This document shows, one piece after another, positions 1-60,194 of a DNA stretch of 60,194 nucleotides. A program made the position numbers and the translations under genes. The notes beneath the pieces were generated by a model. It did not search any database. It was not told the DNA's origin and saw only the letters and a program-made list of their open reading frames with translations. Position 1 is the first letter of the stretch; every line of letters starts with the position of its first letter. The DNA is taken from the IMG/VR virus record IMGVR_UViG_3300001450_000036, positions 1 through 60,194 of that record; one strand, written 5' to 3'. The DNA is from a virus.

Positions 1-457
1 TAACTTTAATACTTGTAACGTCAGACCCTAAACATATCAAACCAAGGACTTTATCTGTTTTCCTATCTCTTACCCAGAATTTCATATTACGTCCAGGATT
101 TGCAACCCATTCCATTGTGTGGATAAGTTTACGGTAGTTTACCCATTCTGTAACCCCTTTTCCTGGTGTTGCCATTACAACATAAGGTTCTAAATCTTCA
201 ATTTGTTTTATTGTATGTTCTACATCATCCATATCTGATGGTACCCATAGATTTTTTCGATAATCATATAATTTATTTTTTACCTTTTCCATTTTACCAC
301 CCTTATTCATTTCTTGCCACTTTTTATAAAGTGTTTGTTCTTCTACAGACATTTCTTTAAGCATGTCCAAATTATCTATAAGATTTTGTTTGTTTTCCTC
401 AAAATTAAAAGACTCTTCAGCTTCTATAATGTCAAATATTGTTGTTTGTTCTCCCAT
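1..457 (-). CDS. Partial conserved phage protein, possibly DUF4338/DruA-like
   Basis: An open frame starts at the ATG at 457 and runs off the left edge of the window without a stop (about 152 codons visible). The first 60 residues are acidic and helical. The visible end contains WVRDRKTDKVLGLICLGSD, a 'charged loop, K-x-LG-x-I-x-L-x-SD' strand pattern that resembles my memory of DUF4338 (DruA) and Mom-like GNAT-related proteins of large phages. That assignment is a tentative recollection, because the diagnostic C-terminal half lies outside the window. The gene diverges from the small membrane protein at 542. None of the TATTTAT elements seen at other gene heads lies in front of it. Coding status is well supported; function is uncertain. 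Confidence 0.6.
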   Translation of the reverse strand, partial: MGEQTTIFDIIEAEESFNFEENKQNLIDNLDMLKEMSVEEQTLYKKWQEMNKGGKMEKVKNKLYDYRKNLWVPSDMDDVEHTIKQIEDLEPYVVMATPGKGVTEWVNYRKLIHTMEWVANPGRNMKFWVRDRKTDKVLGLICLGSDVTSIKV

Positions 458-516
458 ATGGTAATAATAATATATTTTAATAGGTATTTCAAGTTTTATT
501 TACTTGTTAAATTTTA

Positions 517-529
517 CTATTTATATTTA
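517..529 (+). promoter_or_regulatory. TATTTATA element upstream of the 542 gene
   Basis: CTATTTATATTTA is followed by AAAGAAAAAACC and then the ATG at 542. The same 13 bases occur at 1748-1760 in front of the other nearby plus-strand gene. This is a member of the recurring coding-strand TATTTAT(A/T)A motif described in the findings. A promoter role is inference. Confidence 0.5.
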
Positions 530-541
530 AAGAAAAAACCA

Positions 542-781
542 ATGGCGTGTAAATCTTGTAAGAAAACAAAAAAAATGAGGGAGACTATTGATGGTGGTGT
601 TGATTCCTTTCAAGAAAAAATTAATCAGAGAAAAAAAGAGATTGAGTTTATCAACGATAACATAGACCCAAAAGTTCTTCTTACCTCTAGTATTGAAAGA
701 TTTGTACTTATTCTTTTTGCTTGGATTCCCTTAGGTGTTGGTTACTTAACCATTGTGAGATGGTTTATTTCACTATTTTAA
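542..781 (+). CDS. Small CxxC protein with C-terminal membrane segment
   Basis: A 79-residue protein. The frame is open further upstream to 314, but the ATG at 542 is preferred because it follows the TATTTATA/AAAG leader and because the upstream frame lies opposite the partial gene. It begins MACKSCKKTKK with a CxxC pair, has a charged helical middle, and ends in one strongly hydrophobic segment (about residues 54-78), so it is probably tail-anchored in the host inner membrane with the CxxC head in the cytoplasm. Its stop overlaps the stop of the convergent dnaJ gene. I do not recognise the family. Confidence 0.65.
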   Translation: MACKSCKKTKKMRETIDGGVDSFQEKINQRKKEIEFINDNIDPKVLLTSSIERFVLILFAWIPLGVGYLTIVRWFISLF

Positions 782-1785
782 TTAAAATTTTCACTTCTTA
801 GTAATTCTTCTAGTAGTTGTTTCTCCTTATCGTTTATTTTTTCTGGTGATATAATCTGTGGTTTAACATATAAGTCACCGTAACTTTGATTTGGTCTTTT
901 TAATCCTTTACCTCTAAGGTTAAATGTTTGTCCTGGTTTACTAGCTGTAGGGATTCGTACACTTAATGAGGAATTAAAAAATGGTACATTTACACTGGTC
1001 CCAATTATTAGTTTTAATAAGGGTATTTTAGGTTCATAGACTAAATCTTGGTTTATAACTTTAAAATCTGGATGTTTACGTATAACAACTTCTATCTGTA
1101 AGTCTCCGTTTTGACCATTATGTATCTCATTACCCATAGACCTAAACGAGTATAATTGTCCAGTCATAAGTTCACCAGGTACCTTAAAATCTATAATATT
1201 ATCTTCTGATATTAAACCTTCTGACTTACATGTATTACACGCTTTTAAAATATGTTTACCTTTACCATTACATGCCCTACATGTTTGGGTCATAACTTGC
1301 CTAAAAAAAGCATTCCCTACCATTTGTTCAGTCTGTCCTCTACCATTACAATAACCACACATATTACTTTCACCACCTGACCCATGACAAGTACGACACA
1401 AAACTTTTCTTTTATATTTTAATTTTTTAACCACCTCAAAATAGACTTCATCTAAACCAACAATTAACGGTATACTTAGGTTACCTCCTTTTTTAATATT
1501 TTGTCGTTGTTTTCTTCCTTGTTGCCCACCAAAGAATTGGTTAAACACATCTTCCATATTGGGGCCTCCTCCGTGATTAAACGGATTTTGTCCCTGATGG
1601 TCGTATTTCATTCTTTTTTCGGTGTTACCTAAAGTATCATAAGCTTCTGACATTTCTTTAAAAACTTTTTCATCACCACCTTTATCTGGGTGATGTGTTT
1701 TAGAAAGTTTTCTAAAAGCCTTTTTTATTTCATCTTGTGATGATTCTCTATTTATATTTAGGATTTTATAGTAATCTTTATTCAT
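778..1785 (-). CDS. dnaJ: DnaJ/Hsp40 co-chaperone, phage-encoded
   Basis: A 335-aa type I DnaJ. The J domain (about 1-65) has HPD at 32-34, the motif that stimulates DnaK ATPase. A Gly/Phe-rich linker (about 65-92) follows, then a zinc domain with four CxxC motifs (Cys130/133, 143/146, 169/172, 183/186), then the two C-terminal substrate-binding domains. All expected parts are present and the length is slightly below the usual 370-380. No DnaK or GrpE gene is in the window, so it presumably works with the host DnaK, perhaps in replication complex remodelling or virion protein folding. Its ATG at 1785 abuts the ATG of the divergent gene at 1786. A TATTTATTA element lies 14 bases upstream, inside that gene. 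Confidence 0.95.
   Translation of the reverse strand: MNKDYYKILNINRESSQDEIKKAFRKLSKTHHPDKGGDEKVFKEMSEAYDTLGNTEKRMKYDHQGQNPFNHGGGPNMEDVFNQFFGGQQGRKQRQNIKKGGNLSIPLIVGLDEVYFEVVKKLKYKRKVLCRTCHGSGGESNMCGYCNGRGQTEQMVGNAFFRQVMTQTCRACNGKGKHILKACNTCKSEGLISEDNIIDFKVPGELMTGQLYSFRSMGNEIHNGQNGDLQIEVVIRKHPDFKVINQDLVYEPKIPLLKLIIGTSVNVPFFNSSLSVRIPTASKPGQTFNLRGKGLKRPNQSYGDLYVKPQIISPEKINDKEKQLLEELLRSENFN
1748..1760 (+). promoter_or_regulatory. TATTTATA element upstream of the 1786 gene, inside dnaJ
   Basis: CTATTTATATTTA, identical over 13 bases to the copy at 517-529, lies 25 bases before the ATG at 1786 and within the dnaJ N-terminal coding sequence on the other strand. Identity to another gene's leader inside coding DNA argues for a functional signal; a promoter role is inferred. 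Confidence 0.5.
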
Positions 1786-2421
1786 ATGGTTTATAATCGT
1801 AATAAATACAAAATTGTTTTATTTAGAAATGGTGAAAGAAACAAAGTTTTTTTCTCTTCTAATAGTAAAAAAAGTATTTTAAAAAAATATAGTAAATTAA
1901 TTGAAGAAAAAAAGCCTAAATTCATTACAGAATACATCTCTAGAAAAAAAGTTATGTTCGAGTTGGGTGTTGTGACTACTGTTGAGTCTGAAAATGATGT
2001 TTATAGTAAGGATGAGTTAGGTAGAGTTAAAAAGGTTGAGTTAGGTGAATCCGAATACAACATTTTAAAAATGGTTCCTTACTGGAAAGAAGAATTGGTT
2101 TATGACCATACCACCAAATCTAAAATTAAATTTATTTCATTAATGGATACCTACCTATCAGATTCCAGTTTTAAACAAATTTTCACTTTAAATAATAAAC
2201 TAATAATACAAAATGATAATGTTATTAATTTATTTAGTCTTAAGACGGTTCAAGACTGTTTAAGATTACTTGGTGTTATTGAACTTAATTTTATAGACAA
2301 TGGTAGATTTGATTGTTTATTGGTTTCTGATAATTCAACCGTTCAACGTAAACAATTGTACGATTTATTGGTTGGTTATGGTTTTTCTAGAGAGTTCTTA
2401 CGTAAACAATATACCTACTAA
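1786..2421 (+). CDS. Hypothetical protein, 211 aa
   Basis: A plus-strand gene whose ATG directly abuts the dnaJ start codon. The product is Lys-rich at the N-terminus (about 1-55), followed by a mixed alpha/beta region, with no signal peptide or membrane segment. The first residues (KYKIVLFRNG) look like a small beta-strand module, and the C-terminal part (about 150-211) alternates strands and helices around LLVGYGF. I do not recognise a family. The last bases overlap the stop of the convergent 2418-2651 gene. Sustained coding-like composition over 211 codons supports it as real. Confidence 0.75.
   Translation: MVYNRNKYKIVLFRNGERNKVFFSSNSKKSILKKYSKLIEEKKPKFITEYISRKKVMFELGVVTTVESENDVYSKDELGRVKKVELGESEYNILKMVPYWKEELVYDHTTKSKIKFISLMDTYLSDSSFKQIFTLNNKLIIQNDNVINLFSLKTVQDCLRLLGVIELNFIDNGRFDCLLVSDNSTVQRKQLYDLLVGYGFSREFLRKQYTY
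1800..1809 (-). promoter_or_regulatory. TATTTATTA element upstream of dnaJ, inside the 1786 gene
   Basis: GTATTTATTA on the minus strand, 14 bases before the dnaJ ATG at 1785 and within codons 5-8 of the divergent gene. It is a strong example of the motif because it does not lie in AT-rich intergenic DNA. Confidence 0.5.
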
Positions 2422-2651
2422 ATTTTATTAAAAATGTATTCCACCTCATTTATGTTTAGTGAAACCATTCTTTTACTTCTATCTACCCTAACATCAACAA
2501 ATTCTTCTATTTCCATTAAAACTCTTTTAAAATCTTGGTTTTTAATATCTATAGTTACAGTAGATTTTATTATGTTTTTATTACTTGTTAGTATTTCCGC
2601 GATGTTAGCACAGTCTTTAAGATATATAAACTCTTTTTTATTTTCTTCCAT
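2418..2651 (-). CDS. Hypothetical protein, 77 aa
   Basis: A small soluble acidic/basic protein. The first third (KDCANIAEILTSNKNIIKS) is helical; the rest alternates strands (TVTIDIKNQDF, VDVRVDRSKRMVSLNINEVEYIF), suggesting a compact alpha/beta fold. The ATG at 2651 follows an A-rich stretch. It lies downstream of the 156-aa gene with an 84-base gap, and its stop overlaps the plus-strand 1786 gene by four bases. Family not recognised. Confidence 0.6.
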   Translation of the reverse strand: MEENKKEFIYLKDCANIAEILTSNKNIIKSTVTIDIKNQDFKRVLMEIEEFVDVRVDRSKRMVSLNINEVEYIFNKI

Positions 2652-2735
2652 AACCCCACATTTGTATTTTTATTATTTCTAATTTCAGATTTTTTTATCT
2701 TTTTAATATTTTTAATAAAATTAGTTTTATGGGTC

Positions 2736-3206
2736 TTAAGTTGTAACTGGTCCTTTAGTATCTCCCTGTTGAACCAATTCGGTATCTGTTTTTCCTCCAT
2801 CTAAATCTTTTTTAAATTGTGGGTAAAAGTTAATATTAACATCTCTTAGAGATTCTAAATTATTTTCATGAAATACTTTTTGTAGTTCCATCATTTTTTT
2901 ATTTAATAACGCGTTTTTTTCTTCAACATCAGTATTCCACTTAATAACCTTTTTAATTTCTTCAACTAAAATATTAGTGTTTTTTTCATCAAATAAACTA
3001 TAGAATGAAATTAGTTTTGAGTTTTTATCACTACTATTAACTTTCATCTGTACTACACTACCTTCCTGTGTAGTGGTTTTTTGTTGTAGTATTTTTTTAT
3101 CTTCCCAACTTAAAGGTAATTTTAAATCGATAATTATAAAATCTTCATGTATTCTTATTCCGTGGAATAATTTTTTAAATTGTGATATTTCTGAATAAAG
3201 TGACAT
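2736..3206 (-). CDS. Hypothetical protein, 156 aa
   Basis: A soluble protein whose N-terminus (FKKLFHGIRIHEDFIIIDLK) predicts strands. A central variable part is followed by a long amphipathic helix (about 88-125, rich in E, K and L), then a polar tail ending in GDTKGPVTT. It starts three bases after the stop of the small membrane-protein gene at 3210-3389, so it is probably co-transcribed with the minus-strand cluster 3768 to 2418. No recognisable domain. Confidence 0.65.
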   Translation of the reverse strand: MSLYSEISQFKKLFHGIRIHEDFIIIDLKLPLSWEDKKILQQKTTTQEGSVVQMKVNSSDKNSKLISFYSLFDEKNTNILVEEIKKVIKWNTDVEEKNALLNKKMMELQKVFHENNLESLRDVNINFYPQFKKDLDGGKTDTELVQQGDTKGPVTT

Positions 3207-3209
3207 AGG

Positions 3210-3389
3210 TTAGTAAATTAAATAAGTTATAAAGTAGGATGTGGCAATACCTAGTAGTATTAAATCAATTTTATTTAGGATATATTTTGTTGGTTCTGTT
3301 GAAAACAATTTAACCACAAATAGAAATAACTGCCTAATAATTATTAGTATTGAAAATATAAAGACTAGTGTGAAGACCCAATTATTCAT
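3210..3389 (-). CDS. Small two-segment membrane protein, 59 aa
   Basis: A short gene read directly from the sequence: ATG at 3389, TAA at 3210-3212. The product is very hydrophobic, with a first membrane segment at about residues 4-28 (WVFTLVFIFSILIIIRQLFL) and a second at about 41-58, joined by a short polar loop with STEPTKY. The ATG follows immediately after the TAG of the histone-like gene with no gap, which supports translational coupling. Function is unknown; small hydrophobic phage proteins of this shape include holins and superinfection-exclusion proteins, but nothing here decides between them. Confidence 0.6.
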   Translation of the reverse strand: MNNWVFTLVFIFSILIIIRQLFLFVVKLFSTEPTKYILNKIDLILLGIATSYFITYLIY

Positions 3390-3563
3390 CTATTTTTTAC
3401 TTTCTTCTAAAATTTCTTTTCTTAGGTCTTGTAATAGAGCTTTTAACTCTTGTGCAGATTTTCTTGCTCTTACACCAGCACTTTTATTTTGTTTTTCAAA
3501 AAATTTTTCACTATCCACTTTTACACTTGTTACTAAATTTTCAATTTTATTTAATGTTTCCAT
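3390..3563 (-). CDS. Histone H1-like (Hc1-type) DNA-binding protein
   Basis: A 57-aa gene (ATG 3563, TAG 3390-3392) that resembles the Hc1-like histone proteins common in Bacteroidota. The N-terminal helix (METLNKIENLVTSVKVDSEK) is followed by a 'K-S-A-G-x-R-A-R-K' stretch (residues 27-35) and a basic C-terminal helix (QELKALLQDLRKEIL) ending in KK. In the family the 'AG-x-R-x-RK' segment is the conserved basic core and the protein binds and compacts DNA. A phage copy could coat phage DNA or reorganise the host nucleoid. It abuts the downstream membrane-protein gene and overlaps the upstream 73-aa gene by 17 bases. The family call is from memory of the pattern and is fairly confident. Confidence 0.75.
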   Translation of the reverse strand: METLNKIENLVTSVKVDSEKFFEKQNKSAGVRARKSAQELKALLQDLRKEILEESKK

Positions 3564-3768
3564 CTTTATTTTTATTTTCTTTGTTTATATAAGACTCCCA
3601 CATCGCTATGGAATTGGTTGTCTTACTTAGTTTATTAACTAACTTTATAGAGTTTTTCACTGTCTCTTCAGTTGTATAATCGTTTCTATTTAAAACTTTT
3701 TCTAATTCATTTTCTAACTTTTGTTTTTTTAGAATTAATTCGTTTGTTATAATATTAATTATTCTCAT
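3547..3768 (-). CDS. Hypothetical small coiled-coil protein, 73 aa
   Basis: Almost wholly helical and charged, with a likely coiled coil at about residues 8-55 (NELILKKQKLENELEKVL) and a Lys/Asn-rich tail (KENKNKDGNIK). The final 17 bases overlap the start of the histone-like gene, which suggests an operon. A weak CATTTATTAA variant of the recurrent upstream element lies at 3778-3787. Family not recognised. Confidence 0.6.
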   Translation of the reverse strand: MRIINIITNELILKKQKLENELEKVLNRNDYTTEETVKNSIKLVNKLSKTTNSIAMWESYINKENKNKDGNIK

Positions 3769-3789
3769 GATTTAAACTTAATAAATGTT

Positions 3790-4266
3790 TTAGTAGGTGT
3801 CAAGTTTTTTATTCTCTAAACTTCTATCCAAAAGAATATACATCTCTAGTAACATATCTAATTCTGATTTAGTTTTTTTTGTGTGAAGGGTAAATAGATG
3901 TAAAAAGAAATTTTTTAATTTTTCCGCATTTCCTATATCAGTATAAAAAGACTCCTTAAATAAATTCCAAAGGTAGTCTCTATGTTCACCTACTGGTTCA
4001 AAAAATATATTTTCTCTGGTAAAATTATTAATTGTTTTAGTCCAACACCAATCAAAATGACCTTTAACATCTTCCTCTTTATTTATAACGTCATCCCCTA
4101 AATATGTTGTTTTTATTAAACCATATACAGAATTTATAAAATCAGAAAACAGTTCACTTCTTTCGTGATTAATATTGTGGACCTTAACCCACAAATTAAT
4201 GTTGTCACGACTTACGTGTTCGGTAACATACCTTAAAAACTGTTCTGGTGATACTTTTTTTCCCAT
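3790..4266 (-). CDS. Hypothetical protein, 158 aa
   Basis: A soluble, mostly helical protein rich in aromatic residues (FDWCWTKTINNF, DYLWNLFKESFY). It begins MGKKVSPEQFLRYV and ends in a charged helix (LDMLLEMYILLDRSLENK). No signal peptide, membrane segment or known motif is visible. It is separated from the 306-aa gene by 49 bases that contain a TATTTATTA element, so it may head the small-gene cluster running down to 2418. Function unknown. Confidence 0.65.
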   Translation of the reverse strand: MGKKVSPEQFLRYVTEHVSRDNINLWVKVHNINHERSELFSDFINSVYGLIKTTYLGDDVINKEEDVKGHFDWCWTKTINNFTRENIFFEPVGEHRDYLWNLFKESFYTDIGNAEKLKNFFLHLFTLHTKKTKSELDMLLEMYILLDRSLENKKLDTY

Positions 4267-4303
4267 ATCTTTTAATATAATAAAGATAGCAAAAAAAGTA
4301 AGA

Positions 4304-4312
4304 TAATAAATA
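4304..4312 (-). promoter_or_regulatory. TATTTATTA element upstream of the 4266 gene
   Basis: CTATTTATTATCTTAC on the minus strand, 37 bases before the ATG at 4266. The spacing is longer than at most copies. Part of the recurrent motif set; role inferred. Confidence 0.4.
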
Positions 4313-4315
4313 GAG

Positions 4316-5236
4316 TTATTGGGTGATTTTATTATAGTTCCACAATTTTTTCATCTCTTGTACATCTTCGGATACTTCTTCCTTAACTTGTACTACTTTT
4401 TGTACGTCAGGTGTAAAACCTCTTAAGTTTGTCATTGATGCTTTTTCTTGTGCTATTTTTTCTTTTCTTCTCTCTACAGATTTTTTTATTTTTTCTCCTA
4501 ATTTACTAGGGACTACATTTCCTAACGCTTCACCATCTTCATCCGTTTGAGCGTTTCCTGTTTCACTAGAACCTTCTAGGTATTTTGTTAACCTATCCAT
4601 GTTTTGGTTGTGTACGTCAAAGTCTTGAAGTCCTGGGTACGCAAAATCTTCCACAAACTCTTCGTCTTCTGTAGTGTTTCTATACATAGGTGATTCATAG
4701 TCTGTTTTAGAATTATTTTGATTAGGAAACTCTGGATTTGAGTTATCCGGCACATTCATATAGTCTTTTAGTTTTTTTGCTAAGTCTTTGTGGTAGGAAT
4801 CAGTTTCTTTTTTTGATGTCTTGTAAGCTTTTTCGAACGCATCGTATCCCGGTAGTGAAGCTTCTTTTAATCTATCTTTTAATTTTTTACCAACAATTTT
4901 CTGAATTGTTTGTCTAGTAGATTCATTGGTTATTGATTTTTCTTTTTTACTTTCTTCTATAACCTCTTTTACCATGTTATCTATTGTGTTTTCTAACACC
5001 ATCTTTTCAGCCATTTCGTCAGCAACAGCTTTTAATGCCTCTTCTATAACTTCTGTAGTTTCTTCTTTACCTTCAGCTATTCTATTGTTTCTAAACTCTA
5101 ATCGGTCTTTTTCTATTTCCATAGCATTCATTTCCACACCTTTATTATCTCTAGCTAGACTATGGTTCTCACCAATTCTATCTACAGCTTGTTTTATTAT
5201 TTTTGTTAAATCCGGTTTTTCTGCTAATATTGACAT
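4316..5236 (-). CDS. Acidic helical protein, probable virion or head-core component
   Basis: A 306-aa highly charged protein, predicted almost entirely helical in its first 160 residues (long E/K/A-rich stretches such as EEALKAVADEMAEKMVLEN). A low-complexity polar middle (about 165-215: Asn, Pro, Asp, Glu) is followed by another basic helix (KLGEKIKKSVERRKEKIAQEK). There is no enzyme motif, signal or membrane segment. Composition and position beside the EATT-motif protein suggest a structural or scaffold/core role; this is inference only. A TATTTATA element lies 14 bases upstream of the ATG, and the gene ends 49 bases before the next. Confidence 0.7.
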   Translation of the reverse strand: MSILAEKPDLTKIIKQAVDRIGENHSLARDNKGVEMNAMEIEKDRLEFRNNRIAEGKEETTEVIEEALKAVADEMAEKMVLENTIDNMVKEVIEESKKEKSITNESTRQTIQKIVGKKLKDRLKEASLPGYDAFEKAYKTSKKETDSYHKDLAKKLKDYMNVPDNSNPEFPNQNNSKTDYESPMYRNTTEDEEFVEDFAYPGLQDFDVHNQNMDRLTKYLEGSSETGNAQTDEDGEALGNVVPSKLGEKIKKSVERRKEKIAQEKASMTNLRGFTPDVQKVVQVKEEVSEDVQEMKKLWNYNKITQ

Positions 5237-5250
5237 AGTTTCTTTTTTAT

Positions 5251-5258
5251 TATAAATA
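5251..5258 (-). promoter_or_regulatory. TATTTATA element upstream of the 5236 gene
   Basis: TATTTATAATAAAAAAG on the minus strand ends a few bases before the ATG at 5236. It is one of the clearest copies, with the A-rich run and G that follow in several other leaders (38737, 55329, 59070). Confidence 0.55.
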
Positions 5259-5263
5259 TCTAT

Positions 5264-5974
5264 TTATTCGTATTTACCTCCCACATTGGAACCCATCGTA
5301 TATATTTTCCCTATGGGTGTATCCATTTTTGCTGTCCCGACTAAACTCGTTATCGGAGATTTGTAAATACTTCTTCTTATTATTTCTTCTATTTCGTTTT
5401 TTACTAGTTGTTTTATATGGTTTTTGTCTTTACCAGTTTTTTTAGCTACTTCAGTTATAGCTTTTTTTATTTTTTTATTTTCAGTTAAATCTAAAGCGTT
5501 TATATCACCTTGGTTACAGTACGGAAAAGTTTTACATCTATCTTTTATTTTTACGAATTTTCCACCTGGCCACTGGGTTTTTGCTCTACCCCTCCAATTC
5601 TTTAAATTTTTTGCTAGGAATGCTGGTGTCGAATATTGTCCAGAACTTGATGCTGTTGTTGCCTCGTCAAACTCTTCTTTTTTCTTTTTCTTTTTTTTAT
5701 TAGTAAACCTAGGGTCATATCCCATTGGTACCATGAATGCTCCAGCACTCGCTGCTGTTGTAGCTTCTTCCATTTCACTTTCTGTTGTTTTTTTCCACTC
5801 CTCGTGTGTCTCTTGGGGGTGTATTTCATTACAGTTATGTTCTTCTTCTAACTCATACCCACTCCTTATGTCTTTAGGTACTAATTGTTTTGCTTTTAAA
5901 GTATCACCACCTTCACTACCTAGTTTATTAAGTGATGATTTTATACTTTTTCTTAAATTATCTTTAATCCCCAT
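5264..5974 (-). CDS. Virion-type protein with duplicated EATT motif
   Basis: A 236-aa protein. Two copies of a short motif stand out: EEATTAASAGAFMVPMGYD (about residues 69-87) and DEATTASSSGQYSTPAF (about 103-119), separated by a Lys-rich run (NKKKKKKKEEF). A conserved-looking block follows (WRGRAKTQWPGGKFVKIKD, then CKTFPYCNQGD with two Cys), then a helical basic region (about 165-205). I recall related 'EATT-x-x-S-x-G-x-Y-x-x-P' segments in structural proteins of large marine phages, but cannot name a family. The motif may be a binding peptide or a prohead-protease site; this is inference. The stop of the upstream 80-aa gene lies one base away. Confidence 0.7.
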   Translation of the reverse strand: MGIKDNLRKSIKSSLNKLGSEGGDTLKAKQLVPKDIRSGYELEEEHNCNEIHPQETHEEWKKTTESEMEEATTAASAGAFMVPMGYDPRFTNKKKKKKKEEFDEATTASSSGQYSTPAFLAKNLKNWRGRAKTQWPGGKFVKIKDRCKTFPYCNQGDINALDLTENKKIKKAITEVAKKTGKDKNHIKQLVKNEIEEIIRRSIYKSPITSLVGTAKMDTPIGKIYTMGSNVGGKYE

Positions 5975-5975
5975 T

Positions 5976-6218
5976 TTATCTTACTCTTTTTATTTCTGAT
6001 TGCCACATACTACGTCTAAACCAGAATGTTTTATATAGTTCCAACATAACTTTACTGACGATATCTACAATTTCTGTTCTAGTATTTCTACCACTTTTAA
6101 TTTCTTTTGCTACAACTTTTTGGACCTCACTTTTAAATTGTGGTTTAGACATGAAGTCTTTAATTTCTTTTCTAGCGATTCTTGCTATTTCGTCTTTATC
6201 GGTTTTTGTTAGTGCCAT
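5976..6218 (-). CDS. Small basic helical protein, 80 aa
   Basis: Begins MALTKTDKDEIARIARKEIKD and is predicted to be three amphipathic helices with many Lys/Arg. The C-terminus is basic and aromatic (KTFWFRRSMWQSEIKRVR). It could bind DNA or another virion protein; no family is recognised. It sits at the head of the 236-aa gene with a one-base gap. A TATTTATA element ends only four bases upstream of its ATG, which would give an almost leaderless transcript if it is a promoter. Confidence 0.65.
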   Translation of the reverse strand: MALTKTDKDEIARIARKEIKDFMSKPQFKSEVQKVVAKEIKSGRNTRTEIVDIVSKVMLELYKTFWFRRSMWQSEIKRVR

Positions 6219-6222
6219 TACT

Positions 6223-6230
6223 TATAAATA
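6223..6230 (-). promoter_or_regulatory. TATTTATA element upstream of the 6218 gene
   Basis: GTATTTATAAGTA then ATG on the minus strand, in the 12-base gap between the 124-aa and 80-aa genes. Unusually short distance to the start codon. Confidence 0.4.
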
Positions 6231-6605
6231 CTACTTAACGTTAGATACGACCCAAGAAGCCGTAACAATTGTTGCTGCACCTAAAAAGAAGTGAACTACA
6301 GGTTTATTATACCACTTAGGTCTCAATTCTTTTGTCAAATCTATATACAAATCTATTCTTTGATTTAATAGGTCTGTTTTTTCATTCATAAAAGCTATAT
6401 GAAGACTATCTTGTGTGTGTAGTGTTCTATAATTTATTATTTGGCCCCTAAGTAAATTAATCTCTAATTTTTGTAAACTATCAGTTTGTTCGTATACTTG
6501 AAATAATGAATCTATTTCAACCACCTCTTTTTCAGTAAAAGTATTTGTTTGTGTAAAGGCCCATACTGGTGTAAACAATAATAATATTAATACTAGTTTT
6601 TTCAT
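6231..6605 (-). CDS. Exported coiled-coil protein with C-terminal membrane segment; spanin candidate
   Basis: A 124-aa protein with a clear N-terminal export signal (KKLVLILLLFTPVWA, cleavage likely near 16-19), a helical charged periplasmic stretch (about 25-95) and one hydrophobic segment near the C-terminus (FFLGAATIVTASWVV). This N-signal / coiled coil / C-membrane layout is that of a single-protein spanin, which links the outer and inner membranes at lysis. However, I see no lipobox cysteine, so outer-membrane attachment is not explained. It is the last gene of the run that includes the amidase, which fits a lysis role. Confidence 0.6.
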   Translation of the reverse strand: MKKLVLILLLFTPVWAFTQTNTFTEKEVVEIDSLFQVYEQTDSLQKLEINLLRGQIINYRTLHTQDSLHIAFMNEKTDLLNQRIDLYIDLTKELRPKWYNKPVVHFFLGAATIVTASWVVSNVK

Positions 6606-6610
6606 TTTGG

Positions 6611-6922
6611 TTACTTTTTTAACCTATTTTTTATCGAGTCTGTTGCCTGTTTAGATGTTTTCTTTTTTACTTTAGGTTTTTTGGTTTTAAGTTTTTTTAA
6701 TTCTTTGTCTGTTTCCTCAATCTTTTTCTTTGTAACCTTCTTTTTCTTTTTAACATACTTTATCTTGCCGTCAACTTCTGAAGTTTTATTTTCGTTATTT
6801 CTAATATTCTTTTTAATCTTTTTAACTTTTCTACTTGAGTTCGCGTTAAACATCCATACAAGACCAATAAAGAACCCTATAACACCTAAAACCCATTTCC
6901 ATGATTTTTTTAAAAATTCCAT
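6611..6922 (-). CDS. N-terminally anchored Lys-rich coiled-coil protein; lysis-cassette member
   Basis: A 103-aa protein with one N-terminal membrane segment (about residues 9-27, WKWVLGVIGFFIGLVWMF). The remainder is strongly basic and helical (KYVKKKKKVTKKKIEETDK), probably a coiled coil ending in Lys-rich tails. It lies between the 177-aa gene and the exported coiled-coil protein. It might be an i-spanin-like partner, a pinholin-like anchor or a membrane-associated DNA-binding protein; the sequence does not settle which. The antisense frame over it is a shadow of its Lys-rich composition. Confidence 0.65.
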   Translation of the reverse strand: MEFLKKSWKWVLGVIGFFIGLVWMFNANSSRKVKKIKKNIRNNENKTSEVDGKIKYVKKKKKVTKKKIEETDKELKKLKTKKPKVKKKTSKQATDSIKNRLKK

Positions 6923-6923
6923 T

Positions 6924-7457
6924 TTACTCGTTTTCGTCTTCCATTGTTTTAGTTGACTTTCTATCAGCCAATACTTTTGCCCATTTAGTTGAAAATATTT
7001 GGTAGTAACTTTTAAGATTCTTTAGGGTTTCTAAAGCTTCTTCGTCTAACTTTATCATACTACCAGTAATATACACTCCGTTTCTTTCACCCACGCTATA
7101 AAAAAATTCAGTATCAAATTTTACTAAATTTCCTGACCACTCAACATTATTTTCATAAATATTTAAAACACCATAGTCTACTAGGTCAGAAACTTGTTCT
7201 ACAAAATCATCCATTGTTTCTTGGTAGGTGTTCTTTTCTTCATCGGTTAAGGTTATATCAGCCGTCGTGTATCCATGTACAATAATTTTTCCACTAGAAA
7301 CATCATACTCTTTAATCTTTTCTTTTTCTCTATCCAATTCAACATCCACCTCAACCTGTTCAAATAACTTTCTAGATTTGTTGAGTAATGATTTCATTTC
7401 ATCATATTGATGATTGTTGTAATCTACGTAATTTTTTATTTTATTTATTTTTTTCAT
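6924..7457 (-). CDS. Hypothetical protein in lysis region, 177 aa
   Basis: A soluble protein. It opens with a basic helix (MKKINKIKNYVDYNNHQYDE) and a charged helix to about residue 50. A strand-rich middle follows (GKIIVHGYTTADITL, VEWSGNLVKFDTEFFYSVG), then a final helical region (LDEEALETLKNLKSYYQIF). The start overlaps the amidase stop by four bases, indicating translational coupling with the endolysin gene. No family or catalytic motif is recognised; it may be an accessory of the lysis cassette or unrelated. Confidence 0.65.
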   Translation of the reverse strand: MKKINKIKNYVDYNNHQYDEMKSLLNKSRKLFEQVEVDVELDREKEKIKEYDVSSGKIIVHGYTTADITLTDEEKNTYQETMDDFVEQVSDLVDYGVLNIYENNVEWSGNLVKFDTEFFYSVGERNGVYITGSMIKLDEEALETLKNLKSYYQIFSTKWAKVLADRKSTKTMEDENE

Positions 7458-8017
7458 AGTATTTCAAAATTAAATGATGGGTTTAAATCTGTCCAATATT
7501 CATTATAGTTACTTCTACACACGATACCTTTAAAATTTTCTACACCGTCAACTAACACATTATGTCCTAGAACATGGTTAGGTATTTTTTTTTCTTTACA
7601 GACTTTATCTAATAACTTAATAGTAGAAGATAATTGTGTGTCTGTGTATTTATCCCAGAATATTTTACCCCTCCATTTTTTCTCATGGACTTTATTATTA
7701 TAAATATTACCTAACCAGTCAATAAACTTACCATCTTCTTTTCTTCTTTTTAACCACCCTAAATTTTCTAAAGCTACCACCACCACTCCTGATGAACAAT
7801 ATCCCGATAAGTATTCTTGGGTGATGTCTTCTTTATTTAGTTGGTGTATTTTACCACTCTTTTCCACAAAATAATTAGGTTTTCTTCTATTCTTACCATT
7901 ATTTCTTAATGATAGTCCAGTTAAAAAGTCTTTTGCTGGTCTTTGGCTATTACAGAGTAATATTTGTTTACTTTCTTCCCTTGTATTTAAGTTTTGTTTT
8001 TTCATCTTTGTTCTCAT
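7454..8017 (-). CDS. N-acetylmuramoyl-L-alanine amidase-like endolysin
   Basis: A 187-aa protein with the PGRP/amidase_2 pattern: a first strand (ILLCNSQRP, about 19-27), YFVEKSGKIHQL (49-60), VVVALENLGWL (79-89), an 'IDWLGNIYN' block, WRGKIFWDKYTDTQL (115-129), then VLGHN (149-153) and a C-terminal TDLNPSF (176-182). These enzymes cut the amide bond between MurNAc and the stem peptide. His152 and Asp177 fit two zinc-site positions, but the His usual in the first strand (T7 lysozyme HCS) is absent and is replaced by the LCN region. The start is either 8017 or the Met at 8005; both overlap the upstream membrane-protein gene. Confidence 0.8.
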   Translation of the reverse strand: MRTKMKKQNLNTREESKQILLCNSQRPAKDFLTGLSLRNNGKNRRKPNYFVEKSGKIHQLNKEDITQEYLSGYCSSGVVVVALENLGWLKRRKEDGKFIDWLGNIYNNKVHEKKWRGKIFWDKYTDTQLSSTIKLLDKVCKEKKIPNHVLGHNVLVDGVENFKGIVCRSNYNEYWTDLNPSFNFEIL

Positions 8018-9161
8018 CTACAGTTTTAGTTATCAATGTCTGAGTTGTGTCTGTTAACCTTTCTAAAGGAACATTTTCATCATCATACTTAATATTAAGA
8101 ACTTTAGATAATTTCTCAAGGTCTTTTTCAGTTGGGTTTATTGGTTTTATTTTTTCTGAATCAATATTTTCATAATGTAACCCATCATTACCATTTTGAC
8201 CGATAACATTCATCCTATTTTCATCTATATCTAGATTATCTTCTGTATGGTTAATATAGGGTTCTAGGTCTTGGAGGTACTCATCGGTTATTTTTTCTTG
8301 TTCTAGTATCTGTTCTTCGTAGTTAAGGTTTTCCTTTTTACACTCTTCTTCATCGTCTCTTCTTTTTATTTGGTCAAACGCAAAATTCGCTGCTACCACA
8401 AGTGCTATAGCAAGTGGGTCAAAAACAAATATAATAAGTAATAAAAACCAATTTACCACCTGATTCATAGGTTTTCCTGTCACCTCTGCTAGGTATTTTA
8501 ATGGACCTAATTCACTCTCAGCTTCATTTGATATTTCTTTATCTAACAATACCATGTCTGTTTTATTAATAGAGTCCATTACAGCTTCTATTTTAAGATT
8601 AATACCATCTCTTTCAGTAATTGTAGTTTTTAATTCTGATTGTAATGCTCGTCTTGCTGAAGAAGATGATGTTGTAATTAATGTCCCGGATTCTTTATCT
8701 ATATATTGTACTTGAGCTGGATTAGATAATGCAATCCGTAAATCTGAAATTGATTTGGTTAGTCCTTGTTTTTCTATTGATAGGTCTTCTTTAGTTTCTT
8801 GAAATCTTATATTTTTTTGGTTTAGTATTACTAATGATTTATCTAGTAGTTCTGATTGTGTAGCTGTTGACTGGTATGCTCCAGATAAAAATCCATATAT
8901 CCCACCGGATGTGATTACCATCAATATAAATGTCGCTATTGCTAGGTAAGTTCTCAGTACTTTGTTAATGGTACCCCAATACTGGTATAGTAATGATGCG
9001 ACCACTAGTTTTGCAAATTCTAGAGACCCAGCCATTATAATAACTTGTAAACTTGCACCCGCAAATAATTTACTTAATCCGAACACAGAATAGAAAGCTG
9101 CACTACCAGAAACTGCAAGTGCTGATAAAGCTATTAATATGGGAAATAATCTTTTTTTCAT
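7968..9161 (-). CDS. Polytopic membrane protein with long extramembrane coiled coil
   Basis: A 397-aa protein with four hydrophobic segments: about 5-30 (FPILIALSALAVSGSAAFYS), 37-58, 70-92 (TYLAIATFILMVITSGGIYG) and 236-260 (FLLLIIFVFDPLAIALVVAAN). Between segments three and four is a long helical domain (about 100-215), probably a coiled coil. The acidic C-terminus (about 265-397) is polar and disordered-looking. Similar architectures occur as conserved hypotheticals in large marine phages and in DUF4407-like proteins, from memory. It heads the lysis run, with a TATTTAT element 14 bases upstream, and its end overlaps the amidase start. Holin function is possible but unproven. Confidence 0.7.
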   Translation of the reverse strand: MKKRLFPILIALSALAVSGSAAFYSVFGLSKLFAGASLQVIIMAGSLEFAKLVVASLLYQYWGTINKVLRTYLAIATFILMVITSGGIYGFLSGAYQSTATQSELLDKSLVILNQKNIRFQETKEDLSIEKQGLTKSISDLRIALSNPAQVQYIDKESGTLITTSSSSARRALQSELKTTITERDGINLKIEAVMDSINKTDMVLLDKEISNEAESELGPLKYLAEVTGKPMNQVVNWFLLLIIFVFDPLAIALVVAANFAFDQIKRRDDEEECKKENLNYEEQILEQEKITDEYLQDLEPYINHTEDNLDIDENRMNVIGQNGNDGLHYENIDSEKIKPINPTEKDLEKLSKVLNIKYDDENVPLERLTDTTQTLITKTVDENKDEKTKLKYKGRK

Positions 9162-9175
9162 TTATCCTTTTATTG

Positions 9176-9182
9176 ATAAATA
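9176..9182 (-). promoter_or_regulatory. TATTTAT element at head of lysis cassette
   Basis: AATATTTATCAATAAAAGG on the minus strand, ending shortly before the ATG at 9161. The 20-base gap to the sigma gene stop holds essentially only this element and the A-rich run. Confidence 0.5.
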
Positions 9183-9980
9183 TTAATCGGTTAGGTATTC
9201 TAGCAGTTGGTAGCTGTCATTTCTTAACTTTCGTAGAGCTTTTTCTTTTATCTGCCTAACTCTTTCCTTGGTTAGTCCTAACCCATCCCCTATCTCTTGT
9301 AGTGTCATAGGGGTTTCTAGTAAACCATAATAATCCTTTATAATATTTTTTTCTCTTTCGTCTAAACCGGACATTAGTTTAAATAATTCTGTTTTAAGAT
9401 TAAATTCATCGTTAAAAATATCTTCTGGATTTTCAGCGTCTTTATTTTCTATTAAGTCAATTAGTGTATCACCTTCTTCGTTTATAGGTCTGTCGTAATT
9501 AATTGTAGATGGTAAAAGTGCAAGTTTAGTACTTATATTTTCTATTTCATTAGTTACTTTCTTTTTTTCTCTCTGTATTTCCTGAATTATATTCACTGGT
9601 AGTCTAATAGTCCTTGCGTTTTCGTTTAAACATTGTAGAATAGATTGCCTTACCCACCATACGGCATAAGATATAAACCTAAATCCTTTATTCCAGTCAA
9701 AGTTATTTATTGCCTTTAGTAAACCTAGATTCCCTTCTGCTATTAAATCACTTAACTCAATACCTTGATTTTGGTAGTCTTTGGCGACACTGATAACAAA
9801 TCTCAGGTTACCTTCTAAAAGTTCTAGATGTATTTTCTCTATTTCTTTTTTTGTCGTTTCTGAGTTAAGCATTTTTTTAGCTAACTCTTTTTCCCTATCT
9901 GGTGTAAGTATTTTTCTCTTTCTAACATCTTTTAGATAGTAAGAAATTTCTGCTTGGTTGATGAACGTATTTTTTGCCAT
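9183..9980 (-). CDS. RNA polymerase sigma factor, sigma-70 family (RpoD/group 2-like)
   Basis: A 265-aa protein with region 1.2 (YYLKDVRKRKILTPDREKELA), region 2 with the core-binding and -10 recognition helices (LRFVISVAKDYQNQGIELSD, then GFRFISYAVWWVRQSILQ), a region 3 linker, and region 4.2 helix-turn-helix (LQEIGDGLGLTKERVRQIKE). Its short length without region 1.1 matches Bacteroidota primary sigma factors (around 280-290 aa), which suggests capture from a host. It would redirect host RNA polymerase to phage promoters. A host-consensus promoter lies upstream (10067-10098), so the host enzyme could start its expression. Confidence 0.95.
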   Translation of the reverse strand: MAKNTFINQAEISYYLKDVRKRKILTPDREKELAKKMLNSETTKKEIEKIHLELLEGNLRFVISVAKDYQNQGIELSDLIAEGNLGLLKAINNFDWNKGFRFISYAVWWVRQSILQCLNENARTIRLPVNIIQEIQREKKKVTNEIENISTKLALLPSTINYDRPINEEGDTLIDLIENKDAENPEDIFNDEFNLKTELFKLMSGLDEREKNIIKDYYGLLETPMTLQEIGDGLGLTKERVRQIKEKALRKLRNDSYQLLEYLTD

Positions 9981-10032
9981 TTATTTATTGTTTTATATAT
10001 TAATACTACAATTAGTGTTCCATAATATAATA

Positions 10033-10049
10033 ACTGACTTTTTGTCAGT
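10033..10049. other. Perfect 6-bp hairpin between the sigma and glutaredoxin-like genes
   Basis: ACTGAC-5 nt-GTCAGT is the only clear inverted repeat in the 128-base gap. Read on the minus strand it is followed by TTATTATATT, which is a poor terminator T-run. It sits in what would be the leader of the sigma mRNA if the promoter at 10067-10098 is used, so it could be a leader structure or a weak terminator for the upstream gene. Confidence 0.4.
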
Positions 10050-10066
10050 ATATTTTATTTAGACTA

Positions 10067-10098
10067 CAAAATTAATAAATAAATTTGACTTACCCAAA
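10067..10098 (-). promoter_or_regulatory. Bacteroidota-type promoter for the sigma gene
   Basis: The minus strand reads TTTG (10098-10095), a 20-base spacer, then TAATTTTG (10074-10067). This matches the Bacteroidota housekeeping consensus of a -33 TTTG and a -7 TAnnTTTG with a spacer near 19-20. The predicted transcript start is about 80 bases before the sigma ATG at 9980. The match is direct; activity is inferred. Confidence 0.6.
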
Positions 10099-10108
10099 TA
10101 TTTTAGGT

Positions 10109-10459
10109 TTAAATTATGTAAGGTTTTAAAACATTTAAAGTATCCTCAGGCCCATCCATTGCTTGACCTAGTGGTGCTTGTGATTTGTCATTGACTGTTG
10201 GTAGGTACGTTTCCTCACCGTTATCGTCTTCTATAACTAGAACTGGGGTATACCATGATAGATTATGTTCTCTTTCTGCATCAATATAGTCCCATCTTGT
10301 GTTACCATTTTGTTTTTTTTGTTCTTCTGTAGCTACTGATATGCATCTATCTATAAATGGTATATTCTTTTCTTTTAATATTTTTTTTGTTTCTAAACAA
10401 TCATCACAAGAATCTTCAGTAAAGATAGACAATTTATATTTTTTAGTATTTAATTTCAA
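10109..10459 (-). CDS. Glutaredoxin/thioredoxin-fold protein, CDDC active site
   Basis: A 116-aa protein with a glutaredoxin-like beginning: strand (YKLSIFTE), active-site Cys18-Asp-Asp-Cys21, helix (ETKKILKEKNIPF), and a Thr-Pro at 71-72 (WYTPVLVIED) that fits the cis-Pro loop. Members reduce disulfides, including those of ribonucleotide reductases; the nrdJ-type reductase in this window is a plausible partner. The frame has no ATG before the active site. The start is taken as TTG at 10459, since an in-frame stop lies just upstream, so initiation is unusual. It follows the 185-aa gene by eight bases. Confidence 0.8.
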   Translation of the reverse strand: MKLNTKKYKLSIFTEDSCDDCLETKKILKEKNIPFIDRCISVATEEQKKQNGNTRWDYIDAEREHNLSWYTPVLVIEDDNGEETYLPTVNDKSQAPLGQAMDGPEDTLNVLKPYII

Positions 10460-10467
10460 TTTATAAG

Positions 10468-11025
10468 TTATTTTTTATAATTATTCAAGAATTCTAATTC
10501 TTCTTGTGTTAAACTTTCTAGACCATCATCAATTATCTTATCTAGTAAAATATCAATATTTAGTGGTCGAAGACTTTGTATAATTTTATTAATTCTTACA
10601 GGTTTGTCAAGCTCTGTTACAAGATTTTTAAATTTGTTATCTATTATATGTTTTAACTGTTCTGACAATGCTTTTGCTACTTCAGGATTTATTTGTTTAG
10701 TATTTGTTTGTATGTTTTTACCAAAAAGGTGTTCTTCTAATTTATCATCTAATCTAAAACCTAACTTTCTAGGTTTTGGCATTAGAAAATAAGTACTTAC
10801 CTCTTTAAGTAAAAATTCTTTTAATATACCATCTATCTCATCAAAATCCATTCTAGAATTTACCTGCATAATAATAATCCTCTCACCAGTCACAAAACTA
10901 AACTCGTGATGACTTACTATTGTATCCATAACATCTTTTATATTCATCATTATTTTAGAATTTTTTTCAACGGTCCCCCATTGTCCAAACATAAATAAAA
11001 GGTATTTTTTAATTCTACTTTGCAT
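10468..11025 (-). CDS. Hypothetical protein, 185 aa
   Basis: A soluble alpha/beta N-terminal half (HHEFSFVTGERIIIMQVNSR, then KEVSTYFLMPKPRKLG), followed by helices (about 100-150). The C-terminal segment (LDKIIDDGLESLTQEELEFLNNY) resembles the short helical 'LDKI...G-x-x-SLT-x-EE-x-x-FL' tail seen in several Bacteroidota proteins. No enzyme motif. It sits between the gp46-like gene and the glutaredoxin-like gene, in the same direction with short gaps. A TATTTATA element ends three bases before the ATG. Function unknown. Confidence 0.65.
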   Translation of the reverse strand: MQSRIKKYLLFMFGQWGTVEKNSKIMMNIKDVMDTIVSHHEFSFVTGERIIIMQVNSRMDFDEIDGILKEFLLKEVSTYFLMPKPRKLGFRLDDKLEEHLFGKNIQTNTKQINPEVAKALSEQLKHIIDNKFKNLVTELDKPVRINKIIQSLRPLNIDILLDKIIDDGLESLTQEELEFLNNYKK

Positions 11026-11028
11026 ATC

Positions 11029-11036
11029 TATAAATA
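11029..11036 (-). promoter_or_regulatory. TATTTATA element upstream of the 11025 gene
   Basis: AAATATTTATAGAT then ATG on the minus strand, filling the 12-base gap after the gp46-like gene. Only three bases separate it from the start codon, so a promoter here would give a leaderless message. Confidence 0.35.
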
Positions 11037-11037
11037 T

Positions 11038-13365
11038 TTAATTTAATCTAGAAACATTCTTTTCTTTATTAATTGTTACGGTGTTGTCGGCCCACTCTCT
11101 CACTAAAGGATTATGTGTTATTAAAAAAACATTTTCAAAATACTCTTTAACCCTACTAAAAAATATACCTACTTGTTCTAGATTTTCATTACTTACTTTC
11201 CCCAAAACTTCATCGAATACTGTTACGTTAGGTCGTGGTAAACAGGATACCTTTGTTAGTACAGTTCTAATAGCTAAAGAAGATAGGGTTTTTTCAAAAC
11301 CACTACCACTAGATACTAATTTTTCAACATTTGTATTGTTGTCGACCATCCAAAACTCTACTTCATTTTTATCATTTACCCTTATTTCTACCATAAAATT
11401 AGTTACATCTGACAATAGTCTCATTAGTTCGTTATTAAGTTTTGGGACTACACTTTTTACAATAGTTTTAATTATACCATTTTTACCATAAACTGTTAAA
11501 TAAGCTCTAAAAATTTTATCAACATCACTCTCCTTATTAATTTTACTAATCTTATTCTCTCTGTCTTTTACATTACTATCACCAGTTTCTATGGTGTTTT
11601 TATTATATTCTATCTCTCTCAGTAAGGTATCTTTGGTGTTGTTTAGTACGTCTATTGTGGAGTTTATAGTAAGTATTTTTTTGTCTACCTTACTGTTATT
11701 TTCTAACTTTTCTTTGTTTTGTACCCATTTTTCTAATTTTATATTTAATTCTTTTATTTCTAGATTTTTTTTATCTACCTCCAACATTAACCTTTCTTTT
11801 TTTAATATTTCTTTTTCGTATTCACCAAAAATAGTCTTTTTTGTTGTTAAATTTTCCACTTCATTTTCCAATCTTTCCAATATTTTATCCTCACTATCTA
11901 TTTTGGTCATTAAAACTTCTATTTCTTTTTTTAGGTTTTTTATCTCTTTGGTGTGGTCTACATCTTTAAGTGTTTGTTTACACATAGGGCATATTTCTGA
12001 CTCTACTAAATCTTTTAAGGTATTTTTTTTATTTTTTAAATTAGTGTTATTTTTTATTTTTGTGTGTAAAGTTTTATCTCTTTCTTTAATTTTTTTATCC
12101 AGACTTTCTAAGTTAATTTCTTCTGGTATTTCTTTATCTCCATACGCTTTTAATTTACTCTTTAAAGATTTTAATATTAAACCTTCTTCACTTACCCTTT
12201 CTTCTACTAGTCTTGGGTTTACGTTTACTATATCGGTGTCTATGTCTGTTATTTTTTGACTTATAAGATTGTCTCTTTCTTTATTATTATTTTTTAGTGT
12301 GTCTAAATTTTTATTAAGATTTTTTTCGTTTTCTTTATTTTTTATACTTAATTCTTCTTTTTCTTTATTTATATTTTTAATTTCTTGTTTTAAATCTTCC
12401 ACATTATATACGTTTGATATTAGTTTTTTCGACCAATCCGAATACATTTTTTTACAAGTACCTTCCTTATCTTTTAATATTTCTAACCCTATAAACCTAC
12501 TTAACACATTACCCCTTTCGGTGGGTTTTGACTCTATTAGTGATTCTAAATTACCTGCTGTAGATAGTACTGTTAATAAAAAGTCATTCATTGTACCTAT
12601 AGACTCTTTTATGAATTTTTCTGTTTCTCTTCTCTGTTCACCTGTAAAGTTTTGGACTGAACCGTCTTTTTTTCTTTCTAAAAATTCTAGACTTGTACTA
12701 ACAGACCATTCACCTCTTTTGGTTTTTCTTCTTTTTATTTTACGTAATATAATATAATCACTGCCATCTATTTCCACTTCTCCCTGTACAAAAACTTCAT
12801 TAACTTTTCTAAATCTATTAAAAATATCTATAGCTTTACTTGTTTTAGTGGTAGTATTGAAGAATAGAAATAATATTAAGTCTACAGCTAGTACGGATTT
12901 TCCTCCGAAGTTAGGAGGGTTAGAATCAATTACCGTTATTCCACCTAAATCTTTAAAATCTAAAGTATTGTTATCTCCGAATGACAAAAAATTAGAAAAT
13001 TTTATATTTTTAATATATACTCTTTTGTATTTAGTGTCTATATCGGATTCTTCACTAATTTTTATATTAACCTTATCATCTAATCTTTTTAAAAGGTCTA
13101 TATCTATTTTCATGTCATTAGCCATAACAAATTGTGACATCAGACTTCTTTGGTAGTTGGTGTCCATTACATTTTGTTCTAAATCTATGTCTAACTCATC
13201 TCCGGATGTTTTATCAATAGCTTTAGTGAGTACGGTTACATTCTTAGATTTATACTTATTTTGAAAGTAGCTTCTTACTCTCTTAATCTTTTCTTGGGTG
13301 AAGTTTTCTGGTATGTCTTCCCATGTTACTTTAATAAAAGGATTCTCTAATGTGTCTATATTCAT
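11038..13365 (-). CDS. SbcC/Rad50-like ATPase, T4 gp46-type recombination nuclease subunit
   Basis: A 775-aa SMC-type ATPase. After a roughly 95-residue N-terminal extension comes the ABC head (IKFSNFLSFGDN), a Walker A ending in NFGGKSV (about 150-158), long coiled-coil arms, a zinc hook CPMC (about 456-459), the signature segment SGSGFEKTLSSLAIR (about 686-700), Walker B (VTVFDEVLG, about 715) and the H-loop (FLITHN). It pairs with the gp47-like phosphoesterase at 16018-16800 to resect DNA ends for recombination-dependent replication. The two subunits are separated by inserted genes rather than adjacent. Large antisense frames over its arms are composition shadows. Confidence 0.93.
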   Translation of the reverse strand: MNIDTLENPFIKVTWEDIPENFTQEKIKRVRSYFQNKYKSKNVTVLTKAIDKTSGDELDIDLEQNVMDTNYQRSLMSQFVMANDMKIDIDLLKRLDDKVNIKISEESDIDTKYKRVYIKNIKFSNFLSFGDNNTLDFKDLGGITVIDSNPPNFGGKSVLAVDLILFLFFNTTTKTSKAIDIFNRFRKVNEVFVQGEVEIDGSDYIILRKIKRRKTKRGEWSVSTSLEFLERKKDGSVQNFTGEQRRETEKFIKESIGTMNDFLLTVLSTAGNLESLIESKPTERGNVLSRFIGLEILKDKEGTCKKMYSDWSKKLISNVYNVEDLKQEIKNINKEKEELSIKNKENEKNLNKNLDTLKNNNKERDNLISQKITDIDTDIVNVNPRLVEERVSEEGLILKSLKSKLKAYGDKEIPEEINLESLDKKIKERDKTLHTKIKNNTNLKNKKNTLKDLVESEICPMCKQTLKDVDHTKEIKNLKKEIEVLMTKIDSEDKILERLENEVENLTTKKTIFGEYEKEILKKERLMLEVDKKNLEIKELNIKLEKWVQNKEKLENNSKVDKKILTINSTIDVLNNTKDTLLREIEYNKNTIETGDSNVKDRENKISKINKESDVDKIFRAYLTVYGKNGIIKTIVKSVVPKLNNELMRLLSDVTNFMVEIRVNDKNEVEFWMVDNNTNVEKLVSSGSGFEKTLSSLAIRTVLTKVSCLPRPNVTVFDEVLGKVSNENLEQVGIFFSRVKEYFENVFLITHNPLVREWADNTVTINKEKNVSRLN

Positions 13366-13396
13366 GTTTTAAATATAACACAATAAAGTATATTAA

Positions 13397-14422
13397 TCAA
13401 TTATAGAAGTAATCTCTAAAAACTTTTCCTTTATATTTTTCTAATTTAGAATATATTTCACCTCTTTTATCTAGTTTGATATCCTTAATTAATAAATCCA
13501 TCTCTTCTTTGGTTTTGGGGGATATCTCAAAAGCTAAATTTTTTGGTATGGAAGCTTTGTTGAATAGTTTAACTACGTTTATTTTATTACTCCAATATTC
13601 TAATGCCTGTATGTACCCCAAATTTAGTCCTATGTTTTTTGTAGTTTTTATCTTAGTAGACTTGTTAAATGCCATTATTAGTAATTTTAGTGTAAAGGGG
13701 ATTTTAAGTTGGGAGATGCTAATATTTATTTTTTCTTGAGGGTAATTTTTAAACTCTTCTTTGTTTTTCATAAGTGAGAAATCCCTCTTAATTTTATCGT
13801 ATTCTTTTTTTGTGATATTACTATCGTATTTGGTGTGGAGTAATCGTGTTGACATCCCGTTAAAATGAAGGTATTCTATAGGTATTTCTTTTATATTTTT
13901 ATTATGTTTTTTTAATATTTTTTGTGATAGTTCTAAATTTTCAAACCCCCAATAGTACTTTTCATCATAACCACCTATTTCTATAAACTTTTTTCTTTCC
14001 ATTACTAATGGAACTTCTTTTAAATAATAAAATCTCTTATCTTTACTAAAGTAATGCATTTCACTACCTGTAGCATAAACATCATCATCGAGAGGTTGGG
14101 TCATTAATCCAACCCAATTTTTTTCTATAATTTCACAATCATCATGAAATATAGCTATGTACTTATGAATAGATTGTTTTACACCATTATTAAGTGCTTT
14201 TGGTAAATGGTATGGTGTGGATTTGATAACACTTATGTTGGTGTGTTCTGATAATTCCCATTTCTTTTCAATGTCTTTATCACCACTGTTATCAACAATA
14301 ATAATTTCAATATTCCAATCTTTTAGGTGTTTAGTTGTTTTGATGATGCTTGGTAATGTTCTTTTTTTAACAAAAAAATCACAAAATGTGTTTATAATGA
14401 TACATGATATAGTTTTATCCAT
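13397..14422 (-). CDS. Family 2 glycosyltransferase
   Basis: A 341-aa GT-A fold enzyme. The N-terminal Rossmann-like half has SCIIINTF (6-13), IEIIIVDNSGDKD (nucleotide-binding Asp44), and the metal/donor motif HDD at 93-95 (YIAIFHDDCEI). The acceptor-side motif GGYDEKYYWGFEN begins at 150. It transfers sugar from a nucleotide donor; in phages such enzymes decorate virion proteins, DNA or host surface glycans. No membrane segment. It lies between the gp46-like gene and the divergent M23 peptidase, apart from any sugar pathway, so it looks like an accessory insertion. The acceptor cannot be inferred. Confidence 0.88.
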   Translation of the reverse strand: MDKTISCIIINTFCDFFVKKRTLPSIIKTTKHLKDWNIEIIIVDNSGDKDIEKKWELSEHTNISVIKSTPYHLPKALNNGVKQSIHKYIAIFHDDCEIIEKNWVGLMTQPLDDDVYATGSEMHYFSKDKRFYYLKEVPLVMERKKFIEIGGYDEKYYWGFENLELSQKILKKHNKNIKEIPIEYLHFNGMSTRLLHTKYDSNITKKEYDKIKRDFSLMKNKEEFKNYPQEKINISISQLKIPFTLKLLIMAFNKSTKIKTTKNIGLNLGYIQALEYWSNKINVVKLFNKASIPKNLAFEISPKTKEEMDLLIKDIKLDKRGEIYSKLEKYKGKVFRDYFYN

Positions 14423-14437
14423 ATGTTAAATATGTTA

Positions 14438-14446
14438 TATTTATTA
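14438..14446 (+). promoter_or_regulatory. TATTTATTA element upstream of the M23 peptidase gene
   Basis: TATATTTATTACTATAAATC on the plus strand, 17 bases before the ATG at 14464, in the 41-base divergent gap. The same gap holds ATTTATAG on the minus strand (14447-14454) for the glycosyltransferase gene. Confidence 0.5.
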
Positions 14447-14463
14447 CTATAAATCAATTAGTA

Positions 14464-15225
14464 ATGAAAATACAAATAACCGAGTCTCAGTATAAAAATA
14501 TTCTAGAACAGAAGAGTAAGTGGTTTGATATTATTAGTAGTGGTGTGTTTGACATACAGAACTATATTAAAGACATAAATTGGGATGTTATGGATACCGC
14601 TGTATTGGATGGAATCAGTAGAGATGATATGACATTACTAATAATGGCTTATAAAAAGTTTAAGGGTGGTGTGGGTAATGGAGCACCAAACATAAATCCT
14701 TTACTAACACAGGATGGTGATAAAATTGGTACTGTAAATGGTAGTAATTGGTATAAGTGTGGTAGGTTTGGTAACCCTAAACGTCAACATAATGGGGTGG
14801 ATTTAGATACTCAGGATATAGCAAAAAATCAACCCGCGGTTGCTGCTTGTAATGGTACAATTACAGCAAGTGAGTATGGTGTTGGGAATTGTGGTGGGAT
14901 GATTAAATTAAAGTGTAAAAATGGTTACACAGCTCAATATTGTCATATGGATTTTGTGTTCCCAACAGAAATTATAGTGGGACAACAAGTACCTCAAGGT
15001 TTCCCTATTGGTGTGACTGGGGGTGACAACCCTAATCATGATAAAGAAGGTGGTAGTAGTGGAGCTCACTTACATTACGCAATATTTAAAGATGGTTATT
15101 CTTGGAATCCTTATTATTTACCTTTTACCAAATCTTTAGAGTTTGCTCAAGGTAGTGGTGACGAACCTGAAAAAATGAAGTTATGTAGATGTTCTACTAA
15201 AAGACCTGAATGTTGTTGTAAATAA
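14464..15225 (+). CDS. M23-family metallopeptidase (LytM/gp5-like peptidoglycan hydrolase)
   Basis: A 253-aa protein. The N-terminal MKIQITESQYKNIL resembles the short leader found on many proteins of large marine phages. The M23 domain spans about 95-220, with zinc ligands His109-x3-Asp113 (QHNGVDLD), His161 (YCHMD) and the HxH pair at 202/204 (AHLHYAIF). These enzymes cut peptide cross-links in peptidoglycan. The end is Cys-rich (CRCSTKRPECCCK), which may bind metal or form disulfides. It is one of only three plus-strand genes. With no signal peptide it may act at entry on the virion or at lysis together with the amidase. Confidence 0.88.
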   Translation: MKIQITESQYKNILEQKSKWFDIISSGVFDIQNYIKDINWDVMDTAVLDGISRDDMTLLIMAYKKFKGGVGNGAPNINPLLTQDGDKIGTVNGSNWYKCGRFGNPKRQHNGVDLDTQDIAKNQPAVAACNGTITASEYGVGNCGGMIKLKCKNGYTAQYCHMDFVFPTEIIVGQQVPQGFPIGVTGGDNPNHDKEGGSSGAHLHYAIFKDGYSWNPYYLPFTKSLEFAQGSGDEPEKMKLCRCSTKRPECCCK

Positions 15226-15227
15226 AT

Positions 15228-15575
15228 CTACAGTATTTCAGAATCTAGATAATCATTAGAATCATCATCCTTAGGTGGTTTATTTTCTTCAAACCATTCT
15301 ATAATCGCGTTTAACGCCCACACAGAACCACTGGCTAACATACCATCAAAAAATATATTACTATATTCAAAAGTGCACATTGATAGGGTTGGGGAGTAGA
15401 ATGTAAGTGAGAAGAAAAATCCTACCCATGTTGATGTACACATCATACATGCTAATAGGTCCCCAAAAAAGGTTGATTTTTTAGTTATCCAATTTCTTGG
15501 TTTTTCGAATATACTTCCAAATACTAGTATCTGGGACATTCCGTAAGCGGCTAAAATCCATATAAGTGTTTCCAT
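15228..15575 (-). CDS. Small membrane protein, DUF1360-like
   Basis: A 115-aa protein with hydrophobic segments at about 3-22 (LIWILAAYGMSQILVFGSIF), 38-60 (GDLLACMMCTSTWVGFFFSL) and 78-95. The 'C-x-x-C-T-S-x-W-V-G-x-F' motif in the second segment resembles DUF1360-type membrane proteins of bacteria and phages, from memory. The tail is acidic. It converges on the M23 peptidase gene with two bases between stops. Function unknown. Confidence 0.65.
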   Translation of the reverse strand: METLIWILAAYGMSQILVFGSIFEKPRNWITKKSTFFGDLLACMMCTSTWVGFFFSLTFYSPTLSMCTFEYSNIFFDGMLASGSVWALNAIIEWFEENKPPKDDDSNDYLDSEIL

Positions 15576-15578
15576 AAT

Positions 15579-16025
15579 TTAATCTAAATAAGTGTCGTTT
15601 AAGTTAGATGATGTTAGATAATTTGCTCTTCTATTTACTGTAACATTTTTAAAATGTTCTAACACATCCTCTTGTTCTTTTATTTTATTGTTTTGTTGTT
15701 TTATTTTATTTTGTAAATCTAATAACTCTTTTTTTAGTTTTTCTAACTCCTCAATAAGGTGAGTGTCTTTCACTTCTTTAGTTACTATTTTTTCAATTAT
15801 CACCTCTTTTTCTACAGGTATTTCTTTTATTATTTCTTTTATTATTTCTTTCTCTACTGGGACTTCTTGTATTTGAGACTTTGGTAAAAATGGGGCTACC
15901 CCATATTTGTCTAGTGTAAGTCCGTCTTTTGCACATTTTATTATAAACTTTTCCGTATTTTCTACTTCATTTAATTTACAATATAAGTTAAACTCTCTCT
16001 CTAATTCTTTGTTTATATTAACCAT
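15579..16025 (-). CDS. Coiled-coil protein with KEI/EKE repeats
   Basis: A 148-aa protein. After a helical N-terminus (about 1-45) comes a degenerate repeat of Val/Ile-Glu-Lys-Glu-Ile (about 52-90: VEKEIIKEIIKEIPVEKEVI), then a long coiled coil (about 92-130) and a polar tail. The repeat is typical of stalk or spacer regions. Its start overlaps the end of the gp47-like gene by eight bases and it ends three bases before the DUF1360-like gene. No known family. Confidence 0.65.
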   Translation of the reverse strand: MVNINKELEREFNLYCKLNEVENTEKFIIKCAKDGLTLDKYGVAPFLPKSQIQEVPVEKEIIKEIIKEIPVEKEVIIEKIVTKEVKDTHLIEELEKLKKELLDLQNKIKQQNNKIKEQEDVLEHFKNVTVNRRANYLTSSNLNDTYLD

Positions 16026-16800
16026 TTATTAAAATTTCTTTTTGTTTTTGGATATCTTCGATATCTTTTATTATAAAATTAAGATATGGTTGGGGATTAT
16101 CAAGATTAAAGGATTTATATTTTTCTTTTTTAACATTGTAAACTCCATATCCGTGATTTTTAATACTTTCACCGAAATTTTGAATTATTGTTGACCCTAT
16201 CATATAAGCTTTTTTATTACCTGGGATTTTAAATTGTTGTCTTTTATGTATATCACCCGCAAGGACTACATCACAACCCTCAAACCTATCTACACTATAA
16301 CCATCATCAAAAATAAACCCAAAGTCGTTAGACGACCCTTCTATTGGTCCGTGAAATAACCCTATTTTATATTTGTCTGTATCCTCTGGAATTTCTGGTC
16401 TTGTGTTGTGTTCTCGTAAAGAATACACACACCACAAAATATTTTCATCCACATAACACCCCGTATCTTTATAATAAATTATATTATCATTATTTAAACT
16501 ATCAACAATAGGTGATAAAGCATCTACTCTATCCATATTATTTTCTAAAAAATCATGATTACCAATTAAATAAATACATTTACAAATTTTAGCTGTTTCT
16601 GTCATAATCCAAGACATTAGATTTATTAGTTCTGGTGTCATTTGGTTTTTGGAGTGGACAAAATCGCCTGTAAAAACTATCCTGTCTGGTTTTTCTTTTT
16701 CCCAAAGTTTAAATGCTTGTTCTAACACTCGTTTGTCTCTTTTATGTTGTTTATAGAGTTTTAAGTGTAAATCCGAGTAATGTATTATTTTATTTATCAT
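16018..16800 (-). CDS. SbcD/Mre11-like phosphoesterase, T4 gp47-type nuclease subunit
   Basis: A 260-aa calcineurin-like metallophosphoesterase. Metal-binding motifs appear in order: SDLHL (9-13), TGDF (44-47), GNHD (80-83), LFHGP (about 148-152) and AGDIHKRQ (about 179-186). It is the nuclease partner of the gp46-like ATPase and processes double-strand ends with 3'-5' exonuclease and endonuclease activity. It is shorter than bacterial SbcD (about 400 aa) and T4 gp47 (339 aa), so the C-terminal capping and arm-binding parts are reduced. It overlaps its neighbours by 8 and 11 bases, indicating tight operon packing. Confidence 0.93.
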   Translation of the reverse strand: MINKIIHYSDLHLKLYKQHKRDKRVLEQAFKLWEKEKPDRIVFTGDFVHSKNQMTPELINLMSWIMTETAKICKCIYLIGNHDFLENNMDRVDALSPIVDSLNNDNIIYYKDTGCYVDENILWCVYSLREHNTRPEIPEDTDKYKIGLFHGPIEGSSNDFGFIFDDGYSVDRFEGCDVVLAGDIHKRQQFKIPGNKKAYMIGSTIIQNFGESIKNHGYGVYNVKKEKYKSFNLDNPQPYLNFIIKDIEDIQKQKEILING

Positions 16801-17689
16801 TTTTTTTAAGTAGTTGTATCGAATCTTTTATGGTAAAAGTTTCCGGTGTTTTATCTAATTTTAATTTATTAATTACCACACTAATAATCGTAGTAAGGAT
16901 TAATGTAATCCCTAACATTATAAAAAATTGTATCCAGTAGTTGGAAAATATGTGGTACACAAAAAATAATAGTATAATACTGGTAATTACGTAACCTAAG
17001 TTATAGTACATTGTAATAATAAACTCGTAAAGTTTGGGTATATTTTTATATACGTACCCCAAACCTTTAAGTGGGTGAATGTCTGTTAGATAACGTTTAC
17101 TATCATTTTTATCTTTAAAAATAGATAATGTCAGAAATATTGTAAAACCTGTTAATAATAGGGACCATAGTAAATACACCACAAAAAATATTAGAGCTGG
17201 AAAATGCATAAGAGGTAGTTGCAAAAATTGATTTTTAAAGTCTGGGGTTTCTGTATTATATGTTCTTCTGACATTTATTACATGTTCGTCCCCATATAAC
17301 TCTTGTAGTAGTTTTAACCTATGATTGCCATTTACTATTACCCACTTTTTTTTTCTATTAAGTTTTTTTTCACGTACTAGTATATACCCATATTTTTCTG
17401 GTAGGTACCCATTTCTTTCTATACTACTTTTTAATCTTTCCCAAGGATAGATACCACAACCAGGTAAAAAGGATAAAAGTTTTGACCTTTTAATTCTAGC
17501 CCATGTATTGGTGTCTTCTTTCCACTCTTTTTTTTCTTTTTCAATATCTTCTACTGATTTCTTACCGACACTAACAAGGTGGTTTTTATATCTTCCTGAG
17601 TGAATTAGGTCTTTTATTTTAACTTTTATTATGTCTTGTGATTGTGGCTCACCAAACCAACTTTCTTGTGTTTCTTTTTTGTCTACCAT
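16790..17689 (-). CDS. ParB-like nuclease-fold domain fused to a membrane domain
   Basis: A 299-aa protein. Residues about 95-135 show the ParB/Srx signature (YGYILVREKK, then WVIVNGNHRLKLLQELYG), where the 'NGNHR' block is the family's nucleotide/phosphate-binding loop. The rest is a membrane domain with two long hydrophobic stretches at about 160-192 and two more segments at about 223-250 and 252-275, and a short soluble tail. A ParB-type domain followed by membrane helices is uncommon. It could tether DNA or a replication complex to the membrane (inference). It lies between the gp47-like and PD-(D/E)XK nuclease genes. Confidence 0.75.
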   Translation of the reverse strand: MVDKKETQESWFGEPQSQDIIKVKIKDLIHSGRYKNHLVSVGKKSVEDIEKEKKEWKEDTNTWARIKRSKLLSFLPGCGIYPWERLKSSIERNGYLPEKYGYILVREKKLNRKKKWVIVNGNHRLKLLQELYGDEHVINVRRTYNTETPDFKNQFLQLPLMHFPALIFFVVYLLWSLLLTGFTIFLTLSIFKDKNDSKRYLTDIHPLKGLGYVYKNIPKLYEFIITMYYNLGYVITSIILLFFVYHIFSNYWIQFFIMLGITLILTTIISVVINKLKLDKTPETFTIKDSIQLLKKNDK

Positions 17690-17693
17690 AACC

Positions 17694-18464
17694 CTATTTT
17701 TTTTCCATTATTTTTAATATTTCGTCCCTAAAATCATAACACTTCATAATTTTATAAGTTTCGTTATTCTCATTAAACCACACTATGTAACTGTCTCCTA
17801 ATTCTAGTTCAGTATTTCTTTCAACTATTAGTTTATAGAAGGATAATTGTAAGGAGTATGTGTTTAGTTCACAAACATCTAAATGGGATAGTGGTTCCTT
17901 AAATTGTTGCCATTTATTTTCTTTTTTGATAGCTTTATTAGTTTTCCAATCCCATATTTCTAGTTTGTTAGATTTTTCGTTATAGAATAGTTGGTCAATC
18001 ATACCTGTGACACCCCATTCTTCATCACCGACAACTACCTCAGCCCTTACTGGGATAAGTTTACCAAAAGACTTATCATAAAATTCACCAAACATATTTT
18101 TTAATTTGTCGACAGCTCCCTTACATTCTAACATGTGTTCTGCCCCACCTAAAGCTTCTGTAATTTTATGTTCTGGGAACGGGAACAGTTTATTGGTTAG
18201 GAAGTTTTCAGCGTATTCATGAAAAGCAGAACCTTTTTCACATGAAAAATCTGCTTTGTATTTCCACTCTTTTAAAATCTCTTCTTTGGTTATGCCCCTC
18301 TCATCAGCTTTTTTTTGTGACCAATAATCCTTATCAAATGGATGTTTATATTTACCTATTATTGAGGTTACTGATTTTGTTTTTACCCCATCTAGGTAAT
18401 AAATGTGTTCTTTGTCATGAAACTTTATATTGTTAAATTTTGCTAATTCTCTAGTAATTTTCAT
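17694..18464 (-). CDS. PD-(D/E)XK (RecB/Cas4-like) nuclease
   Basis: A 256-aa protein with the RecB-family order of motifs: GSAFHEYAE (about 77-85, the helix I His/Glu), VRAEVVVGDEEWGVTGMID (the catalytic Asp in GMID near 158), LEIWDWKTNK (catalytic D-x-K near 171-175) and YSLQLSFYKLIVE (the QxxxY-like helix). The N-terminus (IYYLDGVKTKSVTSIIGKY) is also typical of phage members. These are metal-dependent exo- or endonucleases used in phage recombination or host DNA degradation. It sits directly after the primase gene (gap of one base), inside the recombination cluster. Confidence 0.88.
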   Translation of the reverse strand: MKITRELAKFNNIKFHDKEHIYYLDGVKTKSVTSIIGKYKHPFDKDYWSQKKADERGITKEEILKEWKYKADFSCEKGSAFHEYAENFLTNKLFPFPEHKITEALGGAEHMLECKGAVDKLKNMFGEFYDKSFGKLIPVRAEVVVGDEEWGVTGMIDQLFYNEKSNKLEIWDWKTNKAIKKENKWQQFKEPLSHLDVCELNTYSLQLSFYKLIVERNTELELGDSYIVWFNENNETYKIMKCYDFRDEILKIMEKK

Positions 18465-18465
18465 T

Positions 18466-19380
18466 TTATAATAATGTTATTTCTTCTAGTCCTTTTATCC
18501 CACCTAACTCACCAACATCCTTGTCCTTAGGTACTTTTAAAAGTCTTATTTTTCCATTGAGTTTGCCTCCCTCAAGTTTTCTATATAATTTCCTTGCGTC
18601 ATCCCAGGCATCACCATCTAAGCATATAACTATATTCTTTTTACAATTGTCATATAATTTTGCCCATAACTTATCACTCACACTCTTACCTAAAAGTGGT
18701 ACAGAATTTTCAATAAAAAACATATCAAAAACCCCTTCTACCAAATATATATCTTTTTCCCAATTTATTAAATGTTCATTAAATATTATTTTATCTTTTT
18801 CAGCCTCAGGATTTTTATATTTATTTTTGTGTCCCACATATGACCTAGAAACAAAATAATTAATTTCATTATTTTCATCAAAAGATGGGACGATAATTCT
18901 TCCTCTATATTTACCTTCAGTGGTGTACCCCAAACAGTAGTGATTTATTAATTTATCACTTATGTTTCTTTTTCTTAAATAGTTGTAAGCCTCTTTATAT
19001 GGTATTGTAAGTTTATTTGCTTTACTAAACGATATATATTCTTTAGGTAAGGTTACCTCTTCATATTTTCTTTCTACTTTTTTAATAAAGTCACCACCTA
19101 TAAGTCTCCAAGTACTTTTATTTCTTTTAGTGCCCCATTTAAGAAATAATTTATTTAAAGAACCGTGAGTACTATAAGTTTCTGAACATGACCAACATTT
19201 AAATACTCCTTGGTAGTAGTTGACTTCGAAGTTACCCTTACCGTCTCCCTTATCTAGCCCTTTAATATCGTAAGAGCAAACAGGACAATCAAACGATATC
19301 TGTCCTTTACTAGGATAGTGAGCGTTTATATCCCCTAATACATCTTGTAATAGTTCTAATAGTAGTGGTGAATCTTCCAT
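18466..19380 (-). CDS. DNA primase, DnaG/gp61-like
   Basis: A 304-aa protein. A zinc-binding domain has Cys32/Cys35 and Cys62/Cys65 (DCPVCSY and KCWSCSET). A catalytic core with the TOPRIM fold follows: YLVEGVFD (about 211-218, the catalytic Glu) and ICLDGDAWDDA (about 251-261, the DxD). It makes RNA primers for lagging-strand synthesis and would work with the DnaB-like helicase at 57675-59054. It is short compared with bacterial DnaG (around 600 aa) because no helicase-binding C-terminal domain is present, as in T4 gp61. Confidence 0.92.
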   Translation of the reverse strand: MEDSPLLLELLQDVLGDINAHYPSKGQISFDCPVCSYDIKGLDKGDGKGNFEVNYYQGVFKCWSCSETYSTHGSLNKLFLKWGTKRNKSTWRLIGGDFIKKVERKYEEVTLPKEYISFSKANKLTIPYKEAYNYLRKRNISDKLINHYCLGYTTEGKYRGRIIVPSFDENNEINYFVSRSYVGHKNKYKNPEAEKDKIIFNEHLINWEKDIYLVEGVFDMFFIENSVPLLGKSVSDKLWAKLYDNCKKNIVICLDGDAWDDARKLYRKLEGGKLNGKIRLLKVPKDKDVGELGGIKGLEEITLL

Positions 19381-19415
19381 AAGATAAATGTATGGAATTT
19401 TTTATAGGGAATCAA

Positions 19416-20012
19416 TTACCAAATTTCATTTTGTTTCATGTAACCTAAAACACAAGCGTAAGCGTCACACATATCAAAATTTTCTTTTTTAAGTGTGTTA
19501 TTTCTTGTGTATGCCCAACTTAATTCTGGTAGTATGTTTGATACTTGTTGCCAAATAATGTGTTTTTTATCACAACCAACCTCATACCCACCAAATAAAA
19601 CTTTTCTACCTTTATTATTTTCCCGTACTAGGTTTGGAAAAGCGAATTTTCTAGAGTTGTATGTAGATATAAAGTTAGGGACAATACCCAATACATCGTA
19701 GATACATCTAGTGATAAAAGAATTATACCTCATCAAAGTAGCTACTGTACGAATATTATTTGAGTTTATTAGTGGTTCTTCTATTATGATTTTTGTTATT
19801 CCTAGATTTTTATAATCTATTAATTTATTTTTAAAATGGTCCACTTTAATAAGCATCTCCTCAATCTTATCTTCTTTTTTTGGTTTAACTTTGGGTGAGA
19901 AGTGGGTGAGTTCTAATAAATCTTGGGTTTGTAGGTCAAAAAGTGCCCAACCTATTGTTTTTGTAGATATATCTAACCCTAATACTTTAGGGGTTTTTCC
20001 TAATTTTTCCAT
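19416..20012 (-). CDS. RuvC-like Holliday junction resolvase
   Basis: A 198-aa RNase H-fold enzyme. The first catalytic Asp is in VLGLDISTKTIGWAL (Asp14), the second acidic position is in IIIEEPL (about 76-81), and the third lies in the C-terminal FDMCDAYACVLGY segment. This matches RuvC family geometry. It would resolve branched DNA before packaging, the job done by gp49 in T4. It lies at the boundary between the tail module and the replication/recombination module, with 35 bases before the primase gene. Confidence 0.87.
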   Translation of the reverse strand: MEKLGKTPKVLGLDISTKTIGWALFDLQTQDLLELTHFSPKVKPKKEDKIEEMLIKVDHFKNKLIDYKNLGITKIIIEEPLINSNNIRTVATLMRYNSFITRCIYDVLGIVPNFISTYNSRKFAFPNLVRENNKGRKVLFGGYEVGCDKKHIIWQQVSNILPELSWAYTRNNTLKKENFDMCDAYACVLGYMKQNEIW

Positions 20013-20021
20013 ACAATAAAT

Positions 20022-21188
20022 TTAGAAAGTAAGAATCAATTGTAAAGTGGTTGGTGTGTTCTTCTTTTTTTCTATTGGTCTATCTGGTTTGGCTATAGCT
20101 AATAACTTATTTTGTGCGTCATATAACCCTATTTCAGTAATGTAGGTTGAGCTAACGTCTGAAAGATTCCAAACATTTTGTATATCACCAAAAGGGGTTT
20201 TAAATTGTATCCCAGTATCTAATCCACCTGCTCCGTAATATGGTGCATCAGCACTAGACGCTGTTTGGTTTTCTGTTATATAAAATTCGTCGGACCCAGC
20301 AACTAAATCTAACTGTATTTGAATTTCTTTTTCAAATGAGTAGTAGCTACATGATGCTGATGTACCCGCAGTATAAAATATTTGTGTAAATGCAGAAGAT
20401 GGTCCATCATATAATTTTGTAGATGCGGAAGACGCTCCTGAAAAATCAAAATGTTTTCGTAGGGTTGGGTCTGTAATTACAGCAAATCCTTTATCTAGAT
20501 AAATCAGTCCCACTGGTAGGTCTTGTGATTGAGCATAAGCCTTAGGTGTGTTTGAACTAGAGACTACGTCCGTAAATCTAAAGTTGTCGGTACCCCCATT
20601 AGGGTATCCGTTAGGTATTACATTAATTTTCCACCCATCTGACCAGTTAGTTATGTTTGTAATTGAACTCGCTAAAGAAGGTTTCCTAATGTCATCACAA
20701 AATAAAAACGCTACGTTTGATGTTGCCATACCTGGACTTCCTTTTATGTTACCTGGTATTGTTGGATTTCCAAAATATTCTGCAGCATCTGAATTATCGG
20801 ATGATGTTGGTAGTGGGTCGTAATAAGAACTATAAAGTGTGTATGTACCACCAGTATCATTATGGAACATTAACTTTACTGTTCTTCCATCTATAAGGGT
20901 ACCGTATTCTGTACTTGGTAGGTCTACAACAATTATGTCATCTTGACTAAGTGCACTCACACCATTTCTTGCCCATGTAGACTCAAAAGTTGTTACATTA
21001 CCAGAAGTTGCTGGTAAAGAAAATGAAGAATATAGGTTAGAGAATGCTCGTCCATTATTTGGGTCTCTTTGTGCAGCTGTAAATTTTAAAGTACTTCCAC
21101 TAATAGTATTCCAACCGTTTCCACTAAAAGGAACGACTAATGTTTTTATACTTTTTTGATTATTTTGTATTTTTTTAAGTTTTCCCAT
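20022..21188 (-). CDS. Tail fibre/tip protein with 'EIGLYD' C-terminal module
   Basis: A 388-aa virion-type protein, rich in Ser, Thr, Gly and Asn, with beta-strand patterns throughout and no enzyme motif. Its C-terminus (ITEIGLYDAQNKLLAIAKP, followed by a basic PIEKKKNTP stretch and LQLILTF) is shared with the 808-aa protein at 24341-26767 and resembles the conserved block in tail-collar fibre (DUF3751-like) domains. The N-terminus is short and basic (MGKLKKIQNNQKSIK). It is the last gene of the tail run. Probable role: a distal tail or fibre component contacting the host. Confidence 0.7.
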   Translation of the reverse strand: MGKLKKIQNNQKSIKTLVVPFSGNGWNTISGSTLKFTAAQRDPNNGRAFSNLYSSFSLPATSGNVTTFESTWARNGVSALSQDDIIVVDLPSTEYGTLIDGRTVKLMFHNDTGGTYTLYSSYYDPLPTSSDNSDAAEYFGNPTIPGNIKGSPGMATSNVAFLFCDDIRKPSLASSITNITNWSDGWKINVIPNGYPNGGTDNFRFTDVVSSSNTPKAYAQSQDLPVGLIYLDKGFAVITDPTLRKHFDFSGASSASTKLYDGPSSAFTQIFYTAGTSASCSYYSFEKEIQIQLDLVAGSDEFYITENQTASSADAPYYGAGGLDTGIQFKTPFGDIQNVWNLSDVSSTYITEIGLYDAQNKLLAIAKPDRPIEKKKNTPTTLQLILTF

Positions 21189-21189
21189 T

Positions 21190-21621
21190 TTAAATCCAGT
21201 TTTTATAATTATTCGAGTTAGGGTTTGTATCCAAAGTTAATGAACTTTTACCAGCAAAGTAAAGCATAACCATATGAAATGGACTTCCGTCTGAACGTCC
21301 ATTATCATTTTCCTGTATACCAGGAAAAGGGTCTTTTTTAGATATTGTATTACTATTAGGGTAATTAACAAACATAACTTTACCTTTGTTAGGTGGTGTT
21401 AGAGCTGTAATATATTTAGACGCTTTATAGTTTGCACTATACTCACCTGGTGTACCATAAAACTTTAACCCATTATTTGCTCTAATAGAATCAACAAACC
21501 TACTTCCACCCCCAGGAATAGACTGGGTATCAAAATACATAAGTTGTTGGGTTCCCGCTTTTATACTATTTTCAGTATAATTACTATGTTTTCTATAAAA
21601 TTCTAATGCTCTTGTATTCAT
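21190..21621 (-). CDS. Small virion-type protein, 143 aa
   Basis: A soluble Gly/Asn/Ser-rich protein with an aromatic-rich first part (ALEFYRKHSNYTEN), repeated turn-forming segments (IPGGGSRF, GTPGEY) and a final beta-rich part (HMVMLYFAGKSSLTLDTN). It has no signal, membrane segment or known motif. It is packed between the 628-aa and 388-aa tail genes with gaps of one or two bases, so it is very probably a tail or fibre accessory. Function not recognised. Confidence 0.65.
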   Translation of the reverse strand: MNTRALEFYRKHSNYTENSIKAGTQQLMYFDTQSIPGGGSRFVDSIRANNGLKFYGTPGEYSANYKASKYITALTPPNKGKVMFVNYPNSNTISKKDPFPGIQENDNGRSDGSPFHMVMLYFAGKSSLTLDTNPNSNNYKNWI

Positions 21622-21623
21622 AA

Positions 21624-23510
21624 TTATATTTGTATTTTTTGTCCACTTATTAATTTTCTATATAATGATTTACCACCTTCTGTTTGCCACGAGTAAGTAC
21701 TACCTGTTGTGTGTCCATGACCTCTTGGGTCGTCAGAATAAGAAGATTGGTCGGCTCCTGCTTCTCCATACCACTTAAATGTTGCGTTGTCATATATTCT
21801 ATAGTAATTTTGTGAATCTACATTCTTATATGAAATAGAATTAGTTACTGCCTTTTTATTAAACTTAAATCTTACTGTAACCGTACAAGGTGCGGCACTT
21901 GGGTCCGCCACAGAAAATATTTGCCATCTTATAGGTATAGATATATTATAGTCAGTTAGACTAGCACCACTCACTCCACTTTTAAACCCACCTGAGTAGG
22001 TATCAGTTTGCCAGAAATTGTTATTTTGTCCACCCACATTAACAAAAATTCCATCAGCCATTTTCATCATTCTAGTAGCTAAGGTATAGTATGGTTGTTG
22101 TTGTGAACTTACTCTTGCTGCTACTGAGACCTTAGCGTTATCTTTTGAAGGGTATAGGTTAAAGTATGGTGAAGAACTTAGTAATCCTTGTTGGGACCTG
22201 TTCCAACTAGAACTGTATTCTAGTGACCCTAACATTAATCCAAATGTATCTACTGGGTTGGTTGTGTCTGTAATTTGTATACCTTTATTTTCTCTACCAT
22301 TTACATTTATATACCCACCTACTTGTGTTGTTAATCTTTCTATTTTAATTGGGTAGTAAGTTGGACTTAAATCACTAGTAGCTACATTAAGTACTAGTCT
22401 GGCACTTGGGATTGTGGTTGTTATGTTGTCATAACCTTTATCTCCGAAACCTCCTGTGTTTGTGGTAACAACACTTTCCATATCTATACTGGTTACAAAC
22501 CCAACAAAAACTGACTTAATGTCGTACTGGTCACTGGACCACCCGTTTAAAGTATTATTCATATTAAACATAGGGTAGGCATTGGTATTACTATCCCAAG
22601 CACTTAGTCCCCCAGCATTTATATAACCCGTATCATAAGCCCCAAACCCTATACCAGCACTTCCCGTTCCTCTGATATAACGTGAAGAAGATTCATTTAA
22701 ACCCGGTGCAAATACCATAGAGAATGGTGATGCAATTTTTGTACCTTTTATATTAGTGCCCGCATAATCTATACCGTTATGTTCTCCTCTATTCATAAAA
22801 GCACCTCCAGCTAATGCTAATGCATTGTAGTAAGAATAGTCTTTGTCTGCTACTAACTTTACGGTACCACCTCTTAGTGACGTTCCGTCATATATTTTTA
22901 TAGACTCCCAAAAGTTTAAATATTGTGTTAAACCATATTCAGATAAAGTATTTAGTAGTTGGTTGTAGTCCGTAGTATTTTTTACATCTAAAGTATCACT
23001 AAAGTAAGTATTAAAATCTGCTGTGATTCCTGTAGGATTACTGGAGAGTACTTGTTTGTGGTCGTTTACATATCTAGAGGCTAATAACTTACATAATACA
23101 AAATAGTCATGTAAATACACATCTATTTCTACATTATCCCTATAATAGTCTACTTGGTTATTTTTATTTAAAAATCCTAGTGCAACATATTTTTTAGGAT
23201 TAGTTAGTACATTACTACTAGCTGGGGTTACGTGTACAAAATCTTTTTGTTTATAACCACTACTTACTGCATTTCTAAATGTAGTGTCATTACCTGTTAC
23301 ATCTGGTAAAAACCCTAATTGTGCGGAGTTATTACTAGTTGTTGTGGTATCTGCGTGTTTTTGTGTATTTCTATAATCAATATCACTGTCAGAAATACCA
23401 AACTTATCAAATAAACCCATAAAATTAGAAGAAGTTAGCATTCTTTCTCTAGCATCTTCAGTGAGTTGTATTCGTATTGTTGTTGTTGTTGCACTTTTAA
23501 TATATCCCAT
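21624..23510 (-). CDS. Large tail fibre-like protein, 628 aa
   Basis: Beta-rich, Asn/Ser/Thr/Gly/Tyr-rich virion protein. Its N-terminus (IRIQLTEDARERML, then FDKFGISDSDIDYR) is homologous by eye to the N-termini of the neighbouring 259-aa (IEKFGLSDKDIDYR) and 808-aa (ARLTDAGRKKL, FQLGDSEM) proteins, which suggests a shared attachment module docking different fibres to one virion site. The remainder has no cysteine repeats, unlike the proteins upstream. The C-terminus carries YSDDPRGHGHTTGSTYSW, a His/Gly-rich loop like those of fibre tips. Receptor binding is the likely role (inference). Confidence 0.7.
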   Translation of the reverse strand: MGYIKSATTTTIRIQLTEDARERMLTSSNFMGLFDKFGISDSDIDYRNTQKHADTTTTSNNSAQLGFLPDVTGNDTTFRNAVSSGYKQKDFVHVTPASSNVLTNPKKYVALGFLNKNNQVDYYRDNVEIDVYLHDYFVLCKLLASRYVNDHKQVLSSNPTGITADFNTYFSDTLDVKNTTDYNQLLNTLSEYGLTQYLNFWESIKIYDGTSLRGGTVKLVADKDYSYYNALALAGGAFMNRGEHNGIDYAGTNIKGTKIASPFSMVFAPGLNESSSRYIRGTGSAGIGFGAYDTGYINAGGLSAWDSNTNAYPMFNMNNTLNGWSSDQYDIKSVFVGFVTSIDMESVVTTNTGGFGDKGYDNITTTIPSARLVLNVATSDLSPTYYPIKIERLTTQVGGYINVNGRENKGIQITDTTNPVDTFGLMLGSLEYSSSWNRSQQGLLSSSPYFNLYPSKDNAKVSVAARVSSQQQPYYTLATRMMKMADGIFVNVGGQNNNFWQTDTYSGGFKSGVSGASLTDYNISIPIRWQIFSVADPSAAPCTVTVRFKFNKKAVTNSISYKNVDSQNYYRIYDNATFKWYGEAGADQSSYSDDPRGHGHTTGSTYSWQTEGGKSLYRKLISGQKIQI

Positions 23511-23561
23511 ATTAGTATTCTCTTATTATATAATTATCTACTTATCCAATTTATTTTATTA

Positions 23562-24341
23562 TTATATACACCCTATACAATCTCCATTACATGGTGAATC
23601 TTTACCTAAATGTTCACAAAGTAAACAAAAAACTTCTTTATCACTACAAAAATTCATTATATCCTTTCCTGCATGTTTCATACAATTAATGAATATATTA
23701 AAATCTGTCATATCAACCATACCGTCACCATTAAAATCACCAACTAACTCCTGTGTACCATCTTGTTCATTACCCATTAGATTTAAAAATATTTTTAAAT
23801 CATCTACATCTATCTCCCTATTATGGTTAAAATCTGCACACGTCCAACAAAATGATGGAAAAAAAGTAACTACAGAATGACTAAGTTTCCAACAGGTATT
23901 AAATATACCACTATCAGGATTTTCTATATCTGTTGATTTATTGGGTGGGTTGTATTTTAACCAAATATTGGATGGTTGTGGTGCTACCCCTAGACTAGTA
24001 GTCAATAACTTAGATACTCCAGTTTGTATTTCATATCTTGGTCCTACCATAACACTAGCATAAGTCACTAAACCCCCAGACATAGTAGTTAGTTCTCCTC
24101 CTCTTGAGTCGGGTAAATCATAAAAACACGAACTACTTAACGCACTTAATCCACTTTCACTCTGACATGTACCTCCAGTAGTAAATCTTCTATAATCTAT
24201 ATCTTTATCACTTAAACCAAATTTTTCAATAGAATTATATAAACTACCTGTAGAAGCTAAAGTAAATTTACCATAATCCGATAGGTATAATCTAAATGTA
24301 TTACCAGATAGTGAATTATTATGTATATCTAAGTACGCCAT
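23562..24341 (-). CDS. Tail protein with C-terminal dockerin-like calcium module
   Basis: A 259-aa protein. The N-terminal attachment module (about 1-52) is paralogous to those of its two neighbours. A variable beta-rich middle follows. Residues about 168-226 contain two EF-hand-like loops of the dockerin type I kind: DFNHNREIDVDDLKIFL and DFNGDGMVDMTDFNIFI, each with the D-x-N-x-(D/N)-x-x-(I/V)-D-x-x-D calcium pattern and following helix. Dockerins bind cohesin domains on cellulosome and surface proteins. The C-terminus has several Cys (FCSDKEVFCLLC and CNGDCIGC). The start overlaps the upstream gene by one base. Confidence 0.75.
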   Translation of the reverse strand: MAYLDIHNNSLSGNTFRLYLSDYGKFTLASTGSLYNSIEKFGLSDKDIDYRRFTTGGTCQSESGLSALSSSCFYDLPDSRGGELTTMSGGLVTYASVMVGPRYEIQTGVSKLLTTSLGVAPQPSNIWLKYNPPNKSTDIENPDSGIFNTCWKLSHSVVTFFPSFCWTCADFNHNREIDVDDLKIFLNLMGNEQDGTQELVGDFNGDGMVDMTDFNIFINCMKHAGKDIMNFCSDKEVFCLLCEHLGKDSPCNGDCIGCI

Positions 24342-26767
24342 TAAAAATCAATAGATATTGTAAATTGCTGTGTGCCCGTTCTATCTACTGGTGATTGCAG
24401 TTTAGCAATAGCCATTAAATCGGGAAACCCATTTTCGTTATCATACAAACCAATTTCAGTAATTTTTGGTGTTACTCCTGGATTCGTTGCAACTGCCGTG
24501 TAGTCTACCCATGTTGGGTTGGTTGATGTTAAATATTGTGTTGACCCTAATTGCACTACGTGTCTCATTTCATAGATTGTTGCCATTATATCTGTTTCTA
24601 ACGTACCGTAAAAGAAATATTCGTCACCAAATTGTAATTGACCTTCGTCAGTTTGTGGTATGGTTATAAAATCATTTAAATTGTAAGCTGTCATTGCGGA
24701 AACAGTATTATATATACACCCACTATCTGTGTCATTACCAGTTAAATAAAATGTGTGGTTAATTAAATTTGTAGCTAATATTTTATTACCCACTGTGTGG
24801 TTAGGTATTTCAGATGTGACATCTTTATACTTCCAAGCTGAAGAAGAAGGTTCAGTCCCACTAGCTACCACTTGTGTTAATATATAAAGTCTGTCAGCCT
24901 CAAAACCAGTACCACTAAATGCGTTTAGTAGTCCTGAAGCATTCCCTAAGTCTCTTAAGTATGGGAATTCTGCACCAAATGTTATTCCAACATCAAAAAG
25001 ATTTTCACCAACACCTAAAGTTTCATAAACATAATAATTACAATGAAGTCCTGTAGAGGTCCCTGCACTATTATAGAACATATATGTTAAGTATATTGAG
25101 TCTGTTTCTGCTTGGATAACACCGGTTGTACATCCCGTAGAACATGTAGTACCAGCTGGTATTTTTTCTACTTTTGGTGCTGGTAAAGTAAAACTTCTAT
25201 TAGATTTATACGACATTGCTGTCAATAATTCTTCATCGTCTATAACCATCATCTTATAGTCTGGGAATACTTTACCTACCCTATTAGGGGTATTACCACT
25301 ACCTGAATTATCATCCCATAGATGATAATATCTTAAACCATCATCATTCATATTACTATTAGGGGTAGATAACATTACATGTGGATTTCCATCTGCTGGA
25401 AATGCTCCTGGATATCCTGGTGGGTCAACATAAAAAGTTTGTCCCAAAATTGTTTCATTACCTGCTCCACTACCAGTACCAGAACCTATAGCATTTTTCT
25501 TATGCCACATTAACCAAGGTAAGTGTAACTTAAAGTTTCTAGCCTCTCCAATACAACTCTGTGACCCACAGAAAGCTTGTTGTTTTAAAGCAAATTTTTC
25601 ACCATAAAAATCAGTTGTTGTGTTGTTGGTATAATGAATCATTCCCGCACATTTTTGTTCAGATGGTAATACAACACGTAAGTTATCCCAAGAATCATAA
25701 TAAAAAGTGCCACCTATAACATTAGGGTGGTAACTATCAATATATTGGTCGCTAAATGATTGTCCATTATTACTATTTAATCCAAAATATTCTTTAGAAC
25801 CACAATAACCACTAGAACCATAATGGGTATCCCCTAAAAATACAGTAGTATCTACTCCAGCTACAGTTTGGGTCCAATTGATATTCATATTCCATATCTT
25901 AGTATCTGTAGTATTTAAACTTGCACAATTATTAAACGATAAGGTATCGTTACACCAATACGTACTAGTTGCTGCAGTACTATATATACTAGAAGTAGTC
26001 ATTGGGTTTGCGGATAAGGGTGGATACACCCTAACATGAGCACATACTCCTGTAATACCTGAATATTGTGCGGCGGTATAGTTAGGTAAATTTCTATCTA
26101 CTGTAATATTTAGTTCTATCGCGGTTTGTCCTGAATTAGTGTTTCCTGCTTGAACTTGGTAAAATAGTGTTTGTGAAGCTGCTGTATAGTTTAATTGAGC
26201 ACAGTCGTTACCAAAAAATTCATATGTAACAGAAATTAAATCTCCATTTACTGGTGTGTAGCTTTGCGTACCACAATTTGCACTTGTTATCTGCATACTA
26301 CTTGTCCCTGTCATTGCTGACACACAGAATAACCAATTAGAAGATAGTGTGTAGTTTGAATTTGTTTGAGCTGTAAAATATGTATATACACCCGGAGTGG
26401 TTGTACTAGGTACTTCAAAAAACCCTCTGGCTGTAGCAGTATTAAACACTTCTTCATGTACATGTTGTGGTATTGTTGGTCCAAATGTGTCACCACTAGT
26501 TATACCCCCACTAATAGGGTATTTTACATGCCCTTTATTTTTTTCAGGTAACGGTAATATATTTTGTGCATTGTGTTCTGCTTGTAAAATATTCAATCCA
26601 ACATATTGTGATGGTAAAGTTGTGTTATAACAGTTATAACACATTTCACTATCCCCCAACTGGAATAACCCAATATTTAATTTACCTTCTGATAATTTTT
26701 TTCTACCGGCGTCTGTTAACCGTGCAACAATCGCTCCTTGTGTGTTGTTTTTAATTATATAACTCAT
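24341..26767 (-). CDS. Large tail fibre-like protein with shared N- and C-terminal modules, 808 aa
   Basis: Its N-terminal attachment module (ARLTDAGRKKL, FQLGDSEMCYNCYN) matches the two following tail genes. Its C-terminus (KITEIGLYDNENGFPDLMAI) matches the 388-aa protein. The long central part is Thr/Ser/Asn/Tyr-rich beta structure with scattered cysteines (TTCSTGCTTG, GSQSCIG) and no enzyme motif. It heads the last tail operon, with an upstream TATTTATG element and AAAGG. It is probably a host-contact fibre or baseplate-peripheral protein; the receptor is unknown. Confidence 0.72.
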   Translation of the reverse strand: MSYIIKNNTQGAIVARLTDAGRKKLSEGKLNIGLFQLGDSEMCYNCYNTTLPSQYVGLNILQAEHNAQNILPLPEKNKGHVKYPISGGITSGDTFGPTIPQHVHEEVFNTATARGFFEVPSTTTPGVYTYFTAQTNSNYTLSSNWLFCVSAMTGTSSMQITSANCGTQSYTPVNGDLISVTYEFFGNDCAQLNYTAASQTLFYQVQAGNTNSGQTAIELNITVDRNLPNYTAAQYSGITGVCAHVRVYPPLSANPMTTSSIYSTAATSTYWCNDTLSFNNCASLNTTDTKIWNMNINWTQTVAGVDTTVFLGDTHYGSSGYCGSKEYFGLNSNNGQSFSDQYIDSYHPNVIGGTFYYDSWDNLRVVLPSEQKCAGMIHYTNNTTTDFYGEKFALKQQAFCGSQSCIGEARNFKLHLPWLMWHKKNAIGSGTGSGAGNETILGQTFYVDPPGYPGAFPADGNPHVMLSTPNSNMNDDGLRYYHLWDDNSGSGNTPNRVGKVFPDYKMMVIDDEELLTAMSYKSNRSFTLPAPKVEKIPAGTTCSTGCTTGVIQAETDSIYLTYMFYNSAGTSTGLHCNYYVYETLGVGENLFDVGITFGAEFPYLRDLGNASGLLNAFSGTGFEADRLYILTQVVASGTEPSSSAWKYKDVTSEIPNHTVGNKILATNLINHTFYLTGNDTDSGCIYNTVSAMTAYNLNDFITIPQTDEGQLQFGDEYFFYGTLETDIMATIYEMRHVVQLGSTQYLTSTNPTWVDYTAVATNPGVTPKITEIGLYDNENGFPDLMAIAKLQSPVDRTGTQQFTISIDF

Positions 26768-26784
26768 AGTTTTTTTCCTTTAAT

Positions 26785-26793
26785 CATAAATAC
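26785..26793 (-). promoter_or_regulatory. TATTTAT element upstream of the 808-aa tail gene
   Basis: GTATTTATGATTAAAGG on the minus strand, with the motif ending 17 bases before the ATG at 26767, in a 69-base gap. It is the only real gap inside the 20-38 kb tail run apart from the one at 38.7 kb, which supports an operon boundary. Confidence 0.5.
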
Positions 26794-26836
26794 ATTTTAT
26801 TTTGTTTTATACCCCCTGTAATTTAAAGTCATTATA

Positions 26837-29800
26837 TTAATATAAATTATTAAATGTCTGTATACCCCCTTTTCTAAAAGGATTGTCTGTGTAAAAAACA
26901 CTACTACTTATTTCAAACGGCACTCTTTCACTCTGAGACTCAGTATAAATAGTATCTCTATTAATTAGTGGGTATGCTCTATTTATTAACACTTCATAAC
27001 TATATTTACCTGGTTTAGGTGGTTGTAATTGGCAGGTTTTCATTATTCTACCTCTTTCTTCTACACCTATGTTATAAATTTCTTGTTGCTTTAAATCACC
27101 ATTTTCACCATACATTTTTACCACTATACTTTCTTCTAAATTATTATTTTTAGTGTAGATTATAGGTATTTCTGGTGTTTTTGTTAAAGTACTGGAAATT
27201 GTTTGATATATAGTTCTGTAAAATAATGCTATGGTGTCTCCACTTATATAGTCATTAGTATTTCTTAATAATTGTACTCTTCTCGAACTTACTTGTTGGA
27301 AGTCTTTGTTTAATGTTTGGGTGACTCCGTTTAAAGCTATGGAAACACCTCCGGAAGATTGTTTGTTTAGGTAGATATAATAATAACCATTTTCTTCGTA
27401 TATAGTTTCTGCACTAGAGGTGGGAATATTTGCGGGCACAGTAATTGTTTGTATGTACGAATCTGCAATAGCGTCATAAACTAGTTGTACTACATCTAGG
27501 TTTCTAACTGTTTCTTTAAAAAACATAACACTTCTAGTAGCAGAATTAAAAGTATAATCACCGGTTTGTGGTGCTCCACTTGTTACACCACTAAATCCTT
27601 CTGTCAGTAATAGACCATTAACATAAACTAATGGACCACTATTAGATATTTTATTACTTAGGGTCATTGTATATGTGTAAGAAGAATACGCTGCTGTAGT
27701 TACTTCAGGTAATCCTTGTAGTTGGCTTTTTTCTGTATATAATAAAGACATTTCAGTTGGAACTTCAAAATCACCAAAATGTAGTTGTGGTGTTGGTGGA
27801 TTACCTACCAACACTAAATAAAAGTCTTGTTTTATATCTATCTGGGTACTCGGTGGATAAATAGCTGTGTCTATCCAATACTCACTTAATGATTTTTTAT
27901 CCTTAAAAATATAACTAGGTTTTATAATAAATTGCCATGCATTAGACGTAAAACTAGAAAGTGGTAAGGTAGTACTTGCACTTACTATTGTACTTTGTAA
28001 ATCTTCGTGAAAGTAGTTAGGTAATGAATCAAATATCACTTCGTAGTCTGGCATTGTTGCTACCTCATTAGTTTCAAATAAATAAGGGTATACCCTAAAT
28101 TTTGGGTATGCGTTACCAAAAAGTATTTCGTCATTTTCACCACCGAAATAAAGTTGTATATCACAACTACCTGATTGACTAGAATTGTATACGTTTAAAT
28201 CTGGGATACCACCTACAGTATCTGTAGATGTGACATATGGTCTATTTAAACCATTAATTGTTAGGGTTGGATTGGGCATTGTTTGCATTGTAACCTTAAC
28301 TGCTGGTTTAATTGTTGGTACCCCTGGTTCAGTACTTGTAACTGGTGGGTTAGGTTTAGTTTGTGTTATATTAAGTGTAGTCGCGGTTGTTGCTGTAACA
28401 ATAGTAGAATTTGTGGGTCCTGGTGAACTTCCACAAGATGGTACTTCTACATAACTTTCAAATGGTGTTCCTGTGAATTGCATGTGGTAAAAATTAACAG
28501 ATTCTTGTGATGCATAAGAAAATCCAATTCTAGTAGACCCTAGGTATTTACATAATGCATCTTCACCTAACCATTGTGCCGCACTAGTACTATTCCCAGT
28601 CCATGTTGACTTGTCCAATAAATTTAAATTAATTGTGTAGTCAGAATTATATGGATTTGCAGCTCCTGCTGCTTTTGTCGCAGACGCTGCGGTTCCCATG
28701 GTATCGGTAAACTCTATTTTAAATTGTTCACCATAAACCCCACGTCTAGTTATTCTAGTTCTCACTGAACCTTCCGCGTTCCAATTGATTGACGCAGCTA
28801 AAGGTATTTTTGAACCTGTATTAGATAATATACTGTTAGTGTAGTGCGGATTGGTACTACAGTTACCACTTGAACTACAGTCTCTGAATCTATTGCCCCT
28901 ATAGTAACTATGAGCATAAGCACTATTAGCTACATTATCGATTATAGTAAATTTTCCAGTCCCTGACTTCATATTTAAATGAAGACTGTGTGTTACCCCT
29001 GTTGGCCCATATTCACCATATTCGTCTCTAAAAGATGCTAAAATAACACTAATAGTATCATCATCACTATCAGTAGAATTAAATGCTGTAGACCAGGTAT
29101 AATTTAAATAAGAACACCTACTTATCTTTCCGTTGTATAACCCCCAATTTCCAGTTGCTGAACTCTTAAATTTTCTAAGGGCACCAGGAGTGTAATTAAC
29201 TACCGCACTGGCCAAGGCTACATTCCCTGCAGAATTTACTGTGTAATCATTTGCATCTACATCTACATTACTAACTCCGTTGGTGGTACCCGTTAGTGAC
29301 CTCATCGAAACTGGGTTACCATTTTTACCATAATCAACTCTAGGGTCAATAGTTACCCACCCATAATTTCCTGGTACACCGAACCACCATACTAAAAATT
29401 TATTTATAAATGTATTATAATAGAAATACCCAACATCCCCAGCACTAGCTGTAGGTCCTGATGGTCCTATATTGTCACCCTCACTAATCGTATATGCACT
29501 TGCTCCAAGGTACCAATTTTTACTATTATCACTTCTTCTAGTCTCTGAAGTACCAGTATATAACCACACATACGGATTGTTAGCGTATATGTATCCATCA
29601 GTACCCAAACCTAAATCCATATTCCAAGTATTACTTGGATGTGCATTAGGTCCATAGGTTGGTGGGAAAGCTATAACTCGTGGGGCTCTTGGTGCCCATG
29701 AATTCCAACTGTTAAATAATTTAGTTATGTTCCAACCACTGTATGCACCCCCATCATTATACAACTCATAGGTACAACGTGTTAAATTTGGTTTTTCAGT

Positions 29801-30340
29801 TGTATTTAAAGGTCTTTCTTCAATTACATTAACACTATACATACCATTTTCTACATCTGTAAAAGTATGGGTCGTATCTGCTGTTGACCCGTAGTGAACA
29901 TCTATAATTCTACTATCTTTTATTAATTCATACCTATATCTAGGTGTTGTTGTTGTTGCTGTGGAAACTATTATTGTGCATTTTTTATTGGGGTCTAGGA
30001 TACAAGCATCTTCACCTAAAGCTGCGGTTATACTAGGTTTGGTTTGACCTGTTAATAGAATATTAGTTGTACCAGTCCCACCTGTTGCGTCCGTAATAAC
30101 AGCTTGGTATTCTCCAGCACATAGACTATATATATTAAAAGATGTAGCGGAATAACTACTTATTCCAGACCAAGATATTGTATAAGGTGATGTAGTACTA
30201 TTTCCGGAAATTTCTACATTATATATCGCACCACCACACTGACCACTTAATGTATCTTCTAGGGTCACACTTACTAAATTTATCTTCCCGTTTTGGGAGA
30301 CTATTCCACTTGTTCCTTCTATCATGTCAGATATTGCCAT
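26837..30340 (-). CDS. Giant virion/adhesin protein with SprB-like repeats, 1167 aa
   Basis: The N-terminus (about 30-95) shows a SprB-repeat-like Ig module (SPYTISWSGIS, then LCAGEYQAVITDATG), the type found many times in the gliding adhesin SprB of flavobacteria. A second related segment lies at about 125-170 (FTDVENGMYSVNVIEE). The central 500 residues are Thr/Ser/Asn/Tyr-rich beta structure. The C-terminal quarter resembles Ig/fibronectin-like strands ending in a short polar tail (NPFRKGGIQTFNNLY). No signal peptide, so it is likely virion-borne. It begins directly after the 1303-aa gene in the same operon. Role: host attachment (inference). Confidence 0.75.
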   Translation of the reverse strand: MAISDMIEGTSGIVSQNGKINLVSVTLEDTLSGQCGGAIYNVEISGNSTTSPYTISWSGISSYSATSFNIYSLCAGEYQAVITDATGGTGTTNILLTGQTKPSITAALGEDACILDPNKKCTIIVSTATTTTPRYRYELIKDSRIIDVHYGSTADTTHTFTDVENGMYSVNVIEERPLNTTEKPNLTRCTYELYNDGGAYSGWNITKLFNSWNSWAPRAPRVIAFPPTYGPNAHPSNTWNMDLGLGTDGYIYANNPYVWLYTGTSETRRSDNSKNWYLGASAYTISEGDNIGPSGPTASAGDVGYFYYNTFINKFLVWWFGVPGNYGWVTIDPRVDYGKNGNPVSMRSLTGTTNGVSNVDVDANDYTVNSAGNVALASAVVNYTPGALRKFKSSATGNWGLYNGKISRCSYLNYTWSTAFNSTDSDDDTISVILASFRDEYGEYGPTGVTHSLHLNMKSGTGKFTIIDNVANSAYAHSYYRGNRFRDCSSSGNCSTNPHYTNSILSNTGSKIPLAASINWNAEGSVRTRITRRGVYGEQFKIEFTDTMGTAASATKAAGAANPYNSDYTINLNLLDKSTWTGNSTSAAQWLGEDALCKYLGSTRIGFSYASQESVNFYHMQFTGTPFESYVEVPSCGSSPGPTNSTIVTATTATTLNITQTKPNPPVTSTEPGVPTIKPAVKVTMQTMPNPTLTINGLNRPYVTSTDTVGGIPDLNVYNSSQSGSCDIQLYFGGENDEILFGNAYPKFRVYPYLFETNEVATMPDYEVIFDSLPNYFHEDLQSTIVSASTTLPLSSFTSNAWQFIIKPSYIFKDKKSLSEYWIDTAIYPPSTQIDIKQDFYLVLVGNPPTPQLHFGDFEVPTEMSLLYTEKSQLQGLPEVTTAAYSSYTYTMTLSNKISNSGPLVYVNGLLLTEGFSGVTSGAPQTGDYTFNSATRSVMFFKETVRNLDVVQLVYDAIADSYIQTITVPANIPTSSAETIYEENGYYYIYLNKQSSGGVSIALNGVTQTLNKDFQQVSSRRVQLLRNTNDYISGDTIALFYRTIYQTISSTLTKTPEIPIIYTKNNNLEESIVVKMYGENGDLKQQEIYNIGVEERGRIMKTCQLQPPKPGKYSYEVLINRAYPLINRDTIYTESQSERVPFEISSSVFYTDNPFRKGGIQTFNNLY

Positions 30341-30348
30341 ATTATTAC

Positions 30349-33300
30349 TTATTTACAAGGTTCTTTTAAACTTATACATTTACCTAAAGATTCACACCAG
30401 TAGTAACCTGATTTACAAATCCCTAATTTATCAGCGTCACGTTCTTTTGTAGCACCTAGTAAATCCATACCTACTGGAGCATCTTTTTTGTCTTCATACA
30501 TAGTAGGTCCATCTCTTTCGTCTGTTATGTCTAGTGCACCACCTCTATCGTCTTCTTCACCAGAAGGTGTATCTGGTGGTGGAGGTGTAGTTTTTGCACA
30601 TTTTGCGTCACAAGCTTCTAAACTAGAATATATAGGTCCGTCATGAGGACCACCCTCATAAGGGAAACAAACACCACCAACACAAACATAACTAATGTTA
30701 TCTGTATGAACAGGGGGTTTTGCTCTAGGTCCACCCCTACCATCACCATCTACCACCCCTTCCTCGTTATCCAATACTGGTTCAGGTTTACCACCAGGAG
30801 GTCCAATAGGTGGTCGTGTTCCACTGTCAGTTTCACCACCCATCACACTAGTTATACCGTTAATTAATGTTGTACCAATAGGGGCTTTCTTAACTATAGT
30901 TCCATTTGCTTCTATAATAAAGTCATTACTATCACAATTCCCAACCATAACTGGTTTACAACTACTATACAAACTTTTACAATAAATTTCTGCTTCTTTA
31001 TAACATTCTTCACAATTTAATAATTCTAAATTAGTATAAACATCACTTACACCATATATTGGGTCTATCCCAATATCTTCAGCTATATCTTGGCCACATT
31101 TACAGTAATATTGACATCTAAAGTCACCGGCTAATGTTAAAGGTGCTGGGTTATAATGAGAATGACTAGATATTATTTTAATTTCTTTACCGTTTATTCT
31201 TATTTTTTTATTTACATTCACTAACCTCCAATTTTCTGGGGTATTTTTATGTAAAATATTATAAGCGGTGTTTACTTTTGCTGGTGAACATGGTTTATAA
31301 AAATTACAATCTGGTGTAACAACAATATAATGTTTAAGTTTATCACCAAACATATTTTTAAACGTATTCTCTATAATATAAGATTGATTAATTTGTGGAA
31401 AGGTAAAATCACATTTACCACCATAATCCATATTATAGGTAGGTAGATAGAAACAGAACTTTCCATCATCTTTCATTACAGTCATATTTTGTTTAGTACC
31501 TTGTGTTAGGGTGTAGTCTTTAATTTTATTAGTTTCTATAAGGTATTGCCATACGTTTGTTGGTGTGTTTATTTTTTTATTCCACACCAACATATCGTTA
31601 GGGCCTGTACTATCAATAAAACTCAAGTTATTAAAGTTTGTTTCGTCAACTGTAGGTCTAACTATATTCCCACACTCCTTATCACTTAAATATAGTGTAC
31701 CATCCAAGTGTACTTTTCTGGTTTCTCCATCATTAACCATATTAAAAGCTTTGGATTTATGTGTGGAGTCAAAGAATAATATTTTATTAGTAAAGTAATT
31801 ACCAACTTTTACCCCCCTAAACCAAGGTGCTTCCATAGTATTTCCGGATGAATCTAATTTATGTCCTAAATTAATAGTTAGATTACTAGTACCACCTGTT
31901 TCCCCAAAGTAATTCGATTTAGATGTTGCTGTCCAATTAGTATCATAATTTAAAGTTATAGATTGCCCACTTAATAAGTTTATAAGTCCTGTATCTATAG
32001 TTATTGGTATTTGTCTGTGAAAAATTGTTGATGACGATACCCCACTTAATATACAAGAGTTGCTCCCACTAAAAGATTTATCATTTTGGCTAACTGGTAG
32101 TGTAAGGTATTCGTTAGCCCCACCAAATATTTTGCTTCTTAGAACACTAAATTTCTTTAGTGTGGTAGTAGCTGTACTTCCCGAATTATACTTATCTAAA
32201 CTCACGGTAAAGTTAAAATTAAGTAACCCACTGTTTAATGGGATATTGGTTACAAGTTCTTCATCATTTCTCTTAAATTTATAACCTGGATGAAACTTAA
32301 ACTTGGTGTCTTGTATTACGGTCTTGGTTTCCCCTTCACCTGCTTGTATAATAGAAGTATTAATTAGTCTCTTTATTTCATAATCACTACTAGGGTAAGC
32401 ACCTGTAATATCTGATGGGTAAGCTCTTGTTAAATAATCACACCATTTTGTATCCGTATATTTTACATCTAGATATGCTTTATAAGTAAACCTATAAATT
32501 CCATTAGTGGTTGCTGTATAAGTAAAATAATCACCAGTTACTGCGTTATTTAGTATAATATTTCCTCCGTTTGGGTGGTAAGCTTCGCTAAAAGCGTAAG
32601 CTCTATAATTACGTGTTAAATCATCTATAAGTGGTAATGTTTTTTGGGGTACTATGTTAGATACTGGTATGCTGGTTCCCGCTGAAAAAGTGTTTCCAGT
32701 CATAAATAAATCATAGGTATGATTAGATTTATATCTATCAGTTGTAGTTGTTGTAAAGCCAGAATATATGGTGTCTGTTTTATTAGTATATGTCGTAAAT
32801 AAAAAATCTGTTTTACTATTAGCACTGATTGGTGCATAGTTAAAAAATTCTGTTAGGGTATCGTGGGGTTTACTGGTATGTTTTTTTCCTACCATAGGTA
32901 ACCCATCGTGTCTATGATAGTAACCAACATAGTCTTTACCTGCCAATGAAAATTTACCACCTTTAGTATATAGGTTATTCTGAATTCCTTCGTCTCCATT
33001 AATCCAAGTTTTTTTTCTTGGGCAACATAGTATAGTCTTTATAAGACCGTCACTAAAGTATGAAAATGTAATGTCGGAGAATTGGTCTAGTAAGGTTCTT
33101 TCTATCCATTGTGAAATTTTACTATACGTTCTTTTGGTGTTTCCAATTCTTCCATCCCCATTTATAGTAGGATAACTTTCAATATTACCAATTTGTTGTA
33201 ATTTTAATTTTTCCGAAAATGCAACTAATTGTTCTTTATTGGCAAATCTTAATGAATAACATCTATTAGAGTCCGTTACTCTATTATTATTAAAAAGTTC

Positions 33301-34260
33301 CTGTGCCCAATCTAACTGGTATATCTCTTTACCGTATTTAAAATATTTTTTACTCTCTTTAATTTCATTATCAAAAACGATTCTAGATACATTATATGGT
33401 ATTTGTACTACGTTATCTGGGGTTAAATTAAGATTACTTAAATTAACATCTGGGTTAAGTTTATTCTCTACAGCGTATACTTTACTATCAACTAAATTTA
33501 TAGAATCGGGTTGTGCGTTGAAGGGGAATAATTGTTTTTTATAGTCATGTATAACCTCTCTAGAGGCTAAATCTTTATTTTTTAAACTAATATATGTTGT
33601 ATCTAGTCTTATGTTTGGTGTGTCATTTATAATTTGTCTAGGTGGTATAATATCCATGACCGCACCTTTTACTGTTATAGTATCGTCCTTACTTATTTTT
33701 AAACCTAAGGAATTTATGTATTGGTTTTCACTTTCTATTAAAATGTCTAGGTCAAATGCTACGTTTTGGATTGTATTTCTATTCATCCTCACGTTAGGTA
33801 GTATCATTTGTAGTGCGTGTACTTTACCCCCTATTCTCTTTCCGAAACTTTTTAAAGCCCCACTACCACTACGACTACCATAAGATGGAGTAGCATCAAA
33901 ATAATTAGGGTGGGAAAGAAAAGCTCCCCATTTTTTACCTTTAACACTTTCAAAACCATACACCCCTTGTTTGTTATTAAAAACCTCCAATATTATATCT
34001 GATTTTGCAATAGTAAGTAAATTACTGGTATTGTGTATTTTTACATGACTTCTAGGGAACTTTAAAAATAACCTTTCAGTACCATCAGTTTGTGTTTTTA
34101 TCACTGCTTCTATAGGACGTATAGTATCGTATGTACATGTGAAAGCTTTTTGTTTATTAAAACCAACCCCATCTACTGTACCAGAGACATAAAAAATGAA
34201 CTCTAACTTATCAGCTAAAACTCTTAAATCTATTTTATTTTTATATACTTTAATTGCCAT
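30349..34260 (-). CDS. Giant virion protein with cysteine-repeat C-terminus, 1303 aa
   Basis: The first 1000 residues are mainly beta structure, beginning MAIKVYKNKIDLRVLADKLE with a conserved-looking jelly-roll-like block. About residues 950-1130 become Cys-rich (TPDCNFYKPCSP, CQYYCKCGQDIA, CEECYKEAEIYC). A Pro/Gly/Asp-rich linker follows. The end holds the YVCVGGVCFPYEGG...YSSLEACDAKC unit (about 1190-1220), the same repeat family as in the 2616-aa protein, and a terminal CKSGYYWCESLGKC segment. It lies between the 1101-aa and 1167-aa tail genes. It is probably a fibre whose tip shares an adhesive module with the giant cysteine protein. Confidence 0.72.
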   Translation of the reverse strand: MAIKVYKNKIDLRVLADKLEFIFYVSGTVDGVGFNKQKAFTCTYDTIRPIEAVIKTQTDGTERLFLKFPRSHVKIHNTSNLLTIAKSDIILEVFNNKQGVYGFESVKGKKWGAFLSHPNYFDATPSYGSRSGSGALKSFGKRIGGKVHALQMILPNVRMNRNTIQNVAFDLDILIESENQYINSLGLKISKDDTITVKGAVMDIIPPRQIINDTPNIRLDTTYISLKNKDLASREVIHDYKKQLFPFNAQPDSINLVDSKVYAVENKLNPDVNLSNLNLTPDNVVQIPYNVSRIVFDNEIKESKKYFKYGKEIYQLDWAQELFNNNRVTDSNRCYSLRFANKEQLVAFSEKLKLQQIGNIESYPTINGDGRIGNTKRTYSKISQWIERTLLDQFSDITFSYFSDGLIKTILCCPRKKTWINGDEGIQNNLYTKGGKFSLAGKDYVGYYHRHDGLPMVGKKHTSKPHDTLTEFFNYAPISANSKTDFLFTTYTNKTDTIYSGFTTTTTDRYKSNHTYDLFMTGNTFSAGTSIPVSNIVPQKTLPLIDDLTRNYRAYAFSEAYHPNGGNIILNNAVTGDYFTYTATTNGIYRFTYKAYLDVKYTDTKWCDYLTRAYPSDITGAYPSSDYEIKRLINTSIIQAGEGETKTVIQDTKFKFHPGYKFKRNDEELVTNIPLNSGLLNFNFTVSLDKYNSGSTATTTLKKFSVLRSKIFGGANEYLTLPVSQNDKSFSGSNSCILSGVSSSTIFHRQIPITIDTGLINLLSGQSITLNYDTNWTATSKSNYFGETGGTSNLTINLGHKLDSSGNTMEAPWFRGVKVGNYFTNKILFFDSTHKSKAFNMVNDGETRKVHLDGTLYLSDKECGNIVRPTVDETNFNNLSFIDSTGPNDMLVWNKKINTPTNVWQYLIETNKIKDYTLTQGTKQNMTVMKDDGKFCFYLPTYNMDYGGKCDFTFPQINQSYIIENTFKNMFGDKLKHYIVVTPDCNFYKPCSPAKVNTAYNILHKNTPENWRLVNVNKKIRINGKEIKIISSHSHYNPAPLTLAGDFRCQYYCKCGQDIAEDIGIDPIYGVSDVYTNLELLNCEECYKEAEIYCKSLYSSCKPVMVGNCDSNDFIIEANGTIVKKAPIGTTLINGITSVMGGETDSGTRPPIGPPGGKPEPVLDNEEGVVDGDGRGGPRAKPPVHTDNISYVCVGGVCFPYEGGPHDGPIYSSLEACDAKCAKTTPPPPDTPSGEEDDRGGALDITDERDGPTMYEDKKDAPVGMDLLGATKERDADKLGICKSGYYWCESLGKCISLKEPCK

Positions 34261-34272
34261 AATATATTTTAA

Positions 34273-37200
34273 TTAATAACCACCACTACCACCACCTCCA
34301 CCACCACTAGACACACCTACTCCACTGGTTGTTGAGCCTCCACCAACTCTAGCTGGCACATTACCTGTTGTTGGTGTGGTAGGTCGTCCACCACCACTTT
34401 GGGTTGGTGTTATGGGGTTATCTCCTTTTATATTTAAATCGTAGTTTATCACCCAACTGTCTACGTCTTCGTAATTCTTTAAACTGTCTACACATAAAAG
34501 ATTATTTACACTTCCTTGTTTTGTAAATAACGAATTAGTTCTATATTTTCTTTTATTACCAATAAAACCATCACTTAATAAATTAGTAACTTTACTAACT
34601 ATTTTACTCCCAGTTAATTTTCCTCTATTATCTATATTATAATAATTTGAATAACTAGATATGGGATTGGGTGTTTGTCCTGTTAATATGTTATCGTAGT
34701 ATTTTGTACCTTCTTGGGGTGGTGCTGGTGGTGTTGTTTCTTCAATCATTAGTTTGTATTGTGGAGCTGGGTATGAGGTGTATCCGGTTGGAGATACGGT
34801 AAAGCTACCTGTCAGTGCACTAACTATTGTTGTCCCAGTTACATTATAACATCGATACACAAATTTATCTCTATGAAATACTGAGTTTTGTATTTTAACC
34901 CCACTTAACCATAGTGTAGTTGAGGGAACTAATTGTTCAATAATTTTAACCCAGTAGTCACCCATAGACTGAGCGTAGTCCAACATTTTGGTGTAAGTGT
35001 ATTTGTTATTATCCCCACAATTATTTCTTAAATAATCTAAATACATTTGTTGTAATGTAGGGTAACCACCTGTTTTACCATCACTTATTGTCATTCTATT
35101 CTTTGCGTCAATAAAATTCTTCCAAAAATGTTGGTTAAATGTTTTAAAGTCATGTAATTTTGCGTTCCATTGTGGGTTGGTTGAGTCCCAGGTACCTCCG
35201 GAATTTGGGTATGGTGATGGTAGTGAGCCTCCACTGAAAAAACAATCACTTTGTGCTGATTGCCTCCACACATCGTAACTTAAACCTTGGCCAATATTTA
35301 AACTTAGTTCTACGTTTTTAACATTTAAAACTAGTTTTTCATTACTCGTTTGGTAGTAAGCGTCTCGATTTTTAAACGTGTAGTCTCTTGTTTGTTGCCC
35401 CGGTAATTCATATGACCATGATTTTTTATCATCAATGACCCTAGTCAAACCAAAACCAAAAGACATGTGGGGAAACCTTCTAAACCTATCCAAGTATGGT
35501 GATTTTAAATCATTAGAATATTGTCCTCTCGTCCAAAAACCACCCCAAGTAAATGGAGCAAATTTATTATTAATAACCGGTGTACAACCAGATAGTATAG
35601 AATTATCTTCATCTAATATTAATTCCGACTTATGTTCTTCATTTCTTTCATACCATCCAGCTCCTCTTTGAAAAAAGTAGTTATTCGTAATTCTTGGTTT
35701 TGTTGGGTATCCGTCTTTGTCTAATGGGTAATCTCCTTGACCACCACTGGATGTATACCTAATAAAAGGATGTGTTGTAGTACCAGTAGACACATAAAAA
35801 GCTGGTGATACTCCCATACCAAATAATACTGGACTAAATTTAATAGTGTCATTAACATATGAACCCCCCGATATTTGTGCCCATCTTTTTGTAAATCTAT
35901 TTTCTGGTCTAAAATGGTTAGGTGATATCCAACCAGTGTTAGTGTTGTCAGCTAATACCCCAAAACCTGAAGTACCAGTAAACGCACTGTATTCTTCAGG
36001 GCCACCAAATCTATATTGTAGTGGTTGAGTTAGTTTAATTTTAGAGTCTGCTAAGACTACGTATTCATTAAATTCTATTAATGCCCTAGGTGCTCCTAAT
36101 AAACCTAACATGAATTCAATTGATTTTCTGGTACCTTTAGACTTAAATAAATAAGCTGTATTCATTAAGATTCTTCTATATAGTTCTACATCAAGTTGGC
36201 TTGGTGTTTTTCCGATACTTGTACCTGAATATGTTGGGTTTGACACACCCAAAACACTATCTAAGAATTTTGTATTGTCTAATGTTGACGGTGTTGACCA
36301 ACCTAATGTTTTCGCAAAGTTTTTAATTAACTTATTAGGTATATTATTCTTACCATCATAGGTTACATTAGTCATATATGCTATACCATCTACAAAAGTT
36401 TTAATATCGTCAAAACTTCTTCCATAGATTTGTAGTGTTTTTTCTACTTTTTGACCGCTAGTATCAAATTCTTTTAGTACTGGGGCGGTTAAAAATCTAG
36501 AAATTAGGTTAGTTTTTTGTGTGTCTAACTCATCACCTAAATTCGCTAAACTTGTTAAGTACTGTGTATATAAACTAGTGGTAATATCAAGATTAACCGC
36601 ATCTTCTAAAGGCCAAGTAATTTCTTCATTATTAAAGTAAGTAACTCCCTGGTCCGTCTCTTTTAATAATTTAAATTTTGCTGTGTATATTGGGTTACAT
36701 TCTCTATTCACCAAAAAAGATTCAACGTCCTCAAACTCTTGGAATTGTTTTTCACTTTCTTCTTTACTAGGTTTTAGATAGTATTGTTTTGTAGTGGTTG
36801 TCGCTGTACCTAAAGGTGACCCTTTTACAGTTACTTCAATATAGTTTATGGTTGTTGTTTGGGGTTTTAAATCTAAAATTTTATATTCTTTGTCTGTTAC
36901 ACTACCACTAAATGTTAAAACGTATTTACCATATTCACGAGTTAGGTTTCTTAATGTAGCAACACTACCATCAGCAATTTTTACTATTGTATTACTAACA
37001 TGCCCAAACTGTTCTAGGTTATTAATTATTTGTTCTTTACTTATGTGATGTGTAATCAGATTTCCATTTGTAGTAAACTCTATATTAAATGGGTTTGCTA
37101 GATAATTTACATTAATTCTAAAGGTTGTTTGGTCTCTGCCCCCATCATATACAATATTAGTAGCTGTGGTATTTCCAGTGTTTAAATTAATATCAACCCC

Positions 37201-37578
37201 ATCAATAAATAAAGCACCTGGAAAAAAATTAATTATGTTTTCTGTTGCTACTTTTAATCTTTTATTTAAAGAACCATATAAAACAAAATTAGTTAAATCT
37301 GATGTGTCGTGATTAATATAAACTTCTAAATTATTACTCGCTAAGGATTTTGCTAATTCTAAGTCAGTAATATTTAATGACTCTAAAGTTATTGGAGCAG
37401 AAAACCCACCTAAATTATAATTTGCATTATTTCTTCTACTATAATTTTGTGGGGTAGAAAAATTACCTAGTGTCATCTGAGATGAACCATCAGTAAATTG
37501 ATTACCTACTAGATTATCACTAAAGGTACCAAGACCATTTGGTGGTGCTGGGGGATATCTAAATCTGTTACTAGTCAT
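34273..37578 (-). CDS. Large baseplate/tail-associated virion protein, 1101 aa
   Basis: An N-terminal disordered stretch (FRYPPAPPNGLGTFSD) is followed by a mixed alpha/beta body. Unlike its neighbours it contains long helical parts (about 320-520: LYRRILMNTAYLFKSKGTRK, LLGAPRALIEFNEYVVLAD), which suggests a structural hub rather than a pure fibre. The last 40 residues are Gly/Ser/Thr-rich low complexity (repeated GGG, ending SGGGGGGSGGY), resembling a flexible linker or fibre-tip glycine tail. No enzyme motif is visible. The upstream 305-aa gene ends six bases before. A role as a tail or baseplate structural protein is inferred from context. Confidence 0.7.
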   Translation of the reverse strand: MTSNRFRYPPAPPNGLGTFSDNLVGNQFTDGSSQMTLGNFSTPQNYSRRNNANYNLGGFSAPITLESLNITDLELAKSLASNNLEVYINHDTSDLTNFVLYGSLNKRLKVATENIINFFPGALFIDGVDINLNTGNTTATNIVYDGGRDQTTFRINVNYLANPFNIEFTTNGNLITHHISKEQIINNLEQFGHVSNTIVKIADGSVATLRNLTREYGKYVLTFSGSVTDKEYKILDLKPQTTTINYIEVTVKGSPLGTATTTTKQYYLKPSKEESEKQFQEFEDVESFLVNRECNPIYTAKFKLLKETDQGVTYFNNEEITWPLEDAVNLDITTSLYTQYLTSLANLGDELDTQKTNLISRFLTAPVLKEFDTSGQKVEKTLQIYGRSFDDIKTFVDGIAYMTNVTYDGKNNIPNKLIKNFAKTLGWSTPSTLDNTKFLDSVLGVSNPTYSGTSIGKTPSQLDVELYRRILMNTAYLFKSKGTRKSIEFMLGLLGAPRALIEFNEYVVLADSKIKLTQPLQYRFGGPEEYSAFTGTSGFGVLADNTNTGWISPNHFRPENRFTKRWAQISGGSYVNDTIKFSPVLFGMGVSPAFYVSTGTTTHPFIRYTSSGGQGDYPLDKDGYPTKPRITNNYFFQRGAGWYERNEEHKSELILDEDNSILSGCTPVINNKFAPFTWGGFWTRGQYSNDLKSPYLDRFRRFPHMSFGFGLTRVIDDKKSWSYELPGQQTRDYTFKNRDAYYQTSNEKLVLNVKNVELSLNIGQGLSYDVWRQSAQSDCFFSGGSLPSPYPNSGGTWDSTNPQWNAKLHDFKTFNQHFWKNFIDAKNRMTISDGKTGGYPTLQQMYLDYLRNNCGDNNKYTYTKMLDYAQSMGDYWVKIIEQLVPSTTLWLSGVKIQNSVFHRDKFVYRCYNVTGTTIVSALTGSFTVSPTGYTSYPAPQYKLMIEETTPPAPPQEGTKYYDNILTGQTPNPISSYSNYYNIDNRGKLTGSKIVSKVTNLLSDGFIGNKRKYRTNSLFTKQGSVNNLLCVDSLKNYEDVDSWVINYDLNIKGDNPITPTQSGGGRPTTPTTGNVPARVGGGSTTSGVGVSSGGGGGGSGGY

Positions 37579-37583
37579 CCTAA

Positions 37584-38501
37584 TTATTGATTAACTATTA
37601 TATTATTAAATGCTTGACTGAAGTCTATATTGTTACCTCTATTTTGTCTTACTTCATATAATTGGTCATTAAATGCATCTCTTACTTCATATAAATCATA
37701 TTGTTGGTAAATGTTGTTTAATCCACTTAAATCGTATAATGTGTATACACCAGTATCTATAGATTTGGCCTGATTACCATACAACGCAATAGCTAATGTA
37801 TCGAAATCATGGTCCACCATCTCAACATCTAAAGCTAGTGGATTAAAAAATGTATTAGTTATTATAACTGATTGTCCTGGTTGGCCTATAAAAGGTATCG
37901 CGTTAGGATTGTTAGATGGTGCACTAGTGGGTGTTAGTGTACAAAAAACCAAATTTGTTCTGTTATTTGTGTATACGTATCTTGGTGATATTTGGTTTGG
38001 GTTTGTTAGTTTGGCCGCAACTGGTTCACAATAAAAATTAGATGTTACAATTCTGAAAAAATTACTTTTTTTAGAACCATCCAATTCCAAATATTCTATC
38101 CTATATCCAACCAATTCAGATGGCCTAAATCTGTCTCTAAATTGTATTGGAATAGCGTTTAAATCAAAAACTAAACCTTTTACATTAGGTAAAGAAGAAA
38201 GTATACCACAATCTATTATAGTTGTTCTTATTTCTATGGGTCTTATATATACAGTATATATACCTTTTTGAGCAAATACTGAAGAAGGTAATTTTAAATC
38301 ATATAATCCCCCTAATATTTCATTAGGGTTACCACCAGTACTAGTATTATGTGAGTGTGGTGCAAGAACTTGGGTTGCTGGTAATTGAGTTATGATAAAG
38401 TTACTAGATGCACTTCTATCTGGTTGAAAGTGTACAATAACTTGTGCGTCTTCTGGTCGTACATCTGCTGGTCTTTTTATTCCGTATGCTCCTAATGCCA
38501 T
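37584..38501 (-). CDS. Tail/baseplate protein, 305 aa
   Basis: Begins MALGAYGIKRPADVRPEDAQ. The body is beta-rich with a Gly/Ser/Thr/His loop (PHSHNTSTGGNPNE) and a Pro/Asn-rich segment (about 200-225). The last 70 residues change to Tyr/Asp/Asn-rich helices (NNIYQQYDLYEVRDAFNDQL). I do not recognise a named family. It follows the 73-aa gene by three bases and precedes the 1101-aa gene, all probably from the promoter-like element at 38737. Structural role by context. Confidence 0.68.
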   Translation of the reverse strand: MALGAYGIKRPADVRPEDAQVIVHFQPDRSASSNFIITQLPATQVLAPHSHNTSTGGNPNEILGGLYDLKLPSSVFAQKGIYTVYIRPIEIRTTIIDCGILSSLPNVKGLVFDLNAIPIQFRDRFRPSELVGYRIEYLELDGSKKSNFFRIVTSNFYCEPVAAKLTNPNQISPRYVYTNNRTNLVFCTLTPTSAPSNNPNAIPFIGQPGQSVIITNTFFNPLALDVEMVDHDFDTLAIALYGNQAKSIDTGVYTLYDLSGLNNIYQQYDLYEVRDAFNDQLYEVRQNRGNNIDFSQAFNNIIVNQ

Positions 38502-38504
38502 TTA

Positions 38505-38726
38505 TTATGCTTCTTTTTCTATTTTATAAAACCCATAACCATGTAACGTTAATTCTCCCATATTTGGGGTTAAGTCTAGTCTTTGGGGTCTTTCAAAGAC
38601 AGTTATTTTACCTCTTTCGATAAATATGTTTGAGCGGGTTTCTGGTCTTTCACAAACGTTCATTAATACCTCTTCTTTTGTTAAAGGAGGAATACAACCA
38701 CCATATTTTACAATACCTAACCCCAT
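38505..38726 (-). CDS. Small virion-associated protein, 73 aa
   Basis: Starts MGLGIVKYGGCIPPLTKEEV. It has a short helix, then strands (NIFIERGKITVFERPQRLD) and GELTLHGYGFYKIE. It is the first gene after a TATTTATA element and is followed by the 305-aa gene with a three-base gap, so it heads the operon that carries the 305-, 1101-, 1303- and 1167-aa proteins. Its small beta-rich form would suit a baseplate adaptor, but no family is recognised. Confidence 0.62.
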   Translation of the reverse strand: MGLGIVKYGGCIPPLTKEEVLMNVCERPETRSNIFIERGKITVFERPQRLDLTPNMGELTLHGYGFYKIEKEA

Positions 38727-38736
38727 ATTCTTTTAT

Positions 38737-38744
38737 TATAAATA
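38737..38744 (-). promoter_or_regulatory. TATTTATA element upstream of the 38726 gene
   Basis: TATTTATAATAAAAG on the minus strand, then the ATG ten bases after the motif. Almost the same string as at 5251-5258 (TATTTATAATAAAAAAG), although the two genes are unrelated. Confidence 0.55.
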
Positions 38745-38785
38745 TCTAACACCTAATTTATATTTAATCATTATTCAAATCTCTT

Positions 38786-41700
38786 TTAAAATCCCAGTGA
38801 CCCACAAATAGGTGGTACTGTAGACCATCCCGCAGGACATGGTAATGAAGATACTGATGTTGTTTGAATAGCTGTACCCGTTTGTGTGGTTATACACTTA
38901 TAACATGTAATGTTGCTTACTACTGGTGGACATTTATCCCCATCTTCATCACAACCACAATTCATCCAACTGCCAGATATATCGGTTAACGTACCATTAA
39001 TTATTTGACACGGTATATTAGATACTTCAGACTCGTTGTTGTTGGTTCCATTCGCGTTATTTTTATTCACGCAACACCAACAACAACCGTCCTCCTTATT
39101 GGTTACACAGTCATTAATGTAGTAGTTATATAAACCGAGACTACTAGGATATGGTGTCCAATTTATAGGCCATACACTTAGATATGGTGCTAAATTTAAT
39201 GCACAACACTCACATTCTCCGTCAGGAAAACAAGGGTCACCATTAACATCAATACCACAAGTTTGCCAACCACCAAAAGTTCCTGATGAGGTAGTACCAA
39301 CATTTTGACTTGGTATGTTACCAGGTTTACATCTTATAGAATTAGGGTTAGAGCCCGAATTAACCCAACCTACGTTATCTAACAACACACAACAATAACA
39401 ACAATCATCAGTAGGGTCTATAACACAATCATTAACCGTAAAAGTACCTGCAACACTCCAATAACCTAAATGTACCGGTGGATATGAGGGTACTAAACTA
39501 AAGTAAGTACTTAAACTATTTAAACATTCGTCACACCCATCCCAACAATACTGTTGACAATCTTGTATTGTGGGATATTGACCACCTACTTGAGGTACAC
39601 AATTACCATTCACACATTCGTAATCTTTTGGTGCTACTTGTCCACAGGTTTCATCACATGGCCACCACACAGAAAAATGACCCCAGTTACTTTGGGTTGT
39701 AGTTACTGGTGTTGGTGCAAATACACTACTACCATCACAAGCTAATCCGTTTAAAAAATTATTATAACATAAAGATGGGTCGAAGAAACTAGTAGGGTCT
39801 ACAATTGTTCCTGTATCACTGACAGAAATATAACAACAACCATCAAGTGGGCTAAGTGTAACTTCGTTATACCCCCAAATTAATCCTGGTGCCCAATTAG
39901 TTACCCCACCAAAAGCATTACCTTGGACAGGGGTTGCCATAGAGGCTGCGTTATAAGGGGCCCATACTCCTTGAAATTCATTTTGTATTAGTGGGTGCCC
40001 TACTGTACCAATACAAGGTTTACATATAGGTGAGGTTGCACCCGTCCAACAACATTCGTCTGGGTCATTTAAACAATCAGCTAATGATGCATATTGACCC
40101 ATTGGTCCCGTTGGTATGCAATCACATTTAGTTGTAGATACTGTTTGTCCTGGTAAACCTAGAGTTGCTACAACTTTTTTTCTACAGTCATATCTTGTTG
40201 TAGAGGTTATACCTGTATTACAACAAGTGTGACTTTGTTTACACTCATCTAATGTAAAATAGGGACCAAATGGGTCTATAACACATTTACATAAATTATT
40301 ATTACCAACTTTACAATTCCACTTCTCGGTTGTTACCCCAGTCCAACAACAAGCTAATTGGTCAGCTTGGCACTGTATAATACTGGTGTATGGACCTAAT
40401 GGGTCTGGTATACAATTGCAAATACCTAAACCTGAATTATATTCACAACTATAGTTATCTGGTGTTACACCCGTCCAACAACATTTTCCTTGGTCTGTTT
40501 CACAATCATGTAAAGTAGAGTAGACACCAAAAGGGTCTGGATTACAATTACAATCTATAGGGTCACACGACCAACGCGTCTGTGTGCCTCCCGAACAACA
40601 TGTAATTGGGTCATTTTCACAATCACTTTGGTTATAATAATGAATAAGGGGGTTGTAACTAGTAATTGTATTATCAAATATACAGGTACATTGTTGTGCT
40701 CCTGTTGGTGCTAACACATTTTCACAACGCCAAAATCCACAACATGGGTCACTTAATAAACTTTGGTCACATTCTGCTTGAGAACTAAATTGTCCACCAA
40801 CACCCACTACGGATACACAGTTACATGGGTTGGCAGGACATAAACAATAATTACCACCAGCAGCTTGTCCCATGGTTCCACACACACTTGATAATAGTGC
40901 TCTTAACTGAAAAAAGTCCATACTAGTTGTTGCTGCTAACCCAGCGGCAACTAACTCATTAACCCATTGTTGTTTAGAATTAATATTAAATGGGAAGTAA
41001 TTCGACTGAAAAACTGGGTCATTAGGACAAGAGTAGAAGTTCACATATGCTGGTATCTGTAACGCGTCCCCGTTTGAACCTTCACAAGCTGAATTCGCGT
41101 TGGTTGAAGGGATAGTACCCTCATGATAAAAATCCGAAAATAGAGTTGCTGGGGGCACTCCGTTTACTGGGTCACATATCCATTGTACAGCTAGGTAGGT
41201 ACCACCACCACCTAAAGGTCCTCCAGGTATCAAAGTCTTACCAGCACAAGTACCAGGAGGTGGTGTTGTTGTTCCTGGGATACAATCATAAGTAAGTTGT
41301 TGTACTGGATTATTACAACTTGAGTTACATGGTATCCAAACTAAAGTACCAGTATTATTCGCGTTGACTCCTGGACCTGCTGGTCCAGGCCATACTGGGT
41401 TATTATTAACCAAATCATTAATGTAGTATTGGTAGTATGCACCTGGATTAAATATCCAAAGATTTGCTGGGTCATCGTCTACACAAACATAACAACATGA
41501 GTTACCATCCCAACTAGCAGTTACGACATCTCCTATAGAGTAGTTTGTACCACCCACCCATGCTGGTGCACTACCAACAAATGGTGTTACAGAAACTGAA
41601 CCAACTAACCAACTGTTCATTGGGTCGTCAAAGTAAGTGTAACTAACAGAACCTATTACAGAACATTCATAACAATCACAACACCCACTGTAAGAAGCAA

Positions 41701-44700
41701 AAAACGCGGTGGATGTTACACCAACAATACAGTCGTCTAAATTATAATATATAGGATTACACGTACCTGGAGGTTGTGGTCCCGCACAGAAACAGTCACT
41801 TATACAATCACCACAACCCCAAGTACAAACTGATTGACACGTCAATAAATCAACGTGTGGGCCCGAAACAAAAGTACTAGGTGGACTTGAACTAGTAAAA
41901 GCGGAACACCCTACTATCTCTAAACAATAAAAATCAGTTGTAGCTAAAGTACAAGGATATCCTATTGCGGAACCAGCAGTTGCTAGTTCACAAGCATATG
42001 GTGTTAATTCACTAGGTATGTTTGTACATGGACACATATTTATACCCCAATCTACATCATTACAATTAGATGTACCTGGAGGAGCACAATCACAACAATA
42101 TCTACAAAATTGTTCACAATCAGCTTGATTGGCAAACCCCACTCCCGCGAAACTATTGGTCACTTGTGCGTCAAAATATGTATTTGTTGGGTCGGATGGT
42201 CCTCCGGCTAATTGTCCAATAGCAGCTTGTTGATATAGTATGGTTTGTCCCGCGAAGTACGTACTATTTCTACAAGAGGATATTGGTACCGCTGCACTAT
42301 AGTCACCGTTTAATGCACCATATGTATCACACCACCACTCTTCTGGGGGTGCACAACAATCACAACTACTAAATGCTGCCCAACAATCAAAAGCATTATC
42401 ATAAGTGGTTGTTGCAACAGATAAAGCGTTAAATATACAATTACCTATACCAGTAGGTGGACAACCACATTCCCACGTACAATAATCTTGACAATCTTGT
42501 AAACTAGTAAAAGGTCCAGGATAACCTGGTGTGTTAGGTGGTACTATAACACAACCTAGACCAGCTACACCCGCTGTTATTTCACAATTAGACGAATAAT
42601 CACAATACCACGTATCCGCTGACGTACTACCAGAACAACAATCTATTACTCCTAACGAAGATATACATGCATCTAAAGATATGAAAGGGTATACTGGGTG
42701 CGTAGCACCTATTGGTACTGGTGGCCAAGTTGGGTAACCACCAAAAAATATACCTGTATTACTATTATTTATAAAATCTTGTAAAACCACACAATTAGTG
42801 GTGTCTGTTACTGGGTTTTCACAATAACACGATGCTCTACAATGTTCTTCACATGTATTACCTGTATAACAGTTTTGAGAGGCTTGGGTAAAGAGCGAGT
42901 TGTATACACATGAGGATGGAGTACATCCACTTGGTGTACATTCATAAGTTTGACTTGGTCCACCCCCACAAGGTTGACACCCTGCTGGTGGTAATCCTGG
43001 AGTTCCACCACAAGTTTCCCAAGGGTTTGGTGTACCGTTAGTTGCTGGTCCATCATCTGGTATAAAACAACTACAATCAAATGTTGTTATACAATCTGGT
43101 CCAGTCCCTAGTCCACCGAATCCCCATAGGGACGGCATCATACAAACATAACAACATAAAGGAGAATCTGCATCAGAATGATAAACTATATCATGTAATT
43201 CGTAGACAACACCTAACTGATATTGTCCTTGTGGTGTTAGAGTTGTACCACCTAAACCTATACTAACCATATAATCGTCACATGGACAAATACAGTCATC
43301 CACAGCACTTACTGAACAAACGTAATCCCCTAAAGAATTTAAAGCTAAATTACTAGTGCATTCCATCATAGTACAATAAGGTAAGAAAGGGTTTGTTCCG
43401 GTAGGGTCACATGAAGATGCAGCCGCAGCATTTACATATTGTACGTAATAACAAGGCCAGTTACCGGGTGGAAAAAGTTGTTGATTACCTGGTAGGGTAG
43501 CTAAAGCTTCGGTATCATCACATTCTGCGTGACAACATTCGGTTGCTTCACAGCACGCAGAGAAACTACTGTAACCAGTAAAACCAGGAGCTGGATTAGA
43601 AAATCCTAATAAATTTTGTGCCATATAATAGCCACTAACCCCATCTTGACAAAATGTGGGTCCTTGGTAATTGGTGCTACTAGGGTCTATATCTATAAAA
43701 CAATCCCAACCTGCGTTACAGGCACATAAAGTTTGACAATCTACGTTTCCTTGAGCTGAACCTGAGAACCAAGTTACATTATCTATAATTCCAGCACATG
43801 GACTTTGTAATGTACATGGTGTCATAGAAGTACAATCACAAACATAACATTGTTCTATTTGTGTACAATCAGCTGTACACGCAGAATAACCATACCCTGG
43901 ATAAGTTGTATTACTTGGGGATACCCATGGACCCCAACCACAATTACAATCATAGCACTCCACACAAGGTTGGTTTATGGTTTCACAAGACCAACCACAA
44001 GGAACTATACCCCCACCCATAGTTGCTGGGTCTTGTTGGCATTCTACTAGGTCTGCGTAAGTACCTCCAAAGGTTACCTGATAACACCCTGTACAACAAT
44101 CCCACTCGTAACCAGAGTAATCACAACATGCTGAAGTACTATATTGATACCCCAAATCAGTTGTAAATGCTGTACCAGCGTTACATGCTGATAATCCAAA
44201 ATCTGGTGTAAAATAAAATTGTTCATTAACAGCTAACCATTCATTTATTGTTAGTCCATTAGGTAAAAATCCTGGTACCGTACCTAGAACACTGGTTATT
44301 GTACTAGTGTACAATCCTGGTGTTGCATTTACATCATCTTCAGCACATGAGAATAATGTACAACATTCATTAGCGTTTGACGCTGTAGGAGTTGTACAAG
44401 AAAATGCTGGTGGATTACACCATCCTTCACACTCCATTTGTAAATTAAATACAGGTCCTGCTGATGGGTTTAATGGGTCAAAACTTGTATACGCGGAATG
44501 CGTAGAATCAATTTCTATACAACCTACACAATCATATTGATTTTCACAAACCCATTTATCTGGAAAACATTCACCATCATCAAAATCATCTTTACAATCT
44601 TCGTAGTATTGGTATCCCTGTAGAATATTAGTTGTGGTGGTTATTCCAGTACCAGGTACTAGTTCACAACCATATAATGGTATATTATCTAAGTCTTGAG

Positions 44701-46636
44701 GACAAATCCATGTTGAACATCCAACATACTCCCAATAAGTTGTTGAGGTAAAAGCTGTTGGTGGGTAGTTTGCACTATTTGCGGATAAAGCTTGGTAACA
44801 ATTGCCTTCTGGCCCTGTCACGAAACAACCTGGTAATATCCACGCTGCTCCATTAACATACTGACCTGCTGGGTCCCCGATATTTTGTCCACAATGATTT
44901 ATTGTAACATCATCACAAGGGGTTGATGTTCCTGGGGGGCAATTAACACAATCCGAAGAACATGCCTCCCAAATATGTTCCATTGGTATATTGTTTTGGT
45001 ACCACACCCCTTGTAGTGTCATAGAGGGTGGTATTCCCGCCCAATCAGAAGTAGTTGCTCCTGTCTGGAAAATATCTTTAACCGCCATAAAACAACAACA
45101 AGTATTGTAGGTTGTGTCAAATACTATGTCACCCACTTGATAGTCTGTGTATGGTGACCAAACACCTCTTTGACTATTAAAACTAATAGAGTTCCAAACT
45201 CCTGTTATCCTATCTATGTATTCGTCTTTAGTTTCACAAAAATCACAATCTTCTACTGTACACGCAAAACAATCATAAGCTCCGAAAGCCAAAGCATTTA
45301 GACCACAACTTTCAGCTACATATAGTGTTATACCATTAGTAAAATCATAAAAATCAATAGGGGTTTGGTTATTTGCAGATGATATAGTGTAAGCGGTGTA
45401 TATAGCATTTGCGGTATTAATATACCCATACATCCCAGTTTCTATATTATTTGTGTTGGGGTTAACAACGTCACCCCCGATAGGTACTATCGTACCATTG
45501 GTATATCCGGGAGGAAGAAATGGTGAGTTAGCTGTGGTATACGTTTGGAATGCTCCTAGAAGACTTTCTGTTACCCCGGTAACTTCGAAACAATCTGGGA
45601 ATTGTGTCATTCCTGTATATTCATTAATATCAGTACCACTGTCCCACGCTATATAATCCCCTTGACCTAAAACACCAGATGGAGCAGAAGTGTATCCAGT
45701 ACCTATAGTTTGACCTGATGCGTTAATCGTTAAAGCACTACTAGGTGGTATCCCCCCTATAGCAGCTAGTTGATTGTAAGTATAGTTAGGTGCGGTAATA
45801 ATTTGAGATATGGATGTTGGCCCCCATGGTGTGTCTTGGGTTATTTTAATTCTATATTGTACTGGTGCTCCCCCACCATACTGATGAGAGGCTGAAACAA
45901 CACCACTATTATAACTTAGTGTTGTTGATGGTAGACCATCCCCCCAGTCAATCGTAAAAGGTAAATTTTGTAATTCTTTATAATAACTAAAATCTGTAGT
46001 GTTAGTAATTTTTATAGTGTCACCAGGAAACGCACCAGTGCTTGCTGTGAAAACAAAATTAGAGAAGTTGTCTTTTTGACTTACGTTACCATCCCAAAGT
46101 GAATAGTGTCCAATATCATTAAAGTCCTGTGAAATAAATAATGTTATGTTATTAAGGTATGGGTCTAAACCATTTTCACAATTACAAGGCCCAATATTAT
46201 AATTAATATTATATTGGGAGGTTATGTTAATTGGTCGATTAAAGTCTACTCTTAAAGACTCAAATAGGGTGATAACATTATTGTAACTTTCTCCCGTCAC
46301 TATGGTAGTAGCTAAACTATCTACCACATTTATCCCATAAAATGCTTTATAAGCATAATTTCCTATATTTTTACAATGTCCACTAGTTGCAGAAGTATAT
46401 AAATCCCACAGTATAATACACGGATTAGTAAAAGAACAATCTCGTAATTCTAAAGGAAAAGTCCTTATATCCCCACTTAAAGCGTTTAGAAGTTGTGACC
46501 CTGTTGAGTTGTACATACTCATTCCTGAACAATCAATACTTTTGTTAATTGGCCAGTAATTAGTACCACCACTACATGGTAAAGAAGTGTAAACGTCTGG
46601 ATTAGTTCTTTTTATTCTAAAATTTAGTTTTTCCAT
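38786..46636 (-). CDS. Giant cysteine-rich repeat adhesin-like virion protein, 2616 aa
   Basis: N-terminal beta domains include a PKD-like module (TIDWGDG...SHQY, about 225-265). From about residue 450 the protein is extremely Cys-rich (over 200 Cys by eye). Its repeat is roughly (W/Y)-x-C-x(3-12)-C-x-C-x-P-x-G-x-Y-x-(S/T)-L-x-x-C-x(5-7)-CC, clearest at about 1965-2210 (CNPDPFGVYSTLHDC, KCCWTGVT). Interspersed are carbohydrate-binding CBM5/12-like units (WSPYTDYQVGDIVFD near 490; WVGGTNYSIGDVVTA near 1690; others near 2222, 2394, 2495). There is no signal peptide or membrane anchor. A multivalent, disulfide- or metal-stabilised glycan-binding fibre is the best inference. Confidence 0.75.
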   Translation of the reverse strand: MEKLNFRIKRTNPDVYTSLPCSGGTNYWPINKSIDCSGMSMYNSTGSQLLNALSGDIRTFPLELRDCSFTNPCIILWDLYTSATSGHCKNIGNYAYKAFYGINVVDSLATTIVTGESYNNVITLFESLRVDFNRPINITSQYNINYNIGPCNCENGLDPYLNNITLFISQDFNDIGHYSLWDGNVSQKDNFSNFVFTASTGAFPGDTIKITNTTDFSYYKELQNLPFTIDWGDGLPSTTLSYNSGVVSASHQYGGGAPVQYRIKITQDTPWGPTSISQIITAPNYTYNQLAAIGGIPPSSALTINASGQTIGTGYTSAPSGVLGQGDYIAWDSGTDINEYTGMTQFPDCFEVTGVTESLLGAFQTYTTANSPFLPPGYTNGTIVPIGGDVVNPNTNNIETGMYGYINTANAIYTAYTISSANNQTPIDFYDFTNGITLYVAESCGLNALAFGAYDCFACTVEDCDFCETKDEYIDRITGVWNSISFNSQRGVWSPYTDYQVGDIVFDTTYNTCCCFMAVKDIFQTGATTSDWAGIPPSMTLQGVWYQNNIPMEHIWEACSSDCVNCPPGTSTPCDDVTINHCGQNIGDPAGQYVNGAAWILPGCFVTGPEGNCYQALSANSANYPPTAFTSTTYWEYVGCSTWICPQDLDNIPLYGCELVPGTGITTTTNILQGYQYYEDCKDDFDDGECFPDKWVCENQYDCVGCIEIDSTHSAYTSFDPLNPSAGPVFNLQMECEGWCNPPAFSCTTPTASNANECCTLFSCAEDDVNATPGLYTSTITSVLGTVPGFLPNGLTINEWLAVNEQFYFTPDFGLSACNAGTAFTTDLGYQYSTSACCDYSGYEWDCCTGCYQVTFGGTYADLVECQQDPATMGGGIVPCGWSCETINQPCVECYDCNCGWGPWVSPSNTTYPGYGYSACTADCTQIEQCYVCDCTSMTPCTLQSPCAGIIDNVTWFSGSAQGNVDCQTLCACNAGWDCFIDIDPSSTNYQGPTFCQDGVSGYYMAQNLLGFSNPAPGFTGYSSFSACCEATECCHAECDDTEALATLPGNQQLFPPGNWPCYYVQYVNAAAASSCDPTGTNPFLPYCTMMECTSNLALNSLGDYVCSVSAVDDCICPCDDYMVSIGLGGTTLTPQGQYQLGVVYELHDIVYHSDADSPLCCYVCMMPSLWGFGGLGTGPDCITTFDCSCFIPDDGPATNGTPNPWETCGGTPGLPPAGCQPCGGGPSQTYECTPSGCTPSSCVYNSLFTQASQNCYTGNTCEEHCRASCYCENPVTDTTNCVVLQDFINNSNTGIFFGGYPTWPPVPIGATHPVYPFISLDACISSLGVIDCCSGSTSADTWYCDYSSNCEITAGVAGLGCVIVPPNTPGYPGPFTSLQDCQDYCTWECGCPPTGIGNCIFNALSVATTTYDNAFDCWAAFSSCDCCAPPEEWWCDTYGALNGDYSAAVPISSCRNSTYFAGQTILYQQAAIGQLAGGPSDPTNTYFDAQVTNSFAGVGFANQADCEQFCRYCCDCAPPGTSNCNDVDWGINMCPCTNIPSELTPYACELATAGSAIGYPCTLATTDFYCLEIVGCSAFTSSSPPSTFVSGPHVDLLTCQSVCTWGCGDCISDCFCAGPQPPGTCNPIYYNLDDCIVGVTSTAFFASYSGCCDCYECSVIGSVSYTYFDDPMNSWLVGSVSVTPFVGSAPAWVGGTNYSIGDVVTASWDGNSCCYVCVDDDPANLWIFNPGAYYQYYINDLVNNNPVWPGPAGPGVNANNTGTLVWIPCNSSCNNPVQQLTYDCIPGTTTPPPGTCAGKTLIPGGPLGGGGTYLAVQWICDPVNGVPPATLFSDFYHEGTIPSTNANSACEGSNGDALQIPAYVNFYSCPNDPVFQSNYFPFNINSKQQWVNELVAAGLAATTSMDFFQLRALLSSVCGTMGQAAGGNYCLCPANPCNCVSVVGVGGQFSSQAECDQSLLSDPCCGFWRCENVLAPTGAQQCTCIFDNTITSYNPLIHYYNQSDCENDPITCCSGGTQTRWSCDPIDCNCNPDPFGVYSTLHDCETDQGKCCWTGVTPDNYSCEYNSGLGICNCIPDPLGPYTSIIQCQADQLACCWTGVTTEKWNCKVGNNNLCKCVIDPFGPYFTLDECKQSHTCCNTGITSTTRYDCRKKVVATLGLPGQTVSTTKCDCIPTGPMGQYASLADCLNDPDECCWTGATSPICKPCIGTVGHPLIQNEFQGVWAPYNAASMATPVQGNAFGGVTNWAPGLIWGYNEVTLSPLDGCCYISVSDTGTIVDPTSFFDPSLCYNNFLNGLACDGSSVFAPTPVTTTQSNWGHFSVWWPCDETCGQVAPKDYECVNGNCVPQVGGQYPTIQDCQQYCWDGCDECLNSLSTYFSLVPSYPPVHLGYWSVAGTFTVNDCVIDPTDDCCYCCVLLDNVGWVNSGSNPNSIRCKPGNIPSQNVGTTSSGTFGGWQTCGIDVNGDPCFPDGECECCALNLAPYLSVWPINWTPYPSSLGLYNYYINDCVTNKEDGCCWCCVNKNNANGTNNNESEVSNIPCQIINGTLTDISGSWMNCGCDEDGDKCPPVVSNITCYKCITTQTGTAIQTTSVSSLPCPAGWSTVPPICGSLGF

Positions 46637-46639
46637 AAA

Positions 46640-47545
46640 TTAAGGTGTTTGTGGGTTAACGTATTCGTAAAACTTTATTGGTTGTTGTCCTGGTGGAAAA
46701 CCGGTGCCTACTTCACCCCCCATACCTACTTGTCCCGCATTGTAATTATTTAAATTATATTTTCTTACTTTATAACTAAATTTAGGAGCAGCTGTTGGGT
46801 TTGGGTTTATTTTTAAAATTACTTCATAGTAGAAGTAGTCGGTAAAATCGTATGTTACAGAACCTGAGTATGTTGGTGTAGGTGGACTTTCGTTTATCAT
46901 TCTAGTAACATTTCCTGTTTTTGCGTTAAAAAATTGACAGGACATGTAAAATACATTTCCTTCAAATAAGTCTCTTTTTTTGTACCAGTGTATATAATAG
47001 TTTTCATTTACTCCTGACCTTGGTCCTAATCTGGCTTTTGGTTCATAAAGTAACCAAGAAGGACTAACTATTCCTTTACTTAGTTGTGTAAAGTATTCTA
47101 AAGCGTCTATTTGTGGGTCTACCGGCACACTACCACCCTTTAAACAATTATTTAAAGGCATGATATTAGAAAACATAATTTTTTGTTGTTTCCTATCTGG
47201 TGAATCATAAAAATTAAATTTAAAAAAACTTCTGACTACTGAATTTGCATCAGTAGCTAATTCATCGTCTGTAAAACCTATTATTTGAAAATTGTCTTGA
47301 TATGACTGTGTGGTTTGGTTGAAGAATTCGAACTGGTAGTAGATGTCATTTCCACTTATCGAATTATTAAAAGAGTATCTGGTGGTTTCAAAGTCTTGTA
47401 TAACATTAATATTATCTTGTATTTCTACCTCTTCATAAGTTGTTATTAATTGTTCCCTACCTACTTCATCAAATGTGTCTCCAAGGGGTATGGTAATTTT
47501 TCTATCTTCACTAGAAACTTTTAGTTGTATTCTATTGGCAGCCAT
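46640..47545 (-). CDS. Tail/baseplate protein, 302-aa frame
   Basis: Soluble beta-rich protein. The frame also has a GTG one codon earlier at 47548; the ATG at 47545 (start MAANRIQLKVS) is preferred. It overlaps the upstream 601-aa gene by 14 bases and ends three bases before the giant cysteine-rich gene. The body has alternating strands, a central YYIHWYKKRDLFEG segment and a Gly/Pro-rich end (GGEVGTGFPPGQQP). No enzyme motif. It may be an adaptor joining the giant fibre to the baseplate (inference from position only). Confidence 0.66.
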   Translation of the reverse strand: MAANRIQLKVSSEDRKITIPLGDTFDEVGREQLITTYEEVEIQDNINVIQDFETTRYSFNNSISGNDIYYQFEFFNQTTQSYQDNFQIIGFTDDELATDANSVVRSFFKFNFYDSPDRKQQKIMFSNIMPLNNCLKGGSVPVDPQIDALEYFTQLSKGIVSPSWLLYEPKARLGPRSGVNENYYIHWYKKRDLFEGNVFYMSCQFFNAKTGNVTRMINESPPTPTYSGSVTYDFTDYFYYEVILKINPNPTAAPKFSYKVRKYNLNNYNAGQVGMGGEVGTGFPPGQQPIKFYEYVNPQTP

Positions 47546-49337
47546 CACTATACATGTTTAAAATATTTATGGTACTTGCACTGTACTCGGGTAGTGTTAG
47601 TATTGGCCCTATAGGTTCAATCATAAATTCCAAAGTATGACTAGGATAATGTGCGTCATTAAGATATGGGTAAGTTACTCCATTTTTTTCTTCTTCAAAA
47701 TAACCAACAGGTAGTAATGGACGCCATCTAAACGTACCTTCAACTAAAGAATAAGTAGAGTATTGTGGTGATGTAAATAGTGTATCATTAAAATTAATAC
47801 CGTTAGATAACTTTCTTATCGGTATACGATGATGAGGTTGGTACTTGTATAGGGATTTTATGTACGGGTTGGATTGACTTCCTGACCCTAGAGCTGCGGG
47901 GTTAAATTTAAGTGAGTGCCCCAACTCCGATATTACCCTTTCTTTTATTTCATATGGGTTATACTCAACAAAAGCACCCCTATATGTTGTACCACTAACA
48001 GGTAGTGGGTCTACCCCATTTGTATTTGTTTGAATTATGTTTGTTGGGTTAGTTCCATTATTTACGAACGGGTCTATAAAACCGTTTTTTCTAAAATTCC
48101 AACCCCAACCATAACCACAAGGTGAATTTCCACTTTCATAATCCCAAATTAAATTTCTATTACTAGCAAGAATAGTTAGGTATAAATCAATTACTGGACG
48201 ATTTAGATTATCATAATACATACTTCTATCTATATCTTCAGTTATGGTCCACAAAAAAGATTTAAACTCCTCCTTAATTACTGTTTTTCCTGGATATCCC
48301 GGGGGGGTTTTACGGCCTTTAAATACCCTACCTTTTCTATTATATATCCCATTTTCAAACCCTGTTCTACCTAAGGTGTAGTCTCTGGGGTTGGTTATTA
48401 GTTTATGTTCATGAGTATAGTACTCACTTTTAGTTTCTGGGTTTTGTGGGTTCACAAATCTTTTTAGTACACCAACCCCATTTGTTGGCATTGCGGTACC
48501 ACCCCCAGCATTAATAGTTGTATTAATTAATCCTCGTGTGTTTATGTTTATTATATACTTATCGGAACCCGCTAGTTCATTACCTAGTGAGTCTACTTCA
48601 AACAAAGTTTGTACTCTCGTGTTCAGAGTACCAAAAACATTTACTTGTAAAACAATACTCCCAATAAAATCTACACCCCCAAAAGAAAATGTTTGACCAC
48701 CTACTTCAGGTTGTAATTCTATGTACTCCCCAGGTATCAATCCGTGAGGTACTGGGGTTGTTATTCTTAAAATTTCTTTTCCTTGGTCGTGGGTTACCTC
48801 TAAGTCAAAAGGAATCCCACTACTAGATATAAAATTTAGTCCTTGGTTTGGATTATAGTTACTATAGTAGGTCATGTGTTGACTTGTATTAGCAGAGTGA
48901 ACATATGATATATATAATAACCAGTTATCTTGAAAGCTCACTAAATCCTCATAGTTAAATGTTTTAGTTGATGGTCCAAATGGCCCAGGAGGCATAAAAT
49001 CAAAAGTTTTTGCTGGGGGTAACCCTAAACATGGGGCGTTATTACACCCTATAAAGTCAGGTAAAAAGTACATACTTTCTAAAGAATCCACATCAGAAGT
49101 TACTCCTGTTATTATATTTTCATATAACACATCTATTTTACCGTACAATCTATAAAATTGGGAGTAGTCACGTTCAAAATTAAATTGTTCTACAACATTT
49201 AATACTCTATTTCTATCACCTTGTATTAAAGTTCTTTTTTCCGAAGTAATTAATGGTTGTAGGGATACGTCAAAATCTTTAGCTCCTTTATATTTGGAAC
49301 TACCTTTTACTATCCTTATGTTTTTTCTATTACTCAT
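47532..49337 (-). CDS. Virion structural protein, 601 aa
   Basis: Begins MSNRKNIRIVKGSSKYKGAK. Mixed beta-rich body with many aromatic and Gly/Pro turns (GPFGPSTKTFNYEDLVSF; GYPGKTVIKEEFKSFLW). A region at about 190-240 looks like a small beta barrel (HGLIPGEYIELQPEVGGQ). No catalytic motif, signal or membrane segment. The start overlaps the stop of the 1193-aa gene by one base and the end overlaps the next gene, showing tight co-translation in the tail run. Its precise baseplate or tail role is not recognised. Confidence 0.66.
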   Translation of the reverse strand: MSNRKNIRIVKGSSKYKGAKDFDVSLQPLITSEKRTLIQGDRNRVLNVVEQFNFERDYSQFYRLYGKIDVLYENIITGVTSDVDSLESMYFLPDFIGCNNAPCLGLPPAKTFDFMPPGPFGPSTKTFNYEDLVSFQDNWLLYISYVHSANTSQHMTYYSNYNPNQGLNFISSSGIPFDLEVTHDQGKEILRITTPVPHGLIPGEYIELQPEVGGQTFSFGGVDFIGSIVLQVNVFGTLNTRVQTLFEVDSLGNELAGSDKYIININTRGLINTTINAGGGTAMPTNGVGVLKRFVNPQNPETKSEYYTHEHKLITNPRDYTLGRTGFENGIYNRKGRVFKGRKTPPGYPGKTVIKEEFKSFLWTITEDIDRSMYYDNLNRPVIDLYLTILASNRNLIWDYESGNSPCGYGWGWNFRKNGFIDPFVNNGTNPTNIIQTNTNGVDPLPVSGTTYRGAFVEYNPYEIKERVISELGHSLKFNPAALGSGSQSNPYIKSLYKYQPHHRIPIRKLSNGINFNDTLFTSPQYSTYSLVEGTFRWRPLLPVGYFEEEKNGVTYPYLNDAHYPSHTLEFMIEPIGPILTLPEYSASTINILNMYSDGCQ

Positions 49338-52300
49338 TAGACTACTGTATCAGATAATTCTTCATCAACATATAACCTAATAAAAGTATTATATGACGTT
49401 GCTCCTGGTCTCAAACCAAAGTAATAAAATAGTGGTTGTGAGAAATTTATTTGACTTGCACTATCGGGGGTAAGAATTGGGAACTGAGTTGCTCCGGTAA
49501 ATCCTATATCAAATCCCATGTTATTTTGGAAGGATGATGCTGGTGGTAAATTATTATAGGTAAATGTTACCCCTGGTGTTAAACTTAATCCAGGCACAAT
49601 AGACATTCCTTGAGCGGGTGCTATAGCCATTCTATTAGCGTATTTACCTGTTGTGTACATCCAATCATTAAAAGTACCTCCAAAACCTGAACCTGGACTA
49701 CGTATAATCCAAGGATAAAAAGGTACTGTTTGACTACTAGCAGACAAATCTAATGTAGCACAATTAATTAAATCTTCACCACTCATCATTATTTGAGTTG
49801 ATGAGGTAAATAATAGTGGTTCCCATTGAATAACTGCTGAACCACCAAAACTCATCGTACCCCAATCAACATTAATAGCGTTATCAACATAAGTCCCATC
49901 AATGTCGTTAGCTGGTGGATATTCCATACCTGGAATAGGTAATAATGTATCGGTAGGAGATTGGCAATCACATACGGTTTGACTCATATTAGTTTCATAC
50001 CCAAACACACCTAACATACAATTTTGCATCAATGCTTGTGCCATATCACCACCTATTTCTTTTTCTGGTCTACTAAACATAGTCTCCTTCATAAAACTTG
50101 GACTATATTGTTTTAGGTTATATGAATCTGCCACCAAATCAGTTATGTTTTGGAATGTTGTACTACCTATTTGGTCGGTTATTGAACATTCCTCAGCATA
50201 TGATGGGTCTAAACATATTTGTTGTATACATTGATTTCTAGAACCCATATCTGTCATAGTAGTAGGAAATAATATATGTCTGTCCATATCTCCTTTTGAG
50301 TGTAGGTCGTCTGATTGGTTCCCACTTTGGAACCATAGGGACATTACTCCGTCAGTATCCCCTAAAAAGTTACCGGTACTTGCTCCCATAACTCTAAATG
50401 GTGTTGACCTGTAATAAAACACATTGTCTATCGGGTGGAGGTACACCACTTTTCTACAAAATTTAGAATCTACCATGTAGGTGTCATTTGTTTCTCCATT
50501 CCAAAACGCGGTATATCCGTTTGTTGTTAATTCTAATTTTGCTTTAAATTGGAATTGGTATAAGAATCCACTTACCCAATTATTTTCCCAGAAATAATTC
50601 ATTATTCCGTTACATAAAGCTGATGATAATTTTTCTCTTTTTGTCCACTCGTATAAAACTCTCATGTCTAGATTTTCTAATAAACATGCAGGGTTAAAAC
50701 ATATTATTTTAACATAACACCCACCAGCAGCATAACCATCACTAACAGTACTAGGTGAATATACTTCAGAGTTAAACCCGTAAGTATTAGCACAACAAAC
50801 TACATCTTCTGATGTTTCACTCGGGGGACTTGTAGGGTAAACTCCTTGTCCACAACAATCATGAGACCATTTCATTTCTATACCCATTCCACCTGCACCC
50901 GCTGCATTCCCAACAGGACATGGTGCTACTGCTGCTGTAGAACCACTACTAGGTACACCGTCTGGACAAGGTGCGTTTTGTGACAATATATCAAATTCAC
51001 CACTAGCTGAAGGTCTACACGAACATTTTTCACATTCTGGGTATTTTGTTTGTCTTAAAGAAAACAAAACAAAACCAATTCTTAGACCAAAATACATACA
51101 CTCAATACCACAACCAAAACCAGTTAGATTTATTTGTCCACAAAGTTGTGGTGGTGTGGGGGCAAAATTACTAAAATTTAAGACTGTAAAGAAGGTGTTA
51201 AATGGCCATCCTAAATATATTCCTAGGGTTAAACCATACACCCAACACCATAGTGAACAAAATGCGAATATAATAAACAACACTATCCCTAATATCAAAC
51301 CTAATATTACAGCAAGTAAACTTACTACTAAATTTACCAATAGGTATATCATACCTAAAAAACTTATAAAGAAATCATTTAGATATAACACAAATTTCAT
51401 TCTTCTAACTGCACTATTGACTGGGAAGAACATTGCTGAGGTTGCACATTGTTGTTCCATTTCTGGTAAAATTTCTTTTATACCTATAAACTGTCTTCTA
51501 CCGTTATGTTTAACATGGTCATGAAATTGAGCACATGTATATACTCGATTAAATGTCATGTCATAAAAGACATCTTCTGCACCCGGCATAAGATGTCGTT
51601 GAGCGTAACCATGATAATCAGAGTAATCTATAGAAAAAGCATAACTTCTTGGGTCAATTCCAGGCCAATCTCCATCGTTATTTGATTGGGTGTTAAATTC
51701 TCTGATGTTAGGTACTAGATGTGCACCTGACCGTCTTTGTCTTGCACTACCCCTAGTTTGTTCGGGTTTAACCCTAAATCTACATCTTGACCTAGTAGGT
51801 ACTCCTTTGGTGGGGTCTTTTGATAGTACTAGGTCACCAAACTCATTAGTTATTACATGGTCCAAATTCATTGGTACATGCACTAAAAAGGCTCCGTCAT
51901 TATCAATTACCCTACCCCCATTTTCAAAATAAAACCGTTCTAGTACTGGTACTTTCCCACCAATGGGTGGTCCAGTATAAGTCTCACCGTCATAGGTTGG
52001 GAAAGCTTTGGGGTCATCTTTAAAAAAGGGTGTATACCTTATACAGTCTATAATACCTGGTTGTGTTATTATACTACATAACTCACCCATGTGTCTTTTG
52101 GGACGACATTGTCTATTAATTGAGTCTTTATCTGTATCTTGTGCGGTACTTCCCATAAATACAGATGTCGGTTCTAACTTAAATCCGGAATTACCTAAAT
52201 CAAAGTCTACTCTTGTAATCGCCGCTCTACATTGTTCTTCGTCACCCCAAAAAGGTTTGATGTCAATTGTTTTAGTTTGGTTTACAATTTGTGGTAGAGA

Positions 52301-52918
52301 ATCTATTTCAGAATCTGTCCTAAATTGTGGTCCATCAAAATCTGACTCTGGAAATCCTTTAAGTTTAAAATCTTGTGGTAATAAAGAAAAACAACCTATA
52401 TCACTTAAATCCACGTCCATGACTATGTTTTGAGAGCCGTTAGGGACTCCGTATATCATAAAGTCACCGGATTCATTAGTTTTTACCGTAAATTTATAAT
52501 ATTTGTCATATATGTATTTTACTTCTTGTTGTGTTAGTACTGAATTTAGTGTTGGAAAACTACCTACTGCTGTATGACAATCAAAGTTTTTTTCTGAACT
52601 TAGTAGATTGTACCTAACACCATCTTCGTTTTTTTCATATGGTTGTTTGTATGGGTATAAAAATTTAACCACTTCATTATCTTCGTCCTCCTCTTGTAGG
52701 GGAATAAAAATAGATACTTTTGCGTTAGGGATACCAAATCCATTATTTGCTGTTACCCTACCGACTACCACACCAAAATCAGCACACATCCTCGTATACA
52801 CTTCTTGTTGCGTTAAAGAAAGACTAAGAATCTCTAATAAATCAAATTTTTGATTTAATTCAAAAGTTACATTCTTATCTTTACCTACTTCTGTTCTTAC
52901 TCTAAAAGATTTACTCAT
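49337..52918 (-). CDS. Virion protein with N-terminal Ig-like domain and internal membrane-like segment, 1193 aa
   Basis: Residues about 45-170 form a carboxypeptidase-regulatory-like/Ig module (VVVGRVTANNGFGIPNAKVSI, then TVKTNESGDFMIYGVPNG), common in Bacteroidota surface proteins. Near 505-580 there is a long hydrophobic run (FLGMIYLLVNLVVSLLAVI, then LGLILGIVLFIIFAFCSLW) followed by another near 605-620. The latter is bracketed by Cys clusters (CGIECMYF and CEKCSCRP), and more Cys pairs follow (CCGQG, VVCCAN). Both halves are otherwise soluble and beta-rich. Such a segment in a tail protein could insert into a host membrane at infection (inference). It follows the gp6-like gene after 99 bases. 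Confidence 0.72.
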   Translation of the reverse strand: MSKSFRVRTEVGKDKNVTFELNQKFDLLEILSLSLTQQEVYTRMCADFGVVVGRVTANNGFGIPNAKVSIFIPLQEEDEDNEVVKFLYPYKQPYEKNEDGVRYNLLSSEKNFDCHTAVGSFPTLNSVLTQQEVKYIYDKYYKFTVKTNESGDFMIYGVPNGSQNIVMDVDLSDIGCFSLLPQDFKLKGFPESDFDGPQFRTDSEIDSLPQIVNQTKTIDIKPFWGDEEQCRAAITRVDFDLGNSGFKLEPTSVFMGSTAQDTDKDSINRQCRPKRHMGELCSIITQPGIIDCIRYTPFFKDDPKAFPTYDGETYTGPPIGGKVPVLERFYFENGGRVIDNDGAFLVHVPMNLDHVITNEFGDLVLSKDPTKGVPTRSRCRFRVKPEQTRGSARQRRSGAHLVPNIREFNTQSNNDGDWPGIDPRSYAFSIDYSDYHGYAQRHLMPGAEDVFYDMTFNRVYTCAQFHDHVKHNGRRQFIGIKEILPEMEQQCATSAMFFPVNSAVRRMKFVLYLNDFFISFLGMIYLLVNLVVSLLAVILGLILGIVLFIIFAFCSLWCWVYGLTLGIYLGWPFNTFFTVLNFSNFAPTPPQLCGQINLTGFGCGIECMYFGLRIGFVLFSLRQTKYPECEKCSCRPSASGEFDILSQNAPCPDGVPSSGSTAAVAPCPVGNAAGAGGMGIEMKWSHDCCGQGVYPTSPPSETSEDVVCCANTYGFNSEVYSPSTVSDGYAAGGCYVKIICFNPACLLENLDMRVLYEWTKREKLSSALCNGIMNYFWENNWVSGFLYQFQFKAKLELTTNGYTAFWNGETNDTYMVDSKFCRKVVYLHPIDNVFYYRSTPFRVMGASTGNFLGDTDGVMSLWFQSGNQSDDLHSKGDMDRHILFPTTMTDMGSRNQCIQQICLDPSYAEECSITDQIGSTTFQNITDLVADSYNLKQYSPSFMKETMFSRPEKEIGGDMAQALMQNCMLGVFGYETNMSQTVCDCQSPTDTLLPIPGMEYPPANDIDGTYVDNAINVDWGTMSFGGSAVIQWEPLLFTSSTQIMMSGEDLINCATLDLSASSQTVPFYPWIIRSPGSGFGGTFNDWMYTTGKYANRMAIAPAQGMSIVPGLSLTPGVTFTYNNLPPASSFQNNMGFDIGFTGATQFPILTPDSASQINFSQPLFYYFGLRPGATSYNTFIRLYVDEELSDTVV

Positions 52919-52960
52919 ATATAATAAAAAATTATCTAAAATAGATTTATACTATCTATG

Positions 52961-52969
52961 AAATAAATA
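52961..52969 (-). promoter_or_regulatory. TATTTATTT element upstream of the 1193-aa gene
   Basis: TTGAACTATTTATTTCATAG on the minus strand, 42 bases before the ATG at 52918, in a 99-base gap. The same gap also carries TATAAATC and a small ATCTA/TAGAT inverted repeat before an AATTTTTT run. It is a looser match to the motif than most. Confidence 0.35.
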
Positions 52970-53017
52970 GTTCAACCCTTAAAAGTAAAAGTAATTAGTT
53001 ACTTGATATAGTAAAGT

Positions 53018-54859
53018 TTAGGTGAAGGTTGGTTTGTTTGGTTTTCTTACTCTAATAGCTATGTCTTTCTCTGGGTACCTCACTTGTAGTATCTCATCTG
53101 GTTGAGCATAAATAGTATCGTCTAGTAAGGCTATTTCCCTCGTACTGTTATTACCGTAGGGTTGGGAGGTTATTGATTGGGAGTATTGTCCACCTACTTT
53201 ATTATATATTCTTAGGTTTACAATGTTTAGGACACCTGGTTGGTTCATTATTTGACTTCTTAGTTCACCTAATGATAGGTCTTGTCCCATTTCTATTCTG
53301 TTAATATTAAAGTAGTTAGTTACTTGTTCAACTACATTACCTACTATAGCTCCGGAATTAAAAGAGTCTTCTATAATTAAATCTATCAAGAAAGATATGT
53401 CAATGACTTTCGCTGGGCCTACCACAATATAATCATTCATCATTCTATAGTTAGATAGATAAGTCGCGATATTATTTTTTAGGGTACTGGTTACCTCGGA
53501 GGTTAATTTACCATCAGGTGTGTACGATAGTATATTTAATATAACTTTATTCTCTAGTTCTGTCACACCTACTTTTGCTGGTGCACCAAACGTACTAGGC
53601 ATCATACGTAGTTTTGCTACATAATCATTTATTGTCACAGCTCTATTTTGTGCCGCAAAGTTATAGGAAATATAATTTCTTATTTCTTCTACAGACATGG
53701 GGTCAGCACCACCTATCGCGGATGTTACATTGGTAACGGCTAAACTATCTATTACTGATTGGTTAATCTGTCCATTAGGTCCAGCTACTACAAAATTTAC
53801 CTTACCCACATTAGTTATGGCACCAGCACCTAAATTAGAAACTTTACCACCACCAATTCTATATTGTATGAATAATGTACTATTTCCTTGTACCATATTA
53901 CCTAAAGCAATATTATTCATGTATTGGGACATATTTAGTTTTACACCTTTTTTTGCAAAATCGTCTAGTAGGTCTTGGGAGGTTTGATTACCACCACCAA
54001 AAGTTAAAAAGAAGTATCCTTGTGGGGTGTATTGGGTTGTAAATCTTTGATTAACTTCTAAGTATTTTCCTACTTTACTACCTACCTCATCTGAAGGCAT
54101 AGATGGGTCTTCCACAAAAACTTCATCTTGAGCCAAAGCTTCAACTTCATACCATTTATTATTATTTAAAGCCAAGAACTCGGCATTTGTTGGTAGTGTT
54201 TGATAACCTAATCCTGATTTTTGCATTACCGATGTTACACCAACTACATTTCTTTCTGGCAAAAATAGTTCATAAAAAGGTGTGGTTAAAGAATCTGTTA
54301 TTTCTTTTTTAAATACTTTTGTAACACCATTAACAATAACTTCTCTCTTAATAATAGTGTAATTTTGTATAATACCATTAACATCTCTATTAGGTATTTT
54401 AGTTCTATTTACTATACCTTCTACATTGTACTGGGTAGAAAAATCACAGTCGTTCACCAATTCAAATATTTGTCCTGCACCTCTAAATTGTCCACCTCTA
54501 GTTATTTTACCTAAATACCTGAAGTCTTCTTTATCACCTAAAGCTGGTACTATAATTGATATGTCCGCTACTGTAATAGAAGGTCTATTACCAGGTATTT
54601 TTAACCCATAAGTTTTTGCTAAATTATATAAAGAACTACGTTCTTGTGCAAACTGTAGGGTTGTCTCTTGGAAGGTTCTATCTATCTGAAAATTAAGGTT
54701 GTCTGTTACCGCTGCGTTTAAGTCTAAAAATAAAGAATAGATTGATGCATCATTCGCGTTTTTAATTAGGTCTGGATAGTAGGTATTTGTAAGTCTTAAT
54801 AATTCGTTTCTTACACCTAGAAAGTCTCTTTCCGTATATGATATTTTTTTTTCTGCCAT
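53018..54859 (-). CDS. Baseplate wedge protein, gp6/baseplate J-like
   Basis: A 613-aa protein whose opening (YTERDFLGVRNELLRLTNTYYPDLI, given here across two blocks: YTERDFLGVRNEL and LRLTNTYYPDL) and following 'NDASIYSLFLDLNAAVTDNLN' region are typical of T4 gp6-type wedge proteins. The C-terminal half has baseplate-J features (VTINDYVAKLRMMPSTFG, SNYRMMNDYIVVGPAKVID, DLSLGELRSQIMNQPGVLNI). gp6 forms the inner baseplate ring around the tail tube. The length is close to T4 gp6 (660 aa). It follows gp25 by one base, the same order as in many myoviruses, so this is a confident call. Confidence 0.9.
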   Translation of the reverse strand: MAEKKISYTERDFLGVRNELLRLTNTYYPDLIKNANDASIYSLFLDLNAAVTDNLNFQIDRTFQETTLQFAQERSSLYNLAKTYGLKIPGNRPSITVADISIIVPALGDKEDFRYLGKITRGGQFRGAGQIFELVNDCDFSTQYNVEGIVNRTKIPNRDVNGIIQNYTIIKREVIVNGVTKVFKKEITDSLTTPFYELFLPERNVVGVTSVMQKSGLGYQTLPTNAEFLALNNNKWYEVEALAQDEVFVEDPSMPSDEVGSKVGKYLEVNQRFTTQYTPQGYFFLTFGGGNQTSQDLLDDFAKKGVKLNMSQYMNNIALGNMVQGNSTLFIQYRIGGGKVSNLGAGAITNVGKVNFVVAGPNGQINQSVIDSLAVTNVTSAIGGADPMSVEEIRNYISYNFAAQNRAVTINDYVAKLRMMPSTFGAPAKVGVTELENKVILNILSYTPDGKLTSEVTSTLKNNIATYLSNYRMMNDYIVVGPAKVIDISFLIDLIIEDSFNSGAIVGNVVEQVTNYFNINRIEMGQDLSLGELRSQIMNQPGVLNIVNLRIYNKVGGQYSQSITSQPYGNNSTREIALLDDTIYAQPDEILQVRYPEKDIAIRVRKPNKPTFT

Positions 54860-54860
54860 T

Positions 54861-55319
54861 TTATAAATTTATTATAACAAAATCTTTAGTTTCAAAAAAC
54901 CCATCCCCAGCACTATAATCAATACGTACTCTCATAGTATATTCTCTCTCATCTTCCCCAATAAAACTAAAACTATTATCGTTTATATTATCAGAAGTAT
55001 TATTTTTTTCTTCCAATCTTATATCTTCTGCGGTTTTAATATCAATCTTATTGACGACTAGGTTAGGCATGAATTTTTCTACCGCGTCTTTAATTTCATT
55101 ATTAATACCTACCCTTGTTGTTGTATCCATAGGTTCATAAATATACTTCATCAAATTTGTACCAAAATCTGGTAAAAAATACCTACTACCCTTAATAGTT
55201 AGAATTAAATGTATTAGACTAGACTTTACCTCAGAATTGGTTGTACTGTTTAATCCTAGAAAGAATCCTTCATTACTATCCGTAAATGGAAATGTTATAC
55301 CGTACTTTTGATTGGGCAT
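54861..55319 (-). CDS. Baseplate wedge protein, gp25-like (GPW/gp25 family)
   Basis: A 152-aa protein with the family pattern: N-terminal polar stretch, then SSLIHLILTIKGSRYFLPDF, in which the 'L-x-L-x-x-x-x-G-x-R-x-x-x-P-x-F-G' block (about 37-55) is diagnostic. GTNLMKYIYEP and a helix with AVEKFMPNLVVNKIDI follow. gp25 nucleates the sheath and joins the baseplate wedge. It has an acidic insert before the last strands (EEKNNTSDNINDNS). A GTATTTATTA element lies nine bases upstream of the ATG, so it appears to head the whole tail run. Confidence 0.9.
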   Translation of the reverse strand: MPNQKYGITFPFTDSNEGFFLGLNSTTNSEVKSSLIHLILTIKGSRYFLPDFGTNLMKYIYEPMDTTTRVGINNEIKDAVEKFMPNLVVNKIDIKTAEDIRLEEKNNTSDNINDNSFSFIGEDEREYTMRVRIDYSAGDGFFETKDFVIINL

Positions 55320-55328
55320 GCTTTTTTA

Positions 55329-55338
55329 TAATAAATAC
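55329..55338 (-). promoter_or_regulatory. TATTTATTA element at head of baseplate operon
   Basis: AAGTATTTATTATAAAAAAGC then ATG (55319) on the minus strand, filling the 27-base gap before gp25. Clear copy of the motif plus A-run plus G. Confidence 0.55.
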
Positions 55339-55346
55339 TTCAAAGA

Positions 55347-55586
55347 TTAATTTGGGGTGTAATATGTACCTTCTTCTTTATTCTTTAACTGTTTATTCAT
55401 TTTTTGGTGTTGTGGTACGTAGGGACAATGTTTACATCCATTACCACAACAACTACCTCTTTTTATATGATACTCCTCTGTCATTACCATAGTACCATTT
55501 TCCCAATAAAAATCTTTTGGTTGTAATTTTGGTTTTAAAAATTCTTTATAGTGTAGTTCACTAATCCAATCGTCTTTTCTATTCAT
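55347..55586 (-). CDS. Small cysteine-motif protein, DUF5522-like
   Basis: A 79-aa protein with the short pattern YWENGTMVMTEEYHIKRGSC followed by CGNGCKHCPY (about 47-56). This 'E-x-G-x-x-V-x-T-x-x-Y-H-x-x-R-G-x-CC-x-x-x-C-x-H-CPY' block is that of DUF5522, a small bacterial family with a likely metal-binding cluster, from memory. The N-terminus is charged and the C-terminus polar. It overlaps the zinc-ribbon gene by eight bases. Function unknown; its placement beside nrdJ may mean a redox or metal role. Confidence 0.7.
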   Translation of the reverse strand: MNRKDDWISELHYKEFLKPKLQPKDFYWENGTMVMTEEYHIKRGSCCGNGCKHCPYVPQHQKMNKQLKNKEEGTYYTPN

Positions 55587-55767
55587 TTTTCACTTCTTTT
55601 ATTTCTTCATTATGCCCACAGTGGGGACATATTATTAAAATAGGTACCTTTTTTTCATTTTTTGGTGCATCATTAGACAATAAATGGTAGTCGGAAATCG
55701 ACCACCATTTATCACATTTACCACAATTAAAATGGTATAAAATTTCTTTACTGACCTTATGCCTCAT
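55579..55767 (-). CDS. Small zinc-ribbon protein, 62 aa
   Basis: Two CxxC pairs, NCGKCDKWWSISDY (Cys15/Cys18) and IICPHCGHNEE (near 47-50), spaced about 30 residues apart, form a zinc-ribbon-like fold. Otherwise polar. It overlaps the end of nrdJ by 11 bases and the DUF5522-like gene by eight, so all three are translationally linked. It could bind nucleic acid or act as an adaptor for another protein; no specific function can be named. Confidence 0.68.
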   Translation of the reverse strand: MRHKVSKEILYHFNCGKCDKWWSISDYHLLSNDAPKNEKKVPILIICPHCGHNEEIKEVKNE

Positions 55768-57661
55768 CCAATTCCTTTTCTTCTTTTATAGATTTTAAAT
55801 CTACATCTATTTCACAAGTACCACCAGCACACGCTAATTCACCAGTTAAGTTTGTATTATCGTCTAATTCAACAACCATATTTAAATTAACATCTTTTAG
55901 GGATTCCATCATTTCTTCATATTGTTCTTTAGTAATATCTTCAAATGGAGCTTGTGTGTACGTTCCACCATTATATGGTAGTACCGATAAACCGTTATAG
56001 GATTTTCTATTTTCCCACATCCACTCACCAGCTGCGTTCCATTCGTGTTCTCTTAAAGAAACTGTAGCTGAAACGTTATGTGAGTTTGAGCCGTTTCTAT
56101 GTCCGGCTTTTACCCATTCGGTAGCGACTTTTTTAACTCTTTCTAGTAACTGGAATGGTGACTCAGTTCTCATAATCGAACCTTCTGGAGCCTTTTGTGG
56201 TATAGATATCACCGCAGTATCATGTGGTCTAAAATATTCATCTTCAACCAGTTCTGGGTGATTTTCATTCAAGTAAGTGTATATAGCTTCATTTTTACCC
56301 ACTCTAACTCTTCTAATATAGTAGTCGTTGTGCCATGCATGAATACCTGATGACGTACCTAATGTTAATGATGTTGTTCCTGCTGGTTTAACTGTTGTAC
56401 ATCTTGCAGATTGATTTATCTCAATTAACTTTGCTACTCTTGTATTTTCACGTTTAACTATACTTGCAGCTTTTTTCATATCATAGTTTAATACTTTTCC
56501 AGAACCTATACCTGTCATTGATACTCCTATAAGTGCATCTTTTTCAGTAGTTTGTTGCCACACCTCTCTTAGGTAATGGAACGAAGTATACCCCGCTTGT
56601 AGTGTTCCTATGAAGGATGCAACCTTTACTCTTTCATTTAGGTCTTCTTGTGATTCTATATTACTTACATTTACTTCACAAAGATTACAAAATTGATTTG
56701 GTCTTAAGGCAATTTCACAACAAGGATTTGTTCCCCAATCCTTATCATTATTTAGATATATTCCAGGTTCTCCAGCACCTGACAATTCAACTCTTTTCCA
56801 AAGGTCCATAAAAAATTCTTTGGTAATTTTGTGCCTCATTAAACAAGCTGAATTATTTGCTCTACCCCTTTGTGGGTTTAATTCCCACCAATTACCTGAT
56901 TTACAACCAATCATTTGTTCATCATCAGCACTAAATAACGATATAAGTGCTGCACGGCGAATACCGCCGGCCAATACGGCGTCAGCGATGTGACATACGA
57001 TATCATGTACTTCAATTGTTGTAAGGTGTTCTCCATTTTCTTTTTGGTTTAGTAGACCTTCAATTTTTACCAAACATTCTTTTAATGGTTGTGGTCCTGG
57101 TGCTTTTCCACCTGATGTTATTAATCTAGCTCCTTTTGGTCTAATATCCGAATAATCAAATTCTACTCTGCTTCCACCCCCATTCATATATGTTTTCATA
57201 AGAACTTTTATAGAGTCAGCCCAACCTTCAATAGAATCTCCTATTAAAAATCTTTTCTTTCTTTTTTGGTATGGTTTTTGTATTACCGGTAACTTAGCGA
57301 CGTGATGTCTCTGTACTGAGTACCCTACACCAGTACCACCTAACAATAAAAACATTGTTTCACTAAATGAATCAATATGTTCTATAGGTAGATACGCACA
57401 GTTATAAATTCTATTGGGTGAAATTTCTATTGGTTTGCCCCCAAATTGCATACTCCTCATTGAGGGTAAAACTTTCTTATCGTAAACAAATTTATATTTT
57501 TGTTCTATTTCTTCTTTTAGTTGTGGAAATTTTTTCTGGTGCATTTCCTTATTACGAGTAACTAGTTCTTCCCACGACTCTCTTCTATTTAACTCAGGTA
57601 GATATTTTGCGTACTTCATGTAAACAGTTATATCCGACAGAATCTTATTTGATACTTCCAT
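55757..57661 (-). CDS. nrdJ: Adenosylcobalamin-dependent ribonucleotide reductase (class II)
   Basis: A 634-aa monomeric RTPR-type class II reductase. Substrate and specificity region: FLLLGGTGVGYSVQ (about 103-116). Catalytic loop: CCEIALRPNQFCNLCEVN, with the thiyl Cys of the NPC(C/G)EI motif near 314-316. Also VKPAGTTSLTLGTSSG (about 423-438), the phosphate-binding strand. The C-terminal Cys pair CAGGTC (about 606-611) carries electrons to the active site. It makes deoxynucleotides with vitamin B12, needing no oxygen or second subunit, so the host must supply cobalamin. Length is below the about 740 aa of the Lactobacillus enzyme. The glutaredoxin-like protein at 10109 is a possible electron donor. 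Confidence 0.93.
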   Translation of the reverse strand: MEVSNKILSDITVYMKYAKYLPELNRRESWEELVTRNKEMHQKKFPQLKEEIEQKYKFVYDKKVLPSMRSMQFGGKPIEISPNRIYNCAYLPIEHIDSFSETMFLLLGGTGVGYSVQRHHVAKLPVIQKPYQKRKKRFLIGDSIEGWADSIKVLMKTYMNGGGSRVEFDYSDIRPKGARLITSGGKAPGPQPLKECLVKIEGLLNQKENGEHLTTIEVHDIVCHIADAVLAGGIRRAALISLFSADDEQMIGCKSGNWWELNPQRGRANNSACLMRHKITKEFFMDLWKRVELSGAGEPGIYLNNDKDWGTNPCCEIALRPNQFCNLCEVNVSNIESQEDLNERVKVASFIGTLQAGYTSFHYLREVWQQTTEKDALIGVSMTGIGSGKVLNYDMKKAASIVKRENTRVAKLIEINQSARCTTVKPAGTTSLTLGTSSGIHAWHNDYYIRRVRVGKNEAIYTYLNENHPELVEDEYFRPHDTAVISIPQKAPEGSIMRTESPFQLLERVKKVATEWVKAGHRNGSNSHNVSATVSLREHEWNAAGEWMWENRKSYNGLSVLPYNGGTYTQAPFEDITKEQYEEMMESLKDVNLNMVVELDDNTNLTGELACAGGTCEIDVDLKSIKEEKELDEA

Positions 57662-57674
57662 ATTTTTTATTTTG

Positions 57675-59054
57675 TTAATTATTTTTATTTATTATTTGTT
57701 CTCTTCTTTGTAAGGCTCGAGCAACCCTTTCTCTATTTCTATTAGTTTTTTCTTCCTCGAAACCAAGGAAAGTTTGTGTAGTTTCGGTATCAATTTCTAA
57801 GGTACCATTATCAAATTTACAGTTTTCAAAAATAATACCGTCTCTACCTAATCTGGATTTAACAATAGCTATTGTAGCTAATCCCAATTCTTTCTGTTGT
57901 AGTGTTTTTGCAACTGATATTATAACGTGACCTACTTGTGCTTTTTTAATAGAACCCCCCATTTGGTCTGTAGTGACCACCTCAGCAGATATAGAACTCC
58001 TATTACCTTGGGTGGCAGTCCAACCCGCTATATCTAACTCATGACACATACCTTCAAATTTTCTCATAACAGAACCTTCACCTTTCCATTCATCATTAAA
58101 AGACCTATCTGGTAGTATACAATCTATATAGTCTATTAATACTACATCTATTTTAGTACCTTCAGAAATAATTTTTCTAACTTGGTTTTTAATTTGGAGA
58201 ATTGTCATTTCATCAGATGGTAATTTTTTAAGTATTAATCTACCACCGGTTTTTTTCATTTCATCTGCCTTATCTAAAACTGTTTCTTTATGTTCAGATA
58301 ATTCATCATTAGGTATACCAGTCCAACAAGTAAAATGTTTTCTTTGTATAATTTTAGGGTTATCCTCAAAAAATATTTGTAATACATTATACCCCATATT
58401 AAAGGCTGTGTTCGCAAATCTAGTTAACATAGTTGTTTTTCCAACACCTGTAGGAGCGAGTACAACACCAATTTCTCCCTTTGCTAAACCACCATTTAAT
58501 ATATTATCTAAACCATCTATCCCTGTTGGGATTGGGTGCCTATAGTCTTCGTCCAATAATTTATCTAGTTCTGTAAAAATTTCAAAACTACCAACGTCAC
58601 CGTCACCTATTTTAATAGCGTCTCTTATTAATTCTTCACATTTATCATAATTTTCAAAGTCTCCTTTTTCCATTATATTTTCAACCTTAGTAATAGCTTT
58701 TTTTAATTCTTGTTGTTTACAAAAATTTAGTGATTTTTCTTTAATAAAAAGATGGTCCTCAAAAGAAGCTTCTTTAATTTCTCTCAACATATCAAAAATG
58801 TATTTTTGTGCCATTTCTGATGAAATTTCTATACGTGTTAGTTGGTCAAGTGCGTCAAATGAGGGTGCTGTTTGATATTTTTCGTGATATTCCTTTATTA
58901 ATTGCATAACTAATTTAAAATACTGGTTGTCAAAATATTTTGACTGAATCGCATCTATAATTGTATTAAAGAATGGATTATCTGTTATTATTAAATTTAT
59001 TAGTTTTAGTTGGAAGGAATGTCCTAGATACCCAAAATTTTTTCTATCACTCAT
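57675..59054 (-). CDS. Replicative DNA helicase, DnaB/gp41-like
   Basis: A 459-aa RecA-fold hexameric helicase. Walker A is LAPTGVGKTTML (about 199-210). Walker B is VVLIDYIDC (about 303-311). Further motifs include GWTATQGNRSS (about 347) and the KKAQVGHVIISVAKT region with a Lys/Arg finger. The N-terminal half (about 1-150) is the helical partner-binding domain. It unwinds DNA ahead of the fork and works with the DnaG-like primase at 18466, as gp41 with gp61 in T4. It sits between nrdJ and the small 147-aa gene. A GTATTTATTA element lies 15 bases upstream. Confidence 0.93.
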   Translation of the reverse strand: MSDRKNFGYLGHSFQLKLINLIITDNPFFNTIIDAIQSKYFDNQYFKLVMQLIKEYHEKYQTAPSFDALDQLTRIEISSEMAQKYIFDMLREIKEASFEDHLFIKEKSLNFCKQQELKKAITKVENIMEKGDFENYDKCEELIRDAIKIGDGDVGSFEIFTELDKLLDEDYRHPIPTGIDGLDNILNGGLAKGEIGVVLAPTGVGKTTMLTRFANTAFNMGYNVLQIFFEDNPKIIQRKHFTCWTGIPNDELSEHKETVLDKADEMKKTGGRLILKKLPSDEMTILQIKNQVRKIISEGTKIDVVLIDYIDCILPDRSFNDEWKGEGSVMRKFEGMCHELDIAGWTATQGNRSSISAEVVTTDQMGGSIKKAQVGHVIISVAKTLQQKELGLATIAIVKSRLGRDGIIFENCKFDNGTLEIDTETTQTFLGFEEEKTNRNRERVARALQRREQIINKNN

Positions 59055-59069
59055 TTATAATTTCTTTTT

Positions 59070-59079
59070 TAATAAATAC
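59070..59079 (-). promoter_or_regulatory. TATTTATTA element upstream of the helicase gene
   Basis: GGTATTTATTAAAAAAGAAA on the minus strand, with the motif ending 15 bases before the ATG at 59054 and beginning two bases after the stop of the preceding gene. Confidence 0.5.
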
Positions 59080-59080
59080 C

Positions 59081-59524
59081 TTATTCACTTACAAGTAAGC
59101 TATAATCTTGGTATTTAGTTATAACTTTTTTTGTTGACAGTGTGTATGTCAGTTCCCTTAGGATTTGGGATATTTGTGGTCTAATATCTACAGTGTATCT
59201 TACTTTCGGGGGATAGAGGTCGGCACGGAAGCTTCTATGGTATACAGAGTGTTTTCCTTTTTTAATTGTTATCGTAAAATACTCTTCTTTTTGTTCTAAT
59301 TCCGCGGCGTTCTCTTTATAATTACTTTCTAATAAAAATAAAGTTTTTAACTTTAATTTATCAATCATCTCATCTACAATGGATGTTACCGTGTGGTGTA
59401 AATTTAGTGAATTTGTGGCTTTATTACTAAAATTTCTAACACTAAAAAATCTCTGACATACTATATTGTCTTCTAGTTTTAGTAAAAATTCACATTTTTG
59501 TGTGTTGTCTGTTCTTGTTTTCAT
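59081..59524 (-). CDS. Hypothetical protein next to helicase, 147 aa
   Basis: Begins MKTRTDNTQKCEFLLKLEDN. It has a strand-rich beginning, a helix (VTSIVDEMIDKLKLKTLFLL), then two strands (EYFTITIKKGKHSVYHRSF) and a final part with RYTVDIRPQISQILRELTYT. Similar small proteins next to replication genes occur as conserved hypotheticals in related phages, from memory. No catalytic motif. It lies one base after the exonuclease gene and just before the helicase gene. Function unknown. Confidence 0.68.
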   Translation of the reverse strand: MKTRTDNTQKCEFLLKLEDNIVCQRFFSVRNFSNKATNSLNLHHTVTSIVDEMIDKLKLKTLFLLESNYKENAAELEQKEEYFTITIKKGKHSVYHRSFRADLYPPKVRYTVDIRPQISQILRELTYTLSTKKVITKYQDYSLLVSE

Positions 59525-59525
59525 A

Positions 59526-60194
59526 TTAATTATTTTTGTTTTTATAAAAATCTTTTTCTATTCTACTTAATCTTAAAAATGGTCTAACGAAATCCACCCA
59601 AGAATCGTCTTTCTTAGGTAAAATATTAAGAATTCCATCTGACATCATCAAGCCTAAAGCGTTTTTCCAATGTCTCCCTTCTGGGTCTATTGCTTCTTTA
59701 GCTAATTCTTTTATACCTTCAACTGCTTCTGGTGTTAAGAATTGTTCTCCCACACCTATTATTTTATAATTTGTGTGTAATAAATTTTTGTTATTTGTTG
59801 TTTGATTTGTTTTTTGACTGACACCGTAAAGGATGTTTTCTTCCTTTTTGGTTTTTTTATCTTTTTTACTGATGGTTGTAATTAGTTCGTCTAAACTTAC
59901 CTCCTCTTCTGATATCAGAGGATGTATTTTTATTAAAGATTTTATCCCCACCATTTTTATACCATATATATTATCCGAAGAATCACCACATATAGTTTTG
60001 GCTAACCTTACATTGGTGTGTGGTATGTAGACACCATTTAATGGTACTTTTTCACCATATTTAAAAAGTTTATTTAAAGAAATTACATGTGTAGACACAT
60101 TTGTATCTATTAATTGTAGTAAGTCTCTATCAGAAGTAAGTATTATAATCTCTTCTTTTGGGGACTGGTTGCAATAATAAGCTATACAGTCGTC
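59526..60194 (-). CDS. Partial FEN/RNase H 5'-3' exonuclease
   Basis: The C-terminal part of a flap endonuclease-type enzyme; the reading frame continues past the right edge of the window. The visible beginning DDCIAYYC and LTSDRDLLQLID (reading from the edge) are the family's metal-binding blocks, and KTICGDSSDNIYGIKMVGIK is the helix-3-turn-helix with a GDSSDN metal and DNA contact motif. In T4 this enzyme (rnh) removes RNA primers from lagging-strand fragments. The GTG at 60098 is an internal codon, not the start. A Lys-rich insert (SKKDKKTKKEENI) follows the helix motif. Confidence 0.9.
   Translation of the reverse strand, partial: DDCIAYYCNQSPKEEIIILTSDRDLLQLIDTNVSTHVISLNKLFKYGEKVPLNGVYIPHTNVRLAKTICGDSSDNIYGIKMVGIKSLIKIHPLISEEEVSLDELITTISKKDKKTKKEENILYGVSQKTNQTTNNKNLLHTNYKIIGVGEQFLTPEAVEGIKELAKEAIDPEGRHWKNALGLMMSDGILNILPKKDDSWVDFVRPFLRLSRIEKDFYKNKNN

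What the first reader, a model, noticed from the sequence alone, without database searches (positions are those of the whole stretch)
38786..46636. A 2616-aa cysteine-rich phage protein with PKD-like, CBM5/12-like and repeated C-x-C...GxYxSLxxC...CC units
The protein has over 200 cysteines by eye, arranged in a recurrent unit of about 45 residues that I cannot assign to a named domain. Between the units are blocks with the 'W-x(3-6)-Y-x-x-G-D-x-V' pattern of chitin/cellulose-binding CBM5/12 modules. Tail fibres rarely carry this much cysteine, because virions assemble in a reducing cytoplasm. Either the cysteines bind metal (for example zinc) or disulfides form after lysis, hardening the fibre in seawater-like conditions. 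This is the best candidate here for an undescribed virion adhesion system.
Basis: partly seen in the sequence, partly recalled or inferred. Interest (0 to 1): 0.8.

Follow-up and report, generated by a model that had tools for sequence, protein, structure and literature searches.

The report
Giant disulfide-rich phage tail adhesin
An uncultured phage, probably of Bacteroidota, carries a 2,616-residue baseplate-region protein with 220 cysteines that are kept almost without exception and change in pairs; it looks like a disulfide-stapled chain of sugar-binding-like modules inserted into a small, otherwise cysteine-free tail protein.

Summary
The 38786-46636 (minus) ORF encodes 2616 aa with 220 Cys (8.4%), about seven CBM5/12-like modules, a PKD-like domain and five clear tandem six-Cys units. 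Relatives exist only in uncultured viral contigs. Among four close homologs 218/220 Cys are invariant; across distant ones Cys is by far the most conserved residue. Where Cys change they change in local pairs (p about 0.001; seven control residues not significant) and His rarely replaces them: disulfides, not metal. Profile comparison (E 1e-33) shows that aa 154-467 are the core of a short (about 359 aa), practically Cys-free protein found in hundreds of related phages. That protein's C-terminal 'FIERGK' segment is here a separate 73-aa gene directly behind P0001 (38505-38726). So about 2,100 aa of Cys-rich modules were inserted into a conserved baseplate-cluster protein in one clade. Best reading: a disulfide-hardened, multivalent glycan-binding baseplate adhesin, oxidised after lysis. 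Cysteine density and insertion history are new; the kind (phage adhesin) is known. Virion location, disulfides and ligand remain untested by experiment, and AlphaFold confidence was low (pLDDT about 56).

The parts
38786..46636 (-). 2616-aa Cys-rich protein P0001 (220 Cys)
   Evidence: homologs in viral contigs only; none in phages or genome collections
46157..46636 (-). aa 1-160: N-terminal domain special to this clade (7 Cys; best-predicted stretch of the model)
   Evidence: pLDDT about 58-86 for most of aa 23-150; Cys invariant in 12 homologs
45236..46159 (-). aa 160-467: conserved core, homologous to the complete short (359-465 aa) protein of distant relatives
   Evidence: hhalign prob 99.9, E 1.3e-33; 77 full-length short forms of 340-379 aa, 76 of them without Cys
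45782..46105 (-). aa 178-285: PKD-like beta-sandwich
   Evidence: Foldseek to PKD domains prob 0.98, VIA Z 6-7; Pfam PKD sub-threshold in L014 and L039 homologs only
44942..45166 (-). aa 491-565: CBM5/12-like module 1
   Evidence: CBM_5_12 sub-threshold; profile top PDB hit 3wx7 CBM12
44717..44872 (-). aa 589-640: CBM5/12-like module 2
   Evidence: VIA to 3wx7 331-380: Z 6.1, rmsd 1.4 A, 48 aa; profile A9 top PDB hits = chitin oligosaccharide deacetylase CBM12
43004..43216 (-). aa 1141-1211: CBM5/12-like module 3
   Evidence: family HMM E 5e-4
41309..41566 (-). aa 1691-1776: CBM5/12-like module 4
   Evidence: family HMM E 8e-18
40742..41269 (-). aa 1790-1965: fastest-evolving stretch among close relatives (dN/dS about 0.4-0.5; 48-56% identity against 81-97% N-terminal of it)
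40040..40732 (-). aa 1969-2199: five tandem six-Cys units
39641..39898 (-). aa 2247-2332: CBM5/12-like module 5 (weak)
   Evidence: family HMM E 4e-5
39242..39466 (-). aa 2391-2465: CBM5/12-like module 6
   Evidence: family HMM E 9e-11
38945..39166 (-). aa 2491-2564: CBM5/12-like module 7
   Evidence: family HMM E 5e-13
38505..38726 (-). 73-aa ORF, the split-off C-terminal 'FIERGK' segment of the ancestral short protein
   Evidence: conserved behind the big gene in the relatives that cover it; fused in short forms and at the end of the second Cys-rich protein in L039-L045
53018..54859 (-). gp6/baseplate-J-like wedge protein (gene context)
   Evidence: PHROG baseplate wedge E 4e-17, Pfam Baseplate_J, tree
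54861..55319 (-). gp25-like baseplate wedge protein (gene context)
   Evidence: Pfam GPW_gp25 E 1.2e-10, PHROG

Best explanation
The gene encodes a giant baseplate-attached adhesin. Its core (aa 160-467, PKD-like) is a conserved structural protein of a large phage group, and probably holds the chain on the baseplate. Behind it, about 2,100 residues of small disulfide-stapled modules (about seven CBM5/12-like ones plus six-Cys units) were inserted in one clade, and the original C-terminal segment became a separate 73-aa gene. The chain is probably made reduced in the cytoplasm, carried on the virion, and locked by roughly 100 mainly local disulfides once lysis exposes it to oxygenated water. 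It then serves as a long, stable, multivalent binder of host-surface or particle polysaccharide. Shown here: Cys conservation, paired Cys change, core homology and insertion history, modular make-up. Inferred: virion location, post-lysis oxidation, glycan binding.
For: 220 Cys, 8.4%; 218/220 invariant at 82-86% identity; mean conservation of Cys 0.89 against 0.57 for P and W across homologs at 34-60% identity. Cys columns with the same presence pattern lie near each other: 14 pairs within 60 aa, 5.5 expected, p 0.0016 (12 against 3.5 within 30 aa, p 0.001); no such signal for W, P, Y, G, F, D, N. Examples: 582/604, 930/947, 1167/1205, 1718/1821, 848/897, 1182/1190. His replaces Cys in only 2 of 87 cases. 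Core homology to the short, Cys-free protein at the same gene position, split-off FIERGK segment, single clade on the gp6 tree. Gene lies in the gp25/gp6-like baseplate cluster. CBM12 of chitin oligosaccharide deacetylase is top PDB hit of two profiles and a fold match. Conserved N-terminal part and faster C-terminal third, as in adhesins. Precedent for virion disulfides: phage Milano (PMC10811340).
Against: No module passes Pfam's CBM_5_12 cut-off. Both AlphaFold models are low confidence (pLDDT 56), so pairings and folds are not verified in three dimensions. Some homologs have odd Cys totals (197, 181, 227, 243), so not every Cys need be in an intrachain pair. No proteome shows the protein in a virion. 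No Erv/ALR oxidase was found in the contigs, and glutaredoxin/thioredoxin genes, which are common in phages, tell nothing.
Confidence: 0.6

Rival explanations
1. The cysteines bind metal (zinc ribbons or clusters) rather than forming disulfides.
For: Dense CxC, CxxC and CC motifs; proteins made in a reducing cytoplasm often use Zn to stabilise small domains (general knowledge).
Against: Cys change in twos, not fours; His hardly ever replaces Cys (2 of 87); whole protein has 19 His; no zinc-finger family hit in Pfam or NCBIfam.
Confidence: 0.1
2. A non-adhesive hardening or spacer element: the stapled chain only stiffens or protects the tail, and the CBM-like folds bind nothing.
For: Disulfide locking stabilises the Milano tail (PMC10811340); CBM similarity is below curated cut-offs.
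Against: Retained W-Y-GD-V-W pattern in the modules across the clade; C-terminal third varies faster than the rest, not expected of a pure spacer.
Confidence: 0.2
3. The protein is not a virion part but acts in or on the host (for example secreted or surface-exposed late in infection).
For: No proteomics; extracellular-type disulfide-rich modules are usual in secreted proteins.
Against: No hydrophobic signal sequence at the N-terminus (sequence); gene sits between baseplate-cluster genes in all relatives; its core is conserved at the same gene place in other phages.
Confidence: 0.08

Closest known systems
Short (about 359 aa) core protein of related uncultured phages, and the PKD-containing phage protein A0A6J5L9U6
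   Same: Homologous over P0001 aa 154-467 (BFVD hit E 6e-12, 28% id); same gene position before the 302-305-aa 'RPADV' protein in L014-L016
   Different: No Cys and no modules; FIERGK segment still fused
Carbohydrate-binding module family 5/12 (CBM12 of chitin oligosaccharide deacetylase, PDB 3wx7)
   Same: Order of W, Y, GD-V, aromatic, P, W; top PDB profile hits; fold match 1.4 A over 48 aa
   Different: Modules here carry conserved CC/CxC pairs and long insertions; below the Pfam cut-off
Agrobacterium phage Milano disulfide-locked tail (PMC10811340)
   Same: Disulfide-rich virion proteins in the tail/baseplate
   Different: Milano has 2.1% Cys in structural proteins with intersubunit bonds in sheath and baseplate; here 8.4% in one modular protein with mostly local pairs
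Sister clade L039-L048 split form
   Same: Same core; a second Cys-rich protein (48-55 Cys) ends in the FIERGK segment
   Different: Second protein has other modules ('GCTDPxAxNYNPxAxxDDGSCxY' repeats); core protein only 540-644 aa with 17-27 Cys

Membership tests
CBM family 5/12 (PF02839) | profile score above Pfam's gathering cut-off | tested here: not met
   best 12.4 bits in P0001 module 1, 22.0 bits in homolog L035; cut-off 26.2
CBM family 5/12 (PF02839) | fold of the small CBM5/12 beta module | tested here: inconclusive
   aa 589-640 against 3wx7 331-380: Z 6.1, rmsd 1.4 A over 48 aa, but model confidence is moderate
CBM family 5/12 (PF02839) | ordered aromatic pattern W..Y..GD.V..Y..P..W | tested here: met
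   family alignment of modules
CBM family 5/12 (PF02839) | binds chitin or another polysaccharide | not testable with these tools
   needs pull-down or glycan array
PKD domain | Pfam PKD profile above cut-off | tested here: not met
   no hit in P0001; weak hits in L014 (E 0.027) and L039 (E 0.1) only
PKD domain | PKD beta-sandwich fold | tested here: inconclusive
   Foldseek prob 0.98 to several PKD domains; VIA Z 6.1-7.3, under the level the tool calls safe
Phage baseplate adhesin (receptor-binding protein) | gene within the tail/baseplate cluster | tested here: met
   gp25- and gp6-like genes 6.4 kb and more upstream, conserved gene order in relatives
Phage baseplate adhesin (receptor-binding protein) | conserved N-terminal attachment part, variable C-terminal part | tested here: met
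   dN/dS and identity by region; core shared with short forms
Phage baseplate adhesin (receptor-binding protein) | present in virion and binds host | not testable with these tools
   no proteome or assay available
Zinc-binding Cys protein | Cys ligands lost in fours or replaced by His | tested here: not met
   paired loss, 2 His among 87 replacements
Kunitz-type domain (considered for the six-Cys unit) | Kunitz fold with its disulfide pattern | tested here: inconclusive
   three Kunitz-type chains among six VIA rows, Z 2.8-3.4 only, model pLDDT about 60

The most novel reading that the evidence does not exclude
A redox-staged virion adhesin: a 2,000-residue chain assembled reduced in the cytoplasm and stapled by about 100 disulfides only after lysis into oxic water, created by inserting cysteine-rich glycan-binding modules into a cysteine-free baseplate protein.
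Probability: 0.4. Interest if true: 0.78.

Novelty: new variant of a known kind. Interest (0 to 1): 0.62.

Why it matters
If right, it shows that phages can build very large disulfide-dependent extracellular proteins although virions assemble in a reducing compartment, and it makes the question 'when and how do phage virions oxidise?' directly testable on one protein. It also gives a clear case history (short Cys-free core, split gene, giant insert) of how a tail protein acquires new binding modules.

Tried and rejected
Direct annotation of P0001 by Pfam, PHROGs, NCBIfam and PDB sequence search gave nothing. tblastn in cultured phages found no relative of P0001, of its tandem units, of the short core protein or of the 73-aa gene; genome contigs gave none. 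Chance or composition as the source of the cysteines was rejected by their conservation. Metal binding was rejected as the main reading. A Kunitz relation of the tandem unit is only a weak lead. Foldseek of the C-terminal model (aa 1925-2616) gave no hit with E below 1. A phage-coded Erv/ALR sulfhydryl oxidase was looked for and not found in 16 contigs, most of them fragments. Scanning with the tandem unit found no protein of other architecture. Papers searched gave no description of such a protein; the library lacks most subscription journals.

Full report
Observation. The ORF at 38786-46636 on the minus strand is intact, 2616 aa, with 220 Cys. The window is a 60,194-base IMG/VR virus record. 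The other proteins of the window hold 0-4.6% Cys, this one 8.4%; the next structural ones are the 259-aa dockerin-bearing protein (4.6%) and the 1193-aa baseplate-region protein (3.0%). For comparison, Milano's structural proteins hold 2.1% and T4 proteins 0.9% (PMC10811340).

Relatives. No hit in Pfam, PHROGs, NCBIfam, PDB sequences, annotated phages or the prokaryote genome contigs (the contig scans work by short peptide patterns and can miss distant relatives). In IMG/VR, first three close homologs (82-86%), then through the neighbours and through an alignment of five homologs a family of full or partial proteins: L021 (60%), L026, L023/L032, L024, L025/L030, L034/L035 and L038 (34-43%), 2440-2966 aa with 181-243 Cys where complete.

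Cysteines. Four close homologs share 218 of 220 Cys; the two that vary, 1718 and 1821, are lost together in L001/L002. Against L021, 57% identical outside Cys, 210 of 220 are kept and 20 of the kept codons differ silently. In the whole family Cys is 89% conserved on average, P and W 57%, all others lower. Variable Cys columns with identical presence patterns cluster within 30-60 residues more than when patterns are dealt out anew among positions (12 against 3.5 and 14 against 5.5 pairs; p 0.001 and 0.0016); seven control residues show no such effect. Clear pairs: 582/604, 848/897, 930/947, 1167/1205 (absent together both in the window clade and in L025), 1182/1190, 1718/1821. This is what disulfide partners do; zinc sites would go in fours or exchange with His, which is rare here (2 of 87). 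Caveats: rows are related, the test covers aa 1-1800 only, and some homologs have odd totals. 1718 is also lost in L021 without a clean partner.

Modules. A profile from the family finds six CBM5/12-like modules, and a seventh variant lies at aa 589-640. Two separate module profiles both rank the CBM12 repeats of chitin oligosaccharide deacetylases first in the PDB (E 0.18 and 0.35, weak alone), and the model of aa 589-640 superposes on the same protein's CBM12 (3wx7; Z 6.1, 1.4 A over 48 residues). That this stretch of 3wx7 is a CBM12 is my own knowledge of the entry. The Pfam model is approached (22 of 26.2 bits in L035) but not reached. The tandem unit (five copies, aa 1969-2199; six Cys each) is predicted as hairpin plus short helix at low confidence; its copy number differs among homologs, and Kunitz-type chains among its few fold matches (Z about 3) are no more than a lead. 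aa 178-285 look PKD-like at fold level.

Origin. In distant relatives (L014-L016) the same gene place holds a 359-465-aa protein with 0-3 Cys. hhalign joins it to P0001 aa 154-467 with E 1.3e-33. A scan with that short protein finds at least 465 loci; of the best 80, 77 are complete, all are 340-379 aa, 76 lack Cys altogether and 76 hold the 'FIERGK' segment. In the window clade that segment is a separate 73-aa ORF right behind the big gene, 38505-38726, below the 100-aa limit of the first ORF scan. In the sister clade L039-L048 the core protein is 540-644 aa, and a second, differently built Cys-rich protein carries the FIERGK end. On a gp6 tree with cultured outgroups, the short form branches first and the two Cys-rich states are each one clade (97/99 and 97/100; the deeper fork 85/95; only one short row and long outgroup branches). 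The simplest history is insertion of Cys-rich modules between core and end segment, with a gene split; loss in the short lineages is less likely, since they are far more widespread in the collection.

Function. Position in a gp25/gp6-like baseplate cluster, a conserved core, a faster-evolving C-terminal third (dN/dS mostly 0.3-0.5 against mostly 0.03-0.2 N-terminal of it) and sugar-module-like units point to a baseplate adhesin. Nearly no Shine-Dalgarno sites (2 of 39 genes), a gp6 related to that of Flavobacterium phages among the few cultured matches (27%) and SprB repeats in a tail protein of the related L015 point to a Bacteroidota host. Oxidation after lysis is inferred: there is no signal sequence, and no dedicated oxidase was found.

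Verdict. A real, strongly selected and unusual protein; a new variant of a known kind (modular phage tail adhesin). Its disulfide nature is well supported by evolution but needs chemistry; its ligand is a guess guided by weak but consistent CBM5/12 similarity.

Noticed in passing
window 49337-52918 (-): 1193-aa baseplate-region protein with 36 Cys and a long, strongly hydrophobic, membrane-like stretch in its middle next to a Cys-rich segment; 32-41 Cys in homologs.
   Followed up: no
window 23562-24341 (-): Tail-region protein with a dockerin type I hit above Pfam's cut-off and 12 Cys; odd for a phage.
   Followed up: no
window 30349-34260 (-): Another tail protein holds a single 'CVGGVC...GPIYSSLEACDAKC' unit near its C-terminus, like the units of P0001.
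   Followed up: no
window 10109-10459 (-): Glutaredoxin-like ORF (CDDC motif, Pfam just below cut-off); glutaredoxin-like genes also in six of 16 related contigs.
   Followed up: partly
L024 17327-17962 and L025 17948-18526: An extra ORF of 192-211 aa, nucleotidyltransferase-like by eye, sits between the big gene and the 73-aa gene.
   Followed up: no
L039 11655-14375, L041 11396-13681, L043 11682-14498: Second Cys-rich protein with repeated 'GCTDPxAxNYNPxAxxDDGSCxY' motifs, no Pfam hit.
   Followed up: partly
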